Source of the DNA: Flavobacteriales bacterium
GTDB taxonomy: Bacteria > Bacteroidota > Bacteroidia > Flavobacteriales_G > Salibacteraceae
Direction: 5' to 3'
DNA: 64,000 nt
Assembly: GCA_013204105.1 (NCBI GenBank)
Contig: JABMOM010000025.1
Coordinates: 1-64,000, forward strand
This document shows, piece after piece, positions 1 through 64,000 of this stretch. The notes below the pieces were generated by a model, which saw only the letters and a list, made by a program, of their open reading frames with translations, was not told where the DNA came from and made no database searches. How positions within the stretch are numbered: position 1 is the first letter of the stretch; each line of letters begins with the position of its first letter. A program made the position numbers and the translations under genes.

Positions 1-119
1 ATAAGAAATAGCGGTTTCAGTGCTAAAACAAATGTCTGTGCTTTTAATAAAAGTCAGTGCCAAACTGAAAGTGAAGTGCTTTTTAATCCGCTACTTCTCA
101 TACACGCAACACGTTATGC
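1..119 (+). other. integron attC-like site, right part (attC0)
   Basis: This is the right part of an attC recombination site; its left core lies outside the window. An inner arm AGAAATAGCGG near 5-15 pairs, with one mismatch, with CCGCTACTTCT at 89-99. The site ends in the core GTTATGC (113-119), which fits GTTRRRY except for one base. That core is the exact reverse complement of GCATAAC at 2170-2176, the left core of the next site. This is the relation expected between the two ends of one cassette, because they were joined in the circular form. Confidence rests on the recurrence of the layout at three further places. Confidence 0.7.
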
Positions 120-120
120 G

Positions 121-128
121 TAACTTTG
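121..128 (+). promoter_or_regulatory. Bacteroidota -7 promoter element of cassette A
   Basis: TAACTTTG is an exact TAnnTTTG match placed two bases after the attC0 core and 57 bases before the first cassette gene. Cassette A therefore appears to carry its own promoter and would not depend on an integron promoter. No clear -33 TTG is visible at the expected distance. Confidence 0.5.
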
Positions 129-185
129 CGGACGACAAAAACGACACAGACAATTTTAATTATTAACCTTTAAAACCAAAAAATT

Positions 186-413
186 ATGAATTACAAAGTA
201 GTGCCATTCGTGGCTCAAATCACCCAAAAGGACACGACCGCGACAGTAGCGGGACAACTTCAAACTTTAATCAACGAACATTCATCGCAAGGTTGGGAAT
301 ATGTTCGTTTAGAAAATGTTGAAACCAAAGTAGCACCAGACAACGGTTGCTTCGGTATTGGTGGGAAGCCCGGATTTTCGACAGTTTTTAAAATGGTTGT
401 ATTCAAACAATGA
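186..413 (+). CDS. DUF4177-like small protein (cassette gene)
   Basis: This 75-residue soluble protein starts with MNYKVVPF and contains the segment LINEHSSQGWEYVRLENV. That pattern (lysine-valine strand, helix, then 'GWE.v') is typical of DUF4177-like proteins of unknown function. A Cys-Phe-Gly-Ile-Gly-Gly-Lys-Pro-Gly loop near the end resembles variants that occur beside zinc-ribbon or phage-like genes. It is the first gene of integron cassette A and its stop overlaps the start of the next gene by four bases (ATGA), implying translational coupling to the YidD-like gene. Family assignment is by pattern only. Confidence 0.65.
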   Translation: MNYKVVPFVAQITQKDTTATVAGQLQTLINEHSSQGWEYVRLENVETKVAPDNGCFGIGGKPGFSTVFKMVVFKQ

Positions 414-721
414 AATTAATTTTACTCGGGACTATTCGCCTTTATTGGACAGTTTTTCCAAAACACAAAAGACGACCTTGCGTGTTTGAGGACAGTTGCT
501 CCAATTATATTTATCGTGTGACAAACGAAAAAGGATTTTTCAGCGGACTATCCGCATTGAAAAAAAGATTTTATCAATGCAGACCTGGTTACACAATATA
601 CAAGGACGAACAAAATAATTCTTTTGAATTGTGCCTAAAAGACGGAAGTATTATTACGAATGAAAAAATTTCCCGAACATTGCTTCCTCCTTTTAACTAT
701 AATTACAATATAAAAAAGTAA
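410..721 (+). CDS. YidD-like membrane protein insertion factor homologue
   Basis: The 103-residue product carries the YidD signature: an N-terminal amphipathic hydrophobic stretch (LILLGTIRLYWTVF), then Pro/Lys/Arg residues, a Cys in CVFEDSCSNY (compare PSCSxY of YidD), a GxxxGLxxLKKR segment and RFYQCRPGYTIY (compare RCxPxxxGG of YidD). YidD assists Sec/YidC membrane protein insertion in other bacteria. This copy is divergent: the first motif has EDSC instead of PSC and there is a 30-residue C-terminal extension. It sits in an integron cassette and not in the usual rnpA-yidD-yidC neighbourhood, so it is probably an accessory paralogue. It starts inside the preceding gene's stop (ATGA overlap). 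Confidence 0.6.
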   Translation: MKLILLGTIRLYWTVFPKHKRRPCVFEDSCSNYIYRVTNEKGFFSGLSALKKRFYQCRPGYTIYKDEQNNSFELCLKDGSIITNEKISRTLLPPFNYNYNIKK

Positions 722-725
722 AAAT

Positions 726-1175
726 ATGGAAATAGAAGTTTGGCATATTTGGATAATCGTTGCAGTTCTGCTTTTCATTGTAGAAATTTTCACTCCGACA
801 TTTTTAACGGCTTGCCTCGCTATTGGTTGTATTGCTGCCGCAATTTCATCATACTTTGACTATGGAATAAAAATTCAATTGCTTTCTTTTTCCATCGGGT
901 CACTCATTGGGTTTTTTGGTGTGCGACCTTTTATGCTCAAATATGCTCACAGAAACAGCGACAAAGTAAAAACTAATATAGACGCTCTTGTGGGTAAAAT
1001 TGGAAGAGTAACTGTAACAATAGACAATTCTCAAAATCAAGGAAGAGTAACAGTTGAAGGAGACGACTGGAGAGCAGAAACAGAAAACAACGAGATTATT
1101 AATGAAGGAGAAAGAGTTGAAGTATTAAAAATAGACAGCACAATTTTAATTGTTAAACCAATCACTAAAAACTAA
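726..1175 (+). CDS. NfeD-like membrane protein
   Basis: The 149 residues consist of about three hydrophobic segments (roughly residues 7-27, 29-45 and 52-70) and a soluble C-terminal OB-fold-like part with the NfeD pattern 'LVGKIGRVTVTID.SQNQGRVTVEGDDWRAE'. NfeD short forms partner SPFH proteins (QmcA or stomatin type) in membrane microdomains. The next gene, four bases downstream, is exactly such an SPFH protein, so the pair is complete. The VEGDDWRA segment is the most diagnostic part. The gene belongs to integron cassette A. Confidence 0.85.
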   Translation: MEIEVWHIWIIVAVLLFIVEIFTPTFLTACLAIGCIAAAISSYFDYGIKIQLLSFSIGSLIGFFGVRPFMLKYAHRNSDKVKTNIDALVGKIGRVTVTIDNSQNQGRVTVEGDDWRAETENNEIINEGERVEVLKIDSTILIVKPITKN

Positions 1176-1179
1176 AACT

Positions 1180-2145
1180 ATGGGTATCACAATCATTTTA
1201 GGACTAATTGCAGTATTTGTAATTGCCTTCGCACTAATGGGCTTCAAGATTATTCAGCAAGCCGAGACAATGGTAATTGAACGACTTGGTAAATACAGCC
1301 GAACATTACCAGCGGGAATAAATATTATTTGGCCTGTCATTGACAGACCACGCTCAACAGTTTGGAGAGACGGTGTAGGCGGAAACCTTTCTTATAAGAG
1401 CACAATAGATTTGAGAGAAACCGTTTATGAATTTCCTAAACAAAATGTAATTACAAAGGACAATGTTGCAACCGAAATCAATGCCATTATTTATTTTCAA
1501 ATTACTGACCCAGTCAAAGCAGTTTATGAAATTTCAAATCTTCCTGACGCAATTGAAAAACTTACACAGACAACATTGCGAAATGTAATTGGCGAAATGG
1601 ATTTAGACCAAACTCTCACATCAAGAGATACAATAAACGGAAAACTTCGTAGTGTCTTGGATGAAGCCACTCATAAATGGGGCGTGAAAGTAAGTAGAGT
1701 AGAATTGCAAGACATCAATCCGCCTCAACATATAAGAGAGGCAATGGAAAAACAAATGCAAGCAGAGCGTTCTAAGCGTGCTTCAATTCTCGAATCAGAA
1801 GGAAAGAAAGCATCGCAAGTATTAGAATCAGAAGGATTGAAAACATCAGAAATAAATAAAGCCGATGGAGAAAAACAAGCAATGATATTAAGAGCAGAAG
1901 GAGAAGCACAAGCAAGAATAAGAACAGCACAGGGAGAAGCAGAAGCAATTCTAAAAATTACACAAGCGATTGGTTCTACAAAAAGCGACCCTGTAAATTA
2001 TCTTATAGCAGTCCGTTACATAGACAAATTAGGAGAAATGGTAAGCGGTAAGGACAACAAAGTAATTTATATGCCATACGAAGCGACAGGAATTTTAAGT
2101 TCAATCGGTGGCATCAAGGACTTGCTCACCTCGACAAATAAGTAG
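1180..2145 (+). CDS. SPFH/stomatin-like (QmcA-type) membrane protein
   Basis: The 321-residue protein has an N-terminal membrane helix (GITIILGLIAVFVIAFALM), the SPFH opening 'QQAETMVIERLGKYSRTLPAGINIIWPVID', the 'ITKDNVATEINAIIYFQITDPVKAVYEI' core and a long Ala/Glu-rich coiled coil typical of stomatin-like oligomers. It should form membrane scaffolds with the NfeD protein encoded just upstream. The ATG at 1180 is chosen because it lies four bases after the nfeD stop; an upstream TTG in frame would lie inside nfeD. A C-terminal tail 'GILSSIGGIKDLL' resembles the QmcA C-terminus. It is the last gene of cassette A; attC1 begins 24 bases later. Confidence 0.9.
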   Translation: MGITIILGLIAVFVIAFALMGFKIIQQAETMVIERLGKYSRTLPAGINIIWPVIDRPRSTVWRDGVGGNLSYKSTIDLRETVYEFPKQNVITKDNVATEINAIIYFQITDPVKAVYEISNLPDAIEKLTQTTLRNVIGEMDLDQTLTSRDTINGKLRSVLDEATHKWGVKVSRVELQDINPPQHIREAMEKQMQAERSKRASILESEGKKASQVLESEGLKTSEINKADGEKQAMILRAEGEAQARIRTAQGEAEAILKITQAIGSTKSDPVNYLIAVRYIDKLGEMVSGKDNKVIYMPYEATGILSSIGGIKDLLTSTNK

Positions 2146-2169
2146 CAGACAGACAAAAGAAAAGTATAC

Positions 2170-2301
2170 GCATAACAGCGGGTTTAAGAAATTGGCGGTT
2201 CAGTGGTTAAATAAAGTTTTGTGCTTCGTATCAAGTTCGGTGCTGGCAGACAGTTTTGTGCTCCGAAATCGCCAACTTCTCAAACCCACAAAACGTTGGG
2301 C
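2170..2301 (+). other. integron attC site (attC1), between cassettes A and B
   Basis: The 132-bp site has outer cores GCATAAC (2170-2176) and GTTGGGC (2295-2301, exact GTTRRRY). Long imperfect inner arms GCGGGTTTAAGAAATTGGCG (from 2178) and CGCCAACTTCTCAAACCCAC (ending 2289) can fold into a hairpin with a variable central part. The left core pairs with the right core of attC0 and the right core pairs, with one mismatch, with the left core of attC2, as integron cassette logic requires. Confidence 0.8.
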
Positions 2302-2347
2302 AAAATGTAAAAAAAGATCCCTAGTCGTAGCCTTAACTGAATTTCAT

Positions 2348-2355
2348 TACTTTTG
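2348..2355 (+). promoter_or_regulatory. -7 promoter element of the toxin-antitoxin cassette
   Basis: TACTTTTG matches TAnnTTTG exactly and lies 15 bases before the ATG at 2371. It excludes the in-frame TTG at 2353, which lies inside the element, as the start. Cassette B therefore brings its own promoter. Confidence 0.55.
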
Positions 2356-2370
2356 AGTAAACGACTAAAA

Positions 2371-2601
2371 ATGGACATCCAAGCCTTGAAACTAGAACTT
2401 GTAAAACAGATTCTTGAATCTGAAAGTAAGGAACTTTTGGACAAAGTTTACTATACGTTCAAAAGGGAAGAAAAGGACTTTTGGCTTGAAATGACAGATG
2501 ACCAAAAACAGGAAGTTGAGATTGGTAGACGACAGGTAAAAAACGGTGAAACCGAAGAATGGGAAACCGTACTTGAGCGACTATCAAAGAAGGCTTCATG
2601 A
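2371..2601 (+). CDS. putative antitoxin of a type II toxin-antitoxin pair
   Basis: This is a 76-residue, highly charged, helix-rich protein (MDIQALKLELVKQILESESKEL...). Its C-terminal part 'VEIGRRQVKNGETEEWETVLERL' is the pattern common in small antitoxins paired with ParE/RelE toxins. The stop overlaps the start of the toxin gene by four bases (ATGA). The start at 2371 is supported by the promoter 15 bases upstream. The DNA-binding fold is not clear from the sequence. Integron cassettes often carry such pairs, thought to stabilise the array. Confidence 0.7.
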   Translation: MDIQALKLELVKQILESESKELLDKVYYTFKREEKDFWLEMTDDQKQEVEIGRRQVKNGETEEWETVLERLSKKAS

Positions 2602-2921
2602 AAATCCGCTTTTCCCGACTCGCTGTTTACAAACTTGAGAAGCTTTCTGAGTACCTGATTGAAGAGTGGTCGGAACAATCAAACTTAAAGTTCTTAAAGC
2701 GACTTGACTCTAAAGTCAAAACCATCCAAAAGAACCCTGAGCTTTTTCCTCAAAGCCAGCTTGAAACTGGATTGAGAAAATGTGTCGTCACCAAACAGAC
2801 TTCCCTACTCTATGAAATTCAGACTGATTCCATTTTCATTCTAACTCTCATCGACACAAGACAGGATCAGAAGAAAATGAAAGAAGAAATTAAAAAACAC
2901 TTTGCACAACAACGCCTATAG
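2598..2921 (+). CDS. RelE/ParE-superfamily toxin (cassette gene)
   Basis: The 107-residue basic protein begins MKIRFSRLAVYKLEKLSEYLIEEW and continues with 'FLKRLDSKVKTIQKNPELFPQS' and 'LRKCVVTKQTSLLYEIQTDSIFILTLIDTRQ', the classic ParE/RelE layout of strand, two helices and a beta sheet with the conserved 'Y.I....I.IL.l.D.RQ' end. Whether it targets gyrase or mRNA cannot be told from the sequence. The last codons and the TAG stop (2919-2921) lie inside attC2, so the C-terminus AQQRL is encoded by the recombination site. It is coupled to the upstream antitoxin gene by a four-base overlap. Confidence 0.85.
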   Translation: MKIRFSRLAVYKLEKLSEYLIEEWSEQSNLKFLKRLDSKVKTIQKNPELFPQSQLETGLRKCVVTKQTSLLYEIQTDSIFILTLIDTRQDQKKMKEEIKKHFAQQRL

Positions 2922-3035
2922 CTAATGCTGGCTTGAAACTAAAAAATGATATTTTGTACTTCCAATAACCAGCATGCTAGCGAGGACGGAAACGTTTCCA
3001 AAATGCCGCACTAGCCATAGCCAGGAACGTTGGCA
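2904..3035 (+). other. integron attC site (attC2), between cassettes B and C
   Basis: The 132-bp site has outer cores GCACAAC (2904-2910) and GTTGGCA (3029-3035). Inner arms around CCTATAGCTAATGCTGGC (2914-2931) and GCACTAGCCATAGCCAGG (3008-3025) pair imperfectly. The left core is the reverse complement of the attC1 right core GTTGGGC with one mismatch; the right core is the exact reverse complement of TGCCAAC at 3430, the left core of attC3. The first about 50 bases are nearly identical to attC3, showing array homogenisation. Confidence 0.85.
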
Positions 3036-3046
3036 TTAATTTAAAA

Positions 3047-3451
3047 ATGAAAGACCGCATCCTCATTCAATTCCTATTAGGTACAATCATTCAGCTGATA
3101 CTTTACCTAGGAATCTTGTACTTGGCCAAAGTCATATTAGACTTGACAACAGATGACAAGTACATTTTAATGAGTGACTATGGAATTCAACTGTCAACGA
3201 TAATCTTGACAATGATTATTTCAGTCCAAAATTTAATAACCGCGCTCGTTAACAAAAAATGGTTCACATGGATTGGAATAATAATCGTTTTACTGATTTA
3301 TACAATTGGATGGGGTGAGGACTTTAATTCTTGGCCTGAACGGACAATAATCTTCATAGTAGTCGGATTCACAATTGTCCTAGGAAAAATTCAATTGGAT
3401 GCGACTTTAATGAAAATAAAAAAAACTAATGCCAACAACGCCTATAGCTAA
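3047..3451 (+). CDS. hypothetical four-helix membrane protein (cassette gene)
   Basis: The 134-residue protein shows about four hydrophobic helices (residues about 5-30, 46-65, 73-88 and 96-114) separated by short charged loops, with a lysine-rich tail. I do not recognise a family. The ATG lies only 11 bases after the attC2 core, so there is little room for a private promoter, and expression probably depends on read-through from cassette B. The TAA stop and last codons (NNAYS) are supplied by attC3, as for the toxin gene in cassette B. Confidence 0.7.
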   Translation: MKDRILIQFLLGTIIQLILYLGILYLAKVILDLTTDDKYILMSDYGIQLSTIILTMIISVQNLITALVNKKWFTWIGIIIVLLIYTIGWGEDFNSWPERTIIFIVVGFTIVLGKIQLDATLMKIKKTNANNAYS

Positions 3452-3547
3452 TGCTGGCTTGAAACTAAAAAATGATGTTTTGTACTTTCAATACCATCCT
3501 CCTGGCGAGAACGGAAACGTTTCCAGTATGCCCCAGGAACCTCGGGC
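3430..3547 (+). other. terminal attC site (attC3) with a degenerate right core
   Basis: The left core TGCCAAC (3430-3436) pairs exactly with GTTGGCA at 3029, closing cassette C. The body repeats attC2 almost base for base over the first 50 positions and shares ACGGAAACGTTTCCA in the central part. At the right end the expected GTTGGGC reads CTCGGGC (3541-3547): the GTT of the core is changed to CTC. The site is 118 bp. It marks the right border of the array; no further attC is visible before the genes on its right. Confidence 0.75.
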
Positions 3548-3558
3548 AACATTCTAAA

Positions 3559-3645
3559 ATGAAAACATTCGTCAGGATCTCCCAAGGAGGGTTTCTAGTA
3601 GAATCAATAAACGACATTTGTTTCGAAAGTCAAGTTAAACAATGA
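3559..3645 (+). CDS. short ORF coupled to the acyltransferase gene
   Basis: This 28-codon reading frame (begins MKTFVRISQGGFLVESI) starts 12 bases after the degenerate attC core and its TGA overlaps the acyltransferase ATG by four bases (ATGA). It could be a translational-coupling leader or the remnant of a lost cassette gene. No family is recognisable and the length is small, so it may be chance. Confidence 0.3.
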   Translation: MKTFVRISQGGFLVESINDICFESQVKQ

Positions 3646-4424
3646 ACATCCGAGGCAAATTAGTACGACTCTTCTATTTTATATTAACGAGGAGATATCG
3701 TGTCAAGATCATTGGTTCGAGCATTCTCGAAACACCAGGGGCCATGCTGATATTGCCCAATCATCAATCACACATTGACGCTCAATTGATGGCTGCGATA
3801 GTAGCACAATACTGTGAATTTGTTCCAGTGGTTTCGGAGCGGTTTTTGAAAATCCCAGTCATAAGCAGTTTCTTAAAAAAGTGGAATGCAGTGGCCGTAA
3901 GTGATTTTCGGGGTGGGAATAGGGACCCAAATGTTTTGAAAAACATTTTTTCTCAAGTGATGAACGCGCTGAATATGGGCCGCAGCGTGATTATTTATCC
4001 TTCAGGCACCATCACTTTCACTCCAACAGAAAAGATTCACAATAAGCAAAGTGCATACGCAATCGTATCTGATCTGCCCGAAAACACACGGATAGTTGGT
4101 ACGCGAATCAGCGGACTATGGGGCAGCATGTGGTCTGTGGCTTGGATGGGTGAACGCCCCAGTTTTATAAAGGCTTTATTGAAAGGCGTTTTCTATTTTT
4201 TCGCAAACCTTATCTATTTCTCACCTAAAAGAAACGTGACTTTCGAATTTGTCGACATCACAGATGAGGCAAAGAAAATGGCCCAATCCGACCGTAGGAC
4301 TTTCAACCAATACCTGGAAGCGTTTTACAATGTCAATGGTCCTGAAAAGGCTACGTATATCAAGCACTTATTCTTCTTCCCAAGGTCAAGGAGGAAATAC
4401 CCAAAAAATTTATCCCAAACCTAG
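3642..4424 (+). CDS. PlsC-family lipid acyltransferase
   Basis: The 260-residue protein has the PlsC/LPLAT architecture: the HX4D motif in PNHQSHID (His41, Asp46) and a second block GRSVIIYPSGTITF at about residues 113-126. There the usual FPEG reads YPSG and the following Arg is absent, a variant also known in acyltransferases linked to acyl-CoA ligases. A hydrophobic region (KALLKGVFYFFANLIYFSP) suggests membrane association. Such enzymes move acyl groups from ACP or CoA to a lysophospholipid or another alcohol or amine. It lies convergently next to a fatty acyl ligase and a polyketide synthase, which suggests it may place an unusual acyl chain onto a lipid. It is preceded by the integron array and could have been acquired separately. 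Confidence 0.85.
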   Translation: MNIRGKLVRLFYFILTRRYRVKIIGSSILETPGAMLILPNHQSHIDAQLMAAIVAQYCEFVPVVSERFLKIPVISSFLKKWNAVAVSDFRGGNRDPNVLKNIFSQVMNALNMGRSVIIYPSGTITFTPTEKIHNKQSAYAIVSDLPENTRIVGTRISGLWGSMWSVAWMGERPSFIKALLKGVFYFFANLIYFSPKRNVTFEFVDITDEAKKMAQSDRRTFNQYLEAFYNVNGPEKATYIKHLFFFPRSRRKYPKNLSQT

Positions 4425-4428
4425 AAGC

Positions 4429-6195
4429 TTAGTCCTCTTTGTTGAAAATATCCTTGATTAAGTCCGTGTATTTAGCGGATAAAACTCTTCGTTTCAGCTT
4501 CAACGTGGGTGAAAGCTCATCAGATTCAATGGTCCACTCATCCGCAACAACTCTGAACCGCTTGATTTGTTCGTCTGCGCCAATTCCTTTGTTCTGTTCC
4601 TTCACGATTTCTTGAAATAGGCGATCCACTTCTTTGTCCTTTATCATATTGGCTCGGTTGCTGGCGTCGATTTTACGCGAATTACACCAATCCGTTAATG
4701 CTTCAAAATTTGGAGATATCAAGGCACTGGTGAATTTTTCGCCTTCTCCAATGACCATTAACTGATCGATGTACAGCGATTCCTTGAACAGGTTTTCGAT
4801 GACTTGTGGCGAAACGTATTTCCCATTCGAAAGCTTAAATAATTCCTTTTTTCGATCAGTAATACGCAAAAATTTACCGTCATCCAACACACCGATATCG
4901 CCTGTGTGGAACCAGCCTTCGCTATCCATCACCTCCGAAGTGGCCCTTTCGTCTTTAAAATAGCCCAGCATAACATTTGGCCCTTTGCATAGGATTTCTC
5001 CATCGGGGGCGATTTTCACTTCAACGCCTTCAATCACCGATCCCACCGTTCCCAAGCGCAAATCGGGCAGTTGTTGTCGATTGATGGTGATGATAGGCGC
5101 TGTTTCTGTGAGGCCGTACATGTTTAACAATTTGATGCCGGCAGCCCAAAACACACGCTCGAGACGAGGTTGCAAAGCTGCACCGCCCACTCCAATCGAT
5201 ACCACGTTTCCGCCCATTGCTTCTCTCCACTTGCTGAAGATAAGTTTGTTCGCAAGCTTAAGTTGAATGGCATACCACCACCCATTGGAACCATCAATTT
5301 TATACCTCAATCCAAGGTCTAACGCCCAAAAAAAGAGGGTCTTTTTGATTCCCGAAAGTTTGCGACCCTTGTCCACAATTTTGTCATAAACCTTCTCAAG
5401 AATGCGCGGAACTGCACCAAAACCGTGTGGTTGAACTTCTTTCAGATCGCGCGCGATGGTGGCTGTGCTTTCAGCGTAGTATATGCTGCACCCGGAGTAT
5501 TGCGTTTGATAACAACCCATGCGCTCCCCAACATGACAAATTGGGAGAATGCTCAAGTAGCGTTGATCGGATTTCAGTTGAAACACGGAAGCGGCTGCAA
5601 TTGCTGTGGTCATCAAGTTTTGGTGAGAGAGAAGGATGCCCTTTGAATTCCCTGTTGTTCCCGAGGTGTAAATCAAGGTGACGGGATCGGTGGCTAATGT
5701 TTGCTTTTTGGTTTCTTCAATTATTTGACTGAACTCACTGGCTTTCTCTTTGCCTAAATCCCGCACAGCCGTCCAGTTTGGTGCAGAGTCCACTTGATCA
5801 AACGTGAAGATCAAATCAGGAGCAATTGGCTTAATCAGATCGTACAATTTTTTATCGGAAACAAACACCGCTTTGACTTGAGCATGCTCGAAGATGCCCT
5901 TATACCCCTCCTGAGTCAGCGTTGTGAAAAGGGGAACATGAATGAGTCCGGCTTGGGCCAATCCCATATCTGCAAAATTCCATTCAGGTCGATTATTGCT
6001 AATGGTGGCGACAGCATCTCCTTTTTTCAAGGACATTGCCAGTAAACCATAACTCATCAAATTCGAATTTTCGATGTAGTCCTTAGTGCTAAACTTAACC
6101 CATTGTCTGTTTTGCTTAGCGGCAAAGACGTCTGGTTTGTTTGGTAACTCTGTCCCGTATTTTTCAAGAAGATCAAAAGTTCGTGTTACTTGCAT
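4429..6195 (-). CDS. long-chain fatty acyl-CoA/AMP ligase
   Basis: The 588-residue ANL-superfamily enzyme shows the P-loop-like motif LIYTSGTTGNSKG (about residue 170), the 'GLTETAP' A5-like motif, 'GWFHTGDIG' and 'DRKKELFKLSNGKYVSPQVIE', which together are typical of long-chain acyl-CoA synthetases (FadD15/ACSL type). It activates a fatty acid with ATP and passes it to CoA or possibly an ACP. It lies 55 bases after the PPTase gene on the same strand and has its own promoter element (6231-6238). The clustering with PKS and PPTase suggests it activates either the starter or the released methyl-branched acid; a plain housekeeping role remains possible. It converges with the acyltransferase gene four bases away. 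Confidence 0.88.
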   Translation of the reverse strand: MQVTRTFDLLEKYGTELPNKPDVFAAKQNRQWVKFSTKDYIENSNLMSYGLLAMSLKKGDAVATISNNRPEWNFADMGLAQAGLIHVPLFTTLTQEGYKGIFEHAQVKAVFVSDKKLYDLIKPIAPDLIFTFDQVDSAPNWTAVRDLGKEKASEFSQIIEETKKQTLATDPVTLIYTSGTTGNSKGILLSHQNLMTTAIAAASVFQLKSDQRYLSILPICHVGERMGCYQTQYSGCSIYYAESTATIARDLKEVQPHGFGAVPRILEKVYDKIVDKGRKLSGIKKTLFFWALDLGLRYKIDGSNGWWYAIQLKLANKLIFSKWREAMGGNVVSIGVGGAALQPRLERVFWAAGIKLLNMYGLTETAPIITINRQQLPDLRLGTVGSVIEGVEVKIAPDGEILCKGPNVMLGYFKDERATSEVMDSEGWFHTGDIGVLDDGKFLRITDRKKELFKLSNGKYVSPQVIENLFKESLYIDQLMVIGEGEKFTSALISPNFEALTDWCNSRKIDASNRANMIKDKEVDRLFQEIVKEQNKGIGADEQIKRFRVVADEWTIESDELSPTLKLKRRVLSAKYTDLIKDIFNKED

Positions 6196-6230
6196 CGGTC
6201 TGTGATTAAGGTTCTATGGGCTGCGCCTTC

Positions 6231-6238
6231 CAAATGTA
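6231..6238 (-). promoter_or_regulatory. -7 promoter element for the acyl ligase gene
   Basis: On the minus strand the sequence reads TACATTTG, an exact TAnnTTTG match, 35 bases upstream of the ATG at 6195 and inside the 55-base gap after the PPTase gene. The ligase can therefore be expressed independently of the PKS. Confidence 0.5.
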
Positions 6239-6250
6239 ATTCGTTCATTT

Positions 6251-6991
6251 TCAAAACAAAATTGAGACGTCCATTTGTTCAACCGTCAGGTCGGGACGCA
6301 TTGTTGTCAGCGTTCCTACGTAATTTTTCGCGGGTGAAAATTCTTCAAAATGCCAGTCTTCCTGCTCAAAGACTCCTTTAACGGAAAGCAATCTAATTTT
6401 TGATTCTTCAATTGAAAACTCGAGGCAATCGGGAGGTAGTCGCATTCCCTCGCCAATGGCCTTTAAATAGGATTCCTTTACCGTCCAAAAGCGGAAAAAA
6501 CGCTGGCTTTTTTCCGCTGGTTTTGCGTTGATGAATTTGATTTCGCTGCTTGTGAAGTTCTTTGTGATCATTTGTTCCAGATCAGGCAAAGGCCTCTGAT
6601 GTTCTATGTCAATGCCAATTTCTCCTTCACGCGAAAAGCCATATACAGCGAGCCCTCCAGAATTTGAAATGTTGAAACACAACTTCGGATCGTCCAAGGA
6701 AAAGGGTTTTCCTTTTGAATGCCTGCCGATTTTTAAATCGCGTGGCGTAATGTTGAGATAGGCACCTAAAAGAATGCGAAGGATACCTTGGCTGATGATG
6801 TAATTCTGGCGAACGTCCTCAAACTTGAAAAACGGAACCCGCTTTAATTCCATTTCCGACAGCGCGTCTCGACAACGTTCCAACAAACCATCCGTAGGGT
6901 TGGTGCTCACATTCCAAACATGAATGTGTCCAGCAGATAAAAAGGGAAAGTCTTCCAAACTATAGCTGACTTTCCCTTTTGTTGTATTCAT
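6251..6991 (-). CDS. Sfp-type 4'-phosphopantetheinyl transferase
   Basis: The 246-residue enzyme carries the Sfp signature: 'GIDIEHQRP' with the Mg-binding Asp and Glu near residue 125, and 'FFRFWTVKESYLKAIGEGM' (W..KES..KA) near residue 170. It transfers phosphopantetheine from CoA to the serine of carrier domains. The start lies six bases after the PKS stop, so the two are translated from one transcript, and the substrate is almost certainly the PKS carrier domain (Ser2495). The length is typical for Sfp/Gsp enzymes, not for the shorter AcpS. Confidence 0.92.
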   Translation of the reverse strand: MNTTKGKVSYSLEDFPFLSAGHIHVWNVSTNPTDGLLERCRDALSEMELKRVPFFKFEDVRQNYIISQGILRILLGAYLNITPRDLKIGRHSKGKPFSLDDPKLCFNISNSGGLAVYGFSREGEIGIDIEHQRPLPDLEQMITKNFTSSEIKFINAKPAEKSQRFFRFWTVKESYLKAIGEGMRLPPDCLEFSIEESKIRLLSVKGVFEQEDWHFEEFSPAKNYVGTLTTMRPDLTVEQMDVSILF

Positions 6992-6997
6992 TTTAGA

Positions 6998-9900
6998 TTA
7001 AACTGAGACCGTTTCGCTCAGTTCTTCTGAAACGATATCAAGTAATTCCTCCTTATTATCTCGGCAGAACAGGTGCCCTCCCGATACAACTTTAAACCTA
7101 AATTCAGAATTGGTGTGCTGATCCCAACCTCTTACTTGATCTTCTGTGAAGACCGAATCATTCGCTCCAGCAAATGCGGTTAACGGGCAATTCAATGGCT
7201 CATCTTTGATATACTTGTATCGTTTACCTAAAAGGATATCAGCCCTTAATGCCGGAAGCATTTCGTTGAACACAGCATCGTTGTCGATCACAGAAGCTGG
7301 AATTTCCAGCGATCGTAAATGACCTTTGATGTTTGGGATGTTTTTGTCCTTGTATACTTCGTCCTCATCAATTGCTTCAAGGAATTTGAAGGGACTCACA
7401 AGGTGGGGAGCTCTCCATCCACCCACCATAAATTTGACAGGTTGCACGTCCAATTCTCTGTTGAGGTATCGAGACAATTCCAGTGCTACACCAGCGCCAG
7501 AACTGTGACTATAGAAAGCACACGGCACCGTTAATAATGGCTCCATTATTTCGGCCATTTTAGCAACCAATTCGGCAACATCATCATAGGCCCTTTCATC
7601 TCCTCTTTCTTCTCTACCCGGGAATTGAATAGCACACACTTCGATATCATCTGGAAGGTATTCGTGCCATGTGTTAAAGATTGAGGCACCACCCGCGAAA
7701 TAGGGCAAGCAGTAAAGCCGCAACCTTGGATTATCCACTTTTTTCACTCGAATAATCCATTTGTCCAATTCGCTTTTCACACCTCCATCAGCGCTTTCAA
7801 GGCCGCCGCCGCCGTTTAGTTCATCGAGGATTTGTTCAGTCATCTCCTCCATGGATGGTCCGCGCATGATTTTCATCATCGAGTAATCCACTCCTACGTT
7901 GGCTTGCACCCAGTTTCGAATCTGGTTTGCCATAAGCGAGTCTAGTCCATACTTTGTTACAGGCTCGGAAACGTCCAATTTATCGGCGGTGGTTCCTAGA
8001 ACTCGTCCAAAAGTGTCTTTCAAGTGGCCCAAGAAAATATCGATTTGCTCGGCGGGTTTCGATTCAAGCAAATTTGCCTTTAATGCCCCATCACCGCTTC
8101 CACCTGAAGAGTTGCCGCTCAATTCTTTCTCATTTACGAGGTGAGCAAATCGGCTTGAAACCGCACTGTGTGGGAAGAATTCACCGATCATTTCCCAGTC
8201 AGAATCTGTAGCAACCCGTTGAACTGGGTTCGTGAGCAACACGTTCTCTAGAATGCCCGTGGCTTGTTGCAGAGAGAATGAATTCCATCCTTGCTTGTAA
8301 AGAAGCTCGTCTACATTACCACCTACTTTGCCGCTTCGCGCGACAAAACCTACATCTCCAATCACACCCCAATTAACCGTTGTTGCAGGAAGCCCTTGAG
8401 CTCTTCTCCAATGGGAGAAATTATCTAAGAAACTGTTCGCCCCAACGTAACTTACTTGACCAGGGTTTCCATAGATGGCCGAGATGGAAGAATAAGAAAG
8501 GAAGTGATCTAAAGCCATGTCTTTGGTGGCTTCGTGTAAAATCCAGCATCCGACTGCCTTTGGAACAAACACACTCATGTAACGCTTGTGCGTTATTTCT
8601 GGAATGCTTCCGTCATCTAGCACCATCGCGGCATGTTGGATTCCTTTGAGAGCAGGCATGGTGTCTTTAATTTCTTTAAAGACCCTATCCATATCTTGCT
8701 GATTGTCAACACTGCCTTTCGCCAACATGATCGTGACGCCTTTGTCTCTCATTCGTTGAACTGTTGCAGCTTCTTCTTCCGTTTTTGTGCCGCTTCTGCT
8801 CAATAGAACCAAGTTTTTGCAATTCTTGGTTGTCATCCATTCTGCAACGCCAAGTCCAAAACCTGAAGCCCCGCCCGTAATCATGTAGGAAGCGTTAGCA
8901 TCAAACTTCATTTCTTCTGGTGGCGCAACATTTACGGTGCCTTCCATGGAAACGATGATTTTTCCAATATGTCGTGCCCCACCCATGAACTGGAATGCAT
9001 CGGCTAATTTTCCAATTGGGAAGACAGTGACGGGATGTGGTTTAAACCCTTGCTCGACAAAATAGTCGATGGACTCCTGGAAGAGGCGCCCACCAAATTT
9101 GTCTTTTTGCTTGAACAATCTATCCACGTCAACACCGAAGTAGGTGAGGTTGTTACCAAATGGTTGTAAACCGAGCTTACTGTTTCGATAGATATCGGTC
9201 TTGCCAATTTCTATAAAGCGTCCGTAGGCAGAGAGGCATCTTACGCTTTTGAAAATGGCTTCTCCAGAAAGTGAGTTTAATACAACATCAACTCCTTTGC
9301 CATTGGTTTTTTCCATCAACTCATCCGCAAACGCCAGCGTTCGAGAACTCATGATGTTCTCAGGTTTAACACCTAAACCAATGATGTAGTCGCGCTTGTC
9401 TTGCGTACTTACCGTGGCAAAAACTTCAGCGCCAATGGCATTAGCGATGTTAATCGCTGCAATTCCCACACCCCCAGCCGCAGCGTGAATCAAGACTCGC
9501 TCTCCTTTTTCTAGGCGACAATGGTGTATAAGTGAGAAGTATGCTGTTGTGTAAACCACAGGCAGACTAGCAGCCTCATTCCAATCGATGTTTTTTGGTT
9601 TCTTGACGCAGTGCACGGCCAGTGGATAGGCAAACCCGCTCAAGCAAGAGGGGGCAGTTGCCATCACCTCGTCACCAACTTTTACGTTGGTCACGTCTGC
9701 ACCGACAGCACTGATAATTCCTGCGCATTCCAAACCGAATGTTCTTCCAAACAAACCTCCTTCAACCGCATCATTGGATAACAGTCCCATGGCGATCATG
9801 ATGTCGCGGAAATTCAGGGCCGAGGCTTTGACGGTGATCTCTACCTCATTTGCCGAAGGCGCTCTTCGTTCCGTTTGTCGCAATACGACATTGTCTAAGA

Positions 9901-12900
9901 CACCATATTCTGAGATCGTTGCTGTGTAGGCCGATCCTTCCGCTGGAACTGATTTCATCGCCCGTTGTGCTATGTTGTCCAAGGAGATTCTCTCTAGCTT
10001 GTTTACATAGCGTTTTTTACCTCTAAAGGCGAGTTCATCTACACGATCTCCCGCGAAAATTTCGTCTACAAAAACGTCTATTTCACTTTCCTGAACAGGA
10101 TGGCTGAAATCAACCAAGGTGGTCACATAGTTCGGGAATTCATTCACGATGCAACGACTGACCCCTCGTAATCCTTCTTGTGAAAGGTTCAGTAGTTCAG
10201 GCGATCCAGCCACTGTTTGTGAACCACTCAATAGAACCCAAACGGATGGGTTTTTCTTGAATTGTGTTTCGTTCAGCTTTTTCAGGATGTTCATCATGGT
10301 GAGGGTGCCGTGGCTTTCACCTTCAATGATTGAACTAACCGATAGTTCGCTGTTTTCAATGAGGTCTAATCCCCAGGCGTATATGATTCCTTCGAAGCTG
10401 CCTTTTTCTTTAATCGCATCAATAACCTTATTTACATCGTCTTGCGAGTTCGGATCAATCGCGAATTGACTGTCGCCAAGTTTCTTGAACTCATTGCCAA
10501 GCACAACGGTGGTGCATGACTTATTTAGTCCGGACATCCTCTCAATGGTTTTTTCCGAAACTCCTTTATCGTCCGCAAATACGAGCCAATTTCCAGCTGC
10601 ATTTTTTGCTTCAGAATTCACTTCAAGTTCCTCAAATGACAGCTTCTTTGATCGAGCCATGATGACCGTTTGGCAAGAGGTATCATTTTTAGGGAAGTCA
10701 CTAAAACTGGCCACATCTGTGTAGCCATTGCTGGTTAATACTTCTTTCCATTTTTCTGGAGCCATCGTGGCGTGTTCCGTCCGGATGTCGGTGTCTTCAT
10801 ACAACCACCAGCCTTCCGTCATACCAAATATGAAGTCGAGATAAACAGGAGAGTTAGTTACCTCAAGCATCATTAAGACACCTTCGGATGCAAGCAATTT
10901 CTGCGCATTTCCGAGGGAATCACTCAGATTACGAGTGGCATGAATAACATCCGATGCAATGATCAAATCGAATGAATTTAGATCAAACCCTTGCTCGGCC
11001 GGATCATTTTCAATGTCCAATATTTTGTATCGAACAAAGGGATAGTTCGCAAAGCGCTGTTGTGCCTTGAGCATGAACATGTGGCTCAAATCCGTGAACA
11101 CATATTCGGTTCTGTCGGCAGGAAGCATTGGTAAAATGGCTTGCGTCATTCCACCCGTACCAGCTCCAATTTCGAGTACACGGATGTTTTTGTCCTCAGG
11201 AAGATTCTTGATCAATTCAGCTACAGAACGACCCGCGATATCATTGTACTTTTTGAAGGCAAAACCCTCCACATAATACTGCACAATAGCATCCCATTTA
11301 TCTTCAGGGAAGATGAGTTGAATTGGATCCACTGTGCCTTGCAATACGCCTTGAATCTCTGGGCCACAACGTCCGAGTAAGGTGGACTCATGATGAAATT
11401 GAGGGAATTGCGCGCTAAGATTATCCATCCACGCACCTACATCTTTAAAGTCAGGGGTCTTGACGATCTCAAATTTTCCATTGTCACCACTTACAAATCC
11501 AGCGACTCGTAAGAGTTTGAACATGTGATGGAAAAGCCTGTGGTGGTCTTTAATCACACCCATTTTGAGGATTTGCTCCTCAACATCGATTTTAGCTCCG
11601 GCTTCGAAAGACATACCCATGTCCTTGAGTGAGCGGCAGATATAACCCATTGTGAGTTTGTACTGCTCCGGCTCATATTGCTGGTAGTATTCGTTTTGTT
11701 CTGGACGACCTTGAACTTCCGAAATGGTCTTTTGAACCTCGGTAGCAATCTCTGTTGGTTTGGGTAAATATTCACCTGGATTTCGCATACGATCTTGATC
11801 CGCACGAGACTTCATGTTCCAGTTGTACTCATAGAACCATTTATCTTGCTCGCCACCTTGTTCTCCGCGAGAACCCTTCAGGTATTGAGAATGGAATCCG
11901 TGAAATTCTGCGACCATCGATCCATCTTCGTTGAAAATCCAAAGTTCGCCAAGCGCGTACTCGTCTGTCCATTCTCTCAATCGCCCGTGAACGTAGAGTT
12001 TGTACGAGTTCACATCGTTATGCCACTTGATACGGTCAATGTGACGCGGCACATACACCCCCATTTTTTTGTTAACGTCTTCACGCTCATTGAAAATGCC
12101 GAACACTGTTTGAAAACAGCTGTCCAAGACACCCGGGTGAATATTGAATTGGAAAAATTCTGAGCGGATGCTTTCGTGTACTTCGATTTCACTTAAAGAT
12201 TCCCAATTTCCATCACTTCGCCATAGGTTTTTGATCGCCCGGAAAGTTGGGCCCAAATACAATCCGCTTTCAAGCAGTTCATCATGCATTGGCTTAACGG
12301 GCACTGGAATAGTGATTCGTTTTTTGACATCTTCCAAATCCACTGGAATCGACTCAAATTCATCACCAATGTGGTTGATCTTACCATTAGAACACATGAT
12401 CCATTGCGCGTCTTTTTTACGCGATTTGGAGTAGATAAAATAGTCTCCCCCGTCATGCGAAATGTCTATTTGGATGTGGGGTGGCTCACCAGAATCTGGT
12501 AAGAACAAGGCATTGTCAAAATTCACATCTTGTATGAATTCGAATTTTTCCCCAAATGAAGCTTTTGCAGCACCAATAACAAGATCAACGTGACCGGCTC
12601 CTGGAAACACAATGGGGCCCTGCACTTTGTGATCCTCTATGTAGGTATAGGTTCGTTTATCAAGCGAAACATCCCAAAGAATGTTCGTGCTTTCTCTCGC
12701 CGATGACACCTTTCTTTTTAGGTGGGGGTGCCCATATTCAATTGCGCCTAAACGTGATTTTTTACCCCCTTCGCTTTCAATCCAGTAAGACTCTTTTTGC
12801 CATGGATATCTTGGCAATTTTACCCAACCGTTGTCATTTCCGTAAAATGCTTTCCAGTCTACTTTCACGCCCCAAGCATGCAATTGAGCTAGCGTAGAAA

Positions 12901-15421
12901 GGAAGGTTCTTTTCTCTTCGTCTTTTCTTCTCAGCGAATGAGCAACACAGCCCTTTACCTTTTTGTCCGAAAGCAAGCCTTCAATTCCAATGGCGTGAAT
13001 CGGGTGAGGTCCAAGTTCAAGAAATGTGTCAAATCCATCCGAGATTTGTGCGCTTATTGCATCCGTGAAATAAACTGGTTCGCGTACGTTTCTGAACCAA
13101 TACAACGGCGTAAGGTCTTCGCCTTTTACAACGCCACCTTCAACCGTTGAGTAGAAAGGGATTGTTGTCGCTTTTGTTTTAAATTCTCCAAGCGAGGCTA
13201 GAAGTTCCTCTTTTAGTGGTTCCATGTGGTGGCTGTGAAAAGGAACGTTCACGGCTAACAAGCGATGGAAAATATCTTTTGCGTTCAATTCTGCCGCGAT
13301 CGCTTCGATCACATCGGTGTCTCCAGAAAGCGCGACCATTTCGGGTCCATTCACTGCACCAATGGATACTTTATCCTCTTTTCCTGCAATGAGTTTTTCG
13401 GCTGCTTCGCGCGAAACACCAACCGCCAACATTCGTCCTTTGTCAGTGGCTTTAAATTGCACTCGACTTCTATGAAAAATGAGTAGAACAGCCTGCTCCA
13501 ACGTCAAGGCGCCAGAAACATATCCAGCCGCAACCTCTCCAATACTGTGCCCAACAACGGCTTTCGGATGAACTCCAGCCGCTTTCCACATTTCATAAAG
13601 GGCGATTTGAAGAGAGAAAATTGCAGGTTGCGCAATGTTCGTGTCGCCGATACGTGAGTTTTCTTCGCTTTTGGTAAGTTCTTCTACAAGTGACCAATCA
13701 GCATGCTTTGAAAGCATTCCATCTAGTTTGGTGATCCATTTTCGGAAAATGGGTTCATTTTCATACAATTGACGGCCCATTCCCCACCATTGTGGTCCTT
13801 GTCCAGAGAATATAAATACCACTTTATCCTTCTCTTCATTCACTCGACCTTCTGCAATTTCAGTAATGGATTCACCATCCAAAAACAACTGCAAGTTTTT
13901 TACAAGCTCTTCTTTGGTTTCTGCCACAACAGCCAATCTGTGCGCGTGATGCGTTCTTCTGGTTGCGGTATACGCACTAATATCGCTTAGACTGTACTTG
14001 TTGTTTTTGTCTTTTAGAAAATCAATGTATCGCCCTGTCAATTGGTGGAGCGCATCTCCATTGGTCGCGGAAATGGTTGTCACCTGCAAGCCCCCTTTGT
14101 CATTTGCGGGTCGCTCGGCTGTTTTAGCATCCTCTAAAACCACGTGCACGTTGGACCCTCCAAAACCAAACGAATTGACACCCCCGTAACGAGGTTTACC
14201 ATTTGCTGGCCAAGGGTGAGCGTCCGTTGGCACTTTCAACTTTAATTCGTCAAATGCGATGTTCGGATTGCCTTTCTTAAAGTGAATGTTGGGGGCAATG
14301 GTTTCATTGTACATTGATAAAGCCAACTTCGATAAACCGGCAACGCCTGAAGCGGGCTCTAAGTGACCAATGTTGGATTTGATGGAACCCATGTAGCAAA
14401 AGTCTTCTCGATCTTTCCCAATTACAGTTCCAATGGAATTACTCTCAATCGGATCTCCAACAAATGTTCCTGTGCCGTGTGCTTCAACATAACCGACATC
14501 ATGTGGGTTTACTCCTGCATCTATATATGCTTGCTTTAATAGTGCTTGTTGCGCCAGTGGATTTGGAACCGAAATTCCTTTGGTGGCCCCATCTTGATTA
14601 ACAGCAGTTCCGCGAATAACTGCGTAAATTTTATCTCCATCCGCTTCAGCTTGAGACAGTTTTTTCAGAATGACCAAACCAGCTCCTTCGCTCCGGATAT
14701 ATCCGTTTCCACGCTCGTCAAAAGAAAAGCAGGTTCCGTCCTTTGAAAGAAATCCGCCTTTACTGAAACCCATTTGTGGTTCAGGTTTTAAAATGGAGTT
14801 TACTCCTCCGGCGAACGCTGCGTCAGCGTCACCTTCCCAAATTGCACGACAAGCAGAATGAACCGCATTCAGTGATGAAGAACATGCTGTATCGATCGCA
14901 AACGATGGCGATATAAGGTTGTAAGAATAGGAGATTCGGTTTGCTGCAATGCATAGTGCAGAGCCAACGTTTGTGTGTGAGCCGATGTTAACTCGTTCTT
15001 CGTAGGCGTTTTGCAAATCTCCATAATCATGGGCCGAAATCCCCACAAAAACAGCTGTTCGAGAGCCATTTAAATCATTTAAACTTAATCCAGCATCTTC
15101 AACCGCTTCGTAGGAAACCTCCAAAAGCATGCGTTGTTGTGGATCCATTCGCTGCGCCTCTAAGGGTGAAATGCCAAAGAAACCAGCATCAAATTTGTCA
15201 ACGTTTTCGATGAATCCACCTCGATTCACGCTAATTTTTCCAGCTCGTCTCCACTCGGGAGCATACATGCCTTCGTTATCCCACCGATCTGCAGGAATAG
15301 GACCTAGGGCATCCTTTTTGTCCATTATTAATTTCCAAAACTCTTCTGGGGTATCTGCATTGCCAGGATATCTACATCCCATTCCAATGATGGCTATCGG
15401 TTCTCTTTTAAGGCTTTCCAT
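6998..15421 (-). CDS. single-module highly reducing type I polyketide synthase with C-methyltransferase and thioesterase
   Basis: The 2807 residues read, in order: KS (about 5-430; Cys180 in DTACSSS, His315 in EAHGTGT, His353 in NIGHLEP); AT (about 533-830; Ser626 in GHSIGE, FHS at 728-730, a malonyl-type pattern); DH (about 895-1180; His931 with HxxxGxxxxP, Asp1100 in HPGVLDSCFQ); C-methyltransferase (about 1240-1590; SAM loop LEIGAGTGG at 1416-1424); a structural psi-KR region (about 1610-1810); ER (about 1838-2160; HAAAGGVG at 1979-1986); KR (about 2178-2400; TGGASGFG, Ser2311 or Ser2312, Tyr2325, Asn2329); ACP (Ser2495 in GLDSLMA); and a type II-like thioesterase (about 2565-2807; Ser2640 in SHSSG, Asp2755, His2783). 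Every catalytic residue looks intact, so it should work iteratively and release an alpha-methylated, fully or variably reduced acyl chain. The domain order resembles fungal highly reducing synthases with a TE added. The PPTase and acyl ligase follow it. Confidence 0.95.
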   Translation of the reverse strand: MESLKREPIAIIGMGCRYPGNADTPEEFWKLIMDKKDALGPIPADRWDNEGMYAPEWRRAGKISVNRGGFIENVDKFDAGFFGISPLEAQRMDPQQRMLLEVSYEAVEDAGLSLNDLNGSRTAVFVGISAHDYGDLQNAYEERVNIGSHTNVGSALCIAANRISYSYNLISPSFAIDTACSSSLNAVHSACRAIWEGDADAAFAGGVNSILKPEPQMGFSKGGFLSKDGTCFSFDERGNGYIRSEGAGLVILKKLSQAEADGDKIYAVIRGTAVNQDGATKGISVPNPLAQQALLKQAYIDAGVNPHDVGYVEAHGTGTFVGDPIESNSIGTVIGKDREDFCYMGSIKSNIGHLEPASGVAGLSKLALSMYNETIAPNIHFKKGNPNIAFDELKLKVPTDAHPWPANGKPRYGGVNSFGFGGSNVHVVLEDAKTAERPANDKGGLQVTTISATNGDALHQLTGRYIDFLKDKNNKYSLSDISAYTATRRTHHAHRLAVVAETKEELVKNLQLFLDGESITEIAEGRVNEEKDKVVFIFSGQGPQWWGMGRQLYENEPIFRKWITKLDGMLSKHADWSLVEELTKSEENSRIGDTNIAQPAIFSLQIALYEMWKAAGVHPKAVVGHSIGEVAAGYVSGALTLEQAVLLIFHRSRVQFKATDKGRMLAVGVSREAAEKLIAGKEDKVSIGAVNGPEMVALSGDTDVIEAIAAELNAKDIFHRLLAVNVPFHSHHMEPLKEELLASLGEFKTKATTIPFYSTVEGGVVKGEDLTPLYWFRNVREPVYFTDAISAQISDGFDTFLELGPHPIHAIGIEGLLSDKKVKGCVAHSLRRKDEEKRTFLSTLAQLHAWGVKVDWKAFYGNDNGWVKLPRYPWQKESYWIESEGGKKSRLGAIEYGHPHLKRKVSSARESTNILWDVSLDKRTYTYIEDHKVQGPIVFPGAGHVDLVIGAAKASFGEKFEFIQDVNFDNALFLPDSGEPPHIQIDISHDGGDYFIYSKSRKKDAQWIMCSNGKINHIGDEFESIPVDLEDVKKRITIPVPVKPMHDELLESGLYLGPTFRAIKNLWRSDGNWESLSEIEVHESIRSEFFQFNIHPGVLDSCFQTVFGIFNEREDVNKKMGVYVPRHIDRIKWHNDVNSYKLYVHGRLREWTDEYALGELWIFNEDGSMVAEFHGFHSQYLKGSRGEQGGEQDKWFYEYNWNMKSRADQDRMRNPGEYLPKPTEIATEVQKTISEVQGRPEQNEYYQQYEPEQYKLTMGYICRSLKDMGMSFEAGAKIDVEEQILKMGVIKDHHRLFHHMFKLLRVAGFVSGDNGKFEIVKTPDFKDVGAWMDNLSAQFPQFHHESTLLGRCGPEIQGVLQGTVDPIQLIFPEDKWDAIVQYYVEGFAFKKYNDIAGRSVAELIKNLPEDKNIRVLEIGAGTGGMTQAILPMLPADRTEYVFTDLSHMFMLKAQQRFANYPFVRYKILDIENDPAEQGFDLNSFDLIIASDVIHATRNLSDSLGNAQKLLASEGVLMMLEVTNSPVYLDFIFGMTEGWWLYEDTDIRTEHATMAPEKWKEVLTSNGYTDVASFSDFPKNDTSCQTVIMARSKKLSFEELEVNSEAKNAAGNWLVFADDKGVSEKTIERMSGLNKSCTTVVLGNEFKKLGDSQFAIDPNSQDDVNKVIDAIKEKGSFEGIIYAWGLDLIENSELSVSSIIEGESHGTLTMMNILKKLNETQFKKNPSVWVLLSGSQTVAGSPELLNLSQEGLRGVSRCIVNEFPNYVTTLVDFSHPVQESEIDVFVDEIFAGDRVDELAFRGKKRYVNKLERISLDNIAQRAMKSVPAEGSAYTATISEYGVLDNVVLRQTERRAPSANEVEITVKASALNFRDIMIAMGLLSNDAVEGGLFGRTFGLECAGIISAVGADVTNVKVGDEVMATAPSCLSGFAYPLAVHCVKKPKNIDWNEAASLPVVYTTAYFSLIHHCRLEKGERVLIHAAAGGVGIAAINIANAIGAEVFATVSTQDKRDYIIGLGVKPENIMSSRTLAFADELMEKTNGKGVDVVLNSLSGEAIFKSVRCLSAYGRFIEIGKTDIYRNSKLGLQPFGNNLTYFGVDVDRLFKQKDKFGGRLFQESIDYFVEQGFKPHPVTVFPIGKLADAFQFMGGARHIGKIIVSMEGTVNVAPPEEMKFDANASYMITGGASGFGLGVAEWMTTKNCKNLVLLSRSGTKTEEEAATVQRMRDKGVTIMLAKGSVDNQQDMDRVFKEIKDTMPALKGIQHAAMVLDDGSIPEITHKRYMSVFVPKAVGCWILHEATKDMALDHFLSYSSISAIYGNPGQVSYVGANSFLDNFSHWRRAQGLPATTVNWGVIGDVGFVARSGKVGGNVDELLYKQGWNSFSLQQATGILENVLLTNPVQRVATDSDWEMIGEFFPHSAVSSRFAHLVNEKELSGNSSGGSGDGALKANLLESKPAEQIDIFLGHLKDTFGRVLGTTADKLDVSEPVTKYGLDSLMANQIRNWVQANVGVDYSMMKIMRGPSMEEMTEQILDELNGGGGLESADGGVKSELDKWIIRVKKVDNPRLRLYCLPYFAGGASIFNTWHEYLPDDIEVCAIQFPGREERGDERAYDDVAELVAKMAEIMEPLLTVPCAFYSHSSGAGVALELSRYLNRELDVQPVKFMVGGWRAPHLVSPFKFLEAIDEDEVYKDKNIPNIKGHLRSLEIPASVIDNDAVFNEMLPALRADILLGKRYKYIKDEPLNCPLTAFAGANDSVFTEDQVRGWDQHTNSEFRFKVVSGGHLFCRDNKEELLDIVSEELSETVSV

Positions 15422-16015
15422 GTAATTTTCTTAAAGTCTGTTTCGCTCGTATTCTCATCCTCCTTTGGTCGGTTGACGACCCCTATCTCATACGCTTCAT
15501 CTCTCCAAACTAGTTTTCAATTTATTCGGTAAAAGCAGTCATATTAAATTGAAGCTGGTTTGATATTAATCATTCTGAATCAAACCAAGTGCGACGCCAC
15601 AATAAAATGAACTTGAACCCATTTTTGGCAAAATAAAAACAAAAGAGGTCATGAAGTATAAAGAGTAGGATTTGATTGGAAAAAGTATTCCGAATCAGCA
15701 TGGGCGAAGCCAATCGCAATCATCGCCTTAGTTTCATCCCAACCTTGCATTTAATTCCTTGCGCTAGGTGCAATTCGTCGAGTCGACTCAAACCCGTCCT
15801 TTGCCAATGCGTGATCACTGCACTAAGCGACACTACCCATGCTTGCAACCTCTAGAGCTTTCCCGACTCCTTCAATCCACTAAAAATGGACGGCGAACAT
15901 GGGCTATAGCATAATCCGCGTTCTCTCCGATTTCCTACTTTTAAACCCAATTGGGTCTCGAATCTTTGTGCTACACGTGCCATAGACCTGACCGTTGTAA
16001 TCAACCAAACTACTT
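15422..16015. other. 594-bp intergenic region upstream of the PKS
   Basis: No gene was found here. The stretch separates the divergent PKS (minus) and DoxX-like (plus) genes and must hold the PKS promoter, but no exact TAnnTTTG element was found on the minus strand close to the PKS start. The closest match for the plus-strand gene is TACTTTTA around 15945. The length is unusual for this compact region and leaves room for regulator binding. Confidence 0.5.
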
Positions 16016-16588
16016 ATGAGGAGATTTGATTTTAAAGAAATACTTGAAACAACGTGCCGATTTTATGTTTTCGTCTTCTTGTCTATGTATGGGATAGGAA
16101 AGATAATTGGAGGACAATTTTATACAGCAGCCAGAATACCCGATGAAATAGCTCAAATGCCGATCGGATTAGTGCCCGACTTTGAATTGGCTTGGACGTT
16201 TATGGGGCGTTCATTTGGCTATATTCTCATCATTGCTCTAGCTGAAATCATTGGTGCTTTCCTACTGCTCTTTCATAAAACCAAACTCTTTGGGGTCCTT
16301 ATATTAATCCCTATCATGGTAAATGTAATTGTCTTCGACATTTTCTTCCTTGACGAATATGGTGCGTTAGCAGGTGCGTCTTTATATCTTTTAATGCTCC
16401 TTACGATCGTTGTTCTCAACAAGGAAAAAATGAACAATATCTTGAAAGAACTTCTTCGCACCCAAGTGCCGCCTAAAACATCATCCAAAGAAAAATTCCT
16501 CAACTATCTAATAGTTCTAGTTATAATGGTTTTGATTTTTATTGGAGATCAATTCATTGTGGGCCTGTTTGGGTATGGAAAAGGGTGA
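16016..16588 (+). CDS. DoxX-like integral membrane protein
   Basis: The 190-residue protein has an N-terminal hydrophobic segment with 'YGIGKIIGGQF', a helix pair around 'GYILIIALAEIIGAFLLLF', 'LFGVLILIPIMVNVIVFDIFF' and a C-terminal anchor. The pattern of four helices with a 'P.mvN...f...f' segment resembles DoxX-like proteins and the paralogue at 24043-24474. The function is unknown. It is transcribed away from the PKS and the next gene is 116 bases downstream. Confidence 0.6.
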   Translation: MRRFDFKEILETTCRFYVFVFLSMYGIGKIIGGQFYTAARIPDEIAQMPIGLVPDFELAWTFMGRSFGYILIIALAEIIGAFLLLFHKTKLFGVLILIPIMVNVIVFDIFFLDEYGALAGASLYLLMLLTIVVLNKEKMNNILKELLRTQVPPKTSSKEKFLNYLIVLVIMVLIFIGDQFIVGLFGYGKG

Positions 16589-16704
16589 AGGAGAAATTGA
16601 GATGTATCCAATATCAAAGGCATGAATAAAAAAGAAAACCGTCGTCCGACAAAACCTAGTAGCACTGGCGAGAGGGGTTCTGCTTCATTGAGTAAATATT
16701 AATC

Positions 16705-17994
16705 ATGATAAGCATATTAAAATACATTTTACTGACCCTCTCTCTTGCGATTCTTTGGGCCGTTCTTGTTTTTTTGGGAACGAAGAACGGATGGTGGCAT
16801 CAAGCGATAGCGGATGAAGCTGATTCTGAGGCATACATACCTGCTGTAAAAGAAAAAATCAACGCGCAATTTGTGGGCAACTTTGCCTTAGCTACCCTTG
16901 AAAATGGAAGTGTAGAAGATGAACTATTTCATTCTGAAGGAAACCCGGTAGATAGAAATACTGTCTTTCAAGTCGCGTCACTGAGCAAGTGGATTTCTGC
17001 TTTTGGAGTAATGAAGTTGGTTGAAGAAGGCAAACTTGACTTGGATGTTCCGGTTAGTAAATACCTAAGTCGCTGGCAATTACCCGCGAGCGAATTCGAC
17101 AACGATGGCGTTACAGTCCGAAGACTTTTAAGCCATACTGCAGGACTTACGGATGGACTTGGCTATTCAGGTTTTGAACCTGGACTTCCAACACAAGCCA
17201 TCGAAGAATCATTGACCAAGGCTTCAGATGCTGATGAAGGTATAAGTGGATCCGTGCAAGTTGGTATTGAACCCGGTGACGCGTTTAAATATTCAGGTGG
17301 TGGATATACACTTCTACAACTATTGGTGGAAGAAGTAAGTGGACAATCATTTGCCTCTTTTATGCAAGAAAGAATATTTGGACCTCTAAATATGAACCAT
17401 TCATCCTATACCTGGGAGGACTCTTCTGATTTCAAGTTAGCAGAATTTTATAATAGCGATGGAACTGAAGCTATGCATTATAGTTACACTTCACTTGCCG
17501 CAACATCACTGTATACTTCTCTCAATGATCTGGAAGTATTCTTTCAGGTATTTCTGGTTGGGCCTGATAATGCGCCGATCGGGAGAAATGTATTAAAGCC
17601 CGAAACCATTGAGATGATGCGAGTGCCACATGCGAGTACAATGGGGATGGATATATGGGGATTAGGAACCATTCTTTACGCTTCCAATGACAATAACGAC
17701 TTTATCATAGGGCATGATGGAAAGAGCACACCTCCAATAAATACGGCCGTACGATTAAATCCGCAGACTGGCGACGGAATCATTGTTTTAGAAACAGGGA
17801 ACCCGCTGCTCGCAACAAAATTGGCAAGTGAATGGGTGTTTTGGAAAACGGGGAAAGTTGACCTTACGCTTTTTACTATGCTAAAAGACAGCATGGTTTC
17901 TTCCATTGCAAAAGGTTGGCTCGCAATTCTCCTACTCTCCATCATCATTGGAGTAGTGAGGTATCGGAGAAGGAAGGTGAAAATATTCACTTAA
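16705..17994 (+). CDS. membrane-anchored class C beta-lactamase/PBP-like serine hydrolase
   Basis: The 429-residue protein starts with a signal-anchor helix (residues 5-26) and ends with another helix and a basic tail (RYRRRKVK). The serine-hydrolase motifs are present: S92-L-S-K95 (SxxK), Tyr196 in YSGGGYTLL (YxN position) and HDG at about 337 (KTG-equivalent). Family members act as D-alanyl peptidases, esterases or beta-lactamases outside the cytoplasm; no specific substrate can be assigned. The segment 'RRLLSHTAGL' is also typical of the family. It is not clearly in an operon with its neighbours. Confidence 0.88.
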   Translation: MISILKYILLTLSLAILWAVLVFLGTKNGWWHQAIADEADSEAYIPAVKEKINAQFVGNFALATLENGSVEDELFHSEGNPVDRNTVFQVASLSKWISAFGVMKLVEEGKLDLDVPVSKYLSRWQLPASEFDNDGVTVRRLLSHTAGLTDGLGYSGFEPGLPTQAIEESLTKASDADEGISGSVQVGIEPGDAFKYSGGGYTLLQLLVEEVSGQSFASFMQERIFGPLNMNHSSYTWEDSSDFKLAEFYNSDGTEAMHYSYTSLAATSLYTSLNDLEVFFQVFLVGPDNAPIGRNVLKPETIEMMRVPHASTMGMDIWGLGTILYASNDNNDFIIGHDGKSTPPINTAVRLNPQTGDGIIVLETGNPLLATKLASEWVFWKTGKVDLTLFTMLKDSMVSSIAKGWLAILLLSIIIGVVRYRRRKVKIFT

Positions 17995-18151
17995 TTTTTT
18001 GAAATAAATTGCATAATAATGTATGAAAATATTAGCCGGAATAGCAGTAAATTCATGAATTATAGCCCACTTCAACGTTCTTGTGACCTGCCAAAATGAA
18101 GCCGGAAATTGTCTACTATTCTTATACTAGCCGCTAAGCACTAACCAAATC

Positions 18152-18391
18152 ATGACGAATAAAATTGAAGCAAAAGAAACCCTGAGCGAGGTTAAAAGCA
18201 ATCAACCTCTTAGCGGTAAGCAGAAGTTGTTGTTCGCTATGTTTTGTTGGGGCGTGCAATCTTGGAGTCAGGCAGGGAACTTCAAAGCCAATGGCTATGA
18301 CCAAAAATATAGAGATGCTAGGAAAGCCATGCACACTGGACTCATTCTATACGGCCTGGGCATTCTGCTGTTTATTTTATTATTACTATAA
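18152..18391 (+). CDS. small hypothetical protein with C-terminal membrane helix
   Basis: This is a 79-residue protein with a charged N-terminus, a central 'KQKLLFAMFCWGVQSWSQAGNF' amphipathic stretch and a terminal hydrophobic helix (LILYGLGILLFILLLL). It is probably tail-anchored. No family was recognised. The gene for a secreted protein follows 30 bases downstream on the same strand, so they may be cotranscribed. Confidence 0.55.
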   Translation: MTNKIEAKETLSEVKSNQPLSGKQKLLFAMFCWGVQSWSQAGNFKANGYDQKYRDARKAMHTGLILYGLGILLFILLLL

Positions 18392-18421
18392 TAAGCGCAT
18401 TTGCTACGAACAAGCCCAACT

Positions 18422-18850
18422 ATGAAAAATAAATTACTCTTTATTGCTGCGATTTTCATGGCCACAGGCTCAATGGCACAAATACATTTTAACACTACTC
18501 CTGGGAGCGGCGGGACTGTTGATCGTCGGAAAGAACACCACGTGTGGGCAGATGGCTCCTCCATTATGGTCATTAATGGCAGACAAGCATTCCAATGGAA
18601 AAAGGGGCAAAACCCAAATCGCATTGTGCGTGCAGGAGATCACATTAAAATAGTAGGTATGCCCGACTCTTTAGATAGGGTGCAATTCGGAGTTTTCTAT
18701 GATCGGGAGTGGGTTTTTCGTGTTGACACGTTAACCTCTACTTCTGTTTCTTGGACCTATACGGTAGAAGAAGACCCCGTTTACAAACGAAAAAACTCAG
18801 GCATGGCAGGTCTGCTAATTCTCGGGGTTCTAGATGCCATTGCCAAATAA
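18422..18850 (+). CDS. hypothetical secreted protein
   Basis: The 142-residue product begins with a clear signal peptide (MKNKLLFIAAIFMATGSMAQ, cleavage after Ala-Gln or nearby). The mature part is beta-rich, with 'GSGGTVDRRKEHHVWADGSSIMVINGRQ', and ends with a short hydrophobic segment. No family was recognised. The ATG at 18422 is chosen over an upstream TTG because it starts directly at the signal peptide. Confidence 0.6.
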   Translation: MKNKLLFIAAIFMATGSMAQIHFNTTPGSGGTVDRRKEHHVWADGSSIMVINGRQAFQWKKGQNPNRIVRAGDHIKIVGMPDSLDRVQFGVFYDREWVFRVDTLTSTSVSWTYTVEEDPVYKRKNSGMAGLLILGVLDAIAK

Positions 18851-18992
18851 AGTGTGGCAACTGGGCATACCTATGCCGTACGAAGCTTAATTTTTCAAAG
18901 CAGTAAACTAGCTACGGATGCGCTGGTGGCATGTCTGCCAGCCAAGCTCAACCCACCAGCTCCGACACCCAAAGCACAACTCAATCTTCAGC

Positions 18993-20156
18993 ATGGAAAT
19001 CGATCAAAACCTACATCACTTGCCCTTGACCAAGTCCAAACCTAGTACGTTGGCATCCCTGTTTGGGCAATCGACCATTGAACCGTTTTGGGTTGCGGAC
19101 ATGGAATATGAAATTGCCAGACCGATTCAAGACGCTTTAGTGCAGCGCATTTCCAATGCGAGTTTTGGGTATGAGTACAAACCCGACTCCTTTTTCGACG
19201 CCCAAAAAGCCTGGTATCAGAGGAGATATGGAATTGAATTAGATCAAAGCCATGTCATTTATTCACCCAGTATAACGACTACCCTTTCTGTCCTAATTGA
19301 AAATTTCACCGCAGAGAACAATGGCATTATCATTCAACCCCCCGTATTCATGGAGTTTGGAGATGTCATTCGAAACGCAAAACGCAGCATTGTAAAAAAT
19401 CCGCTCAAACTCATCGGCAATCACTATCAAATTGACCTTGAAGATCTAGCGGAAAAAGCCAAAGTAGAAAACAACAAAATGCTGATCATCTGCAATCCCC
19501 ACAACCCCGTTGGCAGGGTTTGGAGGCAGGAAGAATTGCAGCAAATTGTGCGCATTTGTAAAGAAAACAACTTGCTTCTCGTGTCAGACGAAATTCATAA
19601 AGACATCATCCTTTTTGGCCATCCATTCACGTCAGCGCTCACGTTCATTGATGACTATGAAAACATTGTCGTTTGCACCTCTGAAGCCAAAACTTTCAAC
19701 CTGTGTGGTATATCCGACTCAATGGCAATTATCCCAAACGAGGGCATTAAAAATTCTGTTTCGGCTACATTCAAAAAACTCAATTTAGGGAGAACCAATG
19801 CCCTCACGCGTGTGGCCCTGGAAGCAGCATATCGTCACGGTGAACCTTGGCTGGATGAAGTAATCATCGCTGTTCAGGAAAATATCGCGGCCATAGAAAG
19901 GGAATTGGCGCATTCTAACATAAAACTCATCATCCCAGAAGGCACCTACCAAGTATGGTTAGATTTCAGAAGTGTTTACACAGACACCAAAGAGATGTTT
20001 CATCATTTAACCGAAGCATCTGGAATCGGACTTAACGCAGGACATTGGTTCGGCCGTGAAGGTGCCCTATTTATGCGGATGAATATTGCCACCTCTAATA
20101 GCAAAGTAATTGCCGCCATTAAGCGTATCAAAGAAGCAGTGAGTAGCCTTGAATAA
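18993..20156 (+). CDS. PatB/MalY-type PLP-dependent C-S lyase (cystathionine beta-lyase)
   Basis: This 387-residue fold-type I aminotransferase-like enzyme has 'PFWVADMEYEIARPI' (the 'plWVADMDF' mark of PatB/MalY), 'CNPHNPVGRVW', 'VSDEIHKDI' with the PLP-ring Asp, and the Schiff-base lysine K233 in EAKTFNLCGI. It should split cystathionine or similar C-S substrates to a thiol, pyruvate and ammonia. The start at 18993 gives the usual length (about 390); the longer frame from 18918 adds an unrelated arginine- and proline-rich stretch. Confidence 0.9.
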   Translation: MEIDQNLHHLPLTKSKPSTLASLFGQSTIEPFWVADMEYEIARPIQDALVQRISNASFGYEYKPDSFFDAQKAWYQRRYGIELDQSHVIYSPSITTTLSVLIENFTAENNGIIIQPPVFMEFGDVIRNAKRSIVKNPLKLIGNHYQIDLEDLAEKAKVENNKMLIICNPHNPVGRVWRQEELQQIVRICKENNLLLVSDEIHKDIILFGHPFTSALTFIDDYENIVVCTSEAKTFNLCGISDSMAIIPNEGIKNSVSATFKKLNLGRTNALTRVALEAAYRHGEPWLDEVIIAVQENIAAIERELAHSNIKLIIPEGTYQVWLDFRSVYTDTKEMFHHLTEASGIGLNAGHWFGREGALFMRMNIATSNSKVIAAIKRIKEAVSSLE

Positions 20157-20201
20157 AATCCAATCGCTTTTATTCTAAGCGAGCAAACGGCGCGAAAGTT
20201 C

Positions 20202-20762
20202 ATGAATTGTAACCTGAATGGTTCCTCGTTGTCTAACGTGTACAGAACATTTAGAAACATGAAACAATACGCGATTGACGCTACCATGAAAACAGAGACT
20301 AAAGGTCTTGGAGTTGTGGGAAACGTGAAAAATATAGTTGGATTAATAACAACTTTACTCCTACTCGGATACGGTTTGATTCGCATCGGCGTCGGTGGGG
20401 CGTTGCTCGCCCAAACCCTCCAAATAATAGATTTTCCTGATCTAGCTCAAGCGAACTTGGAAGTAGAGCAGTTCATAGATGCTCGGGTGGGTCAACAGCT
20501 CATTCCCTTTTCATTGCCAGGATACTCCACTTACATTTTAGTGATGGGCACATTGCTCTCAATTGGGGCGATGGGTACAATCGTACGGAGGAATTGGGGC
20601 TTCACCGTTTTGTGGATTTACATTGCCATGCACGCAGCCCTCTTTGTGAACTACCAAGAAATCAATCCTAAGTTGATGGTGCTTGCACTCCAAGTGATTT
20701 TGCTGTTTGTGATGAAGTATTTGAGGCCCCCGCACCCTCGACAAAGCCTTAGCCTGAACTGA
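20202..20762 (+). CDS. hypothetical multi-pass membrane protein
   Basis: The protein is 186 residues from 20202; ATGs at 20259 and 20286 are equally possible. It has about four helices: IVGLITTLLLLGYGLIRIGVGGALL, YSTYILVMGTLLSIGAMG, GFTVLWIYIAMHAALFV and LMVLALQVILLFVM, ending in a Pro/His-rich tail. No family was recognised. It stands alone, convergent with the polyphosphate kinase pair. Confidence 0.55.
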   Translation: MNCNLNGSSLSNVYRTFRNMKQYAIDATMKTETKGLGVVGNVKNIVGLITTLLLLGYGLIRIGVGGALLAQTLQIIDFPDLAQANLEVEQFIDARVGQQLIPFSLPGYSTYILVMGTLLSIGAMGTIVRRNWGFTVLWIYIAMHAALFVNYQEINPKLMVLALQVILLFVMKYLRPPHPRQSLSLN

Positions 20763-20838
20763 GACACCTACGACCAACAACGACGGTGCAAAGATGCTCC
20801 GTGAAGTGATGAACGACCATTCATCATTCAAACCCCAT

Positions 20839-21633
20839 TCAATGTGATCCCGAGCGATACATGGCTATTTCGAGCTCCGTTAGGATACGGCTAAGCGCCT
20901 CGTTGGCGGCATCTCCCCTGGTATTGGAATCGATGATCCACCAAGGTGCGTGATCCGTGTGGGTGCGTTCGAGCATGCGTTCTTTATACTCAGTATACTC
21001 GTCCCAGTGCTTTTGGGCCTTGAAATCGAGACTGGTCACCGTCCATTTTTTGAGCGGGTGACGCTTGAGGAGATCGAAGCGGCGGGCTTGCTCCTCTTTG
21101 GTAATGGAAAAATACAGTTTGATGAGGTGAACACCTGACTCTACCAGCATGCGCTCAAACTCATTCACCTGTCCCATGAATTGTTGGTATTCCTGCTCAG
21201 TGCAAAAGTCATTTACCGGTTCAAGGACCGCTCGGTTATACCAACTTCGATCAAAGAATGCCAGTTCTCCAGGTTTTGGCAACACGCTCACATAGCGCTG
21301 AAAATACCATTGACGGACTTCATCTTCCGTAGGTTTCGGCAATGCCACCGTGCGGAAATGTCTCGGGTTGATATGGGCCGATATCCTTCGGATGATCCCA
21401 CTCTTCCCTGCACCATCCCTTCCTTCGCACACCACGATCACTTGGCGCTTTTGTTGAATCACCCAGTCGTGCACCAAGATCAACCGTTCTTGAAGGATGC
21501 GCAGCTCTACTTCGGCCTTGGACTTTTCCAATGCGCGATCCACATCGATCTCATCCTCCCTAATCAGGTATTTCAAGCCGACCTTGGAGTTCAATAATTC
21601 AAGTTCTTGCGGTGTCAATCGTTCCATACGCAT
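20839..21633 (-). CDS. PPK2-family polyphosphate kinase (second of a tandem pair)
   Basis: This 264-residue PPK2 enzyme has a Walker A loop EGRDGAGKSG near residues 70-79, 'NPRHFRTVALPKPTEDE', 'WYFQRYV' and the Walker B/lid motif FFDRSWYNRA. PPK2 enzymes transfer phosphate between polyphosphate and nucleotides. The ATG at 21633 overlaps the TGA of the upstream paralogue by one base (TGATG), so the two are coupled; the in-frame TTG at 21636 is not needed. It shares every motif with the gene before it and probably arose by tandem duplication. Whether it prefers NDP or NMP cannot be decided. Confidence 0.9.
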   Translation of the reverse strand: MRMERLTPQELELLNSKVGLKYLIREDEIDVDRALEKSKAEVELRILQERLILVHDWVIQQKRQVIVVCEGRDGAGKSGIIRRISAHINPRHFRTVALPKPTEDEVRQWYFQRYVSVLPKPGELAFFDRSWYNRAVLEPVNDFCTEQEYQQFMGQVNEFERMLVESGVHLIKLYFSITKEEQARRFDLLKRHPLKKWTVTSLDFKAQKHWDEYTEYKERMLERTHTDHAPWWIIDSNTRGDAANEALSRILTELEIAMYRSGSH

Positions 21634-22478
21634 CAAGTATCGATCTGTTGGATCTTGCGGAAATAGCGCGAGACGACATTCGGGTCGGGCAGGGTGCGCA
21701 CATTGTCTTCGCTCTTTTCGGGATAATCAAATTGAGACAGCACATATCGGATGCTCTCCAAGCGCGCATTGCGTTTGTCGTTGGTTCGCACGATCACCCA
21801 AGGACCGTAGGGGGTGTGGGTTCTGCTAAACATCAGCTCCTTATACTTGGTGTACGTATCCCACAAGGCCTGCCCTTGCTGATCCACCGGACTGTATTTC
21901 CATTCCTTGAGGGGATTTCCCAGTCGCGAAGCGAAGCGCTTCACCTGCTCCTCCTTGGAGATAGAAAACCAGAACTTGATCACCTTCACTCCATCCTCGT
22001 AGAGCATGTGTTCAAATTCAGGAACCTGCACCATGAATTGATCGTATTGCTGTTTATCGCAAAAACCCATGACCGGTTCCACTACCGCCCGGTTGTACCA
22101 GCTGCGGTCAAAGAAGACCATCTCCCCCCGATTGGGAAGTTCTTTGATGTAGCGCCTGAAATACCACTGTCCAGCCTCCAATTGTGTAGGCTTACTCAAG
22201 GCCACGATCCGAGAGAGGCGTGGATTCAAGTGTTCCATGAATCGCTTAATCGCACCGCCTTTTCCAGCGGCATCTCTCCCCTCAAACACGACCGCAACGC
22301 GCAGCCCCTCTTCGAAGATCCACTTCTGCAGTTTTACCAGTTCCTCTTGGAGCGAGCTCAACTCATCCTCGTACGATTGACGCTGAACCGCCTTTTGCAC
22401 ATTGGCTCCGCTCTTCACCGCCAAGTCAAGGAATTCCTTCCGCGTTTTTACGCTCCGTAGGTCTTCTTCATTGAACAT
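21633..22478 (-). CDS. PPK2-family polyphosphate kinase (first of a tandem pair)
   Basis: This is a PPK2 of about 281 residues with Walker A 'EGRDAAGKGG', 'KRFMEHLNPRLSRIVALSKPT', 'WYFRRYI' and 'VFFDRSWYNRAVVEPVMGFC'. A longer frame begins at 22571, but the ATG at 22478 gives the usual family length and a family-like N-terminus (MFNEEDLRSV). The region just upstream (TACTTTGG) is close to a -7 element. Together with the following gene it gives the cell two PPK2 enzymes in one operon, possibly with different nucleotide preference or for a hetero-complex. Confidence 0.88.
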   Translation of the reverse strand: MFNEEDLRSVKTRKEFLDLAVKSGANVQKAVQRQSYEDELSSLQEELVKLQKWIFEEGLRVAVVFEGRDAAGKGGAIKRFMEHLNPRLSRIVALSKPTQLEAGQWYFRRYIKELPNRGEMVFFDRSWYNRAVVEPVMGFCDKQQYDQFMVQVPEFEHMLYEDGVKVIKFWFSISKEEQVKRFASRLGNPLKEWKYSPVDQQGQALWDTYTKYKELMFSRTHTPYGPWVIVRTNDKRNARLESIRYVLSQFDYPEKSEDNVRTLPDPNVVSRYFRKIQQIDT

Positions 22479-22645
22479 ATTGCCAAAGTAGCGAAATCTG
22501 CCATGGGGTATAGTCCATATAGGATAATCCGAGCCATCGGTCTCTATAGCCTTAAGTCTTCGGAGGGGCAACTTTCTTCAAAATTGGCTTGGTGGTCGTA
22601 AAGCGCTAATTTCACGAGAATACACCTCAACCGGATACAATCTCC

Positions 22646-23155
22646 GTGAACGATCTCATAGACAATAATACAGGCAAGGCGTTTCCCCCTCCTGCGGTTT
22701 TCGCGGGTTACATCTTTCTCGTCCTTTCACCCGTTGCGATCTACAGCAACCCGTTTGTTGGGCTTCTACTCGCATTGGCTGGAGGCTTTGTGAGTTTTAC
22801 ATCGACAGGGGTTCAAATTGACCCTTCCAAAAGGAAGTTCCGGGAATACACAAGCTACTTCGGTGTCAAGAAAGGACTTTGGCAAACACTCGATAAATAT
22901 CCATTCTTAGCCATAATGGGGAGAACCCAAAGCTATACAACCTACAGTAGAGGCCAGGTTGCGTTGACAGACAGAGAAAAGTTCATTGACATCTGCCTAC
23001 TGTCTAAATCGCATCGGCAAAACGTCATGATCAAACGACTCAGAGATAGAGATCAAGCGACTAAAGACGCAAAAGAATTGGCTGAAAAACTAAACCTCGA
23101 ACTCACCAAATACAATCCGCCGGTAAGCAAGAAGACCCAAGCGAAGCACCGATGA
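22646..23155 (+). CDS. hypothetical membrane protein
   Basis: This 169-residue protein starts with GTG and has two hydrophobic helices near the N-terminus (VFAGYIFLVLSPVAIY and PFVGLLLALAGGFVSF). They are followed by a basic cytoplasmic-looking domain with 'TGVQIDPSKRKFREYTSYFGVKKG' and a lysine-rich tail. The 'iD...k..re' pattern after a helix pair recalls PH-like proteins of unknown function, but I cannot assign one. Confidence 0.55.
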   Translation: MNDLIDNNTGKAFPPPAVFAGYIFLVLSPVAIYSNPFVGLLLALAGGFVSFTSTGVQIDPSKRKFREYTSYFGVKKGLWQTLDKYPFLAIMGRTQSYTTYSRGQVALTDREKFIDICLLSKSHRQNVMIKRLRDRDQATKDAKELAEKLNLELTKYNPPVSKKTQAKHR

Positions 23156-23293
23156 AAGACCTGCCCGCTGGCAAGGAAGGTGAGTGTCAGATCATGGAAT
23201 GGAGGGTCATATTTCCCTCAACAATTTAATCGCCCCTCATCTCAATTTGCACCCTAAAAACTATCTTTCTTCTCCAAACCCAATCCCACTAGT

Positions 23294-23407
23294 ATGAAAC
23301 CCACCCTATACCCATCCATCCTGCTATTCACATACTTATGCATTGCTTCCACTTACGCTCACGCGCTATGGAGCGTTGAACACCTTTCAGAAGGAAGGGT
23401 GATTTGA
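23294..23407 (+). CDS. short ORF with signal-peptide-like sequence, coupled to the SGNH hydrolase
   Basis: This 37-codon frame begins with a stretch that looks like a signal peptide (MKPTLYPSILLFTYLCIA...). Its TGA overlaps the downstream hydrolase's TTG start by four bases (TTGA). The overlap supports that both are translated. It may be a coupling leader or a decayed N-terminus. No family was recognised. Confidence 0.3.
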   Translation: MKPTLYPSILLFTYLCIASTYAHALWSVEHLSEGRVI

Positions 23408-24033
23408 AAAGCCTCTTCATACTTTTATTGGCTGCAGTGCTTGCTTGTTCAAGCGCTTCCTGCCAAACAGAGCAAAAGACCGGTGAAGCAAATACAGTCG
23501 TCTCCCTCTTATTCATTGGCAACAGCCTGACGTACACGAATGACCTACCTCATTTAGTCGCGAAACTCGGCACCCAAAAAGGAATGGAGGTCCGCACCCA
23601 AACGCTTGCTTTTCCAAACTATGCCCTAGTCGACCACTGGAATGATGGAAAGGTGCAAGAGATGATTTCCACCAAAGCATTTGACTTTGTCATTGTTCAA
23701 CAAGGTCCATCATCTCAAGAAGAGGGTAGAAAAATGTTGCTGGACTACGGCGAAAAGTTCAGCCGTTTGTGCACGTCAAACGACGCCTACCTTTGCTTTT
23801 TCATGGTCTGGCCACCTTTGGATCGATACCAATCATTTGATGCAGTGATCAAAAACTACAAGGATGCGGCAGCGGCAAGCAAGGCAATTCTACTTCCCGT
23901 AGGCGAAGTGTGGAAAGAACACATAGACCGCACCAACAGCCATGCTTATTACGGGGCCGATGGGTTTCACCCGTCGCTTGAAGGCAGTGAAGAAGCTGCT
24001 AAGGTCATCATGAGCTATTTATTTATTCCATAA
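23404..24033 (+). CDS. SGNH/GDSL-family hydrolase lipoprotein
   Basis: The 209-residue protein starts with TTG. A lipoprotein signal ends at Cys15 (LLLAAVLAC), so it should be anchored in a membrane. Block I reads LFIGNSLTYTND with nucleophile Ser41; block V reads DGFHPSLEGS with Asp186 and His189. Members hydrolyse esters such as acyl or acetyl groups on sugars or lipids; the substrate is unknown. The TTG start is favoured because no ATG precedes the lipoprotein signal and because it overlaps the stop of a short upstream frame. A DoxX gene follows nine bases after the stop. Confidence 0.82.
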   Translation: MKSLFILLLAAVLACSSASCQTEQKTGEANTVVSLLFIGNSLTYTNDLPHLVAKLGTQKGMEVRTQTLAFPNYALVDHWNDGKVQEMISTKAFDFVIVQQGPSSQEEGRKMLLDYGEKFSRLCTSNDAYLCFFMVWPPLDRYQSFDAVIKNYKDAAAASKAILLPVGEVWKEHIDRTNSHAYYGADGFHPSLEGSEEAAKVIMSYLFIP

Positions 24034-24042
24034 ACTCAACGA

Positions 24043-24474
24043 ATGAACCTCATCCAGACCATCCAATCGCTAAAAGAAAAGCGCGCCATGCAGCTCTTCT
24101 ATTGGCTGGTTCGGGCTGCGATGGGCTTGACCTTCATCATTTCTGGCATACGAAAACTCCCAGGTATTGAATTCACCCAATTGCCCCTTGATAATCCCGT
24201 TGGTGCTTTCTTTCACGCCATGCACGAAACAGGGCTCTACTGGCATTTCATCGGGGGCGTTCAAATCGCATTGGGGGCGCTCATTTTCTTCAACCGAACA
24301 GTGGTTGTTTCAAGTCTCATCATGATGCCGATTACCGTGAACATTTTCTTAGTTTCCATAGCATTCCACATGCAAGGAACGCCCTTCATTACCACCGCTA
24401 TGCTCTTGGCGAATATGTTTTTGCTCGGCTGGAATTACAAAAATTACCTGGGTATAGTCAAACCACCTCTTTAA
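24043..24474 (+). CDS. DoxX-family membrane protein
   Basis: The 143-residue protein has four hydrophobic segments and the DoxX features 'RAAMGLTFIISGIRKLPG', 'FHAMHETGLYWHFIGGVQIALGALIFF' and 'MMPITVNIFLVSIAFH'. DoxX proteins are linked in other bacteria to thiol or redox homeostasis and to membrane quinone partners; the role here is unknown. It is nine bases downstream of the SGNH hydrolase gene, so probably cotranscribed. It is a distant paralogue of 16016-16588. Confidence 0.8.
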   Translation: MNLIQTIQSLKEKRAMQLFYWLVRAAMGLTFIISGIRKLPGIEFTQLPLDNPVGAFFHAMHETGLYWHFIGGVQIALGALIFFNRTVVVSSLIMMPITVNIFLVSIAFHMQGTPFITTAMLLANMFLLGWNYKNYLGIVKPPL

Positions 24475-24554
24475 CTTCGAACGAAGAGACAAGCGATTCA
24501 GTGAAGCCAAGTGTAAGGCCAACCACACTCGATCGACATTGATGATAGTAAACC

Positions 24555-25142
24555 ATGAAGTCCAGTAAATCATCTTTTGGAGGATTAGCGATTCTGACGG
24601 CAGTTGCCGCGTCGCTCTGCTGCATCACCCCGGTTTTGGCCTTGGTGGCTGGATTGGGCGGAATGGCTTCTGCCTTTAGTTGGCTTGACCCTTTTCGGCC
24701 CTATTTGATAGGACTGACGGTCATCGTTCTGGGTTTTGCTTGGTATCAAAAGCTGAAGCCTACTAAGGACATGGATTGCGACTGTGAAGAAGAAAAAACG
24801 CCCTTCATTCAAAGCAAGACTTTCCTTGGCCTTGTCACGCTTTTTGCCGGTTTGATGCTTGCTTTTCCATCTTACTCCCATCTCTTCTATCCTCAGGAGC
24901 AGGCCGCCAGCTATACCTTTCAAGATGCCAACCTGCAAACCGGCGCATTCAACATCAGTGGCATGACCTGTACAGGTTGTGAAGAACACATCACGCATGC
25001 GGTAAGCGAACTGGAGGGTATCAAGGAAGTCAAGGCCTCCTATGAAAAGGGGACTGCAACCGTAGAATTCGACAAGACCAAGACCGACGAAGACAAAATA
25101 ACAGCCGCCATCAACGCGACTGGCTATGAAGTAAGTGAATGA
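24555..25142 (+). CDS. merTP: MerTP: mercuric ion transporter MerT fused to MerP-like domain
   Basis: The 195-residue protein has three membrane helices, the MerT Cys pair in SLCCITPV (Cys22, Cys23), a cytoplasmic Cys motif MDCDCEEE (residues 73-80) and a C-terminal HMA (MerP) domain with GMTCTGC (Cys139, Cys142). Such fusions import Hg(II), or perhaps other thiophilic metals, to a cytoplasmic detoxification enzyme. No merA reductase or merR is in the window. The next gene overlaps by four bases (ATGA) and encodes a Cys-rich protein often seen beside merTP in Bacteroidota. The substrate could be something other than Hg. Confidence 0.88.
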   Translation: MKSSKSSFGGLAILTAVAASLCCITPVLALVAGLGGMASAFSWLDPFRPYLIGLTVIVLGFAWYQKLKPTKDMDCDCEEEKTPFIQSKTFLGLVTLFAGLMLAFPSYSHLFYPQEQAASYTFQDANLQTGAFNISGMTCTGCEEHITHAVSELEGIKEVKASYEKGTATVEFDKTKTDEDKITAAINATGYEVSE

Positions 25143-25351
25143 GCATGGAAATAAAATTGCAATCTACCCTTACCTGTCCCCATTGCGGTCACCAGCAGAA
25201 AGAGACCATGCCCACCGATGCATGCCAATACTTCTACGAATGCACAAGCTGTCACGAAATGCTCAAACCGCATCAAGGCGACTGCTGTGTATACTGCTCT
25301 TATGGAGATGTGCCTTGTCCGCCGATACAAGCGGATAAGAAATATTGTTGA
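25139..25351 (+). CDS. Cys-rich GDCC/CSYG protein of mer-type loci
   Basis: The 70-residue protein has two CxxC pairs (CPHCGH and CTSCHE) followed by GDCCVYCSYGDVPCPPIQ, a highly conserved stretch of a small unnamed family that accompanies MerTP genes in Bacteroidota. Ten cysteines in 70 residues suggest metal binding. Translational coupling to merTP (four-base overlap) suggests it receives or senses the imported metal. No function is established. Confidence 0.7.
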   Translation: MSMEIKLQSTLTCPHCGHQQKETMPTDACQYFYECTSCHEMLKPHQGDCCVYCSYGDVPCPPIQADKKYC

Positions 25352-25462
25352 CACTGTCACTGCCTAGAGAACACTTCCTTTTCAGAGAATATCCGTTATT
25401 TCGCTGAACCGTAAATGGAAGCTCATGTTGAGCAACCAATAAGCGCTAACCCTAGTCCAGCG

Positions 25463-26311
25463 ATGAGGAAGCTATTGATTCCGGTGCTCTTGTTATTCTT
25501 ACTCTCTTCAAACGGATGGTCGCAAACAACTGAATCCTCAGACGAGGTGCTCAGAAAAGGACAGTTTTACTTCTATTGGGGGTACAATCGAGGTTGGTTC
25601 TCCCATTCCGATATTCACTTTGCCGGGGATGATTACGACTTCACCTTGTACGACGTAGTGGCAAAAGATCGACAGACGCCCTTTCAGGTTGATGTCTATT
25701 TGAATCCGAAAAAAGTTGCCATCCCCCAGTACAATATTCGCTTGGGTTATTTTCTGAATGAGCATTGGGATATATCCATTGGCGAAGACCACATGAAGTA
25801 CGTGATGTTTCAAGATCAAATGGCCTCGATCAGCGGATCCATCGCCAACTCAGGCACACCTTATGATGGAACCTACGCCGACGAAGACATCCGCTTGGTT
25901 TCCGACTTCCTCATGTTTGAGCATACCGATGGATTGAATTATGTAAATGCCGAATTGAGGCGCTACGATCAACTCAAGGATTTTGGAAAGATCAGCATAA
26001 ACCTAACCGAAGGAGCTGGCTTCGGCATCATGATTCCACGCTCTAATACGACCTTGTTACTCAAAGAACGCTACGATGAATTCCACGTCGCAGGATTTGG
26101 TTTTGGCGCGCTGGCGGGCCTCAACGTTACGTTTTGGGACCGTGTCTTTCTGCAACCAGAGTTTAAGGCTGGATACATCCAAATGCCTGATATCCGCACG
26201 ACGCATTCAAAAGTTGACCGCGCAGATCAGCACTTCTTCTATGTGCAGTCCAATGTCGTGCTGGGCGTGTTGTTCGGTCCTCGAAAGGTCAACGAACCGG
26301 CTGTAGATTAG
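25463..26311 (+). CDS. hypothetical outer-membrane beta-barrel-like protein
   Basis: The 282-residue secreted protein has signal peptide MRKLLIPVLLLFLLSSNGWSQ. The mature part alternates aromatic and glycine-rich strands ('QFYFYWGYNRGWFS', 'YNIRLGYFLNEHWDISIGEDHMKYVMF', 'VFLQPEFKAGYIQMP') and ends in a short 'YVQSNVVLGVLFGPRK' strand, as in small Bacteroidota outer-membrane porin-like proteins. The ATG at 25463 is preferred because the longer frame from 25415 would put 16 polar residues before the signal peptide. The ligand is unknown. Confidence 0.7.
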   Translation: MRKLLIPVLLLFLLSSNGWSQTTESSDEVLRKGQFYFYWGYNRGWFSHSDIHFAGDDYDFTLYDVVAKDRQTPFQVDVYLNPKKVAIPQYNIRLGYFLNEHWDISIGEDHMKYVMFQDQMASISGSIANSGTPYDGTYADEDIRLVSDFLMFEHTDGLNYVNAELRRYDQLKDFGKISINLTEGAGFGIMIPRSNTTLLLKERYDEFHVAGFGFGALAGLNVTFWDRVFLQPEFKAGYIQMPDIRTTHSKVDRADQHFFYVQSNVVLGVLFGPRKVNEPAVD

Positions 26312-26421
26312 CTCGTCTATTCCGCGGGAGTGGAAGCGCTAAGAAGACGGATTGATCAAAGTGGACTTTTTCGACGCCCCTACGTCTACTACTTGAAAGA
26401 AAACGGCGAACTTTGAACCCC

Positions 26422-26688
26422 ATGTTACGATTGTCCAAATACATTCTTTTCTATGCTTTGATCGGAGGACTGATGTTCTCGGCATGCAAGAAGGATCCGG
26501 AGGAGGAAGAAGAACCTGAAGTGCCCGTATTGGAATTCAACACGAGCGAGTTCTGTGATAATTCTTGCTACTTCAACGGCGATGGGGAGTGCGACGATGG
26601 GGGTTACGGCTCTACGAGCTCCCTGTGCAAGTTCGGAACGGACTGCAAGGATTGCGGCAGACGCATCATAAAGAAGATCAAACGATGA
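26422..26688 (+). CDS. Cys-rich lipoprotein with DDGG/GTDC motif (first of a pair)
   Basis: The 88-residue lipoprotein has a signal ending at a Cys in 'GLMFSACKK', then an acidic linker (PEEEEEPEVP) and a compact cysteine module: C..SC....GDGECDDGGYG......CKFGTDCKDCGRR. The eight or so cysteines and conserved acidic residues suggest a disulfide-stabilised or metal-binding extracellular module. The ATG at 26422 is favoured over a TTG at 26413. The next gene encodes a second protein with the same module and overlaps by four bases. Confidence 0.75.
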   Translation: MLRLSKYILFYALIGGLMFSACKKDPEEEEEPEVPVLEFNTSEFCDNSCYFNGDGECDDGGYGSTSSLCKFGTDCKDCGRRIIKKIKR

Positions 26689-26888
26689 AATTTGCACGTC
26701 CTCTGTTATTTGTGGCATGTACGCTCTTGGGCATTACGGCCTTTTCTTCCTGTAAGGAGGAGCTGTGCGACGACACTTGCTACTGGCCAGCCGACGGCGT
26801 ATGCGACGACGGTGGCGAAGATTCGGCCAATGACTATTGCAAATTCGGAACAGATTGCGCCGATTGCGGCACGCGCATAGCTGAATAA
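26685..26888 (+). CDS. Cys-rich lipoprotein with DDGG/GTDC motif (second of a pair)
   Basis: The 67-residue protein has a lipoprotein signal (MKFARPLLFVACTLLGITAFSSC) and immediately the module CDDTCYWPADGVCDDGGEDS...CKFGTDCADCGTR, clearly paralogous to the protein encoded just upstream. The ATG overlaps the upstream TGA (ATGA), so the pair is coupled. A much longer frame from 26565 is rejected because it would overlap the upstream coding region out of frame. The function is unknown. Confidence 0.75.
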   Translation: MKFARPLLFVACTLLGITAFSSCKEELCDDTCYWPADGVCDDGGEDSANDYCKFGTDCADCGTRIAE

Positions 26889-27052
26889 TCAACATTTAAC
26901 ACCTCCTTCCCCATTCACCGCACGATCAAAAACAGTTTTCGATTGTTACCTAGTGCACGCACGTCGTCCACAAAAGACATTTCTTGGCAGAAGACCTTAC
27001 GTACAAGCTTTTTTGGGAGGAGCAAAAAAAGATCGTCCCCTTTTTTTATTCA

Positions 27053-27060
27053 TAATTTTG
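27053..27060 (+). promoter_or_regulatory. -7 promoter element of panD operon
   Basis: TAATTTTG is an exact TAnnTTTG match ending only seven bases before the panD ATG, so the transcript should have an extremely short leader or none. Confidence 0.55.
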
Positions 27061-27067
27061 CCCCGCA

Positions 27068-27421
27068 ATGAGAATAGAGGTACTCAAATCAAAGATCCAT
27101 CGCGTAAGGGTGACCGACGCCAACCTTGACTACATCGGTAGCATCGAGATCGATGAAGCGTTGATGGACGCTGCGAACATCATAGAAGGTGAGAAAGTGC
27201 AGATCGTCAACATCAACAACGGCGAACGCTTCGAAACCTACGCGATCACTGGAAAAAGGAATTCAGGCATCATAAGCCTCAACGGCCCCGCAGCCCGCAG
27301 GGTCATGCAAGGCGACATTGTCATCATCATATCCTATGCATCCATGGAATTTGAGGAGGCCAAAGCCTTCAAACCATGGGTGATCTTTCCCGACGAAAAA
27401 ACCAACACCCTTCCATCTTGA
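27068..27421 (+). CDS. panD: aspartate 1-decarboxylase PanD
   Basis: The 117-residue proenzyme self-cleaves between Gly24 and Ser25 in YIGSIEID to make the pyruvoyl cofactor; Lys9 (SKIHRV) and the '[10 protein letters not shown]', '[19 protein letters not shown]' segments match PanD. It decarboxylates aspartate to beta-alanine for pantothenate and CoA synthesis. The start is fixed by alignment of the cleavage site at position 25, as in other PanD proteins. The stop overlaps the likely TTG start of the next gene. It heads a run of tightly packed genes to 30194. Confidence 0.95.
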
Positions 27422-28425
27422 ACAAGAAGCTGAAATCTGCACTGCAGGTGCTGTTTTCCCTCGCTCTTGGGTTCTTCTTGATCTGGTTTATCTACAAGGA
27501 CCTTACAGAAGAAGACAAGGCGAACATGGTCAACTCCATCAAGGAGGCCAATTATTGGTGGATCGTGGCATCAACGCTCGTGGCGATACTGAGTCATATC
27601 TTCCGGGCATACCGCTGGAAATATCCCCTAGAATCATTGGGCATCAAGATCAACATGGCGAACCGTTTTTCGGCAGTCATGATTGGCTACTTGGCCAACC
27701 TTGCCTTTCCTCGACTTGGAGAGGTTACGCGTTGCGCAGTGCTCTCTCGCTATCAGAAACAACCTTTTGAAAAACTCTTTGGAACCGTCATCGCTGAACG
27801 AGTGGTGGATGCGGTTATTCTCCTTGGACTGATCGTTCTCGCCGTGGTCTTGCAATTCGGTATCCTACGTGATTTTCTGGCCGATACCGGTGGCCGTTTA
27901 ATGGCGAAGACATCCACCTTCATTTTTCTGGGTGTTGCAGGCGTAATTGGGGTCATTGGCCTTTTTGTCTTCTGGAAATTCATCCAGAATTCTGATCATC
28001 CCTTTGCCTTAAAAATGAAAGATCGCATCATGGGGTTAGTAGATGGCCTGGCTTCGATCAAACGGATGGACGGCCAAGCGGGGTTCTACCTGCACACCTT
28101 CCTCATTTGGGCTTGCTATGTACTGATGTTCGTCTTGACCTTCCAAAGCTTGCCCGAAACGCAGGCAGTGCCCTTCGGTGGTATGCTCGCATCCTTCGTG
28201 CTTGGAGGATTGAGCATCGTTGCGGTACAAGGTGGACTGGGCGCGTACCCTCTTGCGATCATGGTAATTCTTGCGTTGTACGGCGTAGAATCATCCGTTG
28301 GCTATGCCTTCGGCTGGATCGTGTGGACCGCGCAGACGGCCATGATTATTTTGGTCGGATTCATTGCGATGTTGGCCATGCCTTTGATCAATACTGCCTC
28401 ACCTGAAGAAGCCTTAGAACCATGA
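27418..28425 (+). CDS. LPG-synthase transmembrane-domain-like (UPF0104/YbhN) membrane protein
   Basis: The protein has about 335 residues and eight or so hydrophobic helices. It carries hallmarks of the lysylphosphatidylglycerol-synthase transmembrane family: '[16 protein letters not shown]', '[25 protein letters not shown]', '[17 protein letters not shown]' and '[14 protein letters not shown]'. Members include lipid flippase-like proteins of unclear substrate. TTG at 27418 is preferred because it overlaps the panD TGA by four bases; an in-frame ATG at 27376 would overlap panD by 46 bases. It ends in a four-base overlap with the next gene. Confidence 0.82.
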
Positions 28426-28925
28426 GCAGCTCAGTCACGCAACGCATCTACCAAGATCGAGCGGAAGTCGCCTCTTTACTCGGGCTGTGGAGAGAGGGAG
28501 AGGAAACGATTGTTTTCACCAACGGCGTATTCGACCTCATTCATCCCGGCCACGTGCTCTACCTCGAGCAGGCGGCGGCGTTAGGGACCAAATTAGTGCT
28601 TGGGCTCAACAGCGACGTTTCCGCAAAGGCATTGGGGAAGGGCGACCACCGCCCCATCAACGATCAACGTGCCCGCGCGTTGGTGATGGCTGGATTGAGG
28701 TCAATAGACATGGTTGTATTTTTCGATGAAGCAACGCCTTTGGAGCTCATCCAAATAGTACGACCAGACATCCTCGTAAAAGGCGGAGATTACACCATCG
28801 ATCAAATCGTTGGTGCTCCAGAAGTACTGGCATACGGAGGAAGTGTGCAACAACTTGACTTTGCGGAGGGCTACTCAACCACGGCGATTGAACAAAAGAT
28901 CCTCAAAGCTGGTTTAGACAAGTGA
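28422..28925 (+). CDS. rfaE2: D-glycero-beta-D-manno-heptose 1-phosphate adenylyltransferase
   Basis: The 167-residue nucleotidyltransferase has TNGVFDLIHPGHVLYLEQA (HxGH at 41-44), 'GLNSDVSAKALGKG', 'RPDILVKGGDYT' and 'YSTTAIEQKI', the HldE/RfaE C-terminal domain as a stand-alone protein. It transfers AMP to heptose-1-phosphate on the way to ADP-heptose for LPS. The missing kinase half must be encoded elsewhere. Its start overlaps the upstream stop (ATGA). Confidence 0.92.
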   Translation: MSSSVTQRIYQDRAEVASLLGLWREGEETIVFTNGVFDLIHPGHVLYLEQAAALGTKLVLGLNSDVSAKALGKGDHRPINDQRARALVMAGLRSIDMVVFFDEATPLELIQIVRPDILVKGGDYTIDQIVGAPEVLAYGGSVQQLDFAEGYSTTAIEQKILKAGLDK

Positions 28926-29356
28926 TGGCACAAAGCATCAACGAAATACAAGACGAGGTCATTGATGAATTCAGCTTCTTCGGAGATTGGATGGAGAAAT
29001 ACGAACACATCATTGAGTTCGGTAAGGGCTTGCCCCCGATTGATGTCGCGTACAAAGTGGAAGAAAACTTGGTGAAAGGCTGTCAAAGTCAGGTTTGGCT
29101 GAACGCTGAAAGGAAGGGTAACACCCTGCATTTTACCGCAGACAGCGATGCCATCATCACCAAAGGCCTTGTGGGTCTGATGGTGCGGGTTCTTTCAGAC
29201 CAAACGACAGAAGACATTGCAAAAGCCGACCTTTACTTCGTGGATCGAATCGGACTGAAAGAACATCTTTCTCCGAACCGAGCCAATGGACTCGTCTCCA
29301 TGATCAAGAAAATGAAGATGTTCGCCATCGCACACCAAGCCAAATCGGAACAATAG
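28925..29356 (+). CDS. sufE: SufE-family cysteine desulfuration protein
   Basis: The 143-residue protein has the SufE pattern 'PPIDVAYKVEENLVKGCQSQVWL' with the persulfide-accepting Cys53, and 'LVGLMVRVLSDQTTEDI'. It takes sulfur from the SufS desulfurase for Fe-S assembly. The ATG at 28925 shares a base with the upstream TGA; an in-frame GTG at 28922 is less likely. A DUF59 Suf-type gene follows five bases later, agreeing with an Fe-S role. Confidence 0.93.
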   Translation: MAQSINEIQDEVIDEFSFFGDWMEKYEHIIEFGKGLPPIDVAYKVEENLVKGCQSQVWLNAERKGNTLHFTADSDAIITKGLVGLMVRVLSDQTTEDIAKADLYFVDRIGLKEHLSPNRANGLVSMIKKMKMFAIAHQAKSEQ

Positions 29357-29360
29357 CCCC

Positions 29361-29681
29361 ATGGATCCTGCATTGAAAAAACAACTCGAAGCATCTGTCA
29401 TTCAGGCATTGAAGACGGTCTATGACCCGGAAATTCCTGTGGACATTTATGAGCTCGGCTTGATATACGAAATCAAGATCGACGATGATTTTCACGCTTT
29501 GATTATCATGACCCCGACCTCGCCCAGTTGTCCAGTTGCCGAGAGCTTACCCGTAGAGGTAGAAGAAAAAGTAGCCGGAGTGGAAGGCATCAAGAGTGCC
29601 TCCTTTGAATTGACCTGGGAGCCACCTTGGGAGAAAGACATGATGAGCGAAGAAGCCCTCGTTGAACTAGGGATGATCTAA
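29361..29681 (+). CDS. DUF59/MIP18-family Fe-S assembly protein (SufT-like)
   Basis: The 106-residue protein has 'VIQALKTVYDPEIPVDIYELGLIYEIKI', 'MTPTSPSCPVAESLPVEVEEKV' with the conserved Cys, and 'ELTWEPPWEKDMMSEEAL'. These are hallmarks of the MIP18/PaaD-like family that helps target or mature Fe-S proteins. Its place directly behind sufE supports an Fe-S role over a phenylacetate one. Confidence 0.88.
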   Translation: MDPALKKQLEASVIQALKTVYDPEIPVDIYELGLIYEIKIDDDFHALIIMTPTSPSCPVAESLPVEVEEKVAGVEGIKSASFELTWEPPWEKDMMSEEALVELGMI

Positions 29682-29687
29682 GATCGC

Positions 29688-30194
29688 ATGAGCGACACCA
29701 TCGAAAATAAAGTAGCGAAGAGCGGCTTGATTACCCTCGACCTCGAGGAATTGAGGCCTGCATGGAACATCATGGGTCTTGACCTTGTCGATTCCCTTTG
29801 GGAGGGAATGGCACTCAAGGAAAAGGATTTTAGACTGTTCGTTCAAGAACACGACTGGTCTCAGTACAAGGATGCAGCAGTGTTCGTTCACTGTTCTACG
29901 GATGCGATCATTCCAACCTGGGCTTACATGTTGATCGGGACCCGCCTGCAAGATGTCAGTTCATTCTCGATCGTGGGATCAAGGAAAGAATTGGATCAAA
30001 TGCTTTGGCTGGATTGGGTGCGAAACCTAGATCTTTCCGTGTACGCTGATCAACGTGTGATCTTGAAAGGGTGCAGCGATGAGGCGATTCCCGAGAGCGT
30101 TTACTTGGCGTTGACCAGTAAACTGACCTCTGTTGTGAAGTCACTCATGTTCGGAGAACCGTGCTCCACCGTGCCCGTTTTCAAGAAAAAATAG
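29688..30194 (+). CDS. DUF2480 family protein
   Basis: The 168-residue soluble protein matches the Bacteroidota-specific DUF2480 pattern: 'IENKVAKSGLITLDLEEL', 'WSQYKDAAVFVHCSTDAIIPTWAYMLI' and 'VILKGCSDEAIPESVYLALTSKL'. The function is unknown; the gene is regularly found next to sufE/DUF59 genes, as here (six bases after DUF59). The repeated 'CS.daIiP.wAym' style segments with Cys suggest a metal- or cluster-linked role, which is inference only. Confidence 0.85.
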   Translation: MSDTIENKVAKSGLITLDLEELRPAWNIMGLDLVDSLWEGMALKEKDFRLFVQEHDWSQYKDAAVFVHCSTDAIIPTWAYMLIGTRLQDVSSFSIVGSRKELDQMLWLDWVRNLDLSVYADQRVILKGCSDEAIPESVYLALTSKLTSVVKSLMFGEPCSTVPVFKKK

Positions 30195-30201
30195 TCTGCC
30201 A

Positions 30202-30888
30202 TTAGAACAAGATGTGCTTTCGATCCATCCAGGATACGAAGGCGTAGAGCTCTTGCTCAACCAACATAGCAACATGCTCACCATTCAGGAATTTATTTAC
30301 TCCTGCTTCCTCAAAGCCTTTAGCCTGAAGTTGTTGCGCATAGTTTTGTGCGTCATCCAAACTGCCGAAAAGGCCAGCTGAATATGCAAATTGATAGTTG
30401 GGCAATACCTCGAAGCTCAAGGCAGCGTCGATCTCCTCAAGCAGTTTTCTGCCTTGAGGCTGATCATAGGTAGCAAAGTACACCGTGAAAGAAACCGCTT
30501 CCTCTTCTCGGTAATCGGGATCTATATCTCGATTGTTCAAGTTACCAAGCAGGGCAAGTGCATCCTCTGATGAAATACTCTTTTGATTAAAGAAGGGAAT
30601 GAGCGAAACGTCGGAATTCTTCACTCCTTTGGGCAAGGTGGGCATTCCGTCTAGGGCTGCCTCCAATGTCCGGTACATTCCATAGTATACGACCAATCCG
30701 CTTGCGTCCCTCGAAACGGAGAAATCGCTGTTCTTCCATGAACCATCCACTTGTTCGGCGTGGATTTGCCATTGAAATACGAGATGCTGTGGCAACTCTG
30801 GATTGTGAATTCTGTTTTGCGCTGACACGGCTGAAACAATTGCGAGCAACAGCACGAGTACCAAAAAAACGGGAGCTAAGGCTTTCAT
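30202..30888 (-). CDS. hypothetical secreted protein with SPOR-like repeats
   Basis: The 228-residue protein has a signal peptide (MKALAPVFLVLVLLLAIVSAVSAQ). The rest contains two regions of the shape 'VYYGMYRTLEAALDGMPTL' and 'FAYSAGLFGSLDDAQNYAQQLQAKGF', the second being a good SPOR-domain pattern (sequence-shape 'y.aG.F.s...A...a..L...Gf'). SPOR domains bind denuded peptidoglycan. The assignment is by pattern and is moderate. It converges with DUF2480, seven bases apart. Confidence 0.6.
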   Translation of the reverse strand: MKALAPVFLVLVLLLAIVSAVSAQNRIHNPELPQHLVFQWQIHAEQVDGSWKNSDFSVSRDASGLVVYYGMYRTLEAALDGMPTLPKGVKNSDVSLIPFFNQKSISSEDALALLGNLNNRDIDPDYREEEAVSFTVYFATYDQPQGRKLLEEIDAALSFEVLPNYQFAYSAGLFGSLDDAQNYAQQLQAKGFEEAGVNKFLNGEHVAMLVEQELYAFVSWMDRKHILF

Positions 30889-31369
30889 AACATTAGAATT
30901 TAATAGGTTAAACGGATGTTAGTGGCTTAACCGATCGTCCAATGTTCAAGGGGGGAAGACGAGCTTCTGATAATAGACTGCATGTGTTTTGAAATAGTTG
31001 CCTGATAATTTTTCTTTTCTTCTTTTTTGCAGTATAATATTCTGTATACGAGCTAAAATGCAATATAGTTTCGATGAACTAACGAAAACTTTCGACGCAG
31101 AATCGAACATTCTTGCACGCATCGTTCAAAACCTAGCCGTTGATTCATTTTCTATTGGTCGCTAACCCTCCTGCACTGAATAGTAAAGCCTGGATTTCAT
31201 TTAAGCCATTCTCGGGATAGCGGAGTAAGACCATCGGTAACGCCGAGGCGCACGAAGGGCCGAACTCGCCGATGCAAGGAATGAAAATGAAAACGCTGCC
31301 GCTGGCATTCGAAGGGGATGCCAAGTCGGTCGACGTCCACTCTTCTACAATAGAATCTCGTTTTGAGGA
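30889..31369. other. 481-bp intergenic region
   Basis: It holds no sizeable gene. An AT-rich part (about 31000-31060) precedes a possible 35-residue frame at 31058-31165. The rest is GC-richer with no repeat or hairpin that I can defend. No terminator was recognised for purF, which ends at 31370. Confidence 0.4.
31058..31165 (+). CDS. candidate 35-residue small ORF
   Basis: An ATG-started frame of 35 residues (begins MQYSFDELTKTFDAES) lies in the 481-bp gap, preceded by an AT-rich stretch that could hold a promoter. Composition looks protein-like (amphipathic, few rare residues) but the length is within chance and no family is recognised. Confidence 0.22.
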   Translation: MQYSFDELTKTFDAESNILARIVQNLAVDSFSIGR

Positions 31370-33283
31370 TCAGTAAGCGCGCTCGCGCTTGCCTTGGTAG
31401 TAATTGACGAATGCTCTATTCACCACTCGGTTACCTCCCGTAGTAGGATAGTTTCCGCTGAAGTACCAGTCGCCCAAGTGCTTCGGACAAGCCGCGTGCA
31501 ATCCATCCAAATTCTGGTAGATGATCTCCAAGTCAGCATTCAGGTCAGCTGGACGAAGAAGCTCCGCAATCTTGGCTGATATCTCCTCTCCTGAAAACGG
31601 TTCGTAGATCTTTTGAACGTGGTTTTGGAAATTATGGTTGTTCGAAGTCGCCAACTCATCGATGCACAGGTCGTACACCTCTTTGATGATGTACTCCTTA
31701 CCTGATTCTTTCAACAGATCGATGGCCGCTTGGAAAGCGACAAAGTCCTGTAACAGGCTCATGTCAATACCATAGCAATCTGGATAGCGAATCTGAGGCG
31801 CACTCGATACTACCACAATCTTCTTGGGACCCAATCGATCCAGAATTCGGAGAATGCTTTGCTTGAGGGTCGTTCCCCGCACGATCGAGTCATCGATCAC
31901 GACAAGGTTGTCGACTCCTCTTCTCACTGTACCGTAGGTTACATCGTAGATGTGTGCCACCAAATCATTGCGGTCACTGTCTTGGGTAATGAATGTTCTG
32001 AGCTTCGCATCCTTGATCGCTACTTTCTCCGCGCGTACCCGTTCGTTCAATATGCTCCGCAAGGCATCCTTGTCCTTCGGGTCTATTTTCCCAATGTCCT
32101 CCAACTTCCGTTCGTTGTGGAACTCTTCCAAGCCTTTGAGCATGCCGTAATAGGACACCTCCGCTGTATTCGGAATGAAGGAAAAGACGGTATTTCCCAA
32201 ATCCGCACCAATGCTCTTTAAAACACGTGGAACGATGGTCCTACCCAAGGCTAATCGCTCGCGGTAGATGTCCAAGTCACTGCCCCTAGAGAAGTAGATG
32301 CGCTCGAAAGAACAGGAAAGCTTCGTGCCTGGCTCCCGGATCATCTCCATGCTCACTTCACCATTCTTCCGAATGATCAAGGCGTGGCCTGGATCAACTT
32401 CTTTCACGGATTCGGCAGGAACATTGAAGGCCGTTTGGATCACCGGCCGCTCACTTGCAACTACCACAACTTCATCATCTCGGTAATAGAATGCTGGACG
32501 AATACCATTCGGATCACGCAGAACAAAGGCATCGCCGTTTCCGATCATCCCTGCCATGGCATACCCTCCATCAAAATCCTCTGCCGATCGGGTTAGGATG
32601 TTGCGGATGTCCATGTTTTTAGAGATCAACGCGGTGATCTCGGTATTGTCGTATCCCAATCGCTTGTAGCGCGTAAACAAAGATTCATTCTCTTCATCCA
32701 AGAAGTGTCCGATCTTTTCAAGAACAGTTACCGTATCTGCTTTCTTCTTGGGGTGCTGTCCTAAATTGATGAGGATTTCGAATTGCTCATCAACGTTGGT
32801 CATGTTGAAATTACCAGCCAAAACCAAATTACGCGTCATCCAATTGTTCTGTCGCAAGAAGGGATGACATGCCTCAATGCTGTTCTCACCGTAGGTTCCG
32901 TAACGGAGATGCCCCAAGAATACCTCTCCCGAGAAGGGTGCATTATCCTTGATCCAATTTGGGTCTTCGAGTACCGACTCGTCGCCATTGGCACGCTCCT
33001 TTACTCGGTTCTTGATCCCCGCGTAGATGTGATCGAAGATGTCTTGGATCGGTTTATTGCTGTTGGATCTGTGGCGTGAAATGTATCGGTTACCAGGTAC
33101 AACGTCGAGTTTCACATTGGCCAACCCCGCTCCATCCTGACCTCGATTGTGCTGCTTCTCCATGAGGAGATACATCTTATTAAGGCCGTAGAAGGACGTC
33201 CCGTATTTTTCACGGTAATATTCGAGAGGCTTTAGGAGTCGAATGAGTGCAATGCCGCACTCGTGCTTGATCTGGTCGCTCAT
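31370..33283 (-). CDS. purF: amidophosphoribosyltransferase (long Bacteroidota variant)
   Basis: This 637-residue protein is clearly longer than the about 500-residue E. coli PurF. The N-terminal glutamine amidotransferase half begins MSDQIKHECGIAL, so the nucleophile is Cys9 after a short propeptide-like stretch; 'QHNRGQDGAG' and 'GHLRYGTYG' belong to the same domain. The C-terminal phosphoribosyltransferase half carries the PRPP loop VVIDDSIVRGTT near residue 460. The extra about 130 residues lie within and behind these domains. It catalyses the first committed purine step or a related amidotransfer. A consensus promoter element lies 14 bases upstream. Confidence 0.88.
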   Translation of the reverse strand: MSDQIKHECGIALIRLLKPLEYYREKYGTSFYGLNKMYLLMEKQHNRGQDGAGLANVKLDVVPGNRYISRHRSNSNKPIQDIFDHIYAGIKNRVKERANGDESVLEDPNWIKDNAPFSGEVFLGHLRYGTYGENSIEACHPFLRQNNWMTRNLVLAGNFNMTNVDEQFEILINLGQHPKKKADTVTVLEKIGHFLDEENESLFTRYKRLGYDNTEITALISKNMDIRNILTRSAEDFDGGYAMAGMIGNGDAFVLRDPNGIRPAFYYRDDEVVVVASERPVIQTAFNVPAESVKEVDPGHALIIRKNGEVSMEMIREPGTKLSCSFERIYFSRGSDLDIYRERLALGRTIVPRVLKSIGADLGNTVFSFIPNTAEVSYYGMLKGLEEFHNERKLEDIGKIDPKDKDALRSILNERVRAEKVAIKDAKLRTFITQDSDRNDLVAHIYDVTYGTVRRGVDNLVVIDDSIVRGTTLKQSILRILDRLGPKKIVVVSSAPQIRYPDCYGIDMSLLQDFVAFQAAIDLLKESGKEYIIKEVYDLCIDELATSNNHNFQNHVQKIYEPFSGEEISAKIAELLRPADLNADLEIIYQNLDGLHAACPKHLGDWYFSGNYPTTGGNRVVNRAFVNYYQGKRERAY

Positions 33284-33297
33284 CTTTTCAGGGGCGA

Positions 33298-33305
33298 CAA
33301 AGGTA
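33298..33305 (-). promoter_or_regulatory. -7 promoter element of purF
   Basis: The minus strand reads TACCTTTG, an exact TAnnTTTG match, ending 14 bases before the purF ATG at 33283. Confidence 0.5.
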
Positions 33306-33431
33306 TCAAGTTTTCAGCGCTATTGTCGCATGCAATTAACGTTTGCATAACAGCAACTATCAGCACGACTATTGCGTCTATGGAATTGCGCCCAAGGTCC
33401 CAAACAGCTACCTTAGGCAGTCATTTCCACT

Positions 33432-36400
33432 TTGAAAAAGACCCTTGCATACCTGTTCATTTTCGTCATTGGCATCAGTCAGCTACTGGCCGAAGACCAT
33501 GATGAGCACGGCGAACTGAAGTTTGAAGAGAACAAAGGCCACCTTCCTGATCACGTGCAATTTCGTGCAAGAATTCCCGGTGGCATGGTCTTTTTGGAGG
33601 GTCAGACGTTGACGTTTGACATCAGCGACCTTGAGGCGATCGCATTGATTTCCGCCTACAAACATGGCGAAGCTTCGCTTTCAGACTTGCCTGAATTCTT
33701 ACAGGGGCATGCATTTAAAGTACACCTCGTCAACAGTCGAACACCTTCTTCCGTTGAAACAGGGACCGCGTTTCCAGATCATGTGAATTATTACCTGGGC
33801 GACGACCCAAGCAAGTGGGCTTCTGGCGTGCAACAATTTCATTCGATCATCTACCGAGATGTGTATCCCGGCATCGATGTCCGTTACTATTCCCAAAACT
33901 TGAATTTCAAGTACGATTTCATCGTACATCCAGGGGCAGACCCTTCGCTCATCGAGTTGGAATACGAAGGGGTGGATGACCTCAAGCTGGGTTTTGACAA
34001 CATCCTTATCCAAACATCCGTCGAACAGATCGTCGATCAAAAACCTGTTTCTTGGATCGAAACCGAAGGAGATCGGCGCTTCGTACCGAGTGCATTTCGC
34101 ATGATCGAACAAGCGGATGGCCTGTCGCATATCGGCTTCGATGTGAAAGCGGATTCCAACGAAACCTTGATCATCGATCCGACCTTGATTTTCAGCACCT
34201 ACTCCGGATCTACGATCAACAATTGGGGTTCTACCGCCACCTACGACTCACTGGGGAACATGTACGCTGGAGGTTACATCCTCGTGAGCGGCAATGGAAG
34301 TGGATCGGGTTATCCGACTACTACCGGAGCGTATCAAACCACCTTTGCTGGAGGCACTGGTGGCTTCAAAACAGACATGGCCATTACCAAATTCAATTCC
34401 AACGGGACGGCCCTCATCTACTCTACCTATTTAGGCGGAAACGGAAACGAGATCCCGCACAGTCTCGTCGTCAATGGAAACAATCAACTGTATGTGCTGG
34501 CGACTACCTCAAGTACAAACTTCCCCATCAGCAGTGGAGCCTTTGACGGGACGTTCAACGGCGGCAACACGATCAGCGGCACCGGGGTCAATTCCAATTC
34601 TAGCCAGATCCAATACACGGGAGGGTCTGACATCGTCATCGCCAAATTCAATGCAAACGGCACGAACCTGATCGCATCCACCTACATCGGAGGTACGGGC
34701 AACGATGGTATCAACATGAGCGACACGCTCCAAAAAGCTTATTCAGATGAATTTCGCGGTGAGATCATCGTCGACCAAAACGACAATTGTTACGTGGCAA
34801 CCAGCACGGCTTCGAGCAATTTTCCGATCGTAAATGGATTCCAAACCACTTTTGGCGGGGGCTTGACCGACGGCGTTATCTTCAAATTCAATGCTAACCT
34901 GACTAATTTACTGTGGTCAAGCTACATCGGCGGAAGTAGTGCAGATGCGGCTTATTCAGTGCAATTCGATCCGAATTATAATGTCTTTTGTACGGGAGGA
35001 ACGAAGAGTACAAACTTCCCCACGACCACAGGCGTGATCCACACCTCCTACCAAGGAGGTGTCACAGACGGCTGGTTAGCGAAAATCAGCAACAACGGAT
35101 CTAGCTTACTGGCGTCCACCTACCTCGGCACCAATGCCTACGATCAAAGCTTCTTTGTACAGCTCGATCTTTCCGGTTTCGTGTACGTGGTCGGCCAAAC
35201 CTTGGGCAGCTATCCAATCGCACCCAGCTGGGTATACTCGGTTGCCAACAGCGGACAATTCCTGCACAAGCTGAGCAACAACCTTCAGACGACCATTTTC
35301 TCGACGCGCTGGGGGTCTGGAAACAGCAACATCAACCTTTCATTGACTGCCTTTCTGGTAAATGAGTGCAATCACATCTTTGTCTCGGGTTGGGGCGGAA
35401 CCCTCTTCGGAATCGGAGCTTCCACCAGTTCAGGAACCACCACGAATGGGTTGCCTACGACAAGTAATGCTGTGAAGACCACCACAGACGGCCACGATTT
35501 CTATTTCATCGTTTTTGAAGATAGTGCGTCCAGCCTACTCTTTGCGAGCTTTTATGGCGGGAACAGCGGTGCATCGGGAGGTGAGCATACGGATGGAGGG
35601 ACCAGTCGCTTTGACAAGAAAGGCATCATTTACCAGAGCGCCTGTGCGAGCTGCGGCCAGAGCAGTTCCATTCCAACTACCACTGGCGCTTACGCCACTA
35701 CCAAACCCACCTCTGCCAGCTGCAACCTAGCAGCCTTGAAATACGACTTGATCACCTTGATCGCGGAAGCTGATGTGGACGGGCCGCTCAGCATTTGTGT
35801 AGATGATTCCTTGCAATTCGAGAACGAAAGCTTTGGAGGCTCTGAATACGAATGGGACTTTGGCGATGGCAACACGAGCACTGAATATGAACCGAAGCAT
35901 GCATATGCTGTAGGGGGTGTATACGACGTCGTGTTGATCATCAAAGACTCTGTCAGTTGCGTGTATTCCGATACCGATTCCATCCAAGTGACCGTCATTC
36001 CTGGTCCAGAAGCAGTGGTGCCTACCTTTCCGAAGGTATGCGCAGGTGGACAAGTACAATTGACCGCCTCCGGAGGAACCTCCTACCAATGGTCTCCTGG
36101 CTCCGGACTCGACGATCCGAACATTCAGACTCCCATCGCCACGGTCGATAATCAAATCACATATGTGGTGTCCGTTATGGACAGTTGCGGGGTTGACACC
36201 GCCTGGGTCACCCTAAAGACTTTTCCCGACAAGACGGAGGCGATGCCCGACACGAGTATTTGCCGAGGGCTATCGGGGCCCTTGTGGGCGAGCGGCGGGG
36301 TTTCCTATTCCTGGTGGCCGCCGAAGTATTTGAATACAACCACGGGTCCGAATCCAATGGTTTTTCCTGACTCGACGACCGTTTACACCGTCACCATTCT

Positions 36401-37412
36401 TGATTCCTTTGGATGTGTGAAAGAACACGATGTTACGGTCTCGGTGTATGGCTACGTTCCACAAGTCGAAGCTTGGGGCGATACTACGGTATGTTCTGGT
36501 CAACGGATCATGCTCAACGCCCAAGGTACCGATGAATACGAATGGTTTCCGAAAGAGACCGTTCTCAACCCCTTTCTGAATTCAACGCCTGCTTTTCCGG
36601 AAGTAACAACCATCTATGTGGTTGCTGTTAAGAATGCCTGTGGAAATGCATACGACTCTGTATTGGTGGTCGTTTCCGAGGTCGAACTCGAGGTAAGGGG
36701 AGACACCGCAATTTGCCAAGGGGACACCGTTGAACTGAGCGCGTCAGGGACCTATACCTACCGTTGGACAGGACCGTTCTTTGATGAACCGACCTTTGTC
36801 CGAACGCCCAACATTACGCCAAAAGAGAGCGGGTGGTACATCGTGGAGGGACGGAACCTCCAAAATTGCACCAAAGCAGATAGTGTTTACGTGGATGTAT
36901 ATCCCGTTCCCGACCTGGAAGTGCCGATCGATGAAGACACCATATCAGGCATGGAGAACGTGTTGTTGATTGCTCAATCCAATGCAGAGATCCGGTGGTC
37001 TTCCACGGGGTATATTCCCTGCGCGGATTGCGACAGCATCAAAGTGTATCCGAAAGTACCAACGGTCTATTATGTAGTGGCCTTAGACAGCAACGGATGC
37101 AATGTCTATGATTCCATCAAGGTCGCACCCATCAGCAAGATCTTCGTGCCGAACGCCTTCACCCCAGATGGAGATGGCATCAATGACCGCTTCATGATCC
37201 AGGGTCACAACCTGACGCAGTACAGCATAGAAGTTCGAGATCGCTGGGGACAAGTAGTATATAGCAGTACGGACATACATACTGGGTGGAATGGCCAAAA
37301 GTTCAATACAGGAAAGCAATCACAGATCGGAAGCTATACCTATACGATCCATTATCAAGTACTTCCAGAACAGGACCGCCACGAAACAGGCACCGTGAAC
37401 TTGATCAGGTAA
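33432..37412 (+). CDS. giant secreted SBBP-repeat/PKD protein with T9SS type B sorting domain
   Basis: The 1326-residue protein has a signal peptide (MKKTLAYLFIFVIGISQLLA). An N-terminal DUF7948-like domain ('ENKGHLPDHVQFRARIPGG', 'HSIIYRDVYPGIDVRYY') is followed by seven or so SBBP-type beta-propeller repeats ('ALIYSTYLGGNGNE', 'NLIASTYIGGTGND', 'NLLWSSYIGGSSAD'). A PKD domain (about 776-840, WDFGDGNTST) and several Ig-like segments come next. The end is the gliding-motility/T9SS domain 'FVPNAFTPDGDGINDRF...YSIEVRDRWGQVVYSS'. It should be exported by the type IX system and surface-attached. The start is a TTG; no ATG precedes the signal peptide. The last eight bases overlap the convergent HAAO gene. 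Confidence 0.9.
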   Translation: MKKTLAYLFIFVIGISQLLAEDHDEHGELKFEENKGHLPDHVQFRARIPGGMVFLEGQTLTFDISDLEAIALISAYKHGEASLSDLPEFLQGHAFKVHLVNSRTPSSVETGTAFPDHVNYYLGDDPSKWASGVQQFHSIIYRDVYPGIDVRYYSQNLNFKYDFIVHPGADPSLIELEYEGVDDLKLGFDNILIQTSVEQIVDQKPVSWIETEGDRRFVPSAFRMIEQADGLSHIGFDVKADSNETLIIDPTLIFSTYSGSTINNWGSTATYDSLGNMYAGGYILVSGNGSGSGYPTTTGAYQTTFAGGTGGFKTDMAITKFNSNGTALIYSTYLGGNGNEIPHSLVVNGNNQLYVLATTSSTNFPISSGAFDGTFNGGNTISGTGVNSNSSQIQYTGGSDIVIAKFNANGTNLIASTYIGGTGNDGINMSDTLQKAYSDEFRGEIIVDQNDNCYVATSTASSNFPIVNGFQTTFGGGLTDGVIFKFNANLTNLLWSSYIGGSSADAAYSVQFDPNYNVFCTGGTKSTNFPTTTGVIHTSYQGGVTDGWLAKISNNGSSLLASTYLGTNAYDQSFFVQLDLSGFVYVVGQTLGSYPIAPSWVYSVANSGQFLHKLSNNLQTTIFSTRWGSGNSNINLSLTAFLVNECNHIFVSGWGGTLFGIGASTSSGTTTNGLPTTSNAVKTTTDGHDFYFIVFEDSASSLLFASFYGGNSGASGGEHTDGGTSRFDKKGIIYQSACASCGQSSSIPTTTGAYATTKPTSASCNLAALKYDLITLIAEADVDGPLSICVDDSLQFENESFGGSEYEWDFGDGNTSTEYEPKHAYAVGGVYDVVLIIKDSVSCVYSDTDSIQVTVIPGPEAVVPTFPKVCAGGQVQLTASGGTSYQWSPGSGLDDPNIQTPIATVDNQITYVVSVMDSCGVDTAWVTLKTFPDKTEAMPDTSICRGLSGPLWASGGVSYSWWPPKYLNTTTGPNPMVFPDSTTVYTVTILDSFGCVKEHDVTVSVYGYVPQVEAWGDTTVCSGQRIMLNAQGTDEYEWFPKETVLNPFLNSTPAFPEVTTIYVVAVKNACGNAYDSVLVVVSEVELEVRGDTAICQGDTVELSASGTYTYRWTGPFFDEPTFVRTPNITPKESGWYIVEGRNLQNCTKADSVYVDVYPVPDLEVPIDEDTISGMENVLLIAQSNAEIRWSSTGYIPCADCDSIKVYPKVPTVYYVVALDSNGCNVYDSIKVAPISKIFVPNAFTPDGDGINDRFMIQGHNLTQYSIEVRDRWGQVVYSSTDIHTGWNGQKFNTGKQSQIGSYTYTIHYQVLPEQDRHETGTVNLIR

Positions 37413-37938
37413 ACCTTGGATCGGTCTCCATCACGTGACCGCATTGGTCGCATGTGCGCTTTTCTTCGCTGCCGTAGTATTCCTTAAACCTTGGAAGAAA
37501 ATCCTGCTCGATGTCCGTCAGATGGAAATAGGTTTCGTGGAGCTTGTGGTTACAATTGTCACAGAACCAAAGCAGACCATCCTTGTGCCCTGCTTCCCTT
37601 ACGCGTTCGATCACCAATCCAATCGATCCCGCTGACCTTCCCGGGCTGTGCGGAACGTTTGGTGGGAGCAGGAACATATCGCCAGGACCAAGGTTGACTT
37701 CGACCGGCTTACCATCCTCTTGGATCTTCACCGTAATGTTTCCTTCGATTTGGTAGAACAGCTCTTCGGTTTCATTGTAGTGGTAATCCTTCCGTGCGTT
37801 GGGACCTCCAACGATCATCACGATGTAGTCCTCTCCTGCAGGATAGAGGTTCTTATTGCCCACCGGAGGTTTGAGAAGGTCTCGATTCTCTTCGATCCAC
37901 TTGTGAAGGTTGAATGGCTTCTTGATGCTCATGTTCAT
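37405..37938 (-). CDS. nbaC: 3-hydroxyanthranilate 3,4-dioxygenase
   Basis: The 177-residue cupin enzyme has 'FNLHKWIEENRDLLKPPVGNK', 'MIVGGPNARKDYHYNETEELFYQIEG' with the iron-binding His and Glu, 'MFLLPPNVPHSPGR' and a C-terminal rubredoxin-like site made of CDNC and CDQCG, as in bacterial HAAO. It opens 3-hydroxyanthranilate to aminocarboxymuconate semialdehyde in tryptophan/kynurenine catabolism. An ATG two codons later (37932) is an equal start. A near-consensus promoter lies upstream at 37950-37957. An aminomuconate-semialdehyde dehydrogenase of the same pathway is 5.5 kb away. Confidence 0.93.
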   Translation of the reverse strand: MNMSIKKPFNLHKWIEENRDLLKPPVGNKNLYPAGEDYIVMIVGGPNARKDYHYNETEELFYQIEGNITVKIQEDGKPVEVNLGPGDMFLLPPNVPHSPGRSAGSIGLVIERVREAGHKDGLLWFCDNCNHKLHETYFHLTDIEQDFLPRFKEYYGSEEKRTCDQCGHVMETDPRFT

Positions 37939-37949
37939 CGATTTGGTGC

Positions 37950-37957
37950 TAAAAGTA
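37950..37957 (-). promoter_or_regulatory. near-consensus -7 element of the HAAO gene
   Basis: The minus strand reads TACTTTTA (TAnnTTTG with the last base changed), 11 bases before the ATG at 37938 and directly behind the T-run of the upstream terminator. Confidence 0.35.
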
Positions 37958-37984
37958 AAAAAGGCGGCCGGAGTACCGACCGCC
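37957..37984 (-). terminator. intrinsic terminator after the SprB-repeat protein gene
   Basis: On the minus strand GGCGGTCGG - TACT - CCGGCCGCC forms a nine-pair stem with one mismatch, followed by six T residues. It lies 22 bases after the stop of the gene 38007-39971. Confidence 0.7.
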
Positions 37985-38006
37985 TTTCTCTATGAGTTAT
38001 GTCACA

Positions 38007-39971
38007 TCAATGCAAGAGCACTGATCGCTGTCGGACGATATCATCATTCCGCATTTCAAGCAGGTAAGAACCGCGTGGATATGTAGACACATCCAATTGT
38101 CGCTGCTCTCCAGCACCTAAGGAGGTAGTGGTTTCCATCACTACTTGACCTGACATATCGATCAATCGTATATACAAGGAAGGTTGTGCACTTCCGCTCA
38201 TCAGGGTGAGACTTGTGGCCGCCGGATTTGGAAATACTGCAAATTCATCTTTGCCAATATCCTCAACCGATGCCGGCCAAATGGAAACCTTCACATCATC
38301 ATTGGAACTGCACCCGTTAGAGTCAGCAACTGTAACGGCATAGGTACCTGTCTGACCAACACTGATAATCTGCGTATTGGCGCCCGTGCTCCATAGGAAT
38401 TGATTGAATTGGCTTCCTGCATCGACCATGATCGGGCCGTAGCCTTCTTGATTCGGGCCAAGCTCCACCTGCACAGGTACCGCTTCAACGACCTGAATCT
38501 CATCTGAACCAGAACAACCAGCAACGGTGGTGACCGTTACAGTGTATGTTCCTGCTGCCTGAATCACAATGTTGGGCACGGTATCACCCGTTGACCAAGC
38601 ATAGCTTTCGTAACCCGGCGTGGTAGTAAGCAATGATATCTTTCCTGGGCAAATCATTTTGTCTGGCCCAAGGTCTACGACAGGATCTGCGTTATCGAAT
38701 CCAACGGTTGCGGTTGAAGCGTTCTCACAACCATTCGCGTCCGTTACCGTGACCGTATAAGTTCCTTGCGTTAATCCACCGATAGAATCTGCTGTTCCTC
38801 CATTGCTCCATGCATACGTATAAGGAGTAACGCCCCCATTTTGGTGAGCTTCAGCTGATCCGTTCGCATCGCTCTCGCAATTGGCATTGCTGGCATTTGA
38901 GCTGACGTTCAAGAAAGGCGGAGAGTATATATCAATCTCCTCTGACTTGTAACATCCGTCATCATCGGTGACCGTTACCGTGAATGTACCTTGTGGAATA
39001 CCTGTGATGGAAGCGGTGGTCTCACCGTTCGACCAAGCATATGAAAAAGGGGACGCTCCCGTTGGAGTGACCGTAGCTGTGGCATTGGAATCCAGGAAGC
39101 AATCGTTGGAATCACCCATCAAGCTGAGGCTTGGCCCATCGCTTACGTATGTCCAGAAGGTATCACCGCAGTTTGGCTGAAAAGACACGAAGTCATTCGT
39201 GGTTGTCCAGCTCTGTGAATTCCTACCTGGTGTTGCATATCCAGTAGAACCATTCGAATTCTCGATGCCTTGCGTTGAAGATCCAAATGGATAAGGTTGA
39301 GATTGGGTATGGATTTCAATTCTTCCACAACCTTCAAACAGTTGGATTTGTGAATACCTAGGATAACTGGTTCCACAGCATTGTGGAATGCCGTTGAAAT
39401 TGATGAGGCACTTCCTGTTTGGGGCCGTGCCGACTGTCAGGTATTTGATCGTTCCCCCTCCTGGAGGATAAAGGTCATTCCATACATGGGCGATGAAATT
39501 GTTAGGCGTTTGGGAGCTAGGTATGTAGTCTCCTGAACAACAACCATTGTCGCTATTCGAGCCGAAGGTTATGAATCCGTTCGATGAAATCTGGAAGGTG
39601 GTGTACTGATTGTCGAAAAATCGGAAGGTGAAGCCTATGCCGAGTTGTCCGCTAACTTGGTCATCACTCAAACTTACCGAGCTGCCTCCGCTTGTCGTGT
39701 CGGGATCGAATGGCAAGGATTGGTCGATCGTATAGGTAGTAGTGCCTGCCAGCACCAATATTGGAATGCTGTCCTGCAGACCGGAAGGGTTAAAGTAGCC
39801 CGAACTATTCATACCTGGACCAAGGATAGTACCCGAGCTGCCCCCGCACGAGGATGAGAGCTGACTCCCCGAATCTGAAGCGCAATAAAAAGAGTTCAGT
39901 CCAGTGAGTGTACACTGTCCATAGCTTAGGCTCGCAACGAGCAAGCCACATAGGGTTAAGATTTTCTTCAT
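38007..39971 (-). CDS. secreted SprB-repeat protein with T9SS type A sorting domain
   Basis: The 654-residue protein begins with a signal peptide (MKKILTLCGLLVASLSYGQ). The first half has a nidogen-like/beta-sandwich feel ('GFTFRFFDNQYTTFQISSNGFITFGS'). Then come three SprB-type repeats ('SPFSYAWSNGETTASITGIPQGTFTVTVTDDDGC', 'TPYTYAWSNGGTADS'). The C-terminal type A sorting domain starts at 'FAVFPNPAATSLTLMS' and ends 'SYLLEMRNDDIVRQRSVLLH'. It is probably a surface adhesin-like protein exported by T9SS. A terminator follows it and a near-consensus -7 element precedes it. Confidence 0.88.
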   Translation of the reverse strand: MKKILTLCGLLVASLSYGQCTLTGLNSFYCASDSGSQLSSSCGGSSGTILGPGMNSSGYFNPSGLQDSIPILVLAGTTTYTIDQSLPFDPDTTSGGSSVSLSDDQVSGQLGIGFTFRFFDNQYTTFQISSNGFITFGSNSDNGCCSGDYIPSSQTPNNFIAHVWNDLYPPGGGTIKYLTVGTAPNRKCLINFNGIPQCCGTSYPRYSQIQLFEGCGRIEIHTQSQPYPFGSSTQGIENSNGSTGYATPGRNSQSWTTTNDFVSFQPNCGDTFWTYVSDGPSLSLMGDSNDCFLDSNATATVTPTGASPFSYAWSNGETTASITGIPQGTFTVTVTDDDGCYKSEEIDIYSPPFLNVSSNASNANCESDANGSAEAHQNGGVTPYTYAWSNGGTADSIGGLTQGTYTVTVTDANGCENASTATVGFDNADPVVDLGPDKMICPGKISLLTTTPGYESYAWSTGDTVPNIVIQAAGTYTVTVTTVAGCSGSDEIQVVEAVPVQVELGPNQEGYGPIMVDAGSQFNQFLWSTGANTQIISVGQTGTYAVTVADSNGCSSNDDVKVSIWPASVEDIGKDEFAVFPNPAATSLTLMSGSAQPSLYIRLIDMSGQVVMETTTSLGAGEQRQLDVSTYPRGSYLLEMRNDDIVRQRSVLLH

Positions 39972-39991
39972 GGTTGTGATTTTAGTCGTTT

Positions 39992-39999
39992 TAAAAGTA
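39992..39999 (-). promoter_or_regulatory. near-consensus -7 element of the SprB-repeat protein gene
   Basis: The minus strand reads TACTTTTA about 20 bases before the ATG at 39971, with a TTG about 15 bases further upstream that could act as the -33 element. Confidence 0.35.
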
Positions 40000-40034
40000 G
40001 ATAAATCGACGTAACAACCAAATTTTTAGACGAA

Positions 40035-40745
40035 CTAAGGTAAAATTAAGCGGAATCCTCTGCCATGCTCATTCATGATTTTGACGCCTTCGTCCTTTTT
40101 GAGGTATTTCCTCAACTTAGCGATGTATACATCCATGCTCCTAGAATTGAAGTAACTATCATCGCCCCAGATCGCCAAGAGTGCCTGCGATCGGTCCAAC
40201 AACTGGTTAGCGTGTTGGGCGAGCATTTTAAGCAGTGCATTCTCCTTTGATGTGAGGTGTTGCTCATCATCTCCGTGCTTCAACACTTGATTTTTAAAAT
40301 CGAAAACAAAGCCTCCGAGTTCAAAGACCGTCTTTTCAGGTGTTTTTTCTTCTCCTTTCGTCCTCCTTAGAATGGCTTTCAAGCGAAGCAGTAATTCCTC
40401 CATGGAGAAAGGTTTCGTAATGTAATCGTCGCCGCCACTTTTAAAGCCTTGGATGGTATCGTCCTTCATCGATTTAGCGGTAAGATAGATGATCGGCACA
40501 CTTTCGTCCGCCGCTCGTATCTCCTTGCCCAGTGTGAATCCATCCTTTTCAGGCATCATCACGTCCAGGATACAGCAATCAAAACTGCCATTGGCAAAAA
40601 GTTTCCATCCTTCAACGCCGTTGCGCGCCAACTGCGGGTCGTAACCCTTTGCCTCTAGGTATTCAGTAAGGATGATTCCCAGGTTCGGATCGTCCTCTGC
40701 GACGAGGATTTGGATCCTCTCAGACGGCTTCACTTCCTTGTCCAT
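40035..40745 (-). CDS. OmpR-family response regulator
   Basis: The 236-residue regulator has a receiver domain (acidic pair Asp18-Asp19 region 'AEDDPN', phospho-acceptor Asp61 in CCILDVMMPEKDG, 'YLTAKS' and Lys in 'YITKPFS') and a winged-helix DNA-binding domain ('LTSKENALLKMLAQHANQLLDRSQAL', 'MDVYIAKLRKYLK'). It overlaps the end of the sensor kinase gene by 26 bases, so they form one operon. Its targets are unknown; the divergently transcribed secreted protein gene at 42493 is a natural candidate. Confidence 0.93.
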   Translation of the reverse strand: MDKEVKPSERIQILVAEDDPNLGIILTEYLEAKGYDPQLARNGVEGWKLFANGSFDCCILDVMMPEKDGFTLGKEIRAADESVPIIYLTAKSMKDDTIQGFKSGGDDYITKPFSMEELLLRLKAILRRTKGEEKTPEKTVFELGGFVFDFKNQVLKHGDDEQHLTSKENALLKMLAQHANQLLDRSQALLAIWGDDSYFNSRSMDVYIAKLRKYLKKDEGVKIMNEHGRGFRLILP

Positions 40746-42363
40746 AGTGCGTGTTCTTTAGTGGTAATTCGATGTAAAAGGTACTGCCAACATTCAATTG
40801 GCTTTCAACCGAGACACGACCTCCGTGTCGTTCTGTGATGATCTTGACGTAGCTCAACCCAAGGCCAAAGCCTTTGACATTGTGCACGTTGCCGGTAGGT
40901 ACGCGGTAGAGTCGATCAAAAATCTTTCTGACATTTTCACTAGATATGCCAATACCCTCGTCCTGCACTGAAACAACAATACGGTCTTCTTCTCGACGTG
41001 TGGCTATGTTGATTACCGGTTGGTTCTTAGAATACTTTGCGGCGTTGTCAAGGAGGTTGTAAATAACGTTGGTCAAATGATTCGGATCGGCGTTGAGCCA
41101 ACTTTGATCTGCGTCGAGGTGCATGGTGACCTTTCCCTTGCGTTCTGCTAACTGAATCTGATACTTATCCAAGACATCGTGCAGCAGAGCGTGCAGGTCC
41201 ATCTCCTCTCGTTTCAACTTAAAATCACCCTTATCCAGCACCGCGCTTTGAAGCACTTCCTCGACTAGCAAACCAAGGCGCTTGTTTTCTGTATTGATGA
41301 TGCCCAAGTAGCGGTCCATGACTTTTTGAACGCGGCCCATTTCCGGATCCGCCAAGGCCTCGCATGCCAAGCTTATGGTTGAGATAGGCGTTTTCAATTC
41401 ATGGGTCATGTTGTTGATGAAATCGTTCTTGATCTCACTGCTCTGCTTTTGAATAAAAATCGTCCTTACCGAATAATAAGAGGTCCAAATAAGGGCCAAT
41501 AATAGGATCAAAGAGACAAGCAACAGTCCCCATAGGTTGTTGAAGATATAACCACTCTGATTCGGGAAATAGACCCGAAGGAAGAAAGGTACTTGAATGA
41601 CGTCGTTGGGGAACAATCGCGCATTTGAAATAGAAGCACGCAAAGGATCTTCATGGTCTTCGGCACCGAACACCATTTCACCTTCCTGATCAAATACACC
41701 CATTTCATACGCAAGGCTCAAGCCTCTTTTTTGCAGGGATATCCGCAGCAACGAATCCACTATATCTGGGTCGATCCGTTCGTTGATCGGCTGGTTGATG
41801 TTTACCTCAATAAGGCTTTTTACGATGTCCCCTAAGAAGGCCTTCTTGGTCTTCAATCGCTCCCTGAGCTGTCCAAGATCCCTGTTGATCTCTTCGTTGG
41901 CATGCGTCAATTCCAACTCAATGGAATCCGCGGTAATCATTTGCAGGCTCAGTTCATCCTCAAAATCTGTATTGTACGGCAGGTCTTTCAACGAATAAGT
42001 AATCGTCTTCTCCGAACGCTGTTCGCCTCGTTCTTCTTCGATCCTCATTTCCACCAAGTCCTCCTTCCGCTCAATGTTCTTCTTCACTACGTACTCCACC
42101 AACGAATCATCCGGGGGAAAGGCAGGACCCTCTTCTCCTTCTACAAAAAGGTATTGTGCTTCTTGGTGGGAACGGATCTTCGTCAACATCTCATGGCGTT
42201 CGAGCTTGTCAACTACCTCTCCCAAGGCTTCGGAAGCCCCTCTAGAGATGCGATCCTTTTCGAGTTCGATCGCGTTGCTGATCCAATAGATTTGAATGCC
42301 GATCAATCCGGACAAGGCCACGGCTATGACCACCACGATGTTCCTGATCTGATCTTGTTTCAT
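40720..42363 (-). CDS. sensor histidine kinase
   Basis: The 547-residue kinase has an N-terminal helix (about 8-28), a periplasmic domain of about 240 residues rich in Glu/Arg helices, a second helix (LWGLLLVSLILLLALIWTSYYSV), the phospho-acceptor His321 in MTHELKTPIS, and an ATPase domain with N-box 'NLLDNAAKYS', 'VQDEGIGISSENV' and 'GFGLGLSYVK'. It resembles the RprX type of Bacteroidota. The input signal is unknown. The ATG lies ten bases after a consensus -7 element. The response regulator start lies inside its 3' end. Confidence 0.92.
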   Translation of the reverse strand: MKQDQIRNIVVVIAVALSGLIGIQIYWISNAIELEKDRISRGASEALGEVVDKLERHEMLTKIRSHQEAQYLFVEGEEGPAFPPDDSLVEYVVKKNIERKEDLVEMRIEEERGEQRSEKTITYSLKDLPYNTDFEDELSLQMITADSIELELTHANEEINRDLGQLRERLKTKKAFLGDIVKSLIEVNINQPINERIDPDIVDSLLRISLQKRGLSLAYEMGVFDQEGEMVFGAEDHEDPLRASISNARLFPNDVIQVPFFLRVYFPNQSGYIFNNLWGLLLVSLILLLALIWTSYYSVRTIFIQKQSSEIKNDFINNMTHELKTPISTISLACEALADPEMGRVQKVMDRYLGIINTENKRLGLLVEEVLQSAVLDKGDFKLKREEMDLHALLHDVLDKYQIQLAERKGKVTMHLDADQSWLNADPNHLTNVIYNLLDNAAKYSKNQPVINIATRREEDRIVVSVQDEGIGISSENVRKIFDRLYRVPTGNVHNVKGFGLGLSYVKIITERHGGRVSVESQLNVGSTFYIELPLKNTHYGQGSEAV

Positions 42364-42373
42364 GGAGAGGAGG

Positions 42374-42381
42374 CAAATGTA
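42374..42381 (-). promoter_or_regulatory. -7 promoter element of the two-component operon
   Basis: The minus strand reads TACATTTG, an exact TAnnTTTG match, ending ten bases before the kinase ATG, so the leader is very short. Confidence 0.5.
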
Positions 42382-42466
42382 ACGGCGGACATCCCGCTAA
42401 TTCCTTGTTTAACAGTACTTAACAATGGTTAACCCCGCATTAACAGCGGGTTGCAGCGCCTCCGAA

Positions 42467-42474
42467 TAGGTTTG
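42467..42474 (+). promoter_or_regulatory. -7 promoter element of the acidic secreted protein gene
   Basis: TAGGTTTG matches TAnnTTTG exactly and ends 18 bases before the ATG at 42493. It excludes the upstream in-frame start at 42451, which would precede the promoter. Confidence 0.5.
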
Positions 42475-42492
42475 CACAAACTCATCCATCGC

Positions 42493-43359
42493 ATGTTGAA
42501 ACCCATTACCCTCACCCTCTTCATCGGCTTCTTGAGCCTCGGAATGTTTGCCCAAGATGAAGCTACCATTACCGAACGACGCATCGAAATTGAAGATGGG
42601 CAGTCCCCTAAAGTGACGATCACCACCGCTGAAAACGGCAAGACCACGATTGAAGAACTCTACGGAAAAGCAGCAGAAGAGTACATCCAAGATAGAGAGG
42701 CTTCTCGTGAAGAGGAGCCGCAATCCCAACGTACGATTGTCGAGATCAACATCGACGAGGAGGATGTGGAAGCGATGAAAGCATCCATGCAAAAGGTGCG
42801 CGTAGAACTTGCTGAGGAAATGGATCGCGTGGCGCATGAGCTCAAGGAAATGGACATGGATTCCATCATGGAAAGCATCGGAATCGAGATCGAGCGGACC
42901 ATGGAAGATGTACGCTATCGCTTCGACTCCGACGATGAAAACAAAACGAGTGTGATTGTCATTCGCTCCAAAGGCAACGACGATGATACGGACATCGATG
43001 TGGAAGTAGAAGTGCGTTCCGATGATGCCGAAGACTCCAAGGAGGTTCGGGTTTCACGCACTAAAATGGTGGTGGAAGACCACTCCTCTAGCCAAGAAGG
43101 AAAAAGTCATGTGAAGAACCTGGAAGTGTATCCGATCCCAAGCGATGGCGCCATCAATGTTGCCTTCGAGAACAAAGACGGGGGTCCGGTTCGGATCAAG
43201 GTCAAGAATATGCAAGGTGAAACCTTACGCGAAATGAAGATCAAGGGGGATGGTAAAAAGCGCATGAAGATGAATTTGGATGACTTGCCTGCCGGCACGT
43301 ACTTGGTAGAAGTGGCGGAAGGAGGCACTGTCATCAGCAAGAAGCTCATTATCGAGTAA
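42493..43359 (+). CDS. acidic secreted protein with T9SS type A sorting domain
   Basis: The 288-residue protein has a signal peptide (MLKPITLTLFIGFLSLGMFAQ). A highly charged middle part contains long acidic/basic helices ('EEDVEAMKASMQKVRVELAEEMDRVAHELKEMDMDS') and an Asp-rich section. The C-terminal T9SS domain runs 'LEVYPIPSDGAINVAF...' to 'AGTYLVEVAEGGTVISKKLIIE'. The role is unknown. Divergent transcription from the kinase gene, with both promoters within about 110 bases, suggests it may be controlled by, or signal to, that two-component system. A clear terminator follows. Confidence 0.75.
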   Translation: MLKPITLTLFIGFLSLGMFAQDEATITERRIEIEDGQSPKVTITTAENGKTTIEELYGKAAEEYIQDREASREEEPQSQRTIVEINIDEEDVEAMKASMQKVRVELAEEMDRVAHELKEMDMDSIMESIGIEIERTMEDVRYRFDSDDENKTSVIVIRSKGNDDDTDIDVEVEVRSDDAEDSKEVRVSRTKMVVEDHSSSQEGKSHVKNLEVYPIPSDGAINVAFENKDGGPVRIKVKNMQGETLREMKIKGDGKKRMKMNLDDLPAGTYLVEVAEGGTVISKKLIIE

Positions 43360-43398
43360 TCATTGCAAACGGTCGTTGTTTAGTTAGGTTCAGAAGGA

Positions 43399-43428
43399 GC
43401 TCCATCGAAGGATGGGGCTTTTTCTTTT
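43399..43428 (+). terminator. intrinsic terminator after the acidic secreted protein gene
   Basis: GCTCCATC - GAAG - GATGGGGC forms an eight-pair stem (one wobble) with a tetraloop, followed by TTTTTCTTTT. Confidence 0.75.
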
Positions 43429-43437
43429 ACTTGCCCT

Positions 43438-43445
43438 TACTTTTG
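43438..43445 (+). promoter_or_regulatory. -7 promoter element of the aldehyde dehydrogenase gene
   Basis: TACTTTTG matches TAnnTTTG exactly, ten bases after the terminator and 17 bases before the ATG at 43463. It rules out an upstream start at 43412, which lies inside the terminator. Confidence 0.55.
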
Positions 43446-43462
43446 ACCCCCAAGATCGCAAC

Positions 43463-44905
43463 ATGGAAAAGCTTCAGAACTATATCAACGGAGCGTTGGT
43501 AGCACCCATCGGTGGAGAGTACTTTGAAAACATGGCTCCTGCCTTAGGCAAGCCCTACAGCTTGATCCCCGACAGCGATGAACGCGATGTTGCTGCTGCT
43601 ACCGAAGCTGCCAAGGCGGCCTTCCCGATTTGGAGCAAGATGAGCATCCAAGATCGCTCTGACATCCTCCTTCGTATTGCCGCATTGATCGGCGAACGAA
43701 GCGAAGAACTGGCCGCCGCAGAGAGCAAAGACAATGGAAAGCCTTTGAAGCTTGCCCGCACCGTTGACATCCCTCGCGCTCAAGCCAACTTTCATTTTTA
43801 CGGCACCGGCATCCTCCACTTTGCCTCCGAATCTCATTCAATGGGAGACTTGGCGATCAATTACACGCTGCGCCAACCAATTGGTATTGCTGGCTGTATC
43901 TCTCCTTGGAACCTTCCGCTTTATCTGTTCAGCTGGAAAATAGCGCCAGCCTTAGCAGCCGGAAACACCGTAGTAGCGAAACCGTCGGAGGTGACGCCTT
44001 ACACCGCCTATATGCTTTCTCAGATTTGCATCGATGCTGGGATGCCAAAAGGCGTGCTGAACATAGTACATGGTTTAGGCCCAAAGGCCGGAGCGGCCAT
44101 CATTGAGCACGAAGACATTCCCATGATCAGCTTCACCGGAGGCACGGCAACGGGTGAGTGGATTGCGCGCACCGCGGCGCCAAAATTCAAGAAGTTAAGC
44201 TTGGAACTGGGAGGTAAAAACCCGAACATCATTTTCGCCGACTGCGACTTTGAGGAGATGATGAAGACTACGCTTCGTTCTTCGTTTGCCAATCAAGGAC
44301 AGATCTGCCTTTGTGGTTCACGCATCCTGATAGAACGCAGCATCTACGACCGATTCAAGGAAGAATTTGTAAGGCGCGTAAAAGACTTGAAAATTGGAGA
44401 TCCCAACGATCCAACGACCAATTTGGGTGCGGTAGTAAGCAAGCCTCACATGGAAAAAGTGTTGAGCTATGTAGACATTGCAAAAGAAGAAGGCGGCACC
44501 GTTCTCACGGGCGGCAAACGAGCTAGCATTGCCGGCGAATTCTCAGAAGGTTACTTTTTGGAACCAACCGTGATCGAAGGCTTGGCGCACACATGCCGGA
44601 CCAACCAAGAAGAAATCTTCGGACCAGTGGTCACGCTGATTCCATTTGATACAGAGGAAGAAGCCATCATGATGGCAAACAGTACAAAGTATGGCCTGGC
44701 CAGTTCGGTGTGGACGAGCGACCTAAAGCGCGCCCACCGCGTTGCAAGGGATTTGCACACAGGCATTGCCTGGATCAACTGCTGGTTGTTGCGTGATCTG
44801 CGCACGCCGTTTGGAGGAGTGAAATCCTCCGGAGTTGGAAGGGAAGGTGGATTTGAGGCCTTGCAGTTCTTTACGGAGCCTAAGAATGTTTGTATTAAGT
44901 ATTGA
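43463..44905 (+). CDS. ALDH8-type 2-aminomuconate semialdehyde dehydrogenase
   Basis: The 480-residue aldehyde dehydrogenase has 'GCISPWNLPLYLFSWKIAPALAAGNTVVAKPSE', the catalytic Glu in 'LSLELGGKNPNI', the nucleophilic Cys in 'NQGQICLCGSRI' and, near the end, 'WINCWLLRDLRTPFGGVKSSGVGREGG'. The last segment, with NCWLLRDLR, marks the ALDH8A1/aminomuconate- and hydroxymuconate-semialdehyde group. With the HAAO gene it fits kynurenine catabolism; a 2-hydroxymuconate role is the alternative. It has its own promoter and no operon partner. Confidence 0.85.
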   Translation: MEKLQNYINGALVAPIGGEYFENMAPALGKPYSLIPDSDERDVAAATEAAKAAFPIWSKMSIQDRSDILLRIAALIGERSEELAAAESKDNGKPLKLARTVDIPRAQANFHFYGTGILHFASESHSMGDLAINYTLRQPIGIAGCISPWNLPLYLFSWKIAPALAAGNTVVAKPSEVTPYTAYMLSQICIDAGMPKGVLNIVHGLGPKAGAAIIEHEDIPMISFTGGTATGEWIARTAAPKFKKLSLELGGKNPNIIFADCDFEEMMKTTLRSSFANQGQICLCGSRILIERSIYDRFKEEFVRRVKDLKIGDPNDPTTNLGAVVSKPHMEKVLSYVDIAKEEGGTVLTGGKRASIAGEFSEGYFLEPTVIEGLAHTCRTNQEEIFGPVVTLIPFDTEEEAIMMANSTKYGLASSVWTSDLKRAHRVARDLHTGIAWINCWLLRDLRTPFGGVKSSGVGREGGFEALQFFTEPKNVCIKY

Positions 44906-44918
44906 TAACGGTGCTGGG

Positions 44919-44967
44919 TTCACGCGGAGGGCGCAAAGATTATTGCGCAGAGGACGCGGAGAATTCG
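44919..44967 (+). repeat. left imperfect inverted repeat flanking the GxxExxY gene
   Basis: The stretch starts TTCACGCGGAGGGCGCAAAG and goes on with GCGCAGAGGACGCGGAG, a run of units of the type (A/G)CGC(R)GAG. Reading inward it resembles the right-hand copy read inward on the minus strand (TTCACGCAAAGCTCGCAGAG). The first seven bases are identical. Confidence 0.6.
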
Positions 44968-44978
44968 TCCTATACGCC

Positions 44979-45356
44979 TTACAATTGATTCACTACCCTG
45001 TGAATATTGTGCTTCAGTACGGGGCCGTTGAAGTTTATCAGCAAACCCAATTTTTTACCAGAAAGTCGCAAATAAGTTAAGAGTTGAGCGTAGTGAACAG
45101 GGGCGAGTGCTTCCACGGACTTCACTTCGATGATTACTTTTCGATTTACCAAAAGGTCCAGTCGAAATCCGCGCTCAAACCGCAATGATTTATACCGCAT
45201 CGGAATCCCGATTTGTTGTTTCACCTCCAATCCTTTTTCTAACAAGTCAAGCGAAAGCGCCTCCTCATAGACCTTCTCCAACAGGCCAGGACCCAACGCC
45301 CTATGCAACCCAATCGCAGCACCAATGATGATCGTAGATAATTCGTTCTCTGTCAT
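44979..45356 (-). CDS. GxxExxY family protein (PD-(D/E)XK nuclease-like)
   Basis: The 125-residue protein has the naming motif GPGLLEKVYEEAL, then 'GFRLDLLVNRKVIIEVKSVEAL', where the Asp and the EVK triad match a PD-(D/E)XK nuclease core, and 'YLRLSGKKLGLLINFNGPVLKHNIHRVVN'. The biochemical function is not established. The gene is bracketed by imperfect inverted GC-rich repeats (44919-44967 and 45364-45412) and stands alone, which suggests a small mobile or self-maintaining unit. Confidence 0.88.
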   Translation of the reverse strand: MTENELSTIIIGAAIGLHRALGPGLLEKVYEEALSLDLLEKGLEVKQQIGIPMRYKSLRFERGFRLDLLVNRKVIIEVKSVEALAPVHYAQLLTYLRLSGKKLGLLINFNGPVLKHNIHRVVNQL

Positions 45357-45363
45357 TTCCCCA

Positions 45364-45412
45364 AGCCTCTTCGCGAACTTAGCGAACCCTAACTCTGCGA
45401 GCTTTGCGTGAA
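45364..45412 (-). repeat. right imperfect inverted repeat flanking the GxxExxY gene
   Basis: On the minus strand it reads TTCACGCAAAGCTCGCAGAG and continues with TTCGCTAAGTTCGCGAAGAGG, an inward-facing relative of the left repeat. The remaining gap to 45537 holds nothing I can name. Confidence 0.55.
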
Positions 45413-45537
45413 ATAGGGCCGCACATTTTGGAATTGCAGATTTTCAGGTAAGCTGGAAAGCTTGAAGAATTTGGCTCGTCGCTGACCGTTCTTTTACACC
45501 CTGGATTGAGCGATCCGCTGTCAGAATCTACTTAAGA

Positions 45538-45876
45538 TCAACTCTTTAAGTCGTGAAAATGGGCGCTTTCCACTTTTGCGATCATGGCGTGGTAATATTT
45601 ATACCAGCGTCTTCGTCCCTCTGTTTTGGCTTGGAGGTGCGTCGTGTTCTTTCTCCACGTATCGATGGCTTCCAAGTCTCTCCAGTAACTGATGAAGGAA
45701 CCCCTCCCCTCAGAATTGTGGCTTTCATAGCCTAGGAATCCATCGGTTTGAGTGGCCAAGTCAAGGGTGATTTCATCCATTTCTGCGTAGCCTTCTAAGT
45801 CATCACCGAGGAGGTAGTGAAAGATGGACGCGTAGTAGGGAGGCGAAGGGGCTGTATCCTCTTTCCAGTTGATCAC
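45538..45876 (-). CDS. ABM-domain (antibiotic biosynthesis monooxygenase-like) protein
   Basis: The 112-residue ferredoxin-like alpha/beta protein has 'PYYASIFHYLLGDDLEGYAEM', 'TLDLATQTDGFLGYESHNSEG', 'SYWRDLEAIDTWRKNTTHLQAK' and 'WYKYYHAMIAKVES', the ABM pattern. Such proteins act as cofactor-free monooxygenases or haem-degrading enzymes, or have unknown roles. It is the last gene of the paa-type operon, overlapping the paaZ stop by four bases (ATGA). This suggests a link to aromatic-acid catabolism. Confidence 0.82.
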   Translation of the reverse strand: MINWKEDTAPSPPYYASIFHYLLGDDLEGYAEMDEITLDLATQTDGFLGYESHNSEGRGSFISYWRDLEAIDTWRKNTTHLQAKTEGRRRWYKYYHAMIAKVESAHFHDLKS

Positions 45877-47927
45877 GACTGATCCAGCTTCTTTACCATG
45901 GTTAGGATGGTGGCGATGGCGACCGTCTCTCCGGTTTCATCGTACATATCCACCAAGAACTTTACGATGCCTTTCGCGATGTCGTCTTCGCTTCTCTTCT
46001 CTTGGTCGATTTTCTCTTTGACGGTAAATCGTACACCCACCGTTGCACCCGAATAAACGGGTTTGGTGAATCGGGCTTGCTCTACTCCGTAGTTGAGGAG
46101 TACCGGTCCCTTTTTGGGATCAACAAACAAACCAGCGGCTTTAGACAAGAGGAAGTATCCATGCGCCACGCGCTGTTCGAAAATGGTTCCTTCCAAAGAC
46201 GTCACATCCATGTGTGCATAGAAGTTATCTCCACTCACGTTGGCAAAGTTTACGATGTCGGCATCCGTTACCGTGTGCTTGTGGGTGAAGACCGTATCTC
46301 CGACCCTTAACTCTTCGAAGTGCTGGCGGAATACATGTGGATTTGCTTCCGGTTGATCCGCACCGACTTGGAACTGCTCCGTGATGCGCGTAATGGTTTC
46401 TGGATGACCTTGAATGGCCGTGCGTTGCATGTAATGTTTTACGCCTCTTACACCGCCCATTTCTTCACCTCCTCCTGCGCGTCCTGGCCCGCCGTGACTC
46501 AGCAATGGCATGGGAGAACCATGACCCGTACTTTCTTTCGCACAGCGCTCATTCAGAATGAGGATGCGTCCGTGTAAATGTGCTGTATTGAGCGTGAATT
46601 CTTTGGCCAAGGCATCGTCTGCCGTCACAATAGACGTGACCAATGAGCCCCTTCCCATTTCCGTGATGCGGATGGCTTCATCCATGTCCTTGTATGGAAG
46701 GAGCGTGCTTACTGGACCGAAGGCTTCAATTTCGTGCACCTTAGTCTTGGTGAATGGATCATCGTTACGGAACAGGATTGGGCTAAAGAAAGCACCCTTG
46801 CTTTTGTCCGCGCCTGTAACCTCAAAGTCATCGAGGTTGCCATAGACAATCTCTTGCTCTTCCATCAACGACTCCACGCTCTTTCGCACCCTTTCAACCT
46901 GCACCTTCGCAGCAAGCGCACCCATGCGCACCCCTTCTACAGAGGGGTCGCCCATGACCGTCTTTTGCAATTGCTTGCCCAGGGCGATTTGCACGTCTTC
47001 CATGTATTTTTCTGGAACGATGATGCGGCGAATGGCGGTACATTTTTGTCCGGCCTTGACCGTGATCTCCGCCCGCGTTGCCTTGATGAAAAGATCAAAT
47101 TCAGGTGTGCCCGGCGCAGCGTCTTCACCCAACATGGAAGCATTCAGAGAATCGGCTTCTAGGTTAAATGGGACAGAATTCGCAACGATATGTGGGAGCG
47201 TCTTCAGCTTCATTCCTGTAGCGGCAGAACCCGTAAACGTGACGACATCTTGGTTGGTGACGTGATCGATGATGCCGCGACCGAGTCCTGAAACCAGTTG
47301 CAAGGATCCGGCAGGAAGGATACCTGATTCCACGATCTCCCTCACCATCAGTTCCGTCAAGTAACTGGTCAGCTCAGAAGGTTTGACCACAGCTGGTACA
47401 CCTGCCAGTAAGTTCACGGCGATTTTTTCCAGCATTCCCCATATCGGAAAGTTGAATGCGTTGATGTGAACAGCGACGCCTCGTTTCGGCACAAGAATGT
47501 GGTGGCCAATGAAGCTACCACCCTTTGACAATGGGACCACATCACCCTCCACAGCATAGGGCAGGTCCGGAAATTGCTTCCGGAGCGACGCATAGGCAAA
47601 CAAGTTTCCAATGCCGCCTTCGATGTCGATCCAGCTGTCTACACGCGTTGCCCCAGTTGCAGCGCTCAGTGCATAGAACTTCTCTTTGCGCTCGGTGAGG
47701 TGTAAGGCAAGGGCCTTCAGCATCCTTCCGCGCTCTTGGAAGGTCATTTTTCGCAAAGCGGGACCTCCCACGTTACGCGCGTAATCCAACATTCCTTTGT
47801 AATCCAATCCTTCGCTACTGACCACCCCGATGGCATCTCCGTTGATCGCATTGTAAGCAGTCAACTCTTCTCCATCACCGTCGATCCAATTCCCTTGTAT
47901 GTAGTTACTGATCTTGTTCATGTTCAT
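45873..47927 (-). CDS. paaZ: PaaZ: oxepin-CoA hydrolase / 3-oxo-5,6-dehydrosuberyl-CoA semialdehyde dehydrogenase
   Basis: The 684-residue bifunctional protein has an N-terminal aldehyde dehydrogenase domain ('VVTFTGSAATGMKLK', nucleophilic Cys in 'AGQKCTAIRRI', 'RCAKESTGHGSPMPLLSHGGPGRAGGGEEMGG') and a C-terminal MaoC-type hydratase domain ('LRVGDTVFTHKHTVTDADIVNFANVSGDNFYAHMD', 'VAHGYFLLSKAAGLF'). The length matches PaaZ (about 680). It opens and oxidises the ring product in aerobic phenylacetyl-CoA degradation. The start overlaps the upstream gene by four bases; an alternative ATG lies two codons in. PaaABCDE is not in the window. Confidence 0.93.
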   Translation of the reverse strand: MNMNKISNYIQGNWIDGDGEELTAYNAINGDAIGVVSSEGLDYKGMLDYARNVGGPALRKMTFQERGRMLKALALHLTERKEKFYALSAATGATRVDSWIDIEGGIGNLFAYASLRKQFPDLPYAVEGDVVPLSKGGSFIGHHILVPKRGVAVHINAFNFPIWGMLEKIAVNLLAGVPAVVKPSELTSYLTELMVREIVESGILPAGSLQLVSGLGRGIIDHVTNQDVVTFTGSAATGMKLKTLPHIVANSVPFNLEADSLNASMLGEDAAPGTPEFDLFIKATRAEITVKAGQKCTAIRRIIVPEKYMEDVQIALGKQLQKTVMGDPSVEGVRMGALAAKVQVERVRKSVESLMEEQEIVYGNLDDFEVTGADKSKGAFFSPILFRNDDPFTKTKVHEIEAFGPVSTLLPYKDMDEAIRITEMGRGSLVTSIVTADDALAKEFTLNTAHLHGRILILNERCAKESTGHGSPMPLLSHGGPGRAGGGEEMGGVRGVKHYMQRTAIQGHPETITRITEQFQVGADQPEANPHVFRQHFEELRVGDTVFTHKHTVTDADIVNFANVSGDNFYAHMDVTSLEGTIFEQRVAHGYFLLSKAAGLFVDPKKGPVLLNYGVEQARFTKPVYSGATVGVRFTVKEKIDQEKRSEDDIAKGIVKFLVDMYDETGETVAIATILTMVKKLDQS

Positions 47928-48454
47928 TGCTTTTCTTCCTCGATGCGCCTCACCTTCATCTCCTTTCGCTCCCGGACAAATTCCTCCAAAAGTTTATTTT
48001 GACGTTTGGTGAAATCGTAGTCGAATATGAATTGCGTGCCAGCAAAAATGATTTTACCCACCGACCTTTCCAAGTCAACGTTAGCCGGCACATTGTCGAC
48101 CTGATAGAGGTCTATAAAGAAAGGGAAGTCGTAGTTTTCATTCTTCCGCTCGAGCGGCACCCTGCTATCGACATGAATGGTTTTAGAAACGTAGCCATCC
48201 TTATAAATCACAATAGCCAACGAGTCTTGCAGCGGCAAGAAGAACTCAAAGCGTCCAATTTTATTCGTCTCAAACCGATCGATCCGCACCGAATCCTTGT
48301 AGAGATAGATCTCCGATTGGATGCCCCGCTTTCGCTGGTTGATGACCTTTCCGGACATATATAGATTTCCGACATCGGGCAATTGGGCCAATGCATTGGT
48401 GGAAATAAGCACCAAGGCTAAAAGGAAGGCGCTATGTATGAGAGCTTTTCGCAC
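47924..48454 (-). CDS. hypothetical secreted protein with carboxypeptidase-regulatory-like fold
   Basis: The 176-residue protein has a signal peptide (MRKALIHSAFLLALVLISTNALAQ). The first part, 'YMSGKVINQRKRGIQSEIYLYKDSVRIDRFETNKIGRFEFFLPLQDSLAIVIYKDGYVSKTIHV', is the prealbumin-like repeat common at the start of Bacteroidota surface proteins. The second half ends in a charged helix (VRERKEMKVRRIEEEKQ). The role in the operon is unclear. It overlaps paaZ by four bases. Confidence 0.7.
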   Translation of the reverse strand: MRKALIHSAFLLALVLISTNALAQLPDVGNLYMSGKVINQRKRGIQSEIYLYKDSVRIDRFETNKIGRFEFFLPLQDSLAIVIYKDGYVSKTIHVDSRVPLERKNENYDFPFFIDLYQVDNVPANVDLERSVGKIIFAGTQFIFDYDFTKRQNKLLEEFVRERKEMKVRRIEEEKQ

Positions 48455-48505
48455 GCTAGAAGTTATTGTACGAAGATAAGATGGACTCTAAGCCAGACAA
48501 GGGAT

Positions 48506-48913
48506 TTACTTAAGGGTTGTTCCCTTTGCCAGCCAGAGCGGATGGCAATCGAAATCCAAGCGTTTATCGATCACCATCGGGTCCTTCTCAACCAGTGCGT
48601 TTGCATCCTCTACGGTTTCAAGGTCAAAGAGTAAAATACCACGCTTTTCTCCATCGTCACCGAAGGGTCCAGCCATGACCAATCCGTGGTCTTTCAGGCT
48701 AGAGAGGTGCGCCAGATGCTCCTTTTGAAGTGCTTCTCCTTCTTCCTCGGATTGCGAGCGATTGCTTCCCGACAAATAGAGGCAAAACACGTATTGCTTC
48801 ATCGTAAAGGTCGTATCCCCTTTTTGGTACTCAAACTCTCTCGGTTCGCCTTGTGCGCAAGCGATGGTCGATAGCAAAAGGGTCAACCCAATGATCAGGA
48901 TCGATTTTTCCAT
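48506..48913 (-). CDS. YciI-like protein with signal peptide
   Basis: The 135-residue protein has a signal peptide (MEKSILIIGLTLLLSTIACAQ). The mature part ends in the YciI/YCII pattern 'GDDGEKRGILLFDLETVEDANALVEKDPMVIDKRLDFDCHPLW', a dimeric ferredoxin-like fold seen in muconolactone isomerase and EthD relatives. YciI proteins are usually cytoplasmic, so the signal peptide is unusual. The start overlaps the paaY stop by 19 bases, so it belongs to the paa operon. Confidence 0.75.
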   Translation of the reverse strand: MEKSILIIGLTLLLSTIACAQGEPREFEYQKGDTTFTMKQYVFCLYLSGSNRSQSEEEGEALQKEHLAHLSSLKDHGLVMAGPFGDDGEKRGILLFDLETVEDANALVEKDPMVIDKRLDFDCHPLWLAKGTTLK

Positions 48914-49485
48914 AGGTCGTAGAATTTTGGTTGCTCAGGCCTGTCTGCTTCTTCTTCACGCAAAGGTTCGCACGCTTTCAAACCATCATAGCAATCCGCC
49001 GGTAATTGCTGGTAGAGCTTTGTTCCTTCGGTCTTCCATGCGATCATTTCGTCGGTTACGTCTTTCACAACCTTAGCGGGATTCCCCACGACCACTTTTC
49101 TAGCAGGGATCTTGGTTTTTGCCGGAACAAAGCTCAATGCGCCCACGATGCACTCATCTCCGATTTCCACTTCATCCATCAATACCGCATTCATTCCGAT
49201 CAGACAGTTCTTCCCGAGTTGAGCGCCATGTACAATAGCACCATGCCCAACGTGCGCACCTTCTTGCAAGCGCACCTCCACGCCTGGGAACATATGCACC
49301 GTGCAATTCTCCTGCACATTACACCCGTCTTCGATGACGATCTTCCCCCAATCGCCTCGTATCGCTGCTCCTGGACCGATGTACACGTGGGCGCCAATGA
49401 TGACATTTCCGGTCACCGCCGCTTGCGGATGCACGAAGGCCGTTGCGTGCACTACGGGCTTGAATCCATTGAATTCGTAGATCAT
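48895..49485 (-). CDS. paaY: PaaY: hexapeptide-repeat thioesterase/gamma-carbonic-anhydrase-like protein
   Basis: The 196-residue left-handed beta-helix protein has 'AAVTGNVIIGAHVYIGPGAAIRGDWGKIVIEDGCNVQENCTVH', metal-binding His pattern 'GAHVGHGAIVHGAQLGKNCLIGMNAVLMDEVEIG' and the PaaY-specific tail 'YQQLPADCYDGLKACEPL'. PaaY acts as a thioesterase that relieves blocked CoA in phenylacetate catabolism. The ATG at 49485 is preferred; the longer frame adds six residues. It heads the minus-strand operon paaY, yciI-like, unknown, paaZ, ABM. Confidence 0.88.
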   Translation of the reverse strand: MIYEFNGFKPVVHATAFVHPQAAVTGNVIIGAHVYIGPGAAIRGDWGKIVIEDGCNVQENCTVHMFPGVEVRLQEGAHVGHGAIVHGAQLGKNCLIGMNAVLMDEVEIGDECIVGALSFVPAKTKIPARKVVVGNPAKVVKDVTDEMIAWKTEGTKLYQQLPADCYDGLKACEPLREEEADRPEQPKFYDLWKNRS

Positions 49486-49574
49486 ACTTTGGATTTGGAA
49501 CAAATATGGGCATTCACCCCGATGATGCGTGCAAGCGCCGCCCGAGATCAGAATTGTTTTTATTCAATACCATC

Positions 49575-49604
49575 TTGACAAACGGAAGATTCATTGTATC
49601 TTTG
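49575..49604 (+). promoter_or_regulatory. strong promoter of the initiator tRNA gene
   Basis: TTGACA at 49575-49580 and TATCTTTG (exact TAnnTTTG) at 49597-49604, 16 bases apart, lie 12 bases before the tRNA. It is the only place in the window where both -33 and -7 elements match well. Confidence 0.75.
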
Positions 49605-49616
49605 TCGACCTAAAAT

Positions 49617-49689
<73 letters not shown>

Positions 49690-49696
49690 CTAAGAA

Positions 49697-49721
49697 AGCC
49701 TCGGATTATCCGGGGCTTTTT
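49697..49721 (+). terminator. intrinsic terminator after tRNA-fMet
   Basis: AGCCTCGGA - TTA - TCCGGGGCT forms a nine-pair stem (one wobble) followed by T residues, seven bases after the tRNA. Confidence 0.8.
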
Positions 49722-49748
49722 CATTTCTGACCTTTTCCTTTCTTCTAC

Positions 49749-49833
49749 TGCTCGTTGGGCTCTTTATCCGCCTTAGGCGGACGCTGGTTCGAACCGAACG
49801 TAGTGAGCTCACGCGGATATCCCGCCCAGCAAC
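49749..49833 (+). pseudogene. decayed tRNA-fMet copy
   Basis: GCTCGTTGGGCTC (49750-49762) repeats the 5' anticodon half of the functional tRNA 60 bases upstream, and CGCTGGTTCGA (49782-49792) repeats its T-arm. The anticodon region is replaced by a palindrome-like stretch ATCCGCCTTAGGCGGA. The 3' end CCCGCCCAGCAAC resembles the acceptor after a further insertion with TGAGCTCA. It cannot fold as a tRNA. Confidence 0.5.
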
Positions 49834-49836
49834 AAA

Positions 49837-52269
49837 TCAACGCAGCTGTGCACCCACCTCCTGCTCGAATCGCTTGAGGAGTTTGTCCATGGTCTTGTCG
49901 ACTTCTTTGTCGGTCAAGGTCTTGTTCTCATCCCGCAGGTTGAAAGCCAAGGCGTAACTTTTCTTGCCCGCCGGGAGGCCTTTTCCTTGGTACACGTCAA
50001 ACAGGCGGACCGACTTGAGTAACTTTCGTTCGGTTTGGAGGGCTAGGCGCTCGAGGACGGCGTATTCTACGGCGTCATCTACCAACAAGGCAAGGTCTCT
50101 GCGCACTTCTGGGAATTTTGGCAATTGACCAATCTTGATGTCGCGCTGGCGCATCTTGACGATGTCTCTCCACCGTAGCTCCAAGTAGAAGACATCGCGT
50201 TTGATGTCAAATGCTTTCTTCAATTTGTCTGAGACAGCCCCCGCGCTGACCACCACTTTGTCGCCCTTCTTCCAATCCATTCCGAAGGAGAACCAGTCGT
50301 TGCTCGTTTCTACCGCGTTCAGTTTGGACGCGTCAATGCCCATGCGTTGAAGGATCATCTCGTATGCCCCTTTGACCTCAAACCAATCCGCGTCTAGGTC
50401 TGCCACGCGCCAATGATCGGCAATCGCTTGTCCGCTTACGGTGATGCTGAGTCGCTCTTCTTCTTTGAAGCCTTCATTCTTGATGCGATAAACATTTCCA
50501 AACTCGAAAAGCTTCAAGTCGGCCTGTTGGCGATTCAAGTTGTAAGATGCACTTTGCATGGCCGAAAAGATCATGGCAGGACGCATCACACCCAGCTCTG
50601 AGCTCAGCGGATTGTTCAACTGCACGATCTCACTCGCCTCCCATTCGCCAGAAAGCGCGGTGTATTTCTCATCGGTCATCGAGTTGCTCATGCACTCGAG
50701 GAATCCGTTTGCCACCAATGTTTTGGTGATCACCTCTTTCGCCTGGGCCGATTCTTCGGGCCGCATGTCTTTGATGGTAGAAAGCACCTTGGTAGAAACC
50801 GGCACCTCGTCGTAACCGTAGATGCGTAAAATCTCCTCGATCACATCGGCTTCTCTGGTAACGTCCACTTTGAAGGGTGGAACCTCTAAATGCCAAGTAT
50901 CTCCAGCCTTTTCTTTGACCGCAATTTCCAAGTTGTTCAGGATATGCTCCATCACCTTGGGGTCGATCTCGGTTCCGATCAATTGGTTCGCCTTGCCGGG
51001 ACGGAAGGTGAAGTTGAACGGAGGGAATGCCTCAGGATGCGTATCGCTGAACTCACTGCTGATGCTTCCTCCACCGTATTCCGCGATCATCTTCGCCGCC
51101 AACTTGGCCGCATACATCGTAACGTTCGGATCGATGCCGCGCTCGAAGCGGAAGGAGGCGTCGGTATTCAAACCGTGTCGCTTAGCCGTCTTGCGAACAT
51201 AGACCGGATCAAAATAGGCGCTCTCAAGAAAAATGTTTTTGGTCGTTTTGGTCACTCCCGATTTCGCGCCGCCAAAGACCCCTGCGATGCACATGCCTTC
51301 CTTGGCATTGCAAATCATCAGGTCATTCTCATGCAGGGTGCGTTCTTCGTCGTCGAGGGTGGTGAACTTAGATCCACTCGGAAGGGTTTTCACGATCACC
51401 TCTCCTCCCTCTATCCTATCGGCATCAAAGGCGTGGAGGGGTTGGCCAAAAGCGTGGTTGACGTAATTGGTAATGTCCACGATGTTGTTGATCGGACGCA
51501 CGCCGATGGCCTTCAAGAAATTCTGAAGCCACGTGGGAGAAGCCTGCACCGTAACGTTGGAGATGGTCACACCGATGTAGCGCGGACACGCTTCCTCATT
51601 TTCAACTTTCACTGGAATGACCAAGTCGTGGTTGGTCGCTTTGACATCCTCTACTGAGGTACGACACAGTTCTGACTTGCGTCCTTTCCTGTGCGCAAAG
51701 GCCGCCTTCAGGTCGCGGGCCACTCCGAAATGCGAAGCTGCATCGGCGCGGTTGGGCGTCAAGCCGATTTCGAAAACGTGGTCTGTTTCTATCTGAAAAA
51801 GTTCCGCCGCTGGGGTTCCCACCTTGGTTTCTGCAGGAAGCACCATGATGCCATCGTGGCTCTCTCCAATTCCGATTTCATCTTCCGCACAGATCATTCC
51901 TTGTGAAACCTCTCCGCGGATCTTGGCCTTCTTGATCTCGAAAGAACCTCCGTCGGGCGTATACAGTGTGGTTCCAACTGTGGCCACGATGACCTTTTGT
52001 CCAGCAGCGACATTGGGCGCTCCGCAAACGATGGGTTGCAACTCACCGGTACCTATGTCCACTTTGGTGCAACTGAGTTTATCCGCGTCTGGGTGCTTCC
52101 ACACCTCCATGACATGCCCCACCACGAGTCCCTGCATTCCGCCGGGCACCGACTCAAATCGATCCAGGCCTTCCACTTCCAGTCCGATGCTGGTCAGCAA
52201 TTCGGCCACCTCTTCGGGCGACTCTTCCAGGTGGATGAAATCTTTCAGTCGGTTGTAGGAGATCTTCAT
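49837..52269 (-). CDS. pheT: phenylalanyl-tRNA synthetase beta subunit
   Basis: The 810-residue subunit begins MKISYNRLKDFIHLEESPEEVAELLTSIGLEVEG and has the EMAP-like tRNA-binding domain (about 40-150, 'LVVGHVMEVWKHPDADKLSCTKVDIG'), B3/B4 ('RYIGVTISNVTVQASPTWLQNFLKAIGVRPINNIVDITNYV'), B5 ('PFNFTFRPGKANQLIG'), the core ('RREADVIEEILRIYGYDEVP') and a C-terminal FDX-ACB domain ('GQLPKFPEVRRDLALLVDDAVEYAVLE'). It forms the alpha2beta2 enzyme charging tRNA-Phe. pheS is not adjacent. A consensus promoter element lies 25 bases before the ATG. Confidence 0.97.
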   Translation of the reverse strand: MKISYNRLKDFIHLEESPEEVAELLTSIGLEVEGLDRFESVPGGMQGLVVGHVMEVWKHPDADKLSCTKVDIGTGELQPIVCGAPNVAAGQKVIVATVGTTLYTPDGGSFEIKKAKIRGEVSQGMICAEDEIGIGESHDGIMVLPAETKVGTPAAELFQIETDHVFEIGLTPNRADAASHFGVARDLKAAFAHRKGRKSELCRTSVEDVKATNHDLVIPVKVENEEACPRYIGVTISNVTVQASPTWLQNFLKAIGVRPINNIVDITNYVNHAFGQPLHAFDADRIEGGEVIVKTLPSGSKFTTLDDEERTLHENDLMICNAKEGMCIAGVFGGAKSGVTKTTKNIFLESAYFDPVYVRKTAKRHGLNTDASFRFERGIDPNVTMYAAKLAAKMIAEYGGGSISSEFSDTHPEAFPPFNFTFRPGKANQLIGTEIDPKVMEHILNNLEIAVKEKAGDTWHLEVPPFKVDVTREADVIEEILRIYGYDEVPVSTKVLSTIKDMRPEESAQAKEVITKTLVANGFLECMSNSMTDEKYTALSGEWEASEIVQLNNPLSSELGVMRPAMIFSAMQSASYNLNRQQADLKLFEFGNVYRIKNEGFKEEERLSITVSGQAIADHWRVADLDADWFEVKGAYEMILQRMGIDASKLNAVETSNDWFSFGMDWKKGDKVVVSAGAVSDKLKKAFDIKRDVFYLELRWRDIVKMRQRDIKIGQLPKFPEVRRDLALLVDDAVEYAVLERLALQTERKLLKSVRLFDVYQGKGLPAGKKSYALAFNLRDENKTLTDKEVDKTMDKLLKRFEQEVGAQLR

Positions 52270-52294
52270 GCGCTATCAGTCGAGATTGAAGGCG

Positions 52295-52302
52295 CAAAAG
52301 TA
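52295..52302 (-). promoter_or_regulatory. -7 promoter element of pheT
   Basis: The minus strand reads TACTTTTG, an exact TAnnTTTG match, ending 25 bases before the pheT ATG. Confidence 0.5.
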
Positions 52303-52312
52303 GGAAGATTGA

Positions 52313-52333
52313 GGGAGGGATTGCATCCCTCCC
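52313..52333 (-). terminator. hairpin between sbtA end and pheT promoter
   Basis: GGGAGGGA - TTGCA - TCCCTCCC is a perfect eight-pair GC-rich hairpin four bases after the transporter stop. It lacks a T-run on the minus strand, so it may be a terminator aided by Rho or a 3'-end protector. Confidence 0.4.
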
Positions 52334-52336
52334 CTT

Positions 52337-53296
52337 CTACAGATTCACCAAATAATAATAGATCGGCAGACCGACCGTAATGTTAACTGGAAACGTGATG
52401 GCCAATGCCATCGGCAGGTAAATCCCCGGATTGGCTTTTGGTACGGCAATCTTCATGGCTGCAGGTACGGCGATGTACGACGCACTGGCGGCTAGAACCG
52501 CAAGCAGGAATCGATTACCTGGCACGTCGGTTACCCATTGACTGCACAGGGCTACGACGGTTCCATTGACGAGCGCAAAAGCGCTTGCGGCTATGGTAGT
52601 AAACCAACCATGGTCAAAGAATGCTTTGAGTTTTCGCCCACTCGTGATGCCCATATCCAGTAAGAAAATGGCCAAGAAGCCTTTGAAAATATCCGTGGTA
52701 AAAGGCATGATGCCCAGCGCTTGTTGCTCGTTGGAGCAGAAGCCAATAACGAGGGATCCCGTGATCAACAGGACACTTCCATTGGTCAGCGAGTGCTTGA
52801 GCAATTGAGGCATGCTGATATGCTCACAGCTGCTTGAATTGAAGTAACGGATCAATAAGACCCCAACGATGATCGCAGGCGCTTCCATAAAGGCAAGTAT
52901 GGCCACCATGTATCCGTCAAACGGTGTTCCTTGGGCTTCCAAATAGGCGATTGCAGTTACAAAGGTTACCGCGCTCACCGAGCCGTATGCCGCAGCCACG
53001 GCTCCGGCGTTTTCCACTCCCAGCTTACGCTTGACGGTGAAGAAAACATACACCGGAACGAGCATTGCCAGTAATACACTGAAAATTACCGTTGTCAGGA
53101 TCTCATTGCTGTAAGGACTGTGAGAAAGCTCTTGGCCTCCATTGAACCCAATAGAGAAGAGCAGATACAAGGAGATAAACTTCGAAGAGGTCGGCGGAAT
53201 TTCCAAGTCGCTCTTGAATTGAACGGCGAGGATGCCAAGCACAAAAAAGAGTAGAGCAGGGTTCGACAAATTGTCGAGCAACAGATCTAGGTTCAT
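52337..53296 (-). CDS. sbtA: SbtA-family sodium-dependent bicarbonate transporter
   Basis: The 319-residue, about ten-helix protein has the SbtA signature 'NPALLFFVLGILAVQFKSDLEIPPTSSKFISLYLLFSIGFNGGQEL', 'AVAAAYGSVSAVTFVTAIAYLE', 'AFMEAPAIIVGVLLIR' and 'ASASYIAVPAAMKIAVPKANPGIYLPMALAITFPVNITVGLPIY'. Cyanobacterial SbtA imports bicarbonate with sodium; substrate is inferred here from the family. Its start overlaps a small coiled-coil gene by four bases and a LysR gene diverges 389 bases upstream. This organisation suggests regulated anion uptake. Confidence 0.9.
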   Translation of the reverse strand: MNLDLLLDNLSNPALLFFVLGILAVQFKSDLEIPPTSSKFISLYLLFSIGFNGGQELSHSPYSNEILTTVIFSVLLAMLVPVYVFFTVKRKLGVENAGAVAAAYGSVSAVTFVTAIAYLEAQGTPFDGYMVAILAFMEAPAIIVGVLLIRYFNSSSCEHISMPQLLKHSLTNGSVLLITGSLVIGFCSNEQQALGIMPFTTDIFKGFLAIFLLDMGITSGRKLKAFFDHGWFTTIAASAFALVNGTVVALCSQWVTDVPGNRFLLAVLAASASYIAVPAAMKIAVPKANPGIYLPMALAITFPVNITVGLPIYYYLVNL

Positions 53297-53601
53297 GCAG
53301 TTTTCGTCATGGCAAGCACTGAAGACTCAACCATATGCACCAAGCCGCTTACCGAAACGTTTTGCTCCCCATCCAGCTGCTCGAAGAAGGCCTGTACTCG
53401 TTTCTTTTCTTGTCTCAGCTCCTCAATCCTCACCCCAGATCGAGACAGATCTTTCCCAAGGCGTTCTTCTTCGCTGAAGCGCTTATTTTGATGAAACTTG
53501 ATCTTATTATCCAGCAAGGCCATGATTACTTCGCACCCTTCGTCTTTCGTGAAGGAGCTGTCGATAAGTTGAACTGCCAATTCTCTTTGTTGCGTTTTCA
53601 T
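53293..53601 (-). CDS. hypothetical small coiled-coil protein cotranscribed with sbtA
   Basis: The 102-residue protein starts at ATG 53601 (an upstream in-frame ATG would add seven residues). It has 'KTQQRELAVQLIDSSFTKDEGCEVIMALLDNKIKFHQNKRFSEEERLG', a predicted coiled-coil section 'RIEELRQEKKRVQAFFEQLDGE' and a C-terminal helix. It is not a PII-like SbtB protein. Four-base overlap with sbtA and position ahead of it suggest a partner or regulator of the transporter, which is inference. Confidence 0.65.
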   Translation of the reverse strand: MKTQQRELAVQLIDSSFTKDEGCEVIMALLDNKIKFHQNKRFSEEERLGKDLSRSGVRIEELRQEKKRVQAFFEQLDGEQNVSVSGLVHMVESSVLAMTKTA

Positions 53602-53640
53602 GTTTTCCGATTTGGAGTGCAAAGCTCATTGGTTTATTTC

Positions 53641-53656
53641 ATATATCTTTATATAT
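53641..53656. promoter_or_regulatory. AT-rich inverted repeat, possible LysR operator
   Basis: ATATAT-CTTT-ATATAT lies in the 84-base gap between the divergent sbtA operon and the LysR gene. Its position fits autoregulation and control of the transporter by the LysR protein, but AT-rich palindromes are common by chance. Confidence 0.3.
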
Positions 53657-53685
53657 TGTTTTTATACTATTCATTTAGTTTTACT

Positions 53686-54603
53686 ATGAATTACACCCTA
53701 CGTCAACTCGAGGTCTTCACGCAAATCTGTGCTTCCAAAAGCATTACAAAGGCGGCAGAGGTCATGCACATGAGTCAGCCCGCAGCATCCATCCAGCTCA
53801 AAAATTTTCAAGCCCAGTTCGACATCCCGCTCACGGAAGTGATTGGTCGGCAACTTTACGTCACGCAGTTTGGAGATGAGATTCGAGAAGCCTGCATCAA
53901 CATCCTCGAGGAGACCAAGAAGATCGAAGCTTCAGCGATGTCCTACCACGGCCATCTCACGGGAAAGATTCGCATATCGATCGTCAGTACCGGCAAATAC
54001 ATCATGCCCCATTTCCTGACAGACTTCATGAATACAAATCCAAGCGTCGAATTGGTAATGGACGTCACGAATAAAACGAGTGTTCTCGCTTCCTTGGATG
54101 AAAACCAAGTAGATTTTTCCTTGGTTTCCATTCTGCCTGAATTGCTCTCGATTGATAAAATTGAGTTGATGAAAAACTCACTTTACTTGGTTGGAGGGCG
54201 TGCATCAGAAAGCGTGAAAAGCGCCTGGTCACCCAGCAAATTATCAGCGCTTCCGATGATCTACCGAGAACAAGGATCGGGAACGCGTCAAACCATGGAG
54301 CGTTTTTTAGAACGGCATGGCGTTCAACCCGTCAAACGACTTGAGCTGACTTCCAACGAAGCCGTGAAGCAGGCGGTAGTAGCAGGATTGGGTTACTCCA
54401 TCATGCCTTTGATCGGTATCCGCAATGAACTTGAGCGGGGCGACTTGAAAATCATTCCTGTAAAAGGCCTTCCCGAAGAAACCAGCTGGAACCTCATTTG
54501 GCTCAAAAGCAAGAAATTCCTTCCTGCCGCCAAAGCCTTTCTAACCTACATCCAAGCCGAAAAGGAACGGATCATCCAACACCGATTTGAGTGGTACAAG
54601 TGA
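53686..54603 (+). CDS. LysR-family transcriptional regulator (CbbR/CysB-like)
   Basis: The 305-residue regulator has an N-terminal winged helix-turn-helix 'LRQLEVFTQICASKSITKAAEVMHMSQPAASIQLKNFQ', followed by a substrate-binding domain ('GKIRISIVSTGKYIMPHFLTDFMNTNPSVELVMDVTNK', 'REQGSGTRQTMERFLERHG'). The ATG at 53686 is chosen because the frame extended from 53335 runs antisense through a real gene and adds no domain. CbbR-like members respond to carbon-fixation metabolites, and divergence from a bicarbonate transporter operon suggests control of it. Confidence 0.92.
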   Translation: MNYTLRQLEVFTQICASKSITKAAEVMHMSQPAASIQLKNFQAQFDIPLTEVIGRQLYVTQFGDEIREACINILEETKKIEASAMSYHGHLTGKIRISIVSTGKYIMPHFLTDFMNTNPSVELVMDVTNKTSVLASLDENQVDFSLVSILPELLSIDKIELMKNSLYLVGGRASESVKSAWSPSKLSALPMIYREQGSGTRQTMERFLERHGVQPVKRLELTSNEAVKQAVVAGLGYSIMPLIGIRNELERGDLKIIPVKGLPEETSWNLIWLKSKKFLPAAKAFLTYIQAEKERIIQHRFEWYK

Positions 54604-54630
54604 GGATGCAGCCATGAGAACTGTACTACT

Positions 54631-55668
54631 CTAGTTCTTGACCCAATGCTTCAAATACACTCCTTCTGCACCTTTCAGTCCGAGCGTGTACTTACCAGCA
54701 GCCAGGGTAGAAACATCAATCGTGGCGTTTGCATTCAGATTGTCCTCATAAACAGATCTTCCATTGATGTCACGAATGACCAAGGCGTATTCACCCGTCT
54801 CCTTTAGCTGAATGGTGAGTTCGTCATCCGCAGGGTTAGGAAACAGTATGAATCCTTCCTCCTCAATCTCCAAGATGTTTTGCGGGACGTCGGGAATGGT
54901 GTCCTCAGGTACCGAGTCGGCCGGACAGCCGTGAACTAAAGTAAAGAGAGACTGAAGCGAATCGATGGGTTCGAAGGGATTGACCAATGGCGTCTCGATA
55001 GAAACCAACAAAGAAGGTGTTCCGAAGCTGTCATTGGGTTGCGCTACCTTCAGAAAGGCAAACAACGAAGAGGTTCCCCTGGGTGCGCAACGTGAGTCGG
55101 CCCCGATCATGTTGGCTCCCTGCAAGGCTGCCATCAATTTACAGGCTAAATCGCCCTCTGTATTCAGAAAATTGTATTCCATGGAATCCAGCACTTGCTG
55201 CCCCAGCAGAATGTTGCCTTGGATCGAGTAATTCGGTCCTAGAATGTGGTTTTTGTAGTCGTCTGTTCCGCTTCCGGTATGCGCAGCCGTTACCGGCGAT
55301 CCGTCTACCAATGCGGCGATTCCATATTGACGCAACTCAGGAGTGCCTTGGACATCATTGGCCACGAGTGAATCAATGATTACAGATGGCGCATAACCCG
55401 CATTCATCAACGATCGGGCATAGTCCTGGTTTTCCGGCAGGTACCAAGCCTGGGAATTGATCGCTCCCTTACCTGGGAAAAGCTCGCTGAGAAAGTCGGT
55501 TTCGAATTGAGGAAATTGGGCCATGTGGACGCATGAAGCGCCTATTCCTCCTACTTCTCCGGTTACAGAATCCACGGCAACCATAGAAAAAGTGTCTTGG
55601 GCAGAAACCCTCATCAATGGTGAGAGCAGAAATGGCAAGGCCAAAGCTAGGATGGGTCTGATATGCAT
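54631..55668 (-). CDS. DUF1028 protein with T9SS type A sorting domain
   Basis: The 345-residue protein has a signal peptide (MHIRPILALALPFLLSPLMRVSA). Its DUF1028 Ntn-hydrolase-like domain contains 'FSMVAVDSVTGEVGGIGASCVHM', 'INSQAWYLPENQDYARSLMNAGYAP', 'GSPVTAAHTGSGTDDYKNHILGPNYSIQGNILLG' and 'ALQGANMIGADSRCAPRGTSS'. The T9SS sorting domain is at the end ('FILFPNPADDELTIQL', 'AAGKYTLGLKGAEGVYLKHWVKN'). It should be exported and surface-attached or released. DUF1028 function is unknown, though the fold suggests amide hydrolysis. ATG 55668 fits the signal peptide. Confidence 0.87.
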   Translation of the reverse strand: MHIRPILALALPFLLSPLMRVSAQDTFSMVAVDSVTGEVGGIGASCVHMAQFPQFETDFLSELFPGKGAINSQAWYLPENQDYARSLMNAGYAPSVIIDSLVANDVQGTPELRQYGIAALVDGSPVTAAHTGSGTDDYKNHILGPNYSIQGNILLGQQVLDSMEYNFLNTEGDLACKLMAALQGANMIGADSRCAPRGTSSLFAFLKVAQPNDSFGTPSLLVSIETPLVNPFEPIDSLQSLFTLVHGCPADSVPEDTIPDVPQNILEIEEEGFILFPNPADDELTIQLKETGEYALVIRDINGRSVYEDNLNANATIDVSTLAAGKYTLGLKGAEGVYLKHWVKN

Positions 55669-55734
55669 AGGTGCTAGGATTAGTTGCGGCGAAAGGTAGC
55701 GCAAATCCGAGAAAAGTTTCACCTTGTACCGCGA

Positions 55735-55751
55735 ACCAATCTTCGATTGGT
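55735..55751. other. small perfect hairpin between divergent genes
   Basis: ACCAATC-TTC-GATTGGT is a seven-pair stem with a three-base loop, 15 bases upstream of the hydrolase GTG. There is no T-run. It may be a regulator site or structural element; no role can be assigned. Confidence 0.3.
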
Positions 55752-55765
55752 GGGTTTCCTAGGCA

Positions 55766-56551
55766 GTGCTGCACTATACTCCATATCTAAATCCAAGCTC
55801 TAAGGAGTGGGTAACCTTCATCCACGGGGCTGGTGGAAGCAGCGCCATTTGGTTCAAACAAATACGTGATTTCAAGGAGCATTACAACGTGCTTTTAATC
55901 GACCTACGTGGCCACGGTCGTTCGAAAAGTCCCGTCTACGAAAAGCTCCAACGCTACTCCTTTGCCGTGATCGGTGACGAAGTAATAGAGGTCTTGAACC
56001 ATCTGAATATTCCGCAAACGCACTTGGTTGGGATTTCCTTGGGAACGATCATCATCCGAGACCTCAGTGAACGCTATCCAGACCGTGTCAGCAGTCTGAT
56101 CATGGGGGGTGCCGTTATGAAATTGAACGTGCGCGGACAAGTGCTGATGCGCTTGGGAGTGTTGTTGCAATCCATTGTGCCTTATCTGGTGCTCTACAAG
56201 CTCTTTGCATGGATCATCATGCCCAAGCGAAAACACCGCGAATCCCGCAATCTCTTTGTGCGCGAAGCTCGCAAGCTCTATCAAAAGGAATTCAAGCGTT
56301 GGTTCACCCTTGCCGCAGACATCAACCCCCTGCTCAAGATCTTTCGCATGAAAGATACCGGCATTCCAACCCTCTATATCATGGGAAGCGAGGACCACAT
56401 GTTCCTGCCCAGCATTCGAAAGCTGGTCGCCGATCATCGCATGGCGCTGCTGCACGTCATTCCTGAATGCGGTCACGTCGTCAATGTGGAACGCCCTCTG
56501 GCCTTCAACGCTGAATGCATTCGCTTCATCAACGCACTCGGTCGGTCGTAA
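55766..56551 (+). CDS. alpha/beta-hydrolase fold protein
   Basis: The 261-residue enzyme starts with GTG. It has oxyanion-hole 'FIHGAGGSSAIWFKQIRDFKEHYNVLLIDLRGHGRS', nucleophile Ser91 in VGISLG, 'IPTLYIMGSEDHMFLPSI' with the acid Asp, and His in 'PECGHVVNVERP'. The substrate is unknown; the family includes esterases, dehalogenases and ring-product hydrolases. It begins divergently to the DUF1028 gene and is followed by a GNAT gene 22 bases later. Confidence 0.87.
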   Translation: MLHYTPYLNPSSKEWVTFIHGAGGSSAIWFKQIRDFKEHYNVLLIDLRGHGRSKSPVYEKLQRYSFAVIGDEVIEVLNHLNIPQTHLVGISLGTIIIRDLSERYPDRVSSLIMGGAVMKLNVRGQVLMRLGVLLQSIVPYLVLYKLFAWIIMPKRKHRESRNLFVREARKLYQKEFKRWFTLAADINPLLKIFRMKDTGIPTLYIMGSEDHMFLPSIRKLVADHRMALLHVIPECGHVVNVERPLAFNAECIRFINALGRS

Positions 56552-56561
56552 AGTTTCGTGC

Positions 56562-56569
56562 TAGATTTG
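56562..56569 (+). promoter_or_regulatory. -7 promoter element of the GNAT gene
   Basis: TAGATTTG matches TAnnTTTG exactly and ends five bases before the GTG start at 56574, which would make the message leaderless. Confidence 0.4.
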
Positions 56570-56573
56570 GCAT

Positions 56574-57038
56574 GTGAACGTCGTACAGACATCCCAACTT
56601 TCTGAAGCGGATCAACAGCGGATCTTGTTGATTTGGAATACTGTGTATCCAGCCTTTATGGCATATCCTGATTTGGAAGCGCTCCAGGCGTATTTGGATC
56701 GATGTACAAACCCTCGTCATTTCAAGGTCCATGAAAACGACCTGCTCCAGGCCTGGCTCTGCACCTTTGATCGGAACGCTAGCCGATGGTTTGTGATGAT
56801 CATTGACCGAAACTACCAAGGGAAAAGCATTGGTACTGCCTTGCTAAAATCAGCGATGTCGGAAGAAGAAGAGATGAACGCCTGGGTCGTAGAACACGAC
56901 AATTATCGCCTTCAAGATGGCGGCAGGTATTGCTCTCCACTCGCGTTCTATTTGAAATTGGGCTTTCATACACAAGAAAATCGCTTTGACGACGGGGAAT
57001 TGCAAGCCATTCAAATCCTTTGGCACCGAGAAAGTTGA
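56574..57038 (+). CDS. GNAT-family N-acetyltransferase
   Basis: The 154-residue protein starts with GTG. It has the GNAT core 'FVMIIDRNYQGKSIGTALLKSAM' (acetyl-CoA pyrophosphate loop, form xxGxG/A) and 'AWVVEHDNYRLQDGGRYCSPLAFYLKLGFHTQENRF'. The substrate is unknown. A consensus promoter element ends just before the start. Confidence 0.83.
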   Translation: MNVVQTSQLSEADQQRILLIWNTVYPAFMAYPDLEALQAYLDRCTNPRHFKVHENDLLQAWLCTFDRNASRWFVMIIDRNYQGKSIGTALLKSAMSEEEEMNAWVVEHDNYRLQDGGRYCSPLAFYLKLGFHTQENRFDDGELQAIQILWHRES

Positions 57039-57115
57039 CCAATCTCAACCCATCGCCCTACCACACTTCTTCCACCGCAAACGTTATCGGTCTACCTTGC
57101 CCCAAAAGCACGGCC

Positions 57116-57301
57116 ATGAAAAAAGAAATTAGAACTACCACCACCAATAACGCACCTGTCTACGGTCTTGGACTCATCGGCGCAATGTTCTACTACATCG
57201 GCGTTTCGAGCGGGTTTTTAGGCATCCTCCTCGGCATTGCGAAGGCCATCCTATGGCCGGCATTTTTAGTCTACGAGGCATTTCTAGCGCTGGGAACATG
57301 A
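57116..57301 (+). CDS. small hypothetical membrane protein
   Basis: The 61-residue protein from the ATG at 57116 has a short basic, threonine-rich head and two hydrophobic segments (GLGLIGAMFYYIGVSSGFLGILLGIAKAILWPAFLVYEAFLAL). The longer frame from 57020 begins with proline-rich sequence and is unlikely. No function is known; this type of small protein is frequent in Bacteroidota. Confidence 0.55.
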   Translation: MKKEIRTTTTNNAPVYGLGLIGAMFYYIGVSSGFLGILLGIAKAILWPAFLVYEAFLALGT

Positions 57302-57312
57302 TGTAAGACAAG

Positions 57313-57339
57313 GCTCATTTGACTACTATTGAGCTTTTT
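57313..57339 (+). terminator. weak intrinsic terminator
   Basis: GCTCA - 12 bases - TGAGC followed by TTTTT lies 12 bases after the small membrane protein gene. The stem is only five pairs. Confidence 0.4.
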
Positions 57340-57344
57340 ACGCT

Positions 57345-58142
57345 ATGCCCAACGAACAAGACTACCTTGACCACAACCGGTCGCTCTGGAACACGTGGAC
57401 CCAAGGTCACGTCACCTCCGATTTTTACGATGTCCCCTCTTTTTTAGAAGGTCGGAATAGCTTGACCAAAATCGAACTTGGACAACTCGGTGATGTGCGC
57501 GGAAAATCCATCCTTCACCTTCAATGTCACTTTGGCCAAGACACCATTTCCCTCAGCCGAATGGGAGCAACCGCCACGGGCATTGATCTTTCCGATGAAG
57601 CAATTAAAGCCGCAAAAGACCTAGCATTAAAGGCTGGAACTGACACACAGTTCATCACCTGCGATGTTTACTCACTCCCCGAGCATCTCGACGGGAAATT
57701 TGACATCGTCTTCACCAGTTTCGGAACCATTGGTTGGTTGCCAGACATCGACAAATGGGCGGCCGTAGTCAAGCACTTCACCAAGCCTGGAGGTCGATTC
57801 GTATTTGCTGAATTTCACCCTGTTGTCTGGATGTTTGATAATGACCTCAAAGAGGTCGTATACTCCTATTTCAAAGGGGATGTCATCGTAGAGGATGAGG
57901 AGAGCTCATATGCCAACGGTACGGGAGAAAAGATGCAATCGGTGACGTGGAACCACGGCCTGGCTGAAGTAGTTACCGCTCTTCTCAAGCAAGGTTTTCA
58001 CCTCGACCACTTTCAAGAATTCGACTACTCTCCGCACAATTGCTTCAAGCATACGGAGGAATTCGAGCCGGGGAAATTCAGGATCAAGCACCTGGGAAAT
58101 CGCATTCCGATGGTGTATGCCCTGCAGGCATCCCTAGATTAA
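57345..58142 (+). CDS. class I SAM-dependent methyltransferase
   Basis: The 265-residue enzyme has 'GKSILHLQCHFGQDTISLSRMGATATGIDLSDEAIKAAKDLA' (SAM-binding motif I with Asp/Ser motif II) and 'GKFDIVFTSFGTIGWLPDIDKWAAVVKHFTKPGGRFVFAEFHPVVW'. The acceptor is unknown; the UbiE/Trm-like shape suggests a small-molecule or lipid methyltransferase. It stands alone, convergent with the beta-glucan operon. Confidence 0.87.
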   Translation: MPNEQDYLDHNRSLWNTWTQGHVTSDFYDVPSFLEGRNSLTKIELGQLGDVRGKSILHLQCHFGQDTISLSRMGATATGIDLSDEAIKAAKDLALKAGTDTQFITCDVYSLPEHLDGKFDIVFTSFGTIGWLPDIDKWAAVVKHFTKPGGRFVFAEFHPVVWMFDNDLKEVVYSYFKGDVIVEDEESSYANGTGEKMQSVTWNHGLAEVVTALLKQGFHLDHFQEFDYSPHNCFKHTEEFEPGKFRIKHLGNRIPMVYALQASLD

Positions 58143-58170
58143 CGGTTTTGCCCGGCCGTGTCTTGGCTGA

Positions 58171-61100
58171 TCAGGACAAGGTTTGTTTCACAAATACGGT
58201 TACGGCTTTCACCCTTCCCGTTCGTTGGAAGATGTCCTTGGAATCGTTGAGGTTCAAGCGGCCATCAGAATAGCTGTGCTGCGAACCATCTGCGTAGTGC
58301 ACTTCGGCGCGGCCGTCATCCCCGAGCGAGTAAACGACCGGAATTTGACAATACGTAAAGGCCATGGATCCACTGGGAACCTCCACCTTGTTCACCTTTC
58401 CTTCATGATCATAATACGACAGAGTTGCCGCTTCCTTGAGGAATTCCGAAGCCCGAAGAATGATCGGCTGAAAGGCAAGTCTACCCTCCTTCACAAAAAC
58501 GCCCAGCTCCGCCCATCGGTTGATGATGTCTTCCTTGACCTGTCCGGTCATACCCGGTTGCTGTGCCCCCGCATACTTCGGTGTATGCGAATACGCATCC
58601 GTTGGAAAGGCTCCATACAGCTTTGGTGATTTATTGACTCCGATTCCAGCCCGTATTTCGTAGTAGTGTTCTACCAGTTGACCGATGACTCCGGCATCTG
58701 CTCCATGATCGTTGGCCGCGATGATGTTTTCTTGCGCTGACAGTAAGAGCTTGGACACCATGTGCCAATAGATACTTCCCAATCCTTCGTAGCCGTAAAA
58801 TGTCCCCGATCTGCCCGTGAATGATCGGTGATCAAACACTGTCTCAAACGCTTCCATCAGCTGCTTTTTGTCCTTTCGCGATGTTGCTCCAAACTCCTTT
58901 TCATCCAAGGCATTCAACGCGTGCAGCAGGTCTTTTTCATTGTGGAAAGAGCCGTTGAAATGCAATTTTCCGTTGATGTCTCGCTCGATGATCGAAGTAT
59001 CGTCCTTGGCGAGGAGCGCCTCCACGAGGGCCGACCCTTCCACCAAGGCTGGCTCGATCGTGTTCTTCTCTAGGAAAGGCGCCAATTCGCGGTCTGGATA
59101 AAGCATATAACTGTACTGATCCGGTCTGAACATAGCGCTTCCTTTGAGGGCATGCAAAACGTTCAAGGCTTCCTCCGGTGGCAAATACTTTGCACTGAGC
59201 ACCGCCACTTGTCCCTCCAGCATTTCGTAAAGGTGTTCTACCGATGCAGAGCGCTCAGACAGACTCACCAGGTTATAAGAATGGTAAAGACCATCTAATC
59301 GTTTGTTCTTGTCAATCGCGTGCTCTAGAAAGCGATTGGCCTTCGTAAAGAAGGCCAAGATATCGTCCACGGAAAGGGTACGCTTGTCTCCTGTAAATCC
59401 AGCATAGGCCGTTGTACGATAATGCTCCCCTGCGATGCCAAAATCATCCATCAAATGTCGTCGGCGTTGATCGGAAAATCCGCTGGTCAAACATTCCTCG
59501 TAATTCTGAAAACCGCGGTTCAAGGCATCCAAAAGATCTACCACGGGCTTGTTGATCTCATAACTATTGACCTCCAAATCGCTGAAAAGCGTCGGGCAAA
59601 AGCTGAGCAAACGTCGTAAGTAGTACAAGGTAACCATGCTTACCCCGTTGCCGACGAGTGCGTTGTTGGCATCGTTCCATTCTGGCCGTTGGGTGTTCAG
59701 CCAAATGCCAGCCTCGGGAACGAAGTTGTAAAGCTTGGTCAGGATCATCACCAAGAGCTTTTCAGTGAGGTTTACCTGCAGCAATTTTCCCTTGTCCGTC
59801 CAAATCATCTTACCATCCGAGCCCACCTTGCGCACCCGTTCACCGATCTTTCTATCGAGGTCGTGGTCGAAGTCTATGGTGTCTTTCGGATTGCTGGTGA
59901 TGGCATCATACCCCTTGATCCGGTAGGGCACATTGGCATAGGTGAAAGACTTCTGTGCCAATAGGGATCGAAGGCGTTTTGGATGGTAGTTGACCGAGAA
60001 CTCAAGGAATTTCGTGAGGTAGATGACCTGATGATCTCCCCAATATCCGATGTAAGACCAAGGATCATCTGGCTCGATTACCTCCCAATCAATTCCATCT
60101 CGCGTGATGCGATAGGGATTGTATCCGTCAATGGTAGAGGCATTCACGAATTTGGAAATCATGCCGAGGGTGAATTCAGGATAGCTGAACGCTAAGGCTT
60201 CCCAGTTCTGGAAAATGTCGCGCCAGTTGCCCTCGTAATTCCTCGATTTCTCTCCCAAAGCATTGCGGGTTTCAATGGAGAAGTAATTCCACGGCCTACT
60301 CGGATCACCGTGCCTTCGGCTGAAAGAGAGGGGCAAGTACTCGGAATAGTATCGCATCAAGTCTTTTTTCTGCGTGGCCGTCAGAAAGTACCTGAGCTGG
60401 TGGTAAGAAATTTTCGGGGGCAATTCGCTTAGCGTAGAACGATGCGTGCGATACCCTTCTTCATTCATCCGCTTTACGTGGGCAACAAAGTCTTTGGTCT
60501 CGATCTCGTATTGGTCGTCAAAGGTTCCTCCGCGCATGATGTTGAAGAGCACGTTGGAGAAATGCCTTCCCGTGCTTAATCGATCATTTGAAAGTTGGAT
60601 GCCGTCGGTCATGCCGATCTTTTTGCGCAGCCCTTCCTTGTCCTTCGCTATATCAGCGTTGACCGCTGCTAAGATCGCCTGCTTGTCCTGCAGGTCTTTA
60701 CGCAAGGATTCGATCTCCTTTGCCGATTGGTTCACCTCGGAAACAATGACCCATTCTTTTTTCGCTTTAGGAGCTAAAGACAGGGTCTTGTGTATGAAAT
60801 AAGCGCCTTTCGTCGCTTTGATGTCTTCTTCTTGGACGATGTCTCCGCCCCTTCTGAAATGTCCCAGTTGATTGGTGCTCAACAAGATGGCATCTTGATC
60901 CAGGCCAGCGCTCCATACGGTGGTTGCTTTCAACGCCTCACTCGGCTCAGCCTTGTCCACGACCATTGAACTCAGCGAAAAGATCCCCAAGCCATTTTCG
61001 GTGTCCAGTTCATTGCGCTTGTACGCATCAACCAGGGTGCTCCTAAAATTCTGCAGGTTGCTGTCAATGCCATAGGGAAGCACATTCATAATGCCATCGA

Positions 61101-61632
61101 GCAATTCCACTTGCAGGTCTCGATCGCTGTCGTTGATCAGCTGAGAGCGCCGCACGATGCCATAGCGATCTGAAAACATCCAACCGTAGCGGTAGGTAAG
61201 ACCCAATTGTTCGTTGCGCTTCTCGAAGACAATCTTGTTTCCCTCTCGATTCTTGTACAACTTACTCGTGGTAGGATACACGCCTCGATAGTGTTCTGCA
61301 AAAGGCTCCCATAGAAATGCATGGTCTCCTTCGCGCACTCGGAAGATCGCTTTGGCTCCGGTCTGTCCAGCAGAGTCGGTGATTTTATCGTCGGTGTAGT
61401 AGGGGAATACCGCGTTGTCTGGATTTCTCCTACCTGCTGACAGCGCTCCATTACTCGAGAGGAAGAGCCAGTGGTCTGACGAACTCACGATGGTCATGAA
61501 AAAGGGTGGCATGCGATCAAAATGATTGATCACGAAAAAATCCTCTCCCTCCAGGCTGGTATAGGCACCGGTAATCTCCTTCTCTACTATGTGCATTGGG
61601 GTCAACCCAAGGCGTACTTCATTCTTTGCCAT
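58171..61632 (-). CDS. large (alpha/alpha)6-barrel-like protein of a beta-glucan locus
   Basis: The 1153-residue protein has no signal peptide, so it is cytoplasmic. The first about 280 residues form a beta-rich domain ('FFVINHFDRMPPFFMTIVSSSDHWLFLSSNGALSAGRRNPDNAVFPYYTDDKI'), like the N-terminal super-sandwich of GH94 phosphorylases. A helical middle has 'RPWNYFSIETRNALGEKSRNYEGNWRDIFQNWEALAFSYPEF', and 'WLNTQRPEWNDANNALVGNGVSMVTLYYLRRLL' looks like an (alpha/alpha)6 barrel. I read it as a distant relative of GH94-type glycoside phosphorylases with unassigned activity. It is ten bases downstream of the GH30 gene. Confidence 0.6.
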   Translation of the reverse strand: MAKNEVRLGLTPMHIVEKEITGAYTSLEGEDFFVINHFDRMPPFFMTIVSSSDHWLFLSSNGALSAGRRNPDNAVFPYYTDDKITDSAGQTGAKAIFRVREGDHAFLWEPFAEHYRGVYPTTSKLYKNREGNKIVFEKRNEQLGLTYRYGWMFSDRYGIVRRSQLINDSDRDLQVELLDGIMNVLPYGIDSNLQNFRSTLVDAYKRNELDTENGLGIFSLSSMVVDKAEPSEALKATTVWSAGLDQDAILLSTNQLGHFRRGGDIVQEEDIKATKGAYFIHKTLSLAPKAKKEWVIVSEVNQSAKEIESLRKDLQDKQAILAAVNADIAKDKEGLRKKIGMTDGIQLSNDRLSTGRHFSNVLFNIMRGGTFDDQYEIETKDFVAHVKRMNEEGYRTHRSTLSELPPKISYHQLRYFLTATQKKDLMRYYSEYLPLSFSRRHGDPSRPWNYFSIETRNALGEKSRNYEGNWRDIFQNWEALAFSYPEFTLGMISKFVNASTIDGYNPYRITRDGIDWEVIEPDDPWSYIGYWGDHQVIYLTKFLEFSVNYHPKRLRSLLAQKSFTYANVPYRIKGYDAITSNPKDTIDFDHDLDRKIGERVRKVGSDGKMIWTDKGKLLQVNLTEKLLVMILTKLYNFVPEAGIWLNTQRPEWNDANNALVGNGVSMVTLYYLRRLLSFCPTLFSDLEVNSYEINKPVVDLLDALNRGFQNYEECLTSGFSDQRRRHLMDDFGIAGEHYRTTAYAGFTGDKRTLSVDDILAFFTKANRFLEHAIDKNKRLDGLYHSYNLVSLSERSASVEHLYEMLEGQVAVLSAKYLPPEEALNVLHALKGSAMFRPDQYSYMLYPDRELAPFLEKNTIEPALVEGSALVEALLAKDDTSIIERDINGKLHFNGSFHNEKDLLHALNALDEKEFGATSRKDKKQLMEAFETVFDHRSFTGRSGTFYGYEGLGSIYWHMVSKLLLSAQENIIAANDHGADAGVIGQLVEHYYEIRAGIGVNKSPKLYGAFPTDAYSHTPKYAGAQQPGMTGQVKEDIINRWAELGVFVKEGRLAFQPIILRASEFLKEAATLSYYDHEGKVNKVEVPSGSMAFTYCQIPVVYSLGDDGRAEVHYADGSQHSYSDGRLNLNDSKDIFQRTGRVKAVTVFVKQTLS

Positions 61633-61642
61633 GTATCTCTCT

Positions 61643-63136
61643 CTACTGATGTCCTTCTATTACGATCGACTGCAGTGCTGCTGCATCGATCTCCATTACT
61701 TTGCTTTTGCCTCCTTCAACCAGTCTAAACTGCTTGGGCGTGTCGGTCATGTTAAGCGCTACTACACAAACACTACCATCTGGGTTTTGGGCGGCCGTGA
61801 CCATGAGGTCTTTATCCGTGACGGCATGTCCAATGCGCCTAGCACCCGGTCGAATGTATTTACTAAAATGCGCCATTACATAATACAATGGGGTATAGTA
61901 CACTTCATCCGCAGCGGTATCAACAATGACGGGCGCCACGCACCAATTGTCGGCGAGGTTTGGCCCGCCGTTTCGATCGAGGACCATGTTCCAGTCGATC
62001 CAGCCATCAACCCAAGCATTCATGCAACCGATGATGTCTCTTGCATACCGATAGACAGGGATATATTTCGGGTGATTCGCCTTGTTTTCAGGCTTGGCCC
62101 AATCCCAGCCCCAATCTGTTGCTTCTTTCGACCAATACCAATTGTCATCTTTCCAATGCGGCACTTCAGAATCCACGCAGCCTTCTGTGTGCATGAGGTG
62201 CAAATCAGGCGCTAGGTTGTGCGTGTGCTCCAGTGAAGCTGGAAACCAATCGACGGTGCCTGTATACCAATGCACGGCTGTGCCTGCCACAAATGGGCGT
62301 AGCTCTTGATCCGTCAGCAATGCGTCGGCCCATTCTTCGAGTTCTTCTCCTCGGTTTTGATCGTACAAAAGAATGCGCTGCTCCAAGCCTGCATCGCGCA
62401 ACGCTGGCCCCAAATGGTGCTTCACAAAAGAGCCCATTTGCTGAGGCGTGTAGAGCATGCTCTCCCAGTTGGAGTCATTCCCCAAAGGTTCGTTCTCTAC
62501 GGTGAATCCCCAGATATCAATTCCTTGTTCGCGGTAAGCTTCTGTGTATTTGACGAAGAACCTCGCCCATGTGTCGTAGTACTCCTCTGCCAAGGATCCC
62601 GCATTCCAGGCATCGTTGGTTTTCATCCACGGCGGCGCCGTCCAAGGAGAAGCGATGATCTTGAAGCCATCCTTGGATATGTCCATGGCATCCTTGATCA
62701 TGGGGATAAGATCTGGCAAGTCCTCCCGCACGCTGAACGAATCGAGCATGGTGTCGCCAGGAATGGGTGCATAGCTGTAGTTACCCAGCGAAAAATCGCA
62801 GCTGTTCATATGGGTACGCGTGAGGGAATAAGCTGCTCCCTCTTCAGAGAAATAGGCTTCCAGCACCTCCTGTCTGTTGGCAGGACTTAACTGAGAAAGC
62901 ACAAAGGCCGAGGATTCGGTAAATGCGCCTCCAAATCCTGTAATGACCTGGAATGTCTGCTCGGGAAAGAGGGTGACAGAATCCAGCACTTCAGTCTCGA
63001 TGGATTGCTCCGTTTTGACCGTGAGCTTATCTCCGCCTTTTGAACTTTGGTACACAGTGAGCGACAGCTCTTCCTCAACAGGTGACGTGCACCGGATCAG
63101 GAAGACCAGCCCAAGTATAACAGAAGCAGTTCTCAT
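61643..63136 (-). CDS. GH30-family glycoside hydrolase (beta-1,6-glucanase-like) lipoprotein
   Basis: The 497-residue protein has an N-terminal lipoprotein-like signal (LGLVFLIRC, non-standard Arg before Cys). It has 'ITGFGGAFTESSAFVLSQL', 'PWTAPPWMKTNDAWNAGSL', acid/base Glu216 in FTVENEP and nucleophile Glu318 in LMHTEGC, the GH30 catalytic pair, then a beta-sandwich C-terminus. GH30 enzymes cut beta-1,6-glucan or glucosylceramide; next to a GH16 laminarinase it fits side-chain removal from laminarin. It overlaps the GH16 stop by four bases (ATGA). Confidence 0.9.
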   Translation of the reverse strand: MRTASVILGLVFLIRCTSPVEEELSLTVYQSSKGGDKLTVKTEQSIETEVLDSVTLFPEQTFQVITGFGGAFTESSAFVLSQLSPANRQEVLEAYFSEEGAAYSLTRTHMNSCDFSLGNYSYAPIPGDTMLDSFSVREDLPDLIPMIKDAMDISKDGFKIIASPWTAPPWMKTNDAWNAGSLAEEYYDTWARFFVKYTEAYREQGIDIWGFTVENEPLGNDSNWESMLYTPQQMGSFVKHHLGPALRDAGLEQRILLYDQNRGEELEEWADALLTDQELRPFVAGTAVHWYTGTVDWFPASLEHTHNLAPDLHLMHTEGCVDSEVPHWKDDNWYWSKEATDWGWDWAKPENKANHPKYIPVYRYARDIIGCMNAWVDGWIDWNMVLDRNGGPNLADNWCVAPVIVDTAADEVYYTPLYYVMAHFSKYIRPGARRIGHAVTDKDLMVTAAQNPDGSVCVVALNMTDTPKQFRLVEGGKSKVMEIDAAALQSIVIEGHQ

Positions 63137-64000
63137 TTCTTTTGGTAAACCCTAACGTAATCTAATACATAACGATGGCGATCGTAGGTAGAATCGATGC
63201 CTTTCGCACCGCCCCATCCACCGCCAACGGCTAGATTGACAATGATGTTTTGTGGTTCATTGAAGGGCCACTCTAAACTGTCCGCAGTTTTGTCGTAGGT
63301 GTAATAATGCTCTCCATCCAAATACCCATGGATGGCATCGGGATACCATTCAATGGCGTAGGTATGAAAGACCGTGTTCATGCTGTCTACGGCAATTTCG
63401 CTTCCGATCTGATTGCCTTGCTTGAAGTAATACGCTCGGGTATGGCATGTAGCGTGATTCAATCCAGCCCCGGTCGAGTCATCGATCTCATATCCCACAC
63501 ATTCCAAGACATCTATCTCACCGCAGTAGGGCCAGGAAATCTCATCCCGGTAGGCATCTCCGAGCAGCCAGCCGGCTGCCCACGTGCCTCGTCCTTCCGG
63601 CACCATCGCCCGAAATTCAATCCGACCATAGGTAAAGGAGGTCTTTCCTTGTGTAGTGAGTCGTGTCGAGGTCCAAGGCTGACCCATGTCATCGCGCAAT
63701 GCTTCGATGATGAGGTGACCGTTTTCCTGTCGGGCATTTTCCTGTCGGGCATCCGTGTAATACTGCGGCTCATTGTTTCCCCATCCCCAATTTCCGACAT
63801 TATACGTCCATTTGTTGGGGTCAGGCAAGCCCGTTCCGTCAAATTCATCCGACCAGACCAATTCCCATGCATCTCCTTCCATGGATTGTGTCATCTGCTC
63901 GGGTGTTTCGGAATGGGTTGACATCAATTCGAATACGACACTGTCTAGGGTCATTTCCTTATTGGCATGGACGAACATCTTGTGCTCGCCTGTAGCCAAG
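63133..64000 (-). CDS. GH16-family beta-1,3-glucanase (laminarinase-like), C-terminal part
   Basis: Only the last about 289 residues are in the window; the gene continues past the right edge. It shows 'WELVWSDEFDGTGLPDPNKWTYN', the GH16 catalytic motif GEIDVLEC (Glu-x-Asp-x-x-Glu), 'HATCHTRAYYFKQG' and 'FNEPQNIIVNLAVGGGWGG'. The residues before it ('VHANKEMTLDSVVFELM') look like the end of a carbohydrate-binding beta-sandwich. The DNA carries a 15-base tandem duplication (63722-63751) adding five residues, ARQENARQEN. It is the first visible gene of the operon. Confidence 0.9.
   Translation of the reverse strand, partial: LATGEHKMFVHANKEMTLDSVVFELMSTHSETPEQMTQSMEGDAWELVWSDEFDGTGLPDPNKWTYNVGNWGWGNNEPQYYTDARQENARQENGHLIIEALRDDMGQPWTSTRLTTQGKTSFTYGRIEFRAMVPEGRGTWAAGWLLGDAYRDEISWPYCGEIDVLECVGYEIDDSTGAGLNHATCHTRAYYFKQGNQIGSEIAVDSMNTVFHTYAIEWYPDAIHGYLDGEHYYTYDKTADSLEWPFNEPQNIIVNLAVGGGWGGAKGIDSTYDRHRYVLDYVRVYQKK
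63722..63751 (+). repeat. perfect 15-bp tandem duplication inside the GH16 gene
   Basis: TTTTCCTGTCGGGCA occurs twice in direct tandem. In the gene it duplicates five residues in frame, near the start of the catalytic domain. Confidence 0.85.

Follow-up and report, generated by a model that had tools for sequence, protein, structure and literature searches.

A candidate polyketide-lipid cassette of Bacteroidota with a conserved acyl-making core and alternative acyltransferases

Mycobacteria are the best-known source of polyketide lipids with multiple methyl branches, which shape the envelope of these bacteria. Fungal highly reducing polyketide synthases (PKSs) of the LovB type have the domain order KS-AT-DH-cMT-ψKR-ER-KR-ACP, in which cMT is a C-methyltransferase. 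In the mycocerosic acid synthase (Mas) system, a PKS activated by a phosphopantetheinyl transferase (PPTase) works together with a FadD ligase and an acyltransferase, and the ligase, FadD28, loads the starter (PMC5064953). The synthases of the Mas/FadD28/PapA5 and Pks2-type mycobacterial systems share the architecture KS-AT-DH-ψKR-ER-KR-ACP. They lack a cMT and obtain their branches from methylmalonyl-CoA, and the partner acyltransferase is a Pap protein of the condensation-domain type. Our literature searches found no description of the gene cassette presented here, nor any such pathway described for Bacteroidota.

The window analyzed here comprises 64,000 nucleotides at the start of a contig (C22) in a genome (96% complete, 3.1 Mb) of the family Salibacteraceae. 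The initial annotation had described a 2807-residue synthase with a PPTase six bases on, a ligase next and a convergent PlsC-like gene, and the open reading frames reproduce this layout exactly: the PPTase begins 6 bases past the synthase stop, the ligase gene lies 55 bp beyond the PPTase gene, and the PlsC-like gene converges with the ligase, 4 bases from its end. The features are as follows.

3642..4424, plus strand: PlsC-like O-acyltransferase, 260 aa; the best NCBIfam match is the acyltransferase half of Aas-type proteins
4429..6195, minus strand: cassette-specific long-chain acyl-CoA ligase, FadD11-like, 588 aa (open reading frame, profile matches, tree)
6251..6991, minus strand: Sfp/HetI-type 4'-phosphopantetheinyl transferase, 246 aa (open reading frame, profile matches)
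6998..15421, minus strand: highly reducing polyketide synthase, single-module and presumably iterative, 2807 aa, ATG start (open reading frame, Pfam, motif check)
14129..15403, minus strand: KS domain, aa 7-431; Cys in DTACSSS, His in EAHGTG and IGHLEPASG
12863..13819, minus strand: AT domain, aa 535-853; GHSIG, with VPFH at the HAFH/YASH specificity position
11876..12730, minus strand: DH domain, aa 898-1182; HxxxGxxxxP and DxxxQ intact
10712..11740, minus strand: cMT with HTH_51 lead domain, aa 1228-1570
10076..10594, minus strand: structural (pseudo) KR half, ψKR, aa 1610-1782; PF21394, 34 bits
8951..9853, minus strand: ER domain, aa 1857-2157
8360..8893, minus strand: KR domain, aa 2177-2354; LDD motif, S-Y-N intact
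7835..8023, minus strand: ACP, aa 2467-2529; GLDSLM
7025..7720, minus strand: C-terminal thioesterase (TE), aa 2568-2799

Pfam thus places KS-AT-DH-cMT-ψKR-ER-KR-ACP-TE in one reading frame. The claim that this protein has every domain of a highly reducing iterative synthase, together with a cMT and a TE of its own, is borne out by Pfam, and the catalytic motifs that we checked are intact. These are the Cys-His-His of the KS, GHSxG of the AT, both DH motifs, the SAM motif and His/Glu of the cMT, the ER and KR motifs, GLDSLM of the ACP and the Ser/His of the TE. In an alignment of 16 orthologues the core catalytic residues are invariant, and the TE Ser/His is likewise invariant across the orthologues. 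The AT carries VPFH and an xTxxAQ motif, and from general knowledge of AT motifs we take it to be of the malonyl type. The synthase is a single stand-alone module ending in a TE, from which we infer that the module is used iteratively. The PPTase is of the two-half Sfp/HetI type according to profile matches, and the best NCBIfam model for the ligase is the CoA ligase FadD11.

Among solved structures the nearest relative of the synthase is Mas (1003 bits), and LovB is also among the solved relatives. The two best NCBIfam models both stay below their cut-offs: NF045894 (generic type I PKS) scores 1237 bits, and NF041183 (Pks2), whose cut-off is 2400, scores 1225 bits. With the Mas/FadD28/PapA5 and Pks2-type systems the cassette shares one reducing type I PKS (here presumably iterative), the need for a PPTase, a FadD-family ligase and an acyltransferase. 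However, its synthase adds a cMT and a TE to the common architecture, its AT appears to be of the malonyl type rather than dependent on methylmalonyl-CoA (general knowledge of AT motifs), its ligase is CoA-type by the best model, its PPTase is encoded inside the cassette, and its acyltransferase is PlsC-like (PF01553) or a GNAT instead of a Pap. Judged from its predicted parts, the cassette is therefore a system that works like the Mas/FadD/Pap design, yet it is not a member of it, being below the Pks2 cut-off, having a cMT and a malonyl-type AT, and lacking a Pap.

Fungal LovB-type synthases share the domain order from KS to ACP in one polypeptide, the intact motifs and the HTH_51 lead domain of the methyltransferase. 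In contrast to them, the cassette synthase is bacterial, has its own TE and is linked with genes for a ligase and for lipid acyltransferases. The Aas-type acyl-ACP synthetase/phospholipid acyltransferase resembles the cassette in that a PlsC-like domain and an AMP ligase are encoded together. Here, however, the two are separate genes, the ligase is FadD11-like and motif III of the acyltransferase reads P(S/A)G, not PEG; the Aas model NF006386 is not reached (58 and 116 bits, cut-off 1221). The closest synthases outside the cassette clade are encoded on Persicobacteraceae plasmids (Persicobacter, Aureibacter) and are ~50% identical in KS-AT. They show KS-AT-DH-ψKR-ER-KR-ACP-TE, with a PPTase annotated next door in Aureibacter, but they have no cMT and no linked cassette-type ligase or acyltransferase. 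The initial annotation had also set the locus apart from polyunsaturated fatty acid (PUFA), flexirubin and sulfonolipid loci. In a coarse comparison the synthase is indeed far below the cut-off of the PUFA synthase model PfaA (TIGR02813; 372 bits against 1010) and has one ACP, not tandem ACPs. A KS grouping with a known pathway of another product would also have spoken against the initial proposal; at this coarse level, the nearest of the solved structures and product-named models are Mas/Pks2-type synthases. The listed neighbours of the cassette include no sulfonolipid (cysteate-based long-chain base) or flexirubin (type II aryl polyene) genes.

Of the genomes compared (13 in the genus, 35 in the family, 42 in the order), only the window genome and one congener (G012) carry the synthase. 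A sample of 395 genomes of the phylum yielded no further orthologue, the other matches being 31-37% identical. A scan of named genomes with two 7-residue patterns from the DH-cMT region, by which more distant members are missed, revealed 17 loci, G012 among them. This answers the earlier call for a comparison across Bacteroidota with orthologous synthases in 16 further genomes. Identity to the window synthase is 65-83% (15 relatives aligned over most of the length). All 17 loci are in metagenome-assembled genomes (MAGs), with no cultured member found by the two-pattern scan. The hosts are Crocinitomicaceae, Salinivirgaceae, Bacteroidales, Sphingobacteriaceae, Chitinophaga-labelled genomes and unplaced Bacteroidota.

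The best evidence for a common pathway of synthase and ligase comes from the co-occurrence pattern of the ligase. Cassette-type ligases are 54-75% identical to the window ligase and form one clade in the tree. Housekeeping ligases lie on the other side of the branch, occurring beside the cassette ligase in most genomes and alone in congeners without the PKS. The cassette ligase is present in 16 of the 18 synthase-bearing genomes; in the two others the synthase itself is represented only by fragments, on contigs of 3-4 kb. None of the 11 congeners without the PKS has the cassette ligase. When the top three candidates from each of 394 further genomes of the phylum were scored, none reached cassette level at E <= 1e-190. 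In most loci the synthase is followed directly by the PPTase and then by the ligase, and where the region is assembled, almost every genome has a Sfp/HetI-family PPTase next to either the synthase or the ligase. In five genomes the ligase is unlinked from the synthase: it is found with a PPTase and PlsC (G448), with a PPTase and an LpxL-type gene (G449, G450) or with a tandem GNAT (G445, G456). In split loci the PPTase adjoins the ligase. Otherwise, flanking genes are unrelated between loci, except for close sister loci.

The PlsC-like gene is present in 7 of the 18 synthase-bearing genomes and in none of the 11 PKS-less congeners. Thus, a ligase and acyltransferase conserved together without the PKS, which would have spoken against the initial proposal, were not seen: these congeners have neither the cassette-type ligase nor PlsC. 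The PlsC-like gene takes several different positions relative to the core and adjoins the ligase in loci that separate the ligase from the synthase; over half of the synthase-bearing genomes lack it or carry it unlinked. For the latter reason we do not fix the final step of the pathway. A cassette-type tandem GNAT occurs in six or seven genomes; in six of them, split loci included, the neighbourhoods show it immediately behind the ligase or separated from it by one gene. Its predicted structure has low confidence (mean pLDDT 65) and shows just a tandem GNAT fold. Both acyltransferases are found only in G445; G447, G453 and G458, whose contigs end or are short, were left out of this assignment. 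The choice of acyltransferase changes at least twice on the synthase tree or three times on the PheT tree. By gene content, then, at least two different acyltransferases fill the slot, the PlsC-like enzyme being one, and its alternation with an unrelated tandem GNAT suggests that one conserved acyl chain is handed to different acceptors. Two genomes, G449 and G450, have an LpxL-type gene between the ligase and the PPTase that we did not count as a third acyltransferase, since it is their sole LpxL-type match and may be the housekeeping lipid A enzyme.

NHxSHxD is retained in the PlsC-like protein of the window, but motif III, which in PlsC reads PEGT and binds the glycerol phosphate part, is P(S/A)G(T/Q) instead. 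The orthologues likewise keep NHxSHxD (one reads NHVSHID) and carry the same replacement; an ordinary PlsC-like neighbour in L065 reads FPEGTI. Because motif III is altered, the acceptor is not readable from the family, and a non-standard acceptor is plausible.

The genes of the cassette do not share one history. Excluding the congener, PheT of the window genome is 42-54% identical to that of other cassette genomes (full-length matches), and the synthases are 65-83% identical. The window genome and G012 are sisters by PheT (100/100) and by ligase (100/99), and the identities of PPTase and PlsC go with the ligase. However, the G012 synthase is 89-91% identical to Crocinitomicaceae synthases, and the window synthase is nearest to L018. 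A clade of the window and G012 is rejected for the synthase (p-AU 3e-5), and a clade of G012 and Crocinitomicaceae is rejected for PheT (p-AU 6e-66) and ligase (p-AU 7e-4), although these values assume clades named beforehand, which is not strictly so here. This conflict means that a resident pathway exchanged its synthase gene: the trees show the gene passing between orders, with ligase, PPTase and PlsC following the host. In addition, recombination inside the gene is suggested by the last 250 residues of the window synthase, which are closer to G012 than to L018; over most of the protein the relation is the reverse. The GC3 of cassette genes is broadly host-like, and for most pairs synonymous substitutions have reached saturation, beyond the range of dN/dS; therefore, the exchange events are not recent. 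Misbinning does not account for the conflict in the two genomes that we checked, the window genome and G012. In the former, PheT lies on the same contig ~35 kb from the synthase and groups with the congener. In the latter, an S46 peptidase on the cassette contig is 63-84% identical to congeners, compared with 42-47% in Crocinitomix genomes and G457. An empty-site comparison at this peptidase with the congener G004 showed a different gene order. A DUF3419 (BtaA-like) reading frame upstream of the G012 synthase is broken and was not found at other loci, and it was discarded as a pathway component.

Comparative evidence thus supports the proposal that synthase, PPTase, ligase and acyltransferase are functionally linked, with two amendments: the PlsC-like enzyme is not the sole acyltransferase, and the ligase may load the starter. 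Our preferred reading, to which we give a probability of roughly 0.6, is that the genes together build an acyl chain by polyketide synthesis, probably methyl-branched and largely saturated, which then becomes part of a lipid. The PPTase would arm the ACP, and the synthase would iterate from a short or medium acyl starter and malonyl-CoA, with KR, DH and ER reducing the chain and the cMT adding methyl groups from SAM in some or all rounds to give alpha-methyl branches. The TE would free the chain as an acid, which the dedicated ligase would turn into acyl-CoA. In the window, the PlsC-like enzyme would then move the chain to a lipid acceptor, probably O-acylating a lyso-lipid or a different acceptor of non-standard kind; the tandem-GNAT enzyme of other genomes would take this step there, probably by N-acylation. 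We infer the identity of the chain, the order of TE and ligase, the acceptor and the cellular role, as well as the product, a methyl-branched acyl chain on a lipid.

The main rival concerns the ligase, which might activate an ordinary fatty acid for use as the primer of the synthase; a few methylated units would be added, and the acyltransferase or the TE would unload what would still be a branched lipid. FadD28 does this for Mas, the nearest solved relative of the synthase, and because the Mas-system ligase loads the starter and not the product, we leave the place of the ligase unfixed (PMC5064953). Nevertheless, by its best model the cassette ligase resembles acyl-CoA ligases (FadD11) and not an acyl-AMP ligase handing over to a KS or ACP, and the synthase has a TE with invariant Ser/His, so that we consider starter loading rather unlikely. 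To our knowledge, Mas has no TE domain.

The product might instead be a secreted polyketide (a signal, antibiotic or surfactant), with the acid modified or amidated and the acyltransferase serving as a tailoring or self-protection enzyme. TE release of a free acid would fit, as would the GNAT in some genomes, and patchy distribution with synthase exchange between orders is typical of secondary metabolism. This seems improbable given the strong conservation of the cassette proteins (65-97% identity among loci) and their host-like GC3; moreover, no exporter, regulator or additional tailoring enzyme recurs beside the cassette in the locus neighbourhoods compared. It is about equally improbable that the PlsC-like gene is an unrelated neighbour of a pathway made up of synthase, PPTase and ligase alone. 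Its opposite strand and its absence near the synthase in most loci would agree with that, but among the genomes tested it occurs only in those with the synthase, and it does so in several positions relative to the core, including next to the ligase at split loci.

Beyond the lipid-installing reading, we advance tentatively, at somewhat less than even odds, that the cassette represents an undescribed class of Bacteroidota lipids with SAM-methylated polyketide acyl chains. In it, a conserved synthase-PPTase-ligase core would be combined with interchangeable acyltransferases that set the head group or linkage (ester with the PlsC-like enzyme, amide with the tandem GNAT), and the synthase would be swapped between orders. 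If true, the cassette would be a compact, self-sufficient equivalent of the mycobacterial systems in Gram-negative Bacteroidota, a new route from malonyl-CoA and SAM to branched membrane or envelope lipids and the source of an unassigned lipid signature for environmental Bacteroidota. With four genes, PPTase included, it should be easy to rebuild in E. coli, and its constant acyl-making core with swapped acyltransferases would allow ideas on the evolution of lipid diversity to be tested.

Several further genes and intervals were noted in the window and are listed here.
15422-16015: interval of some 600 bp, 5' of the synthase, in which no gene is called
20839-22571 (-): two overlapping, mutually related genes
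45873-47927: apparent fusion of an aldehyde dehydrogenase with a hydratase of MaoC-like type
58171-63999 (-): run of genes resembling glycan phosphorylase (GH94-like), GH30-like and GH16-like enzymes

The overlapping pair looks like tandem polyphosphate kinase 2 paralogues, and the run at 58171-63999 is possibly a locus for beta-glucan use. The apparent fusion has the arrangement of PaaZ, which likewise combines an aldehyde dehydrogenase and a MaoC-like hydratase in one protein.

At the cassette locus of the congener G012 (L014, contig C172), a broken DUF3419 ORF (BtaA-like, of the betaine-lipid family; 1872-2912) lies immediately upstream of the synthase and is apparently divided over more than one frame. 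At another synthase locus, L033, the PlsC-like gene and the synthase are preceded by a gene (2123-4558) whose protein resembles an exporter of the RND/MMPL family; this gene is not conserved at the other loci. The ligase locus of G456 (L063) carries a CrtI/CrtD-like FAD oxidoreductase (12994-14454) immediately 3' of the tandem GNAT.

Related synthases are encoded on large plasmids of cultured Persicobacter (L035) and Aureibacter (L036) strains. The C-methyltransferase domain is absent from the plasmid synthase that was scanned (L035). An annotated PPTase adjoins the synthase on the Aureibacter plasmid, and an ORF of similar size occupies the matching position on the Persicobacter plasmid. These cultured plasmid-bearing strains may offer a handle on the chemistry of the product.
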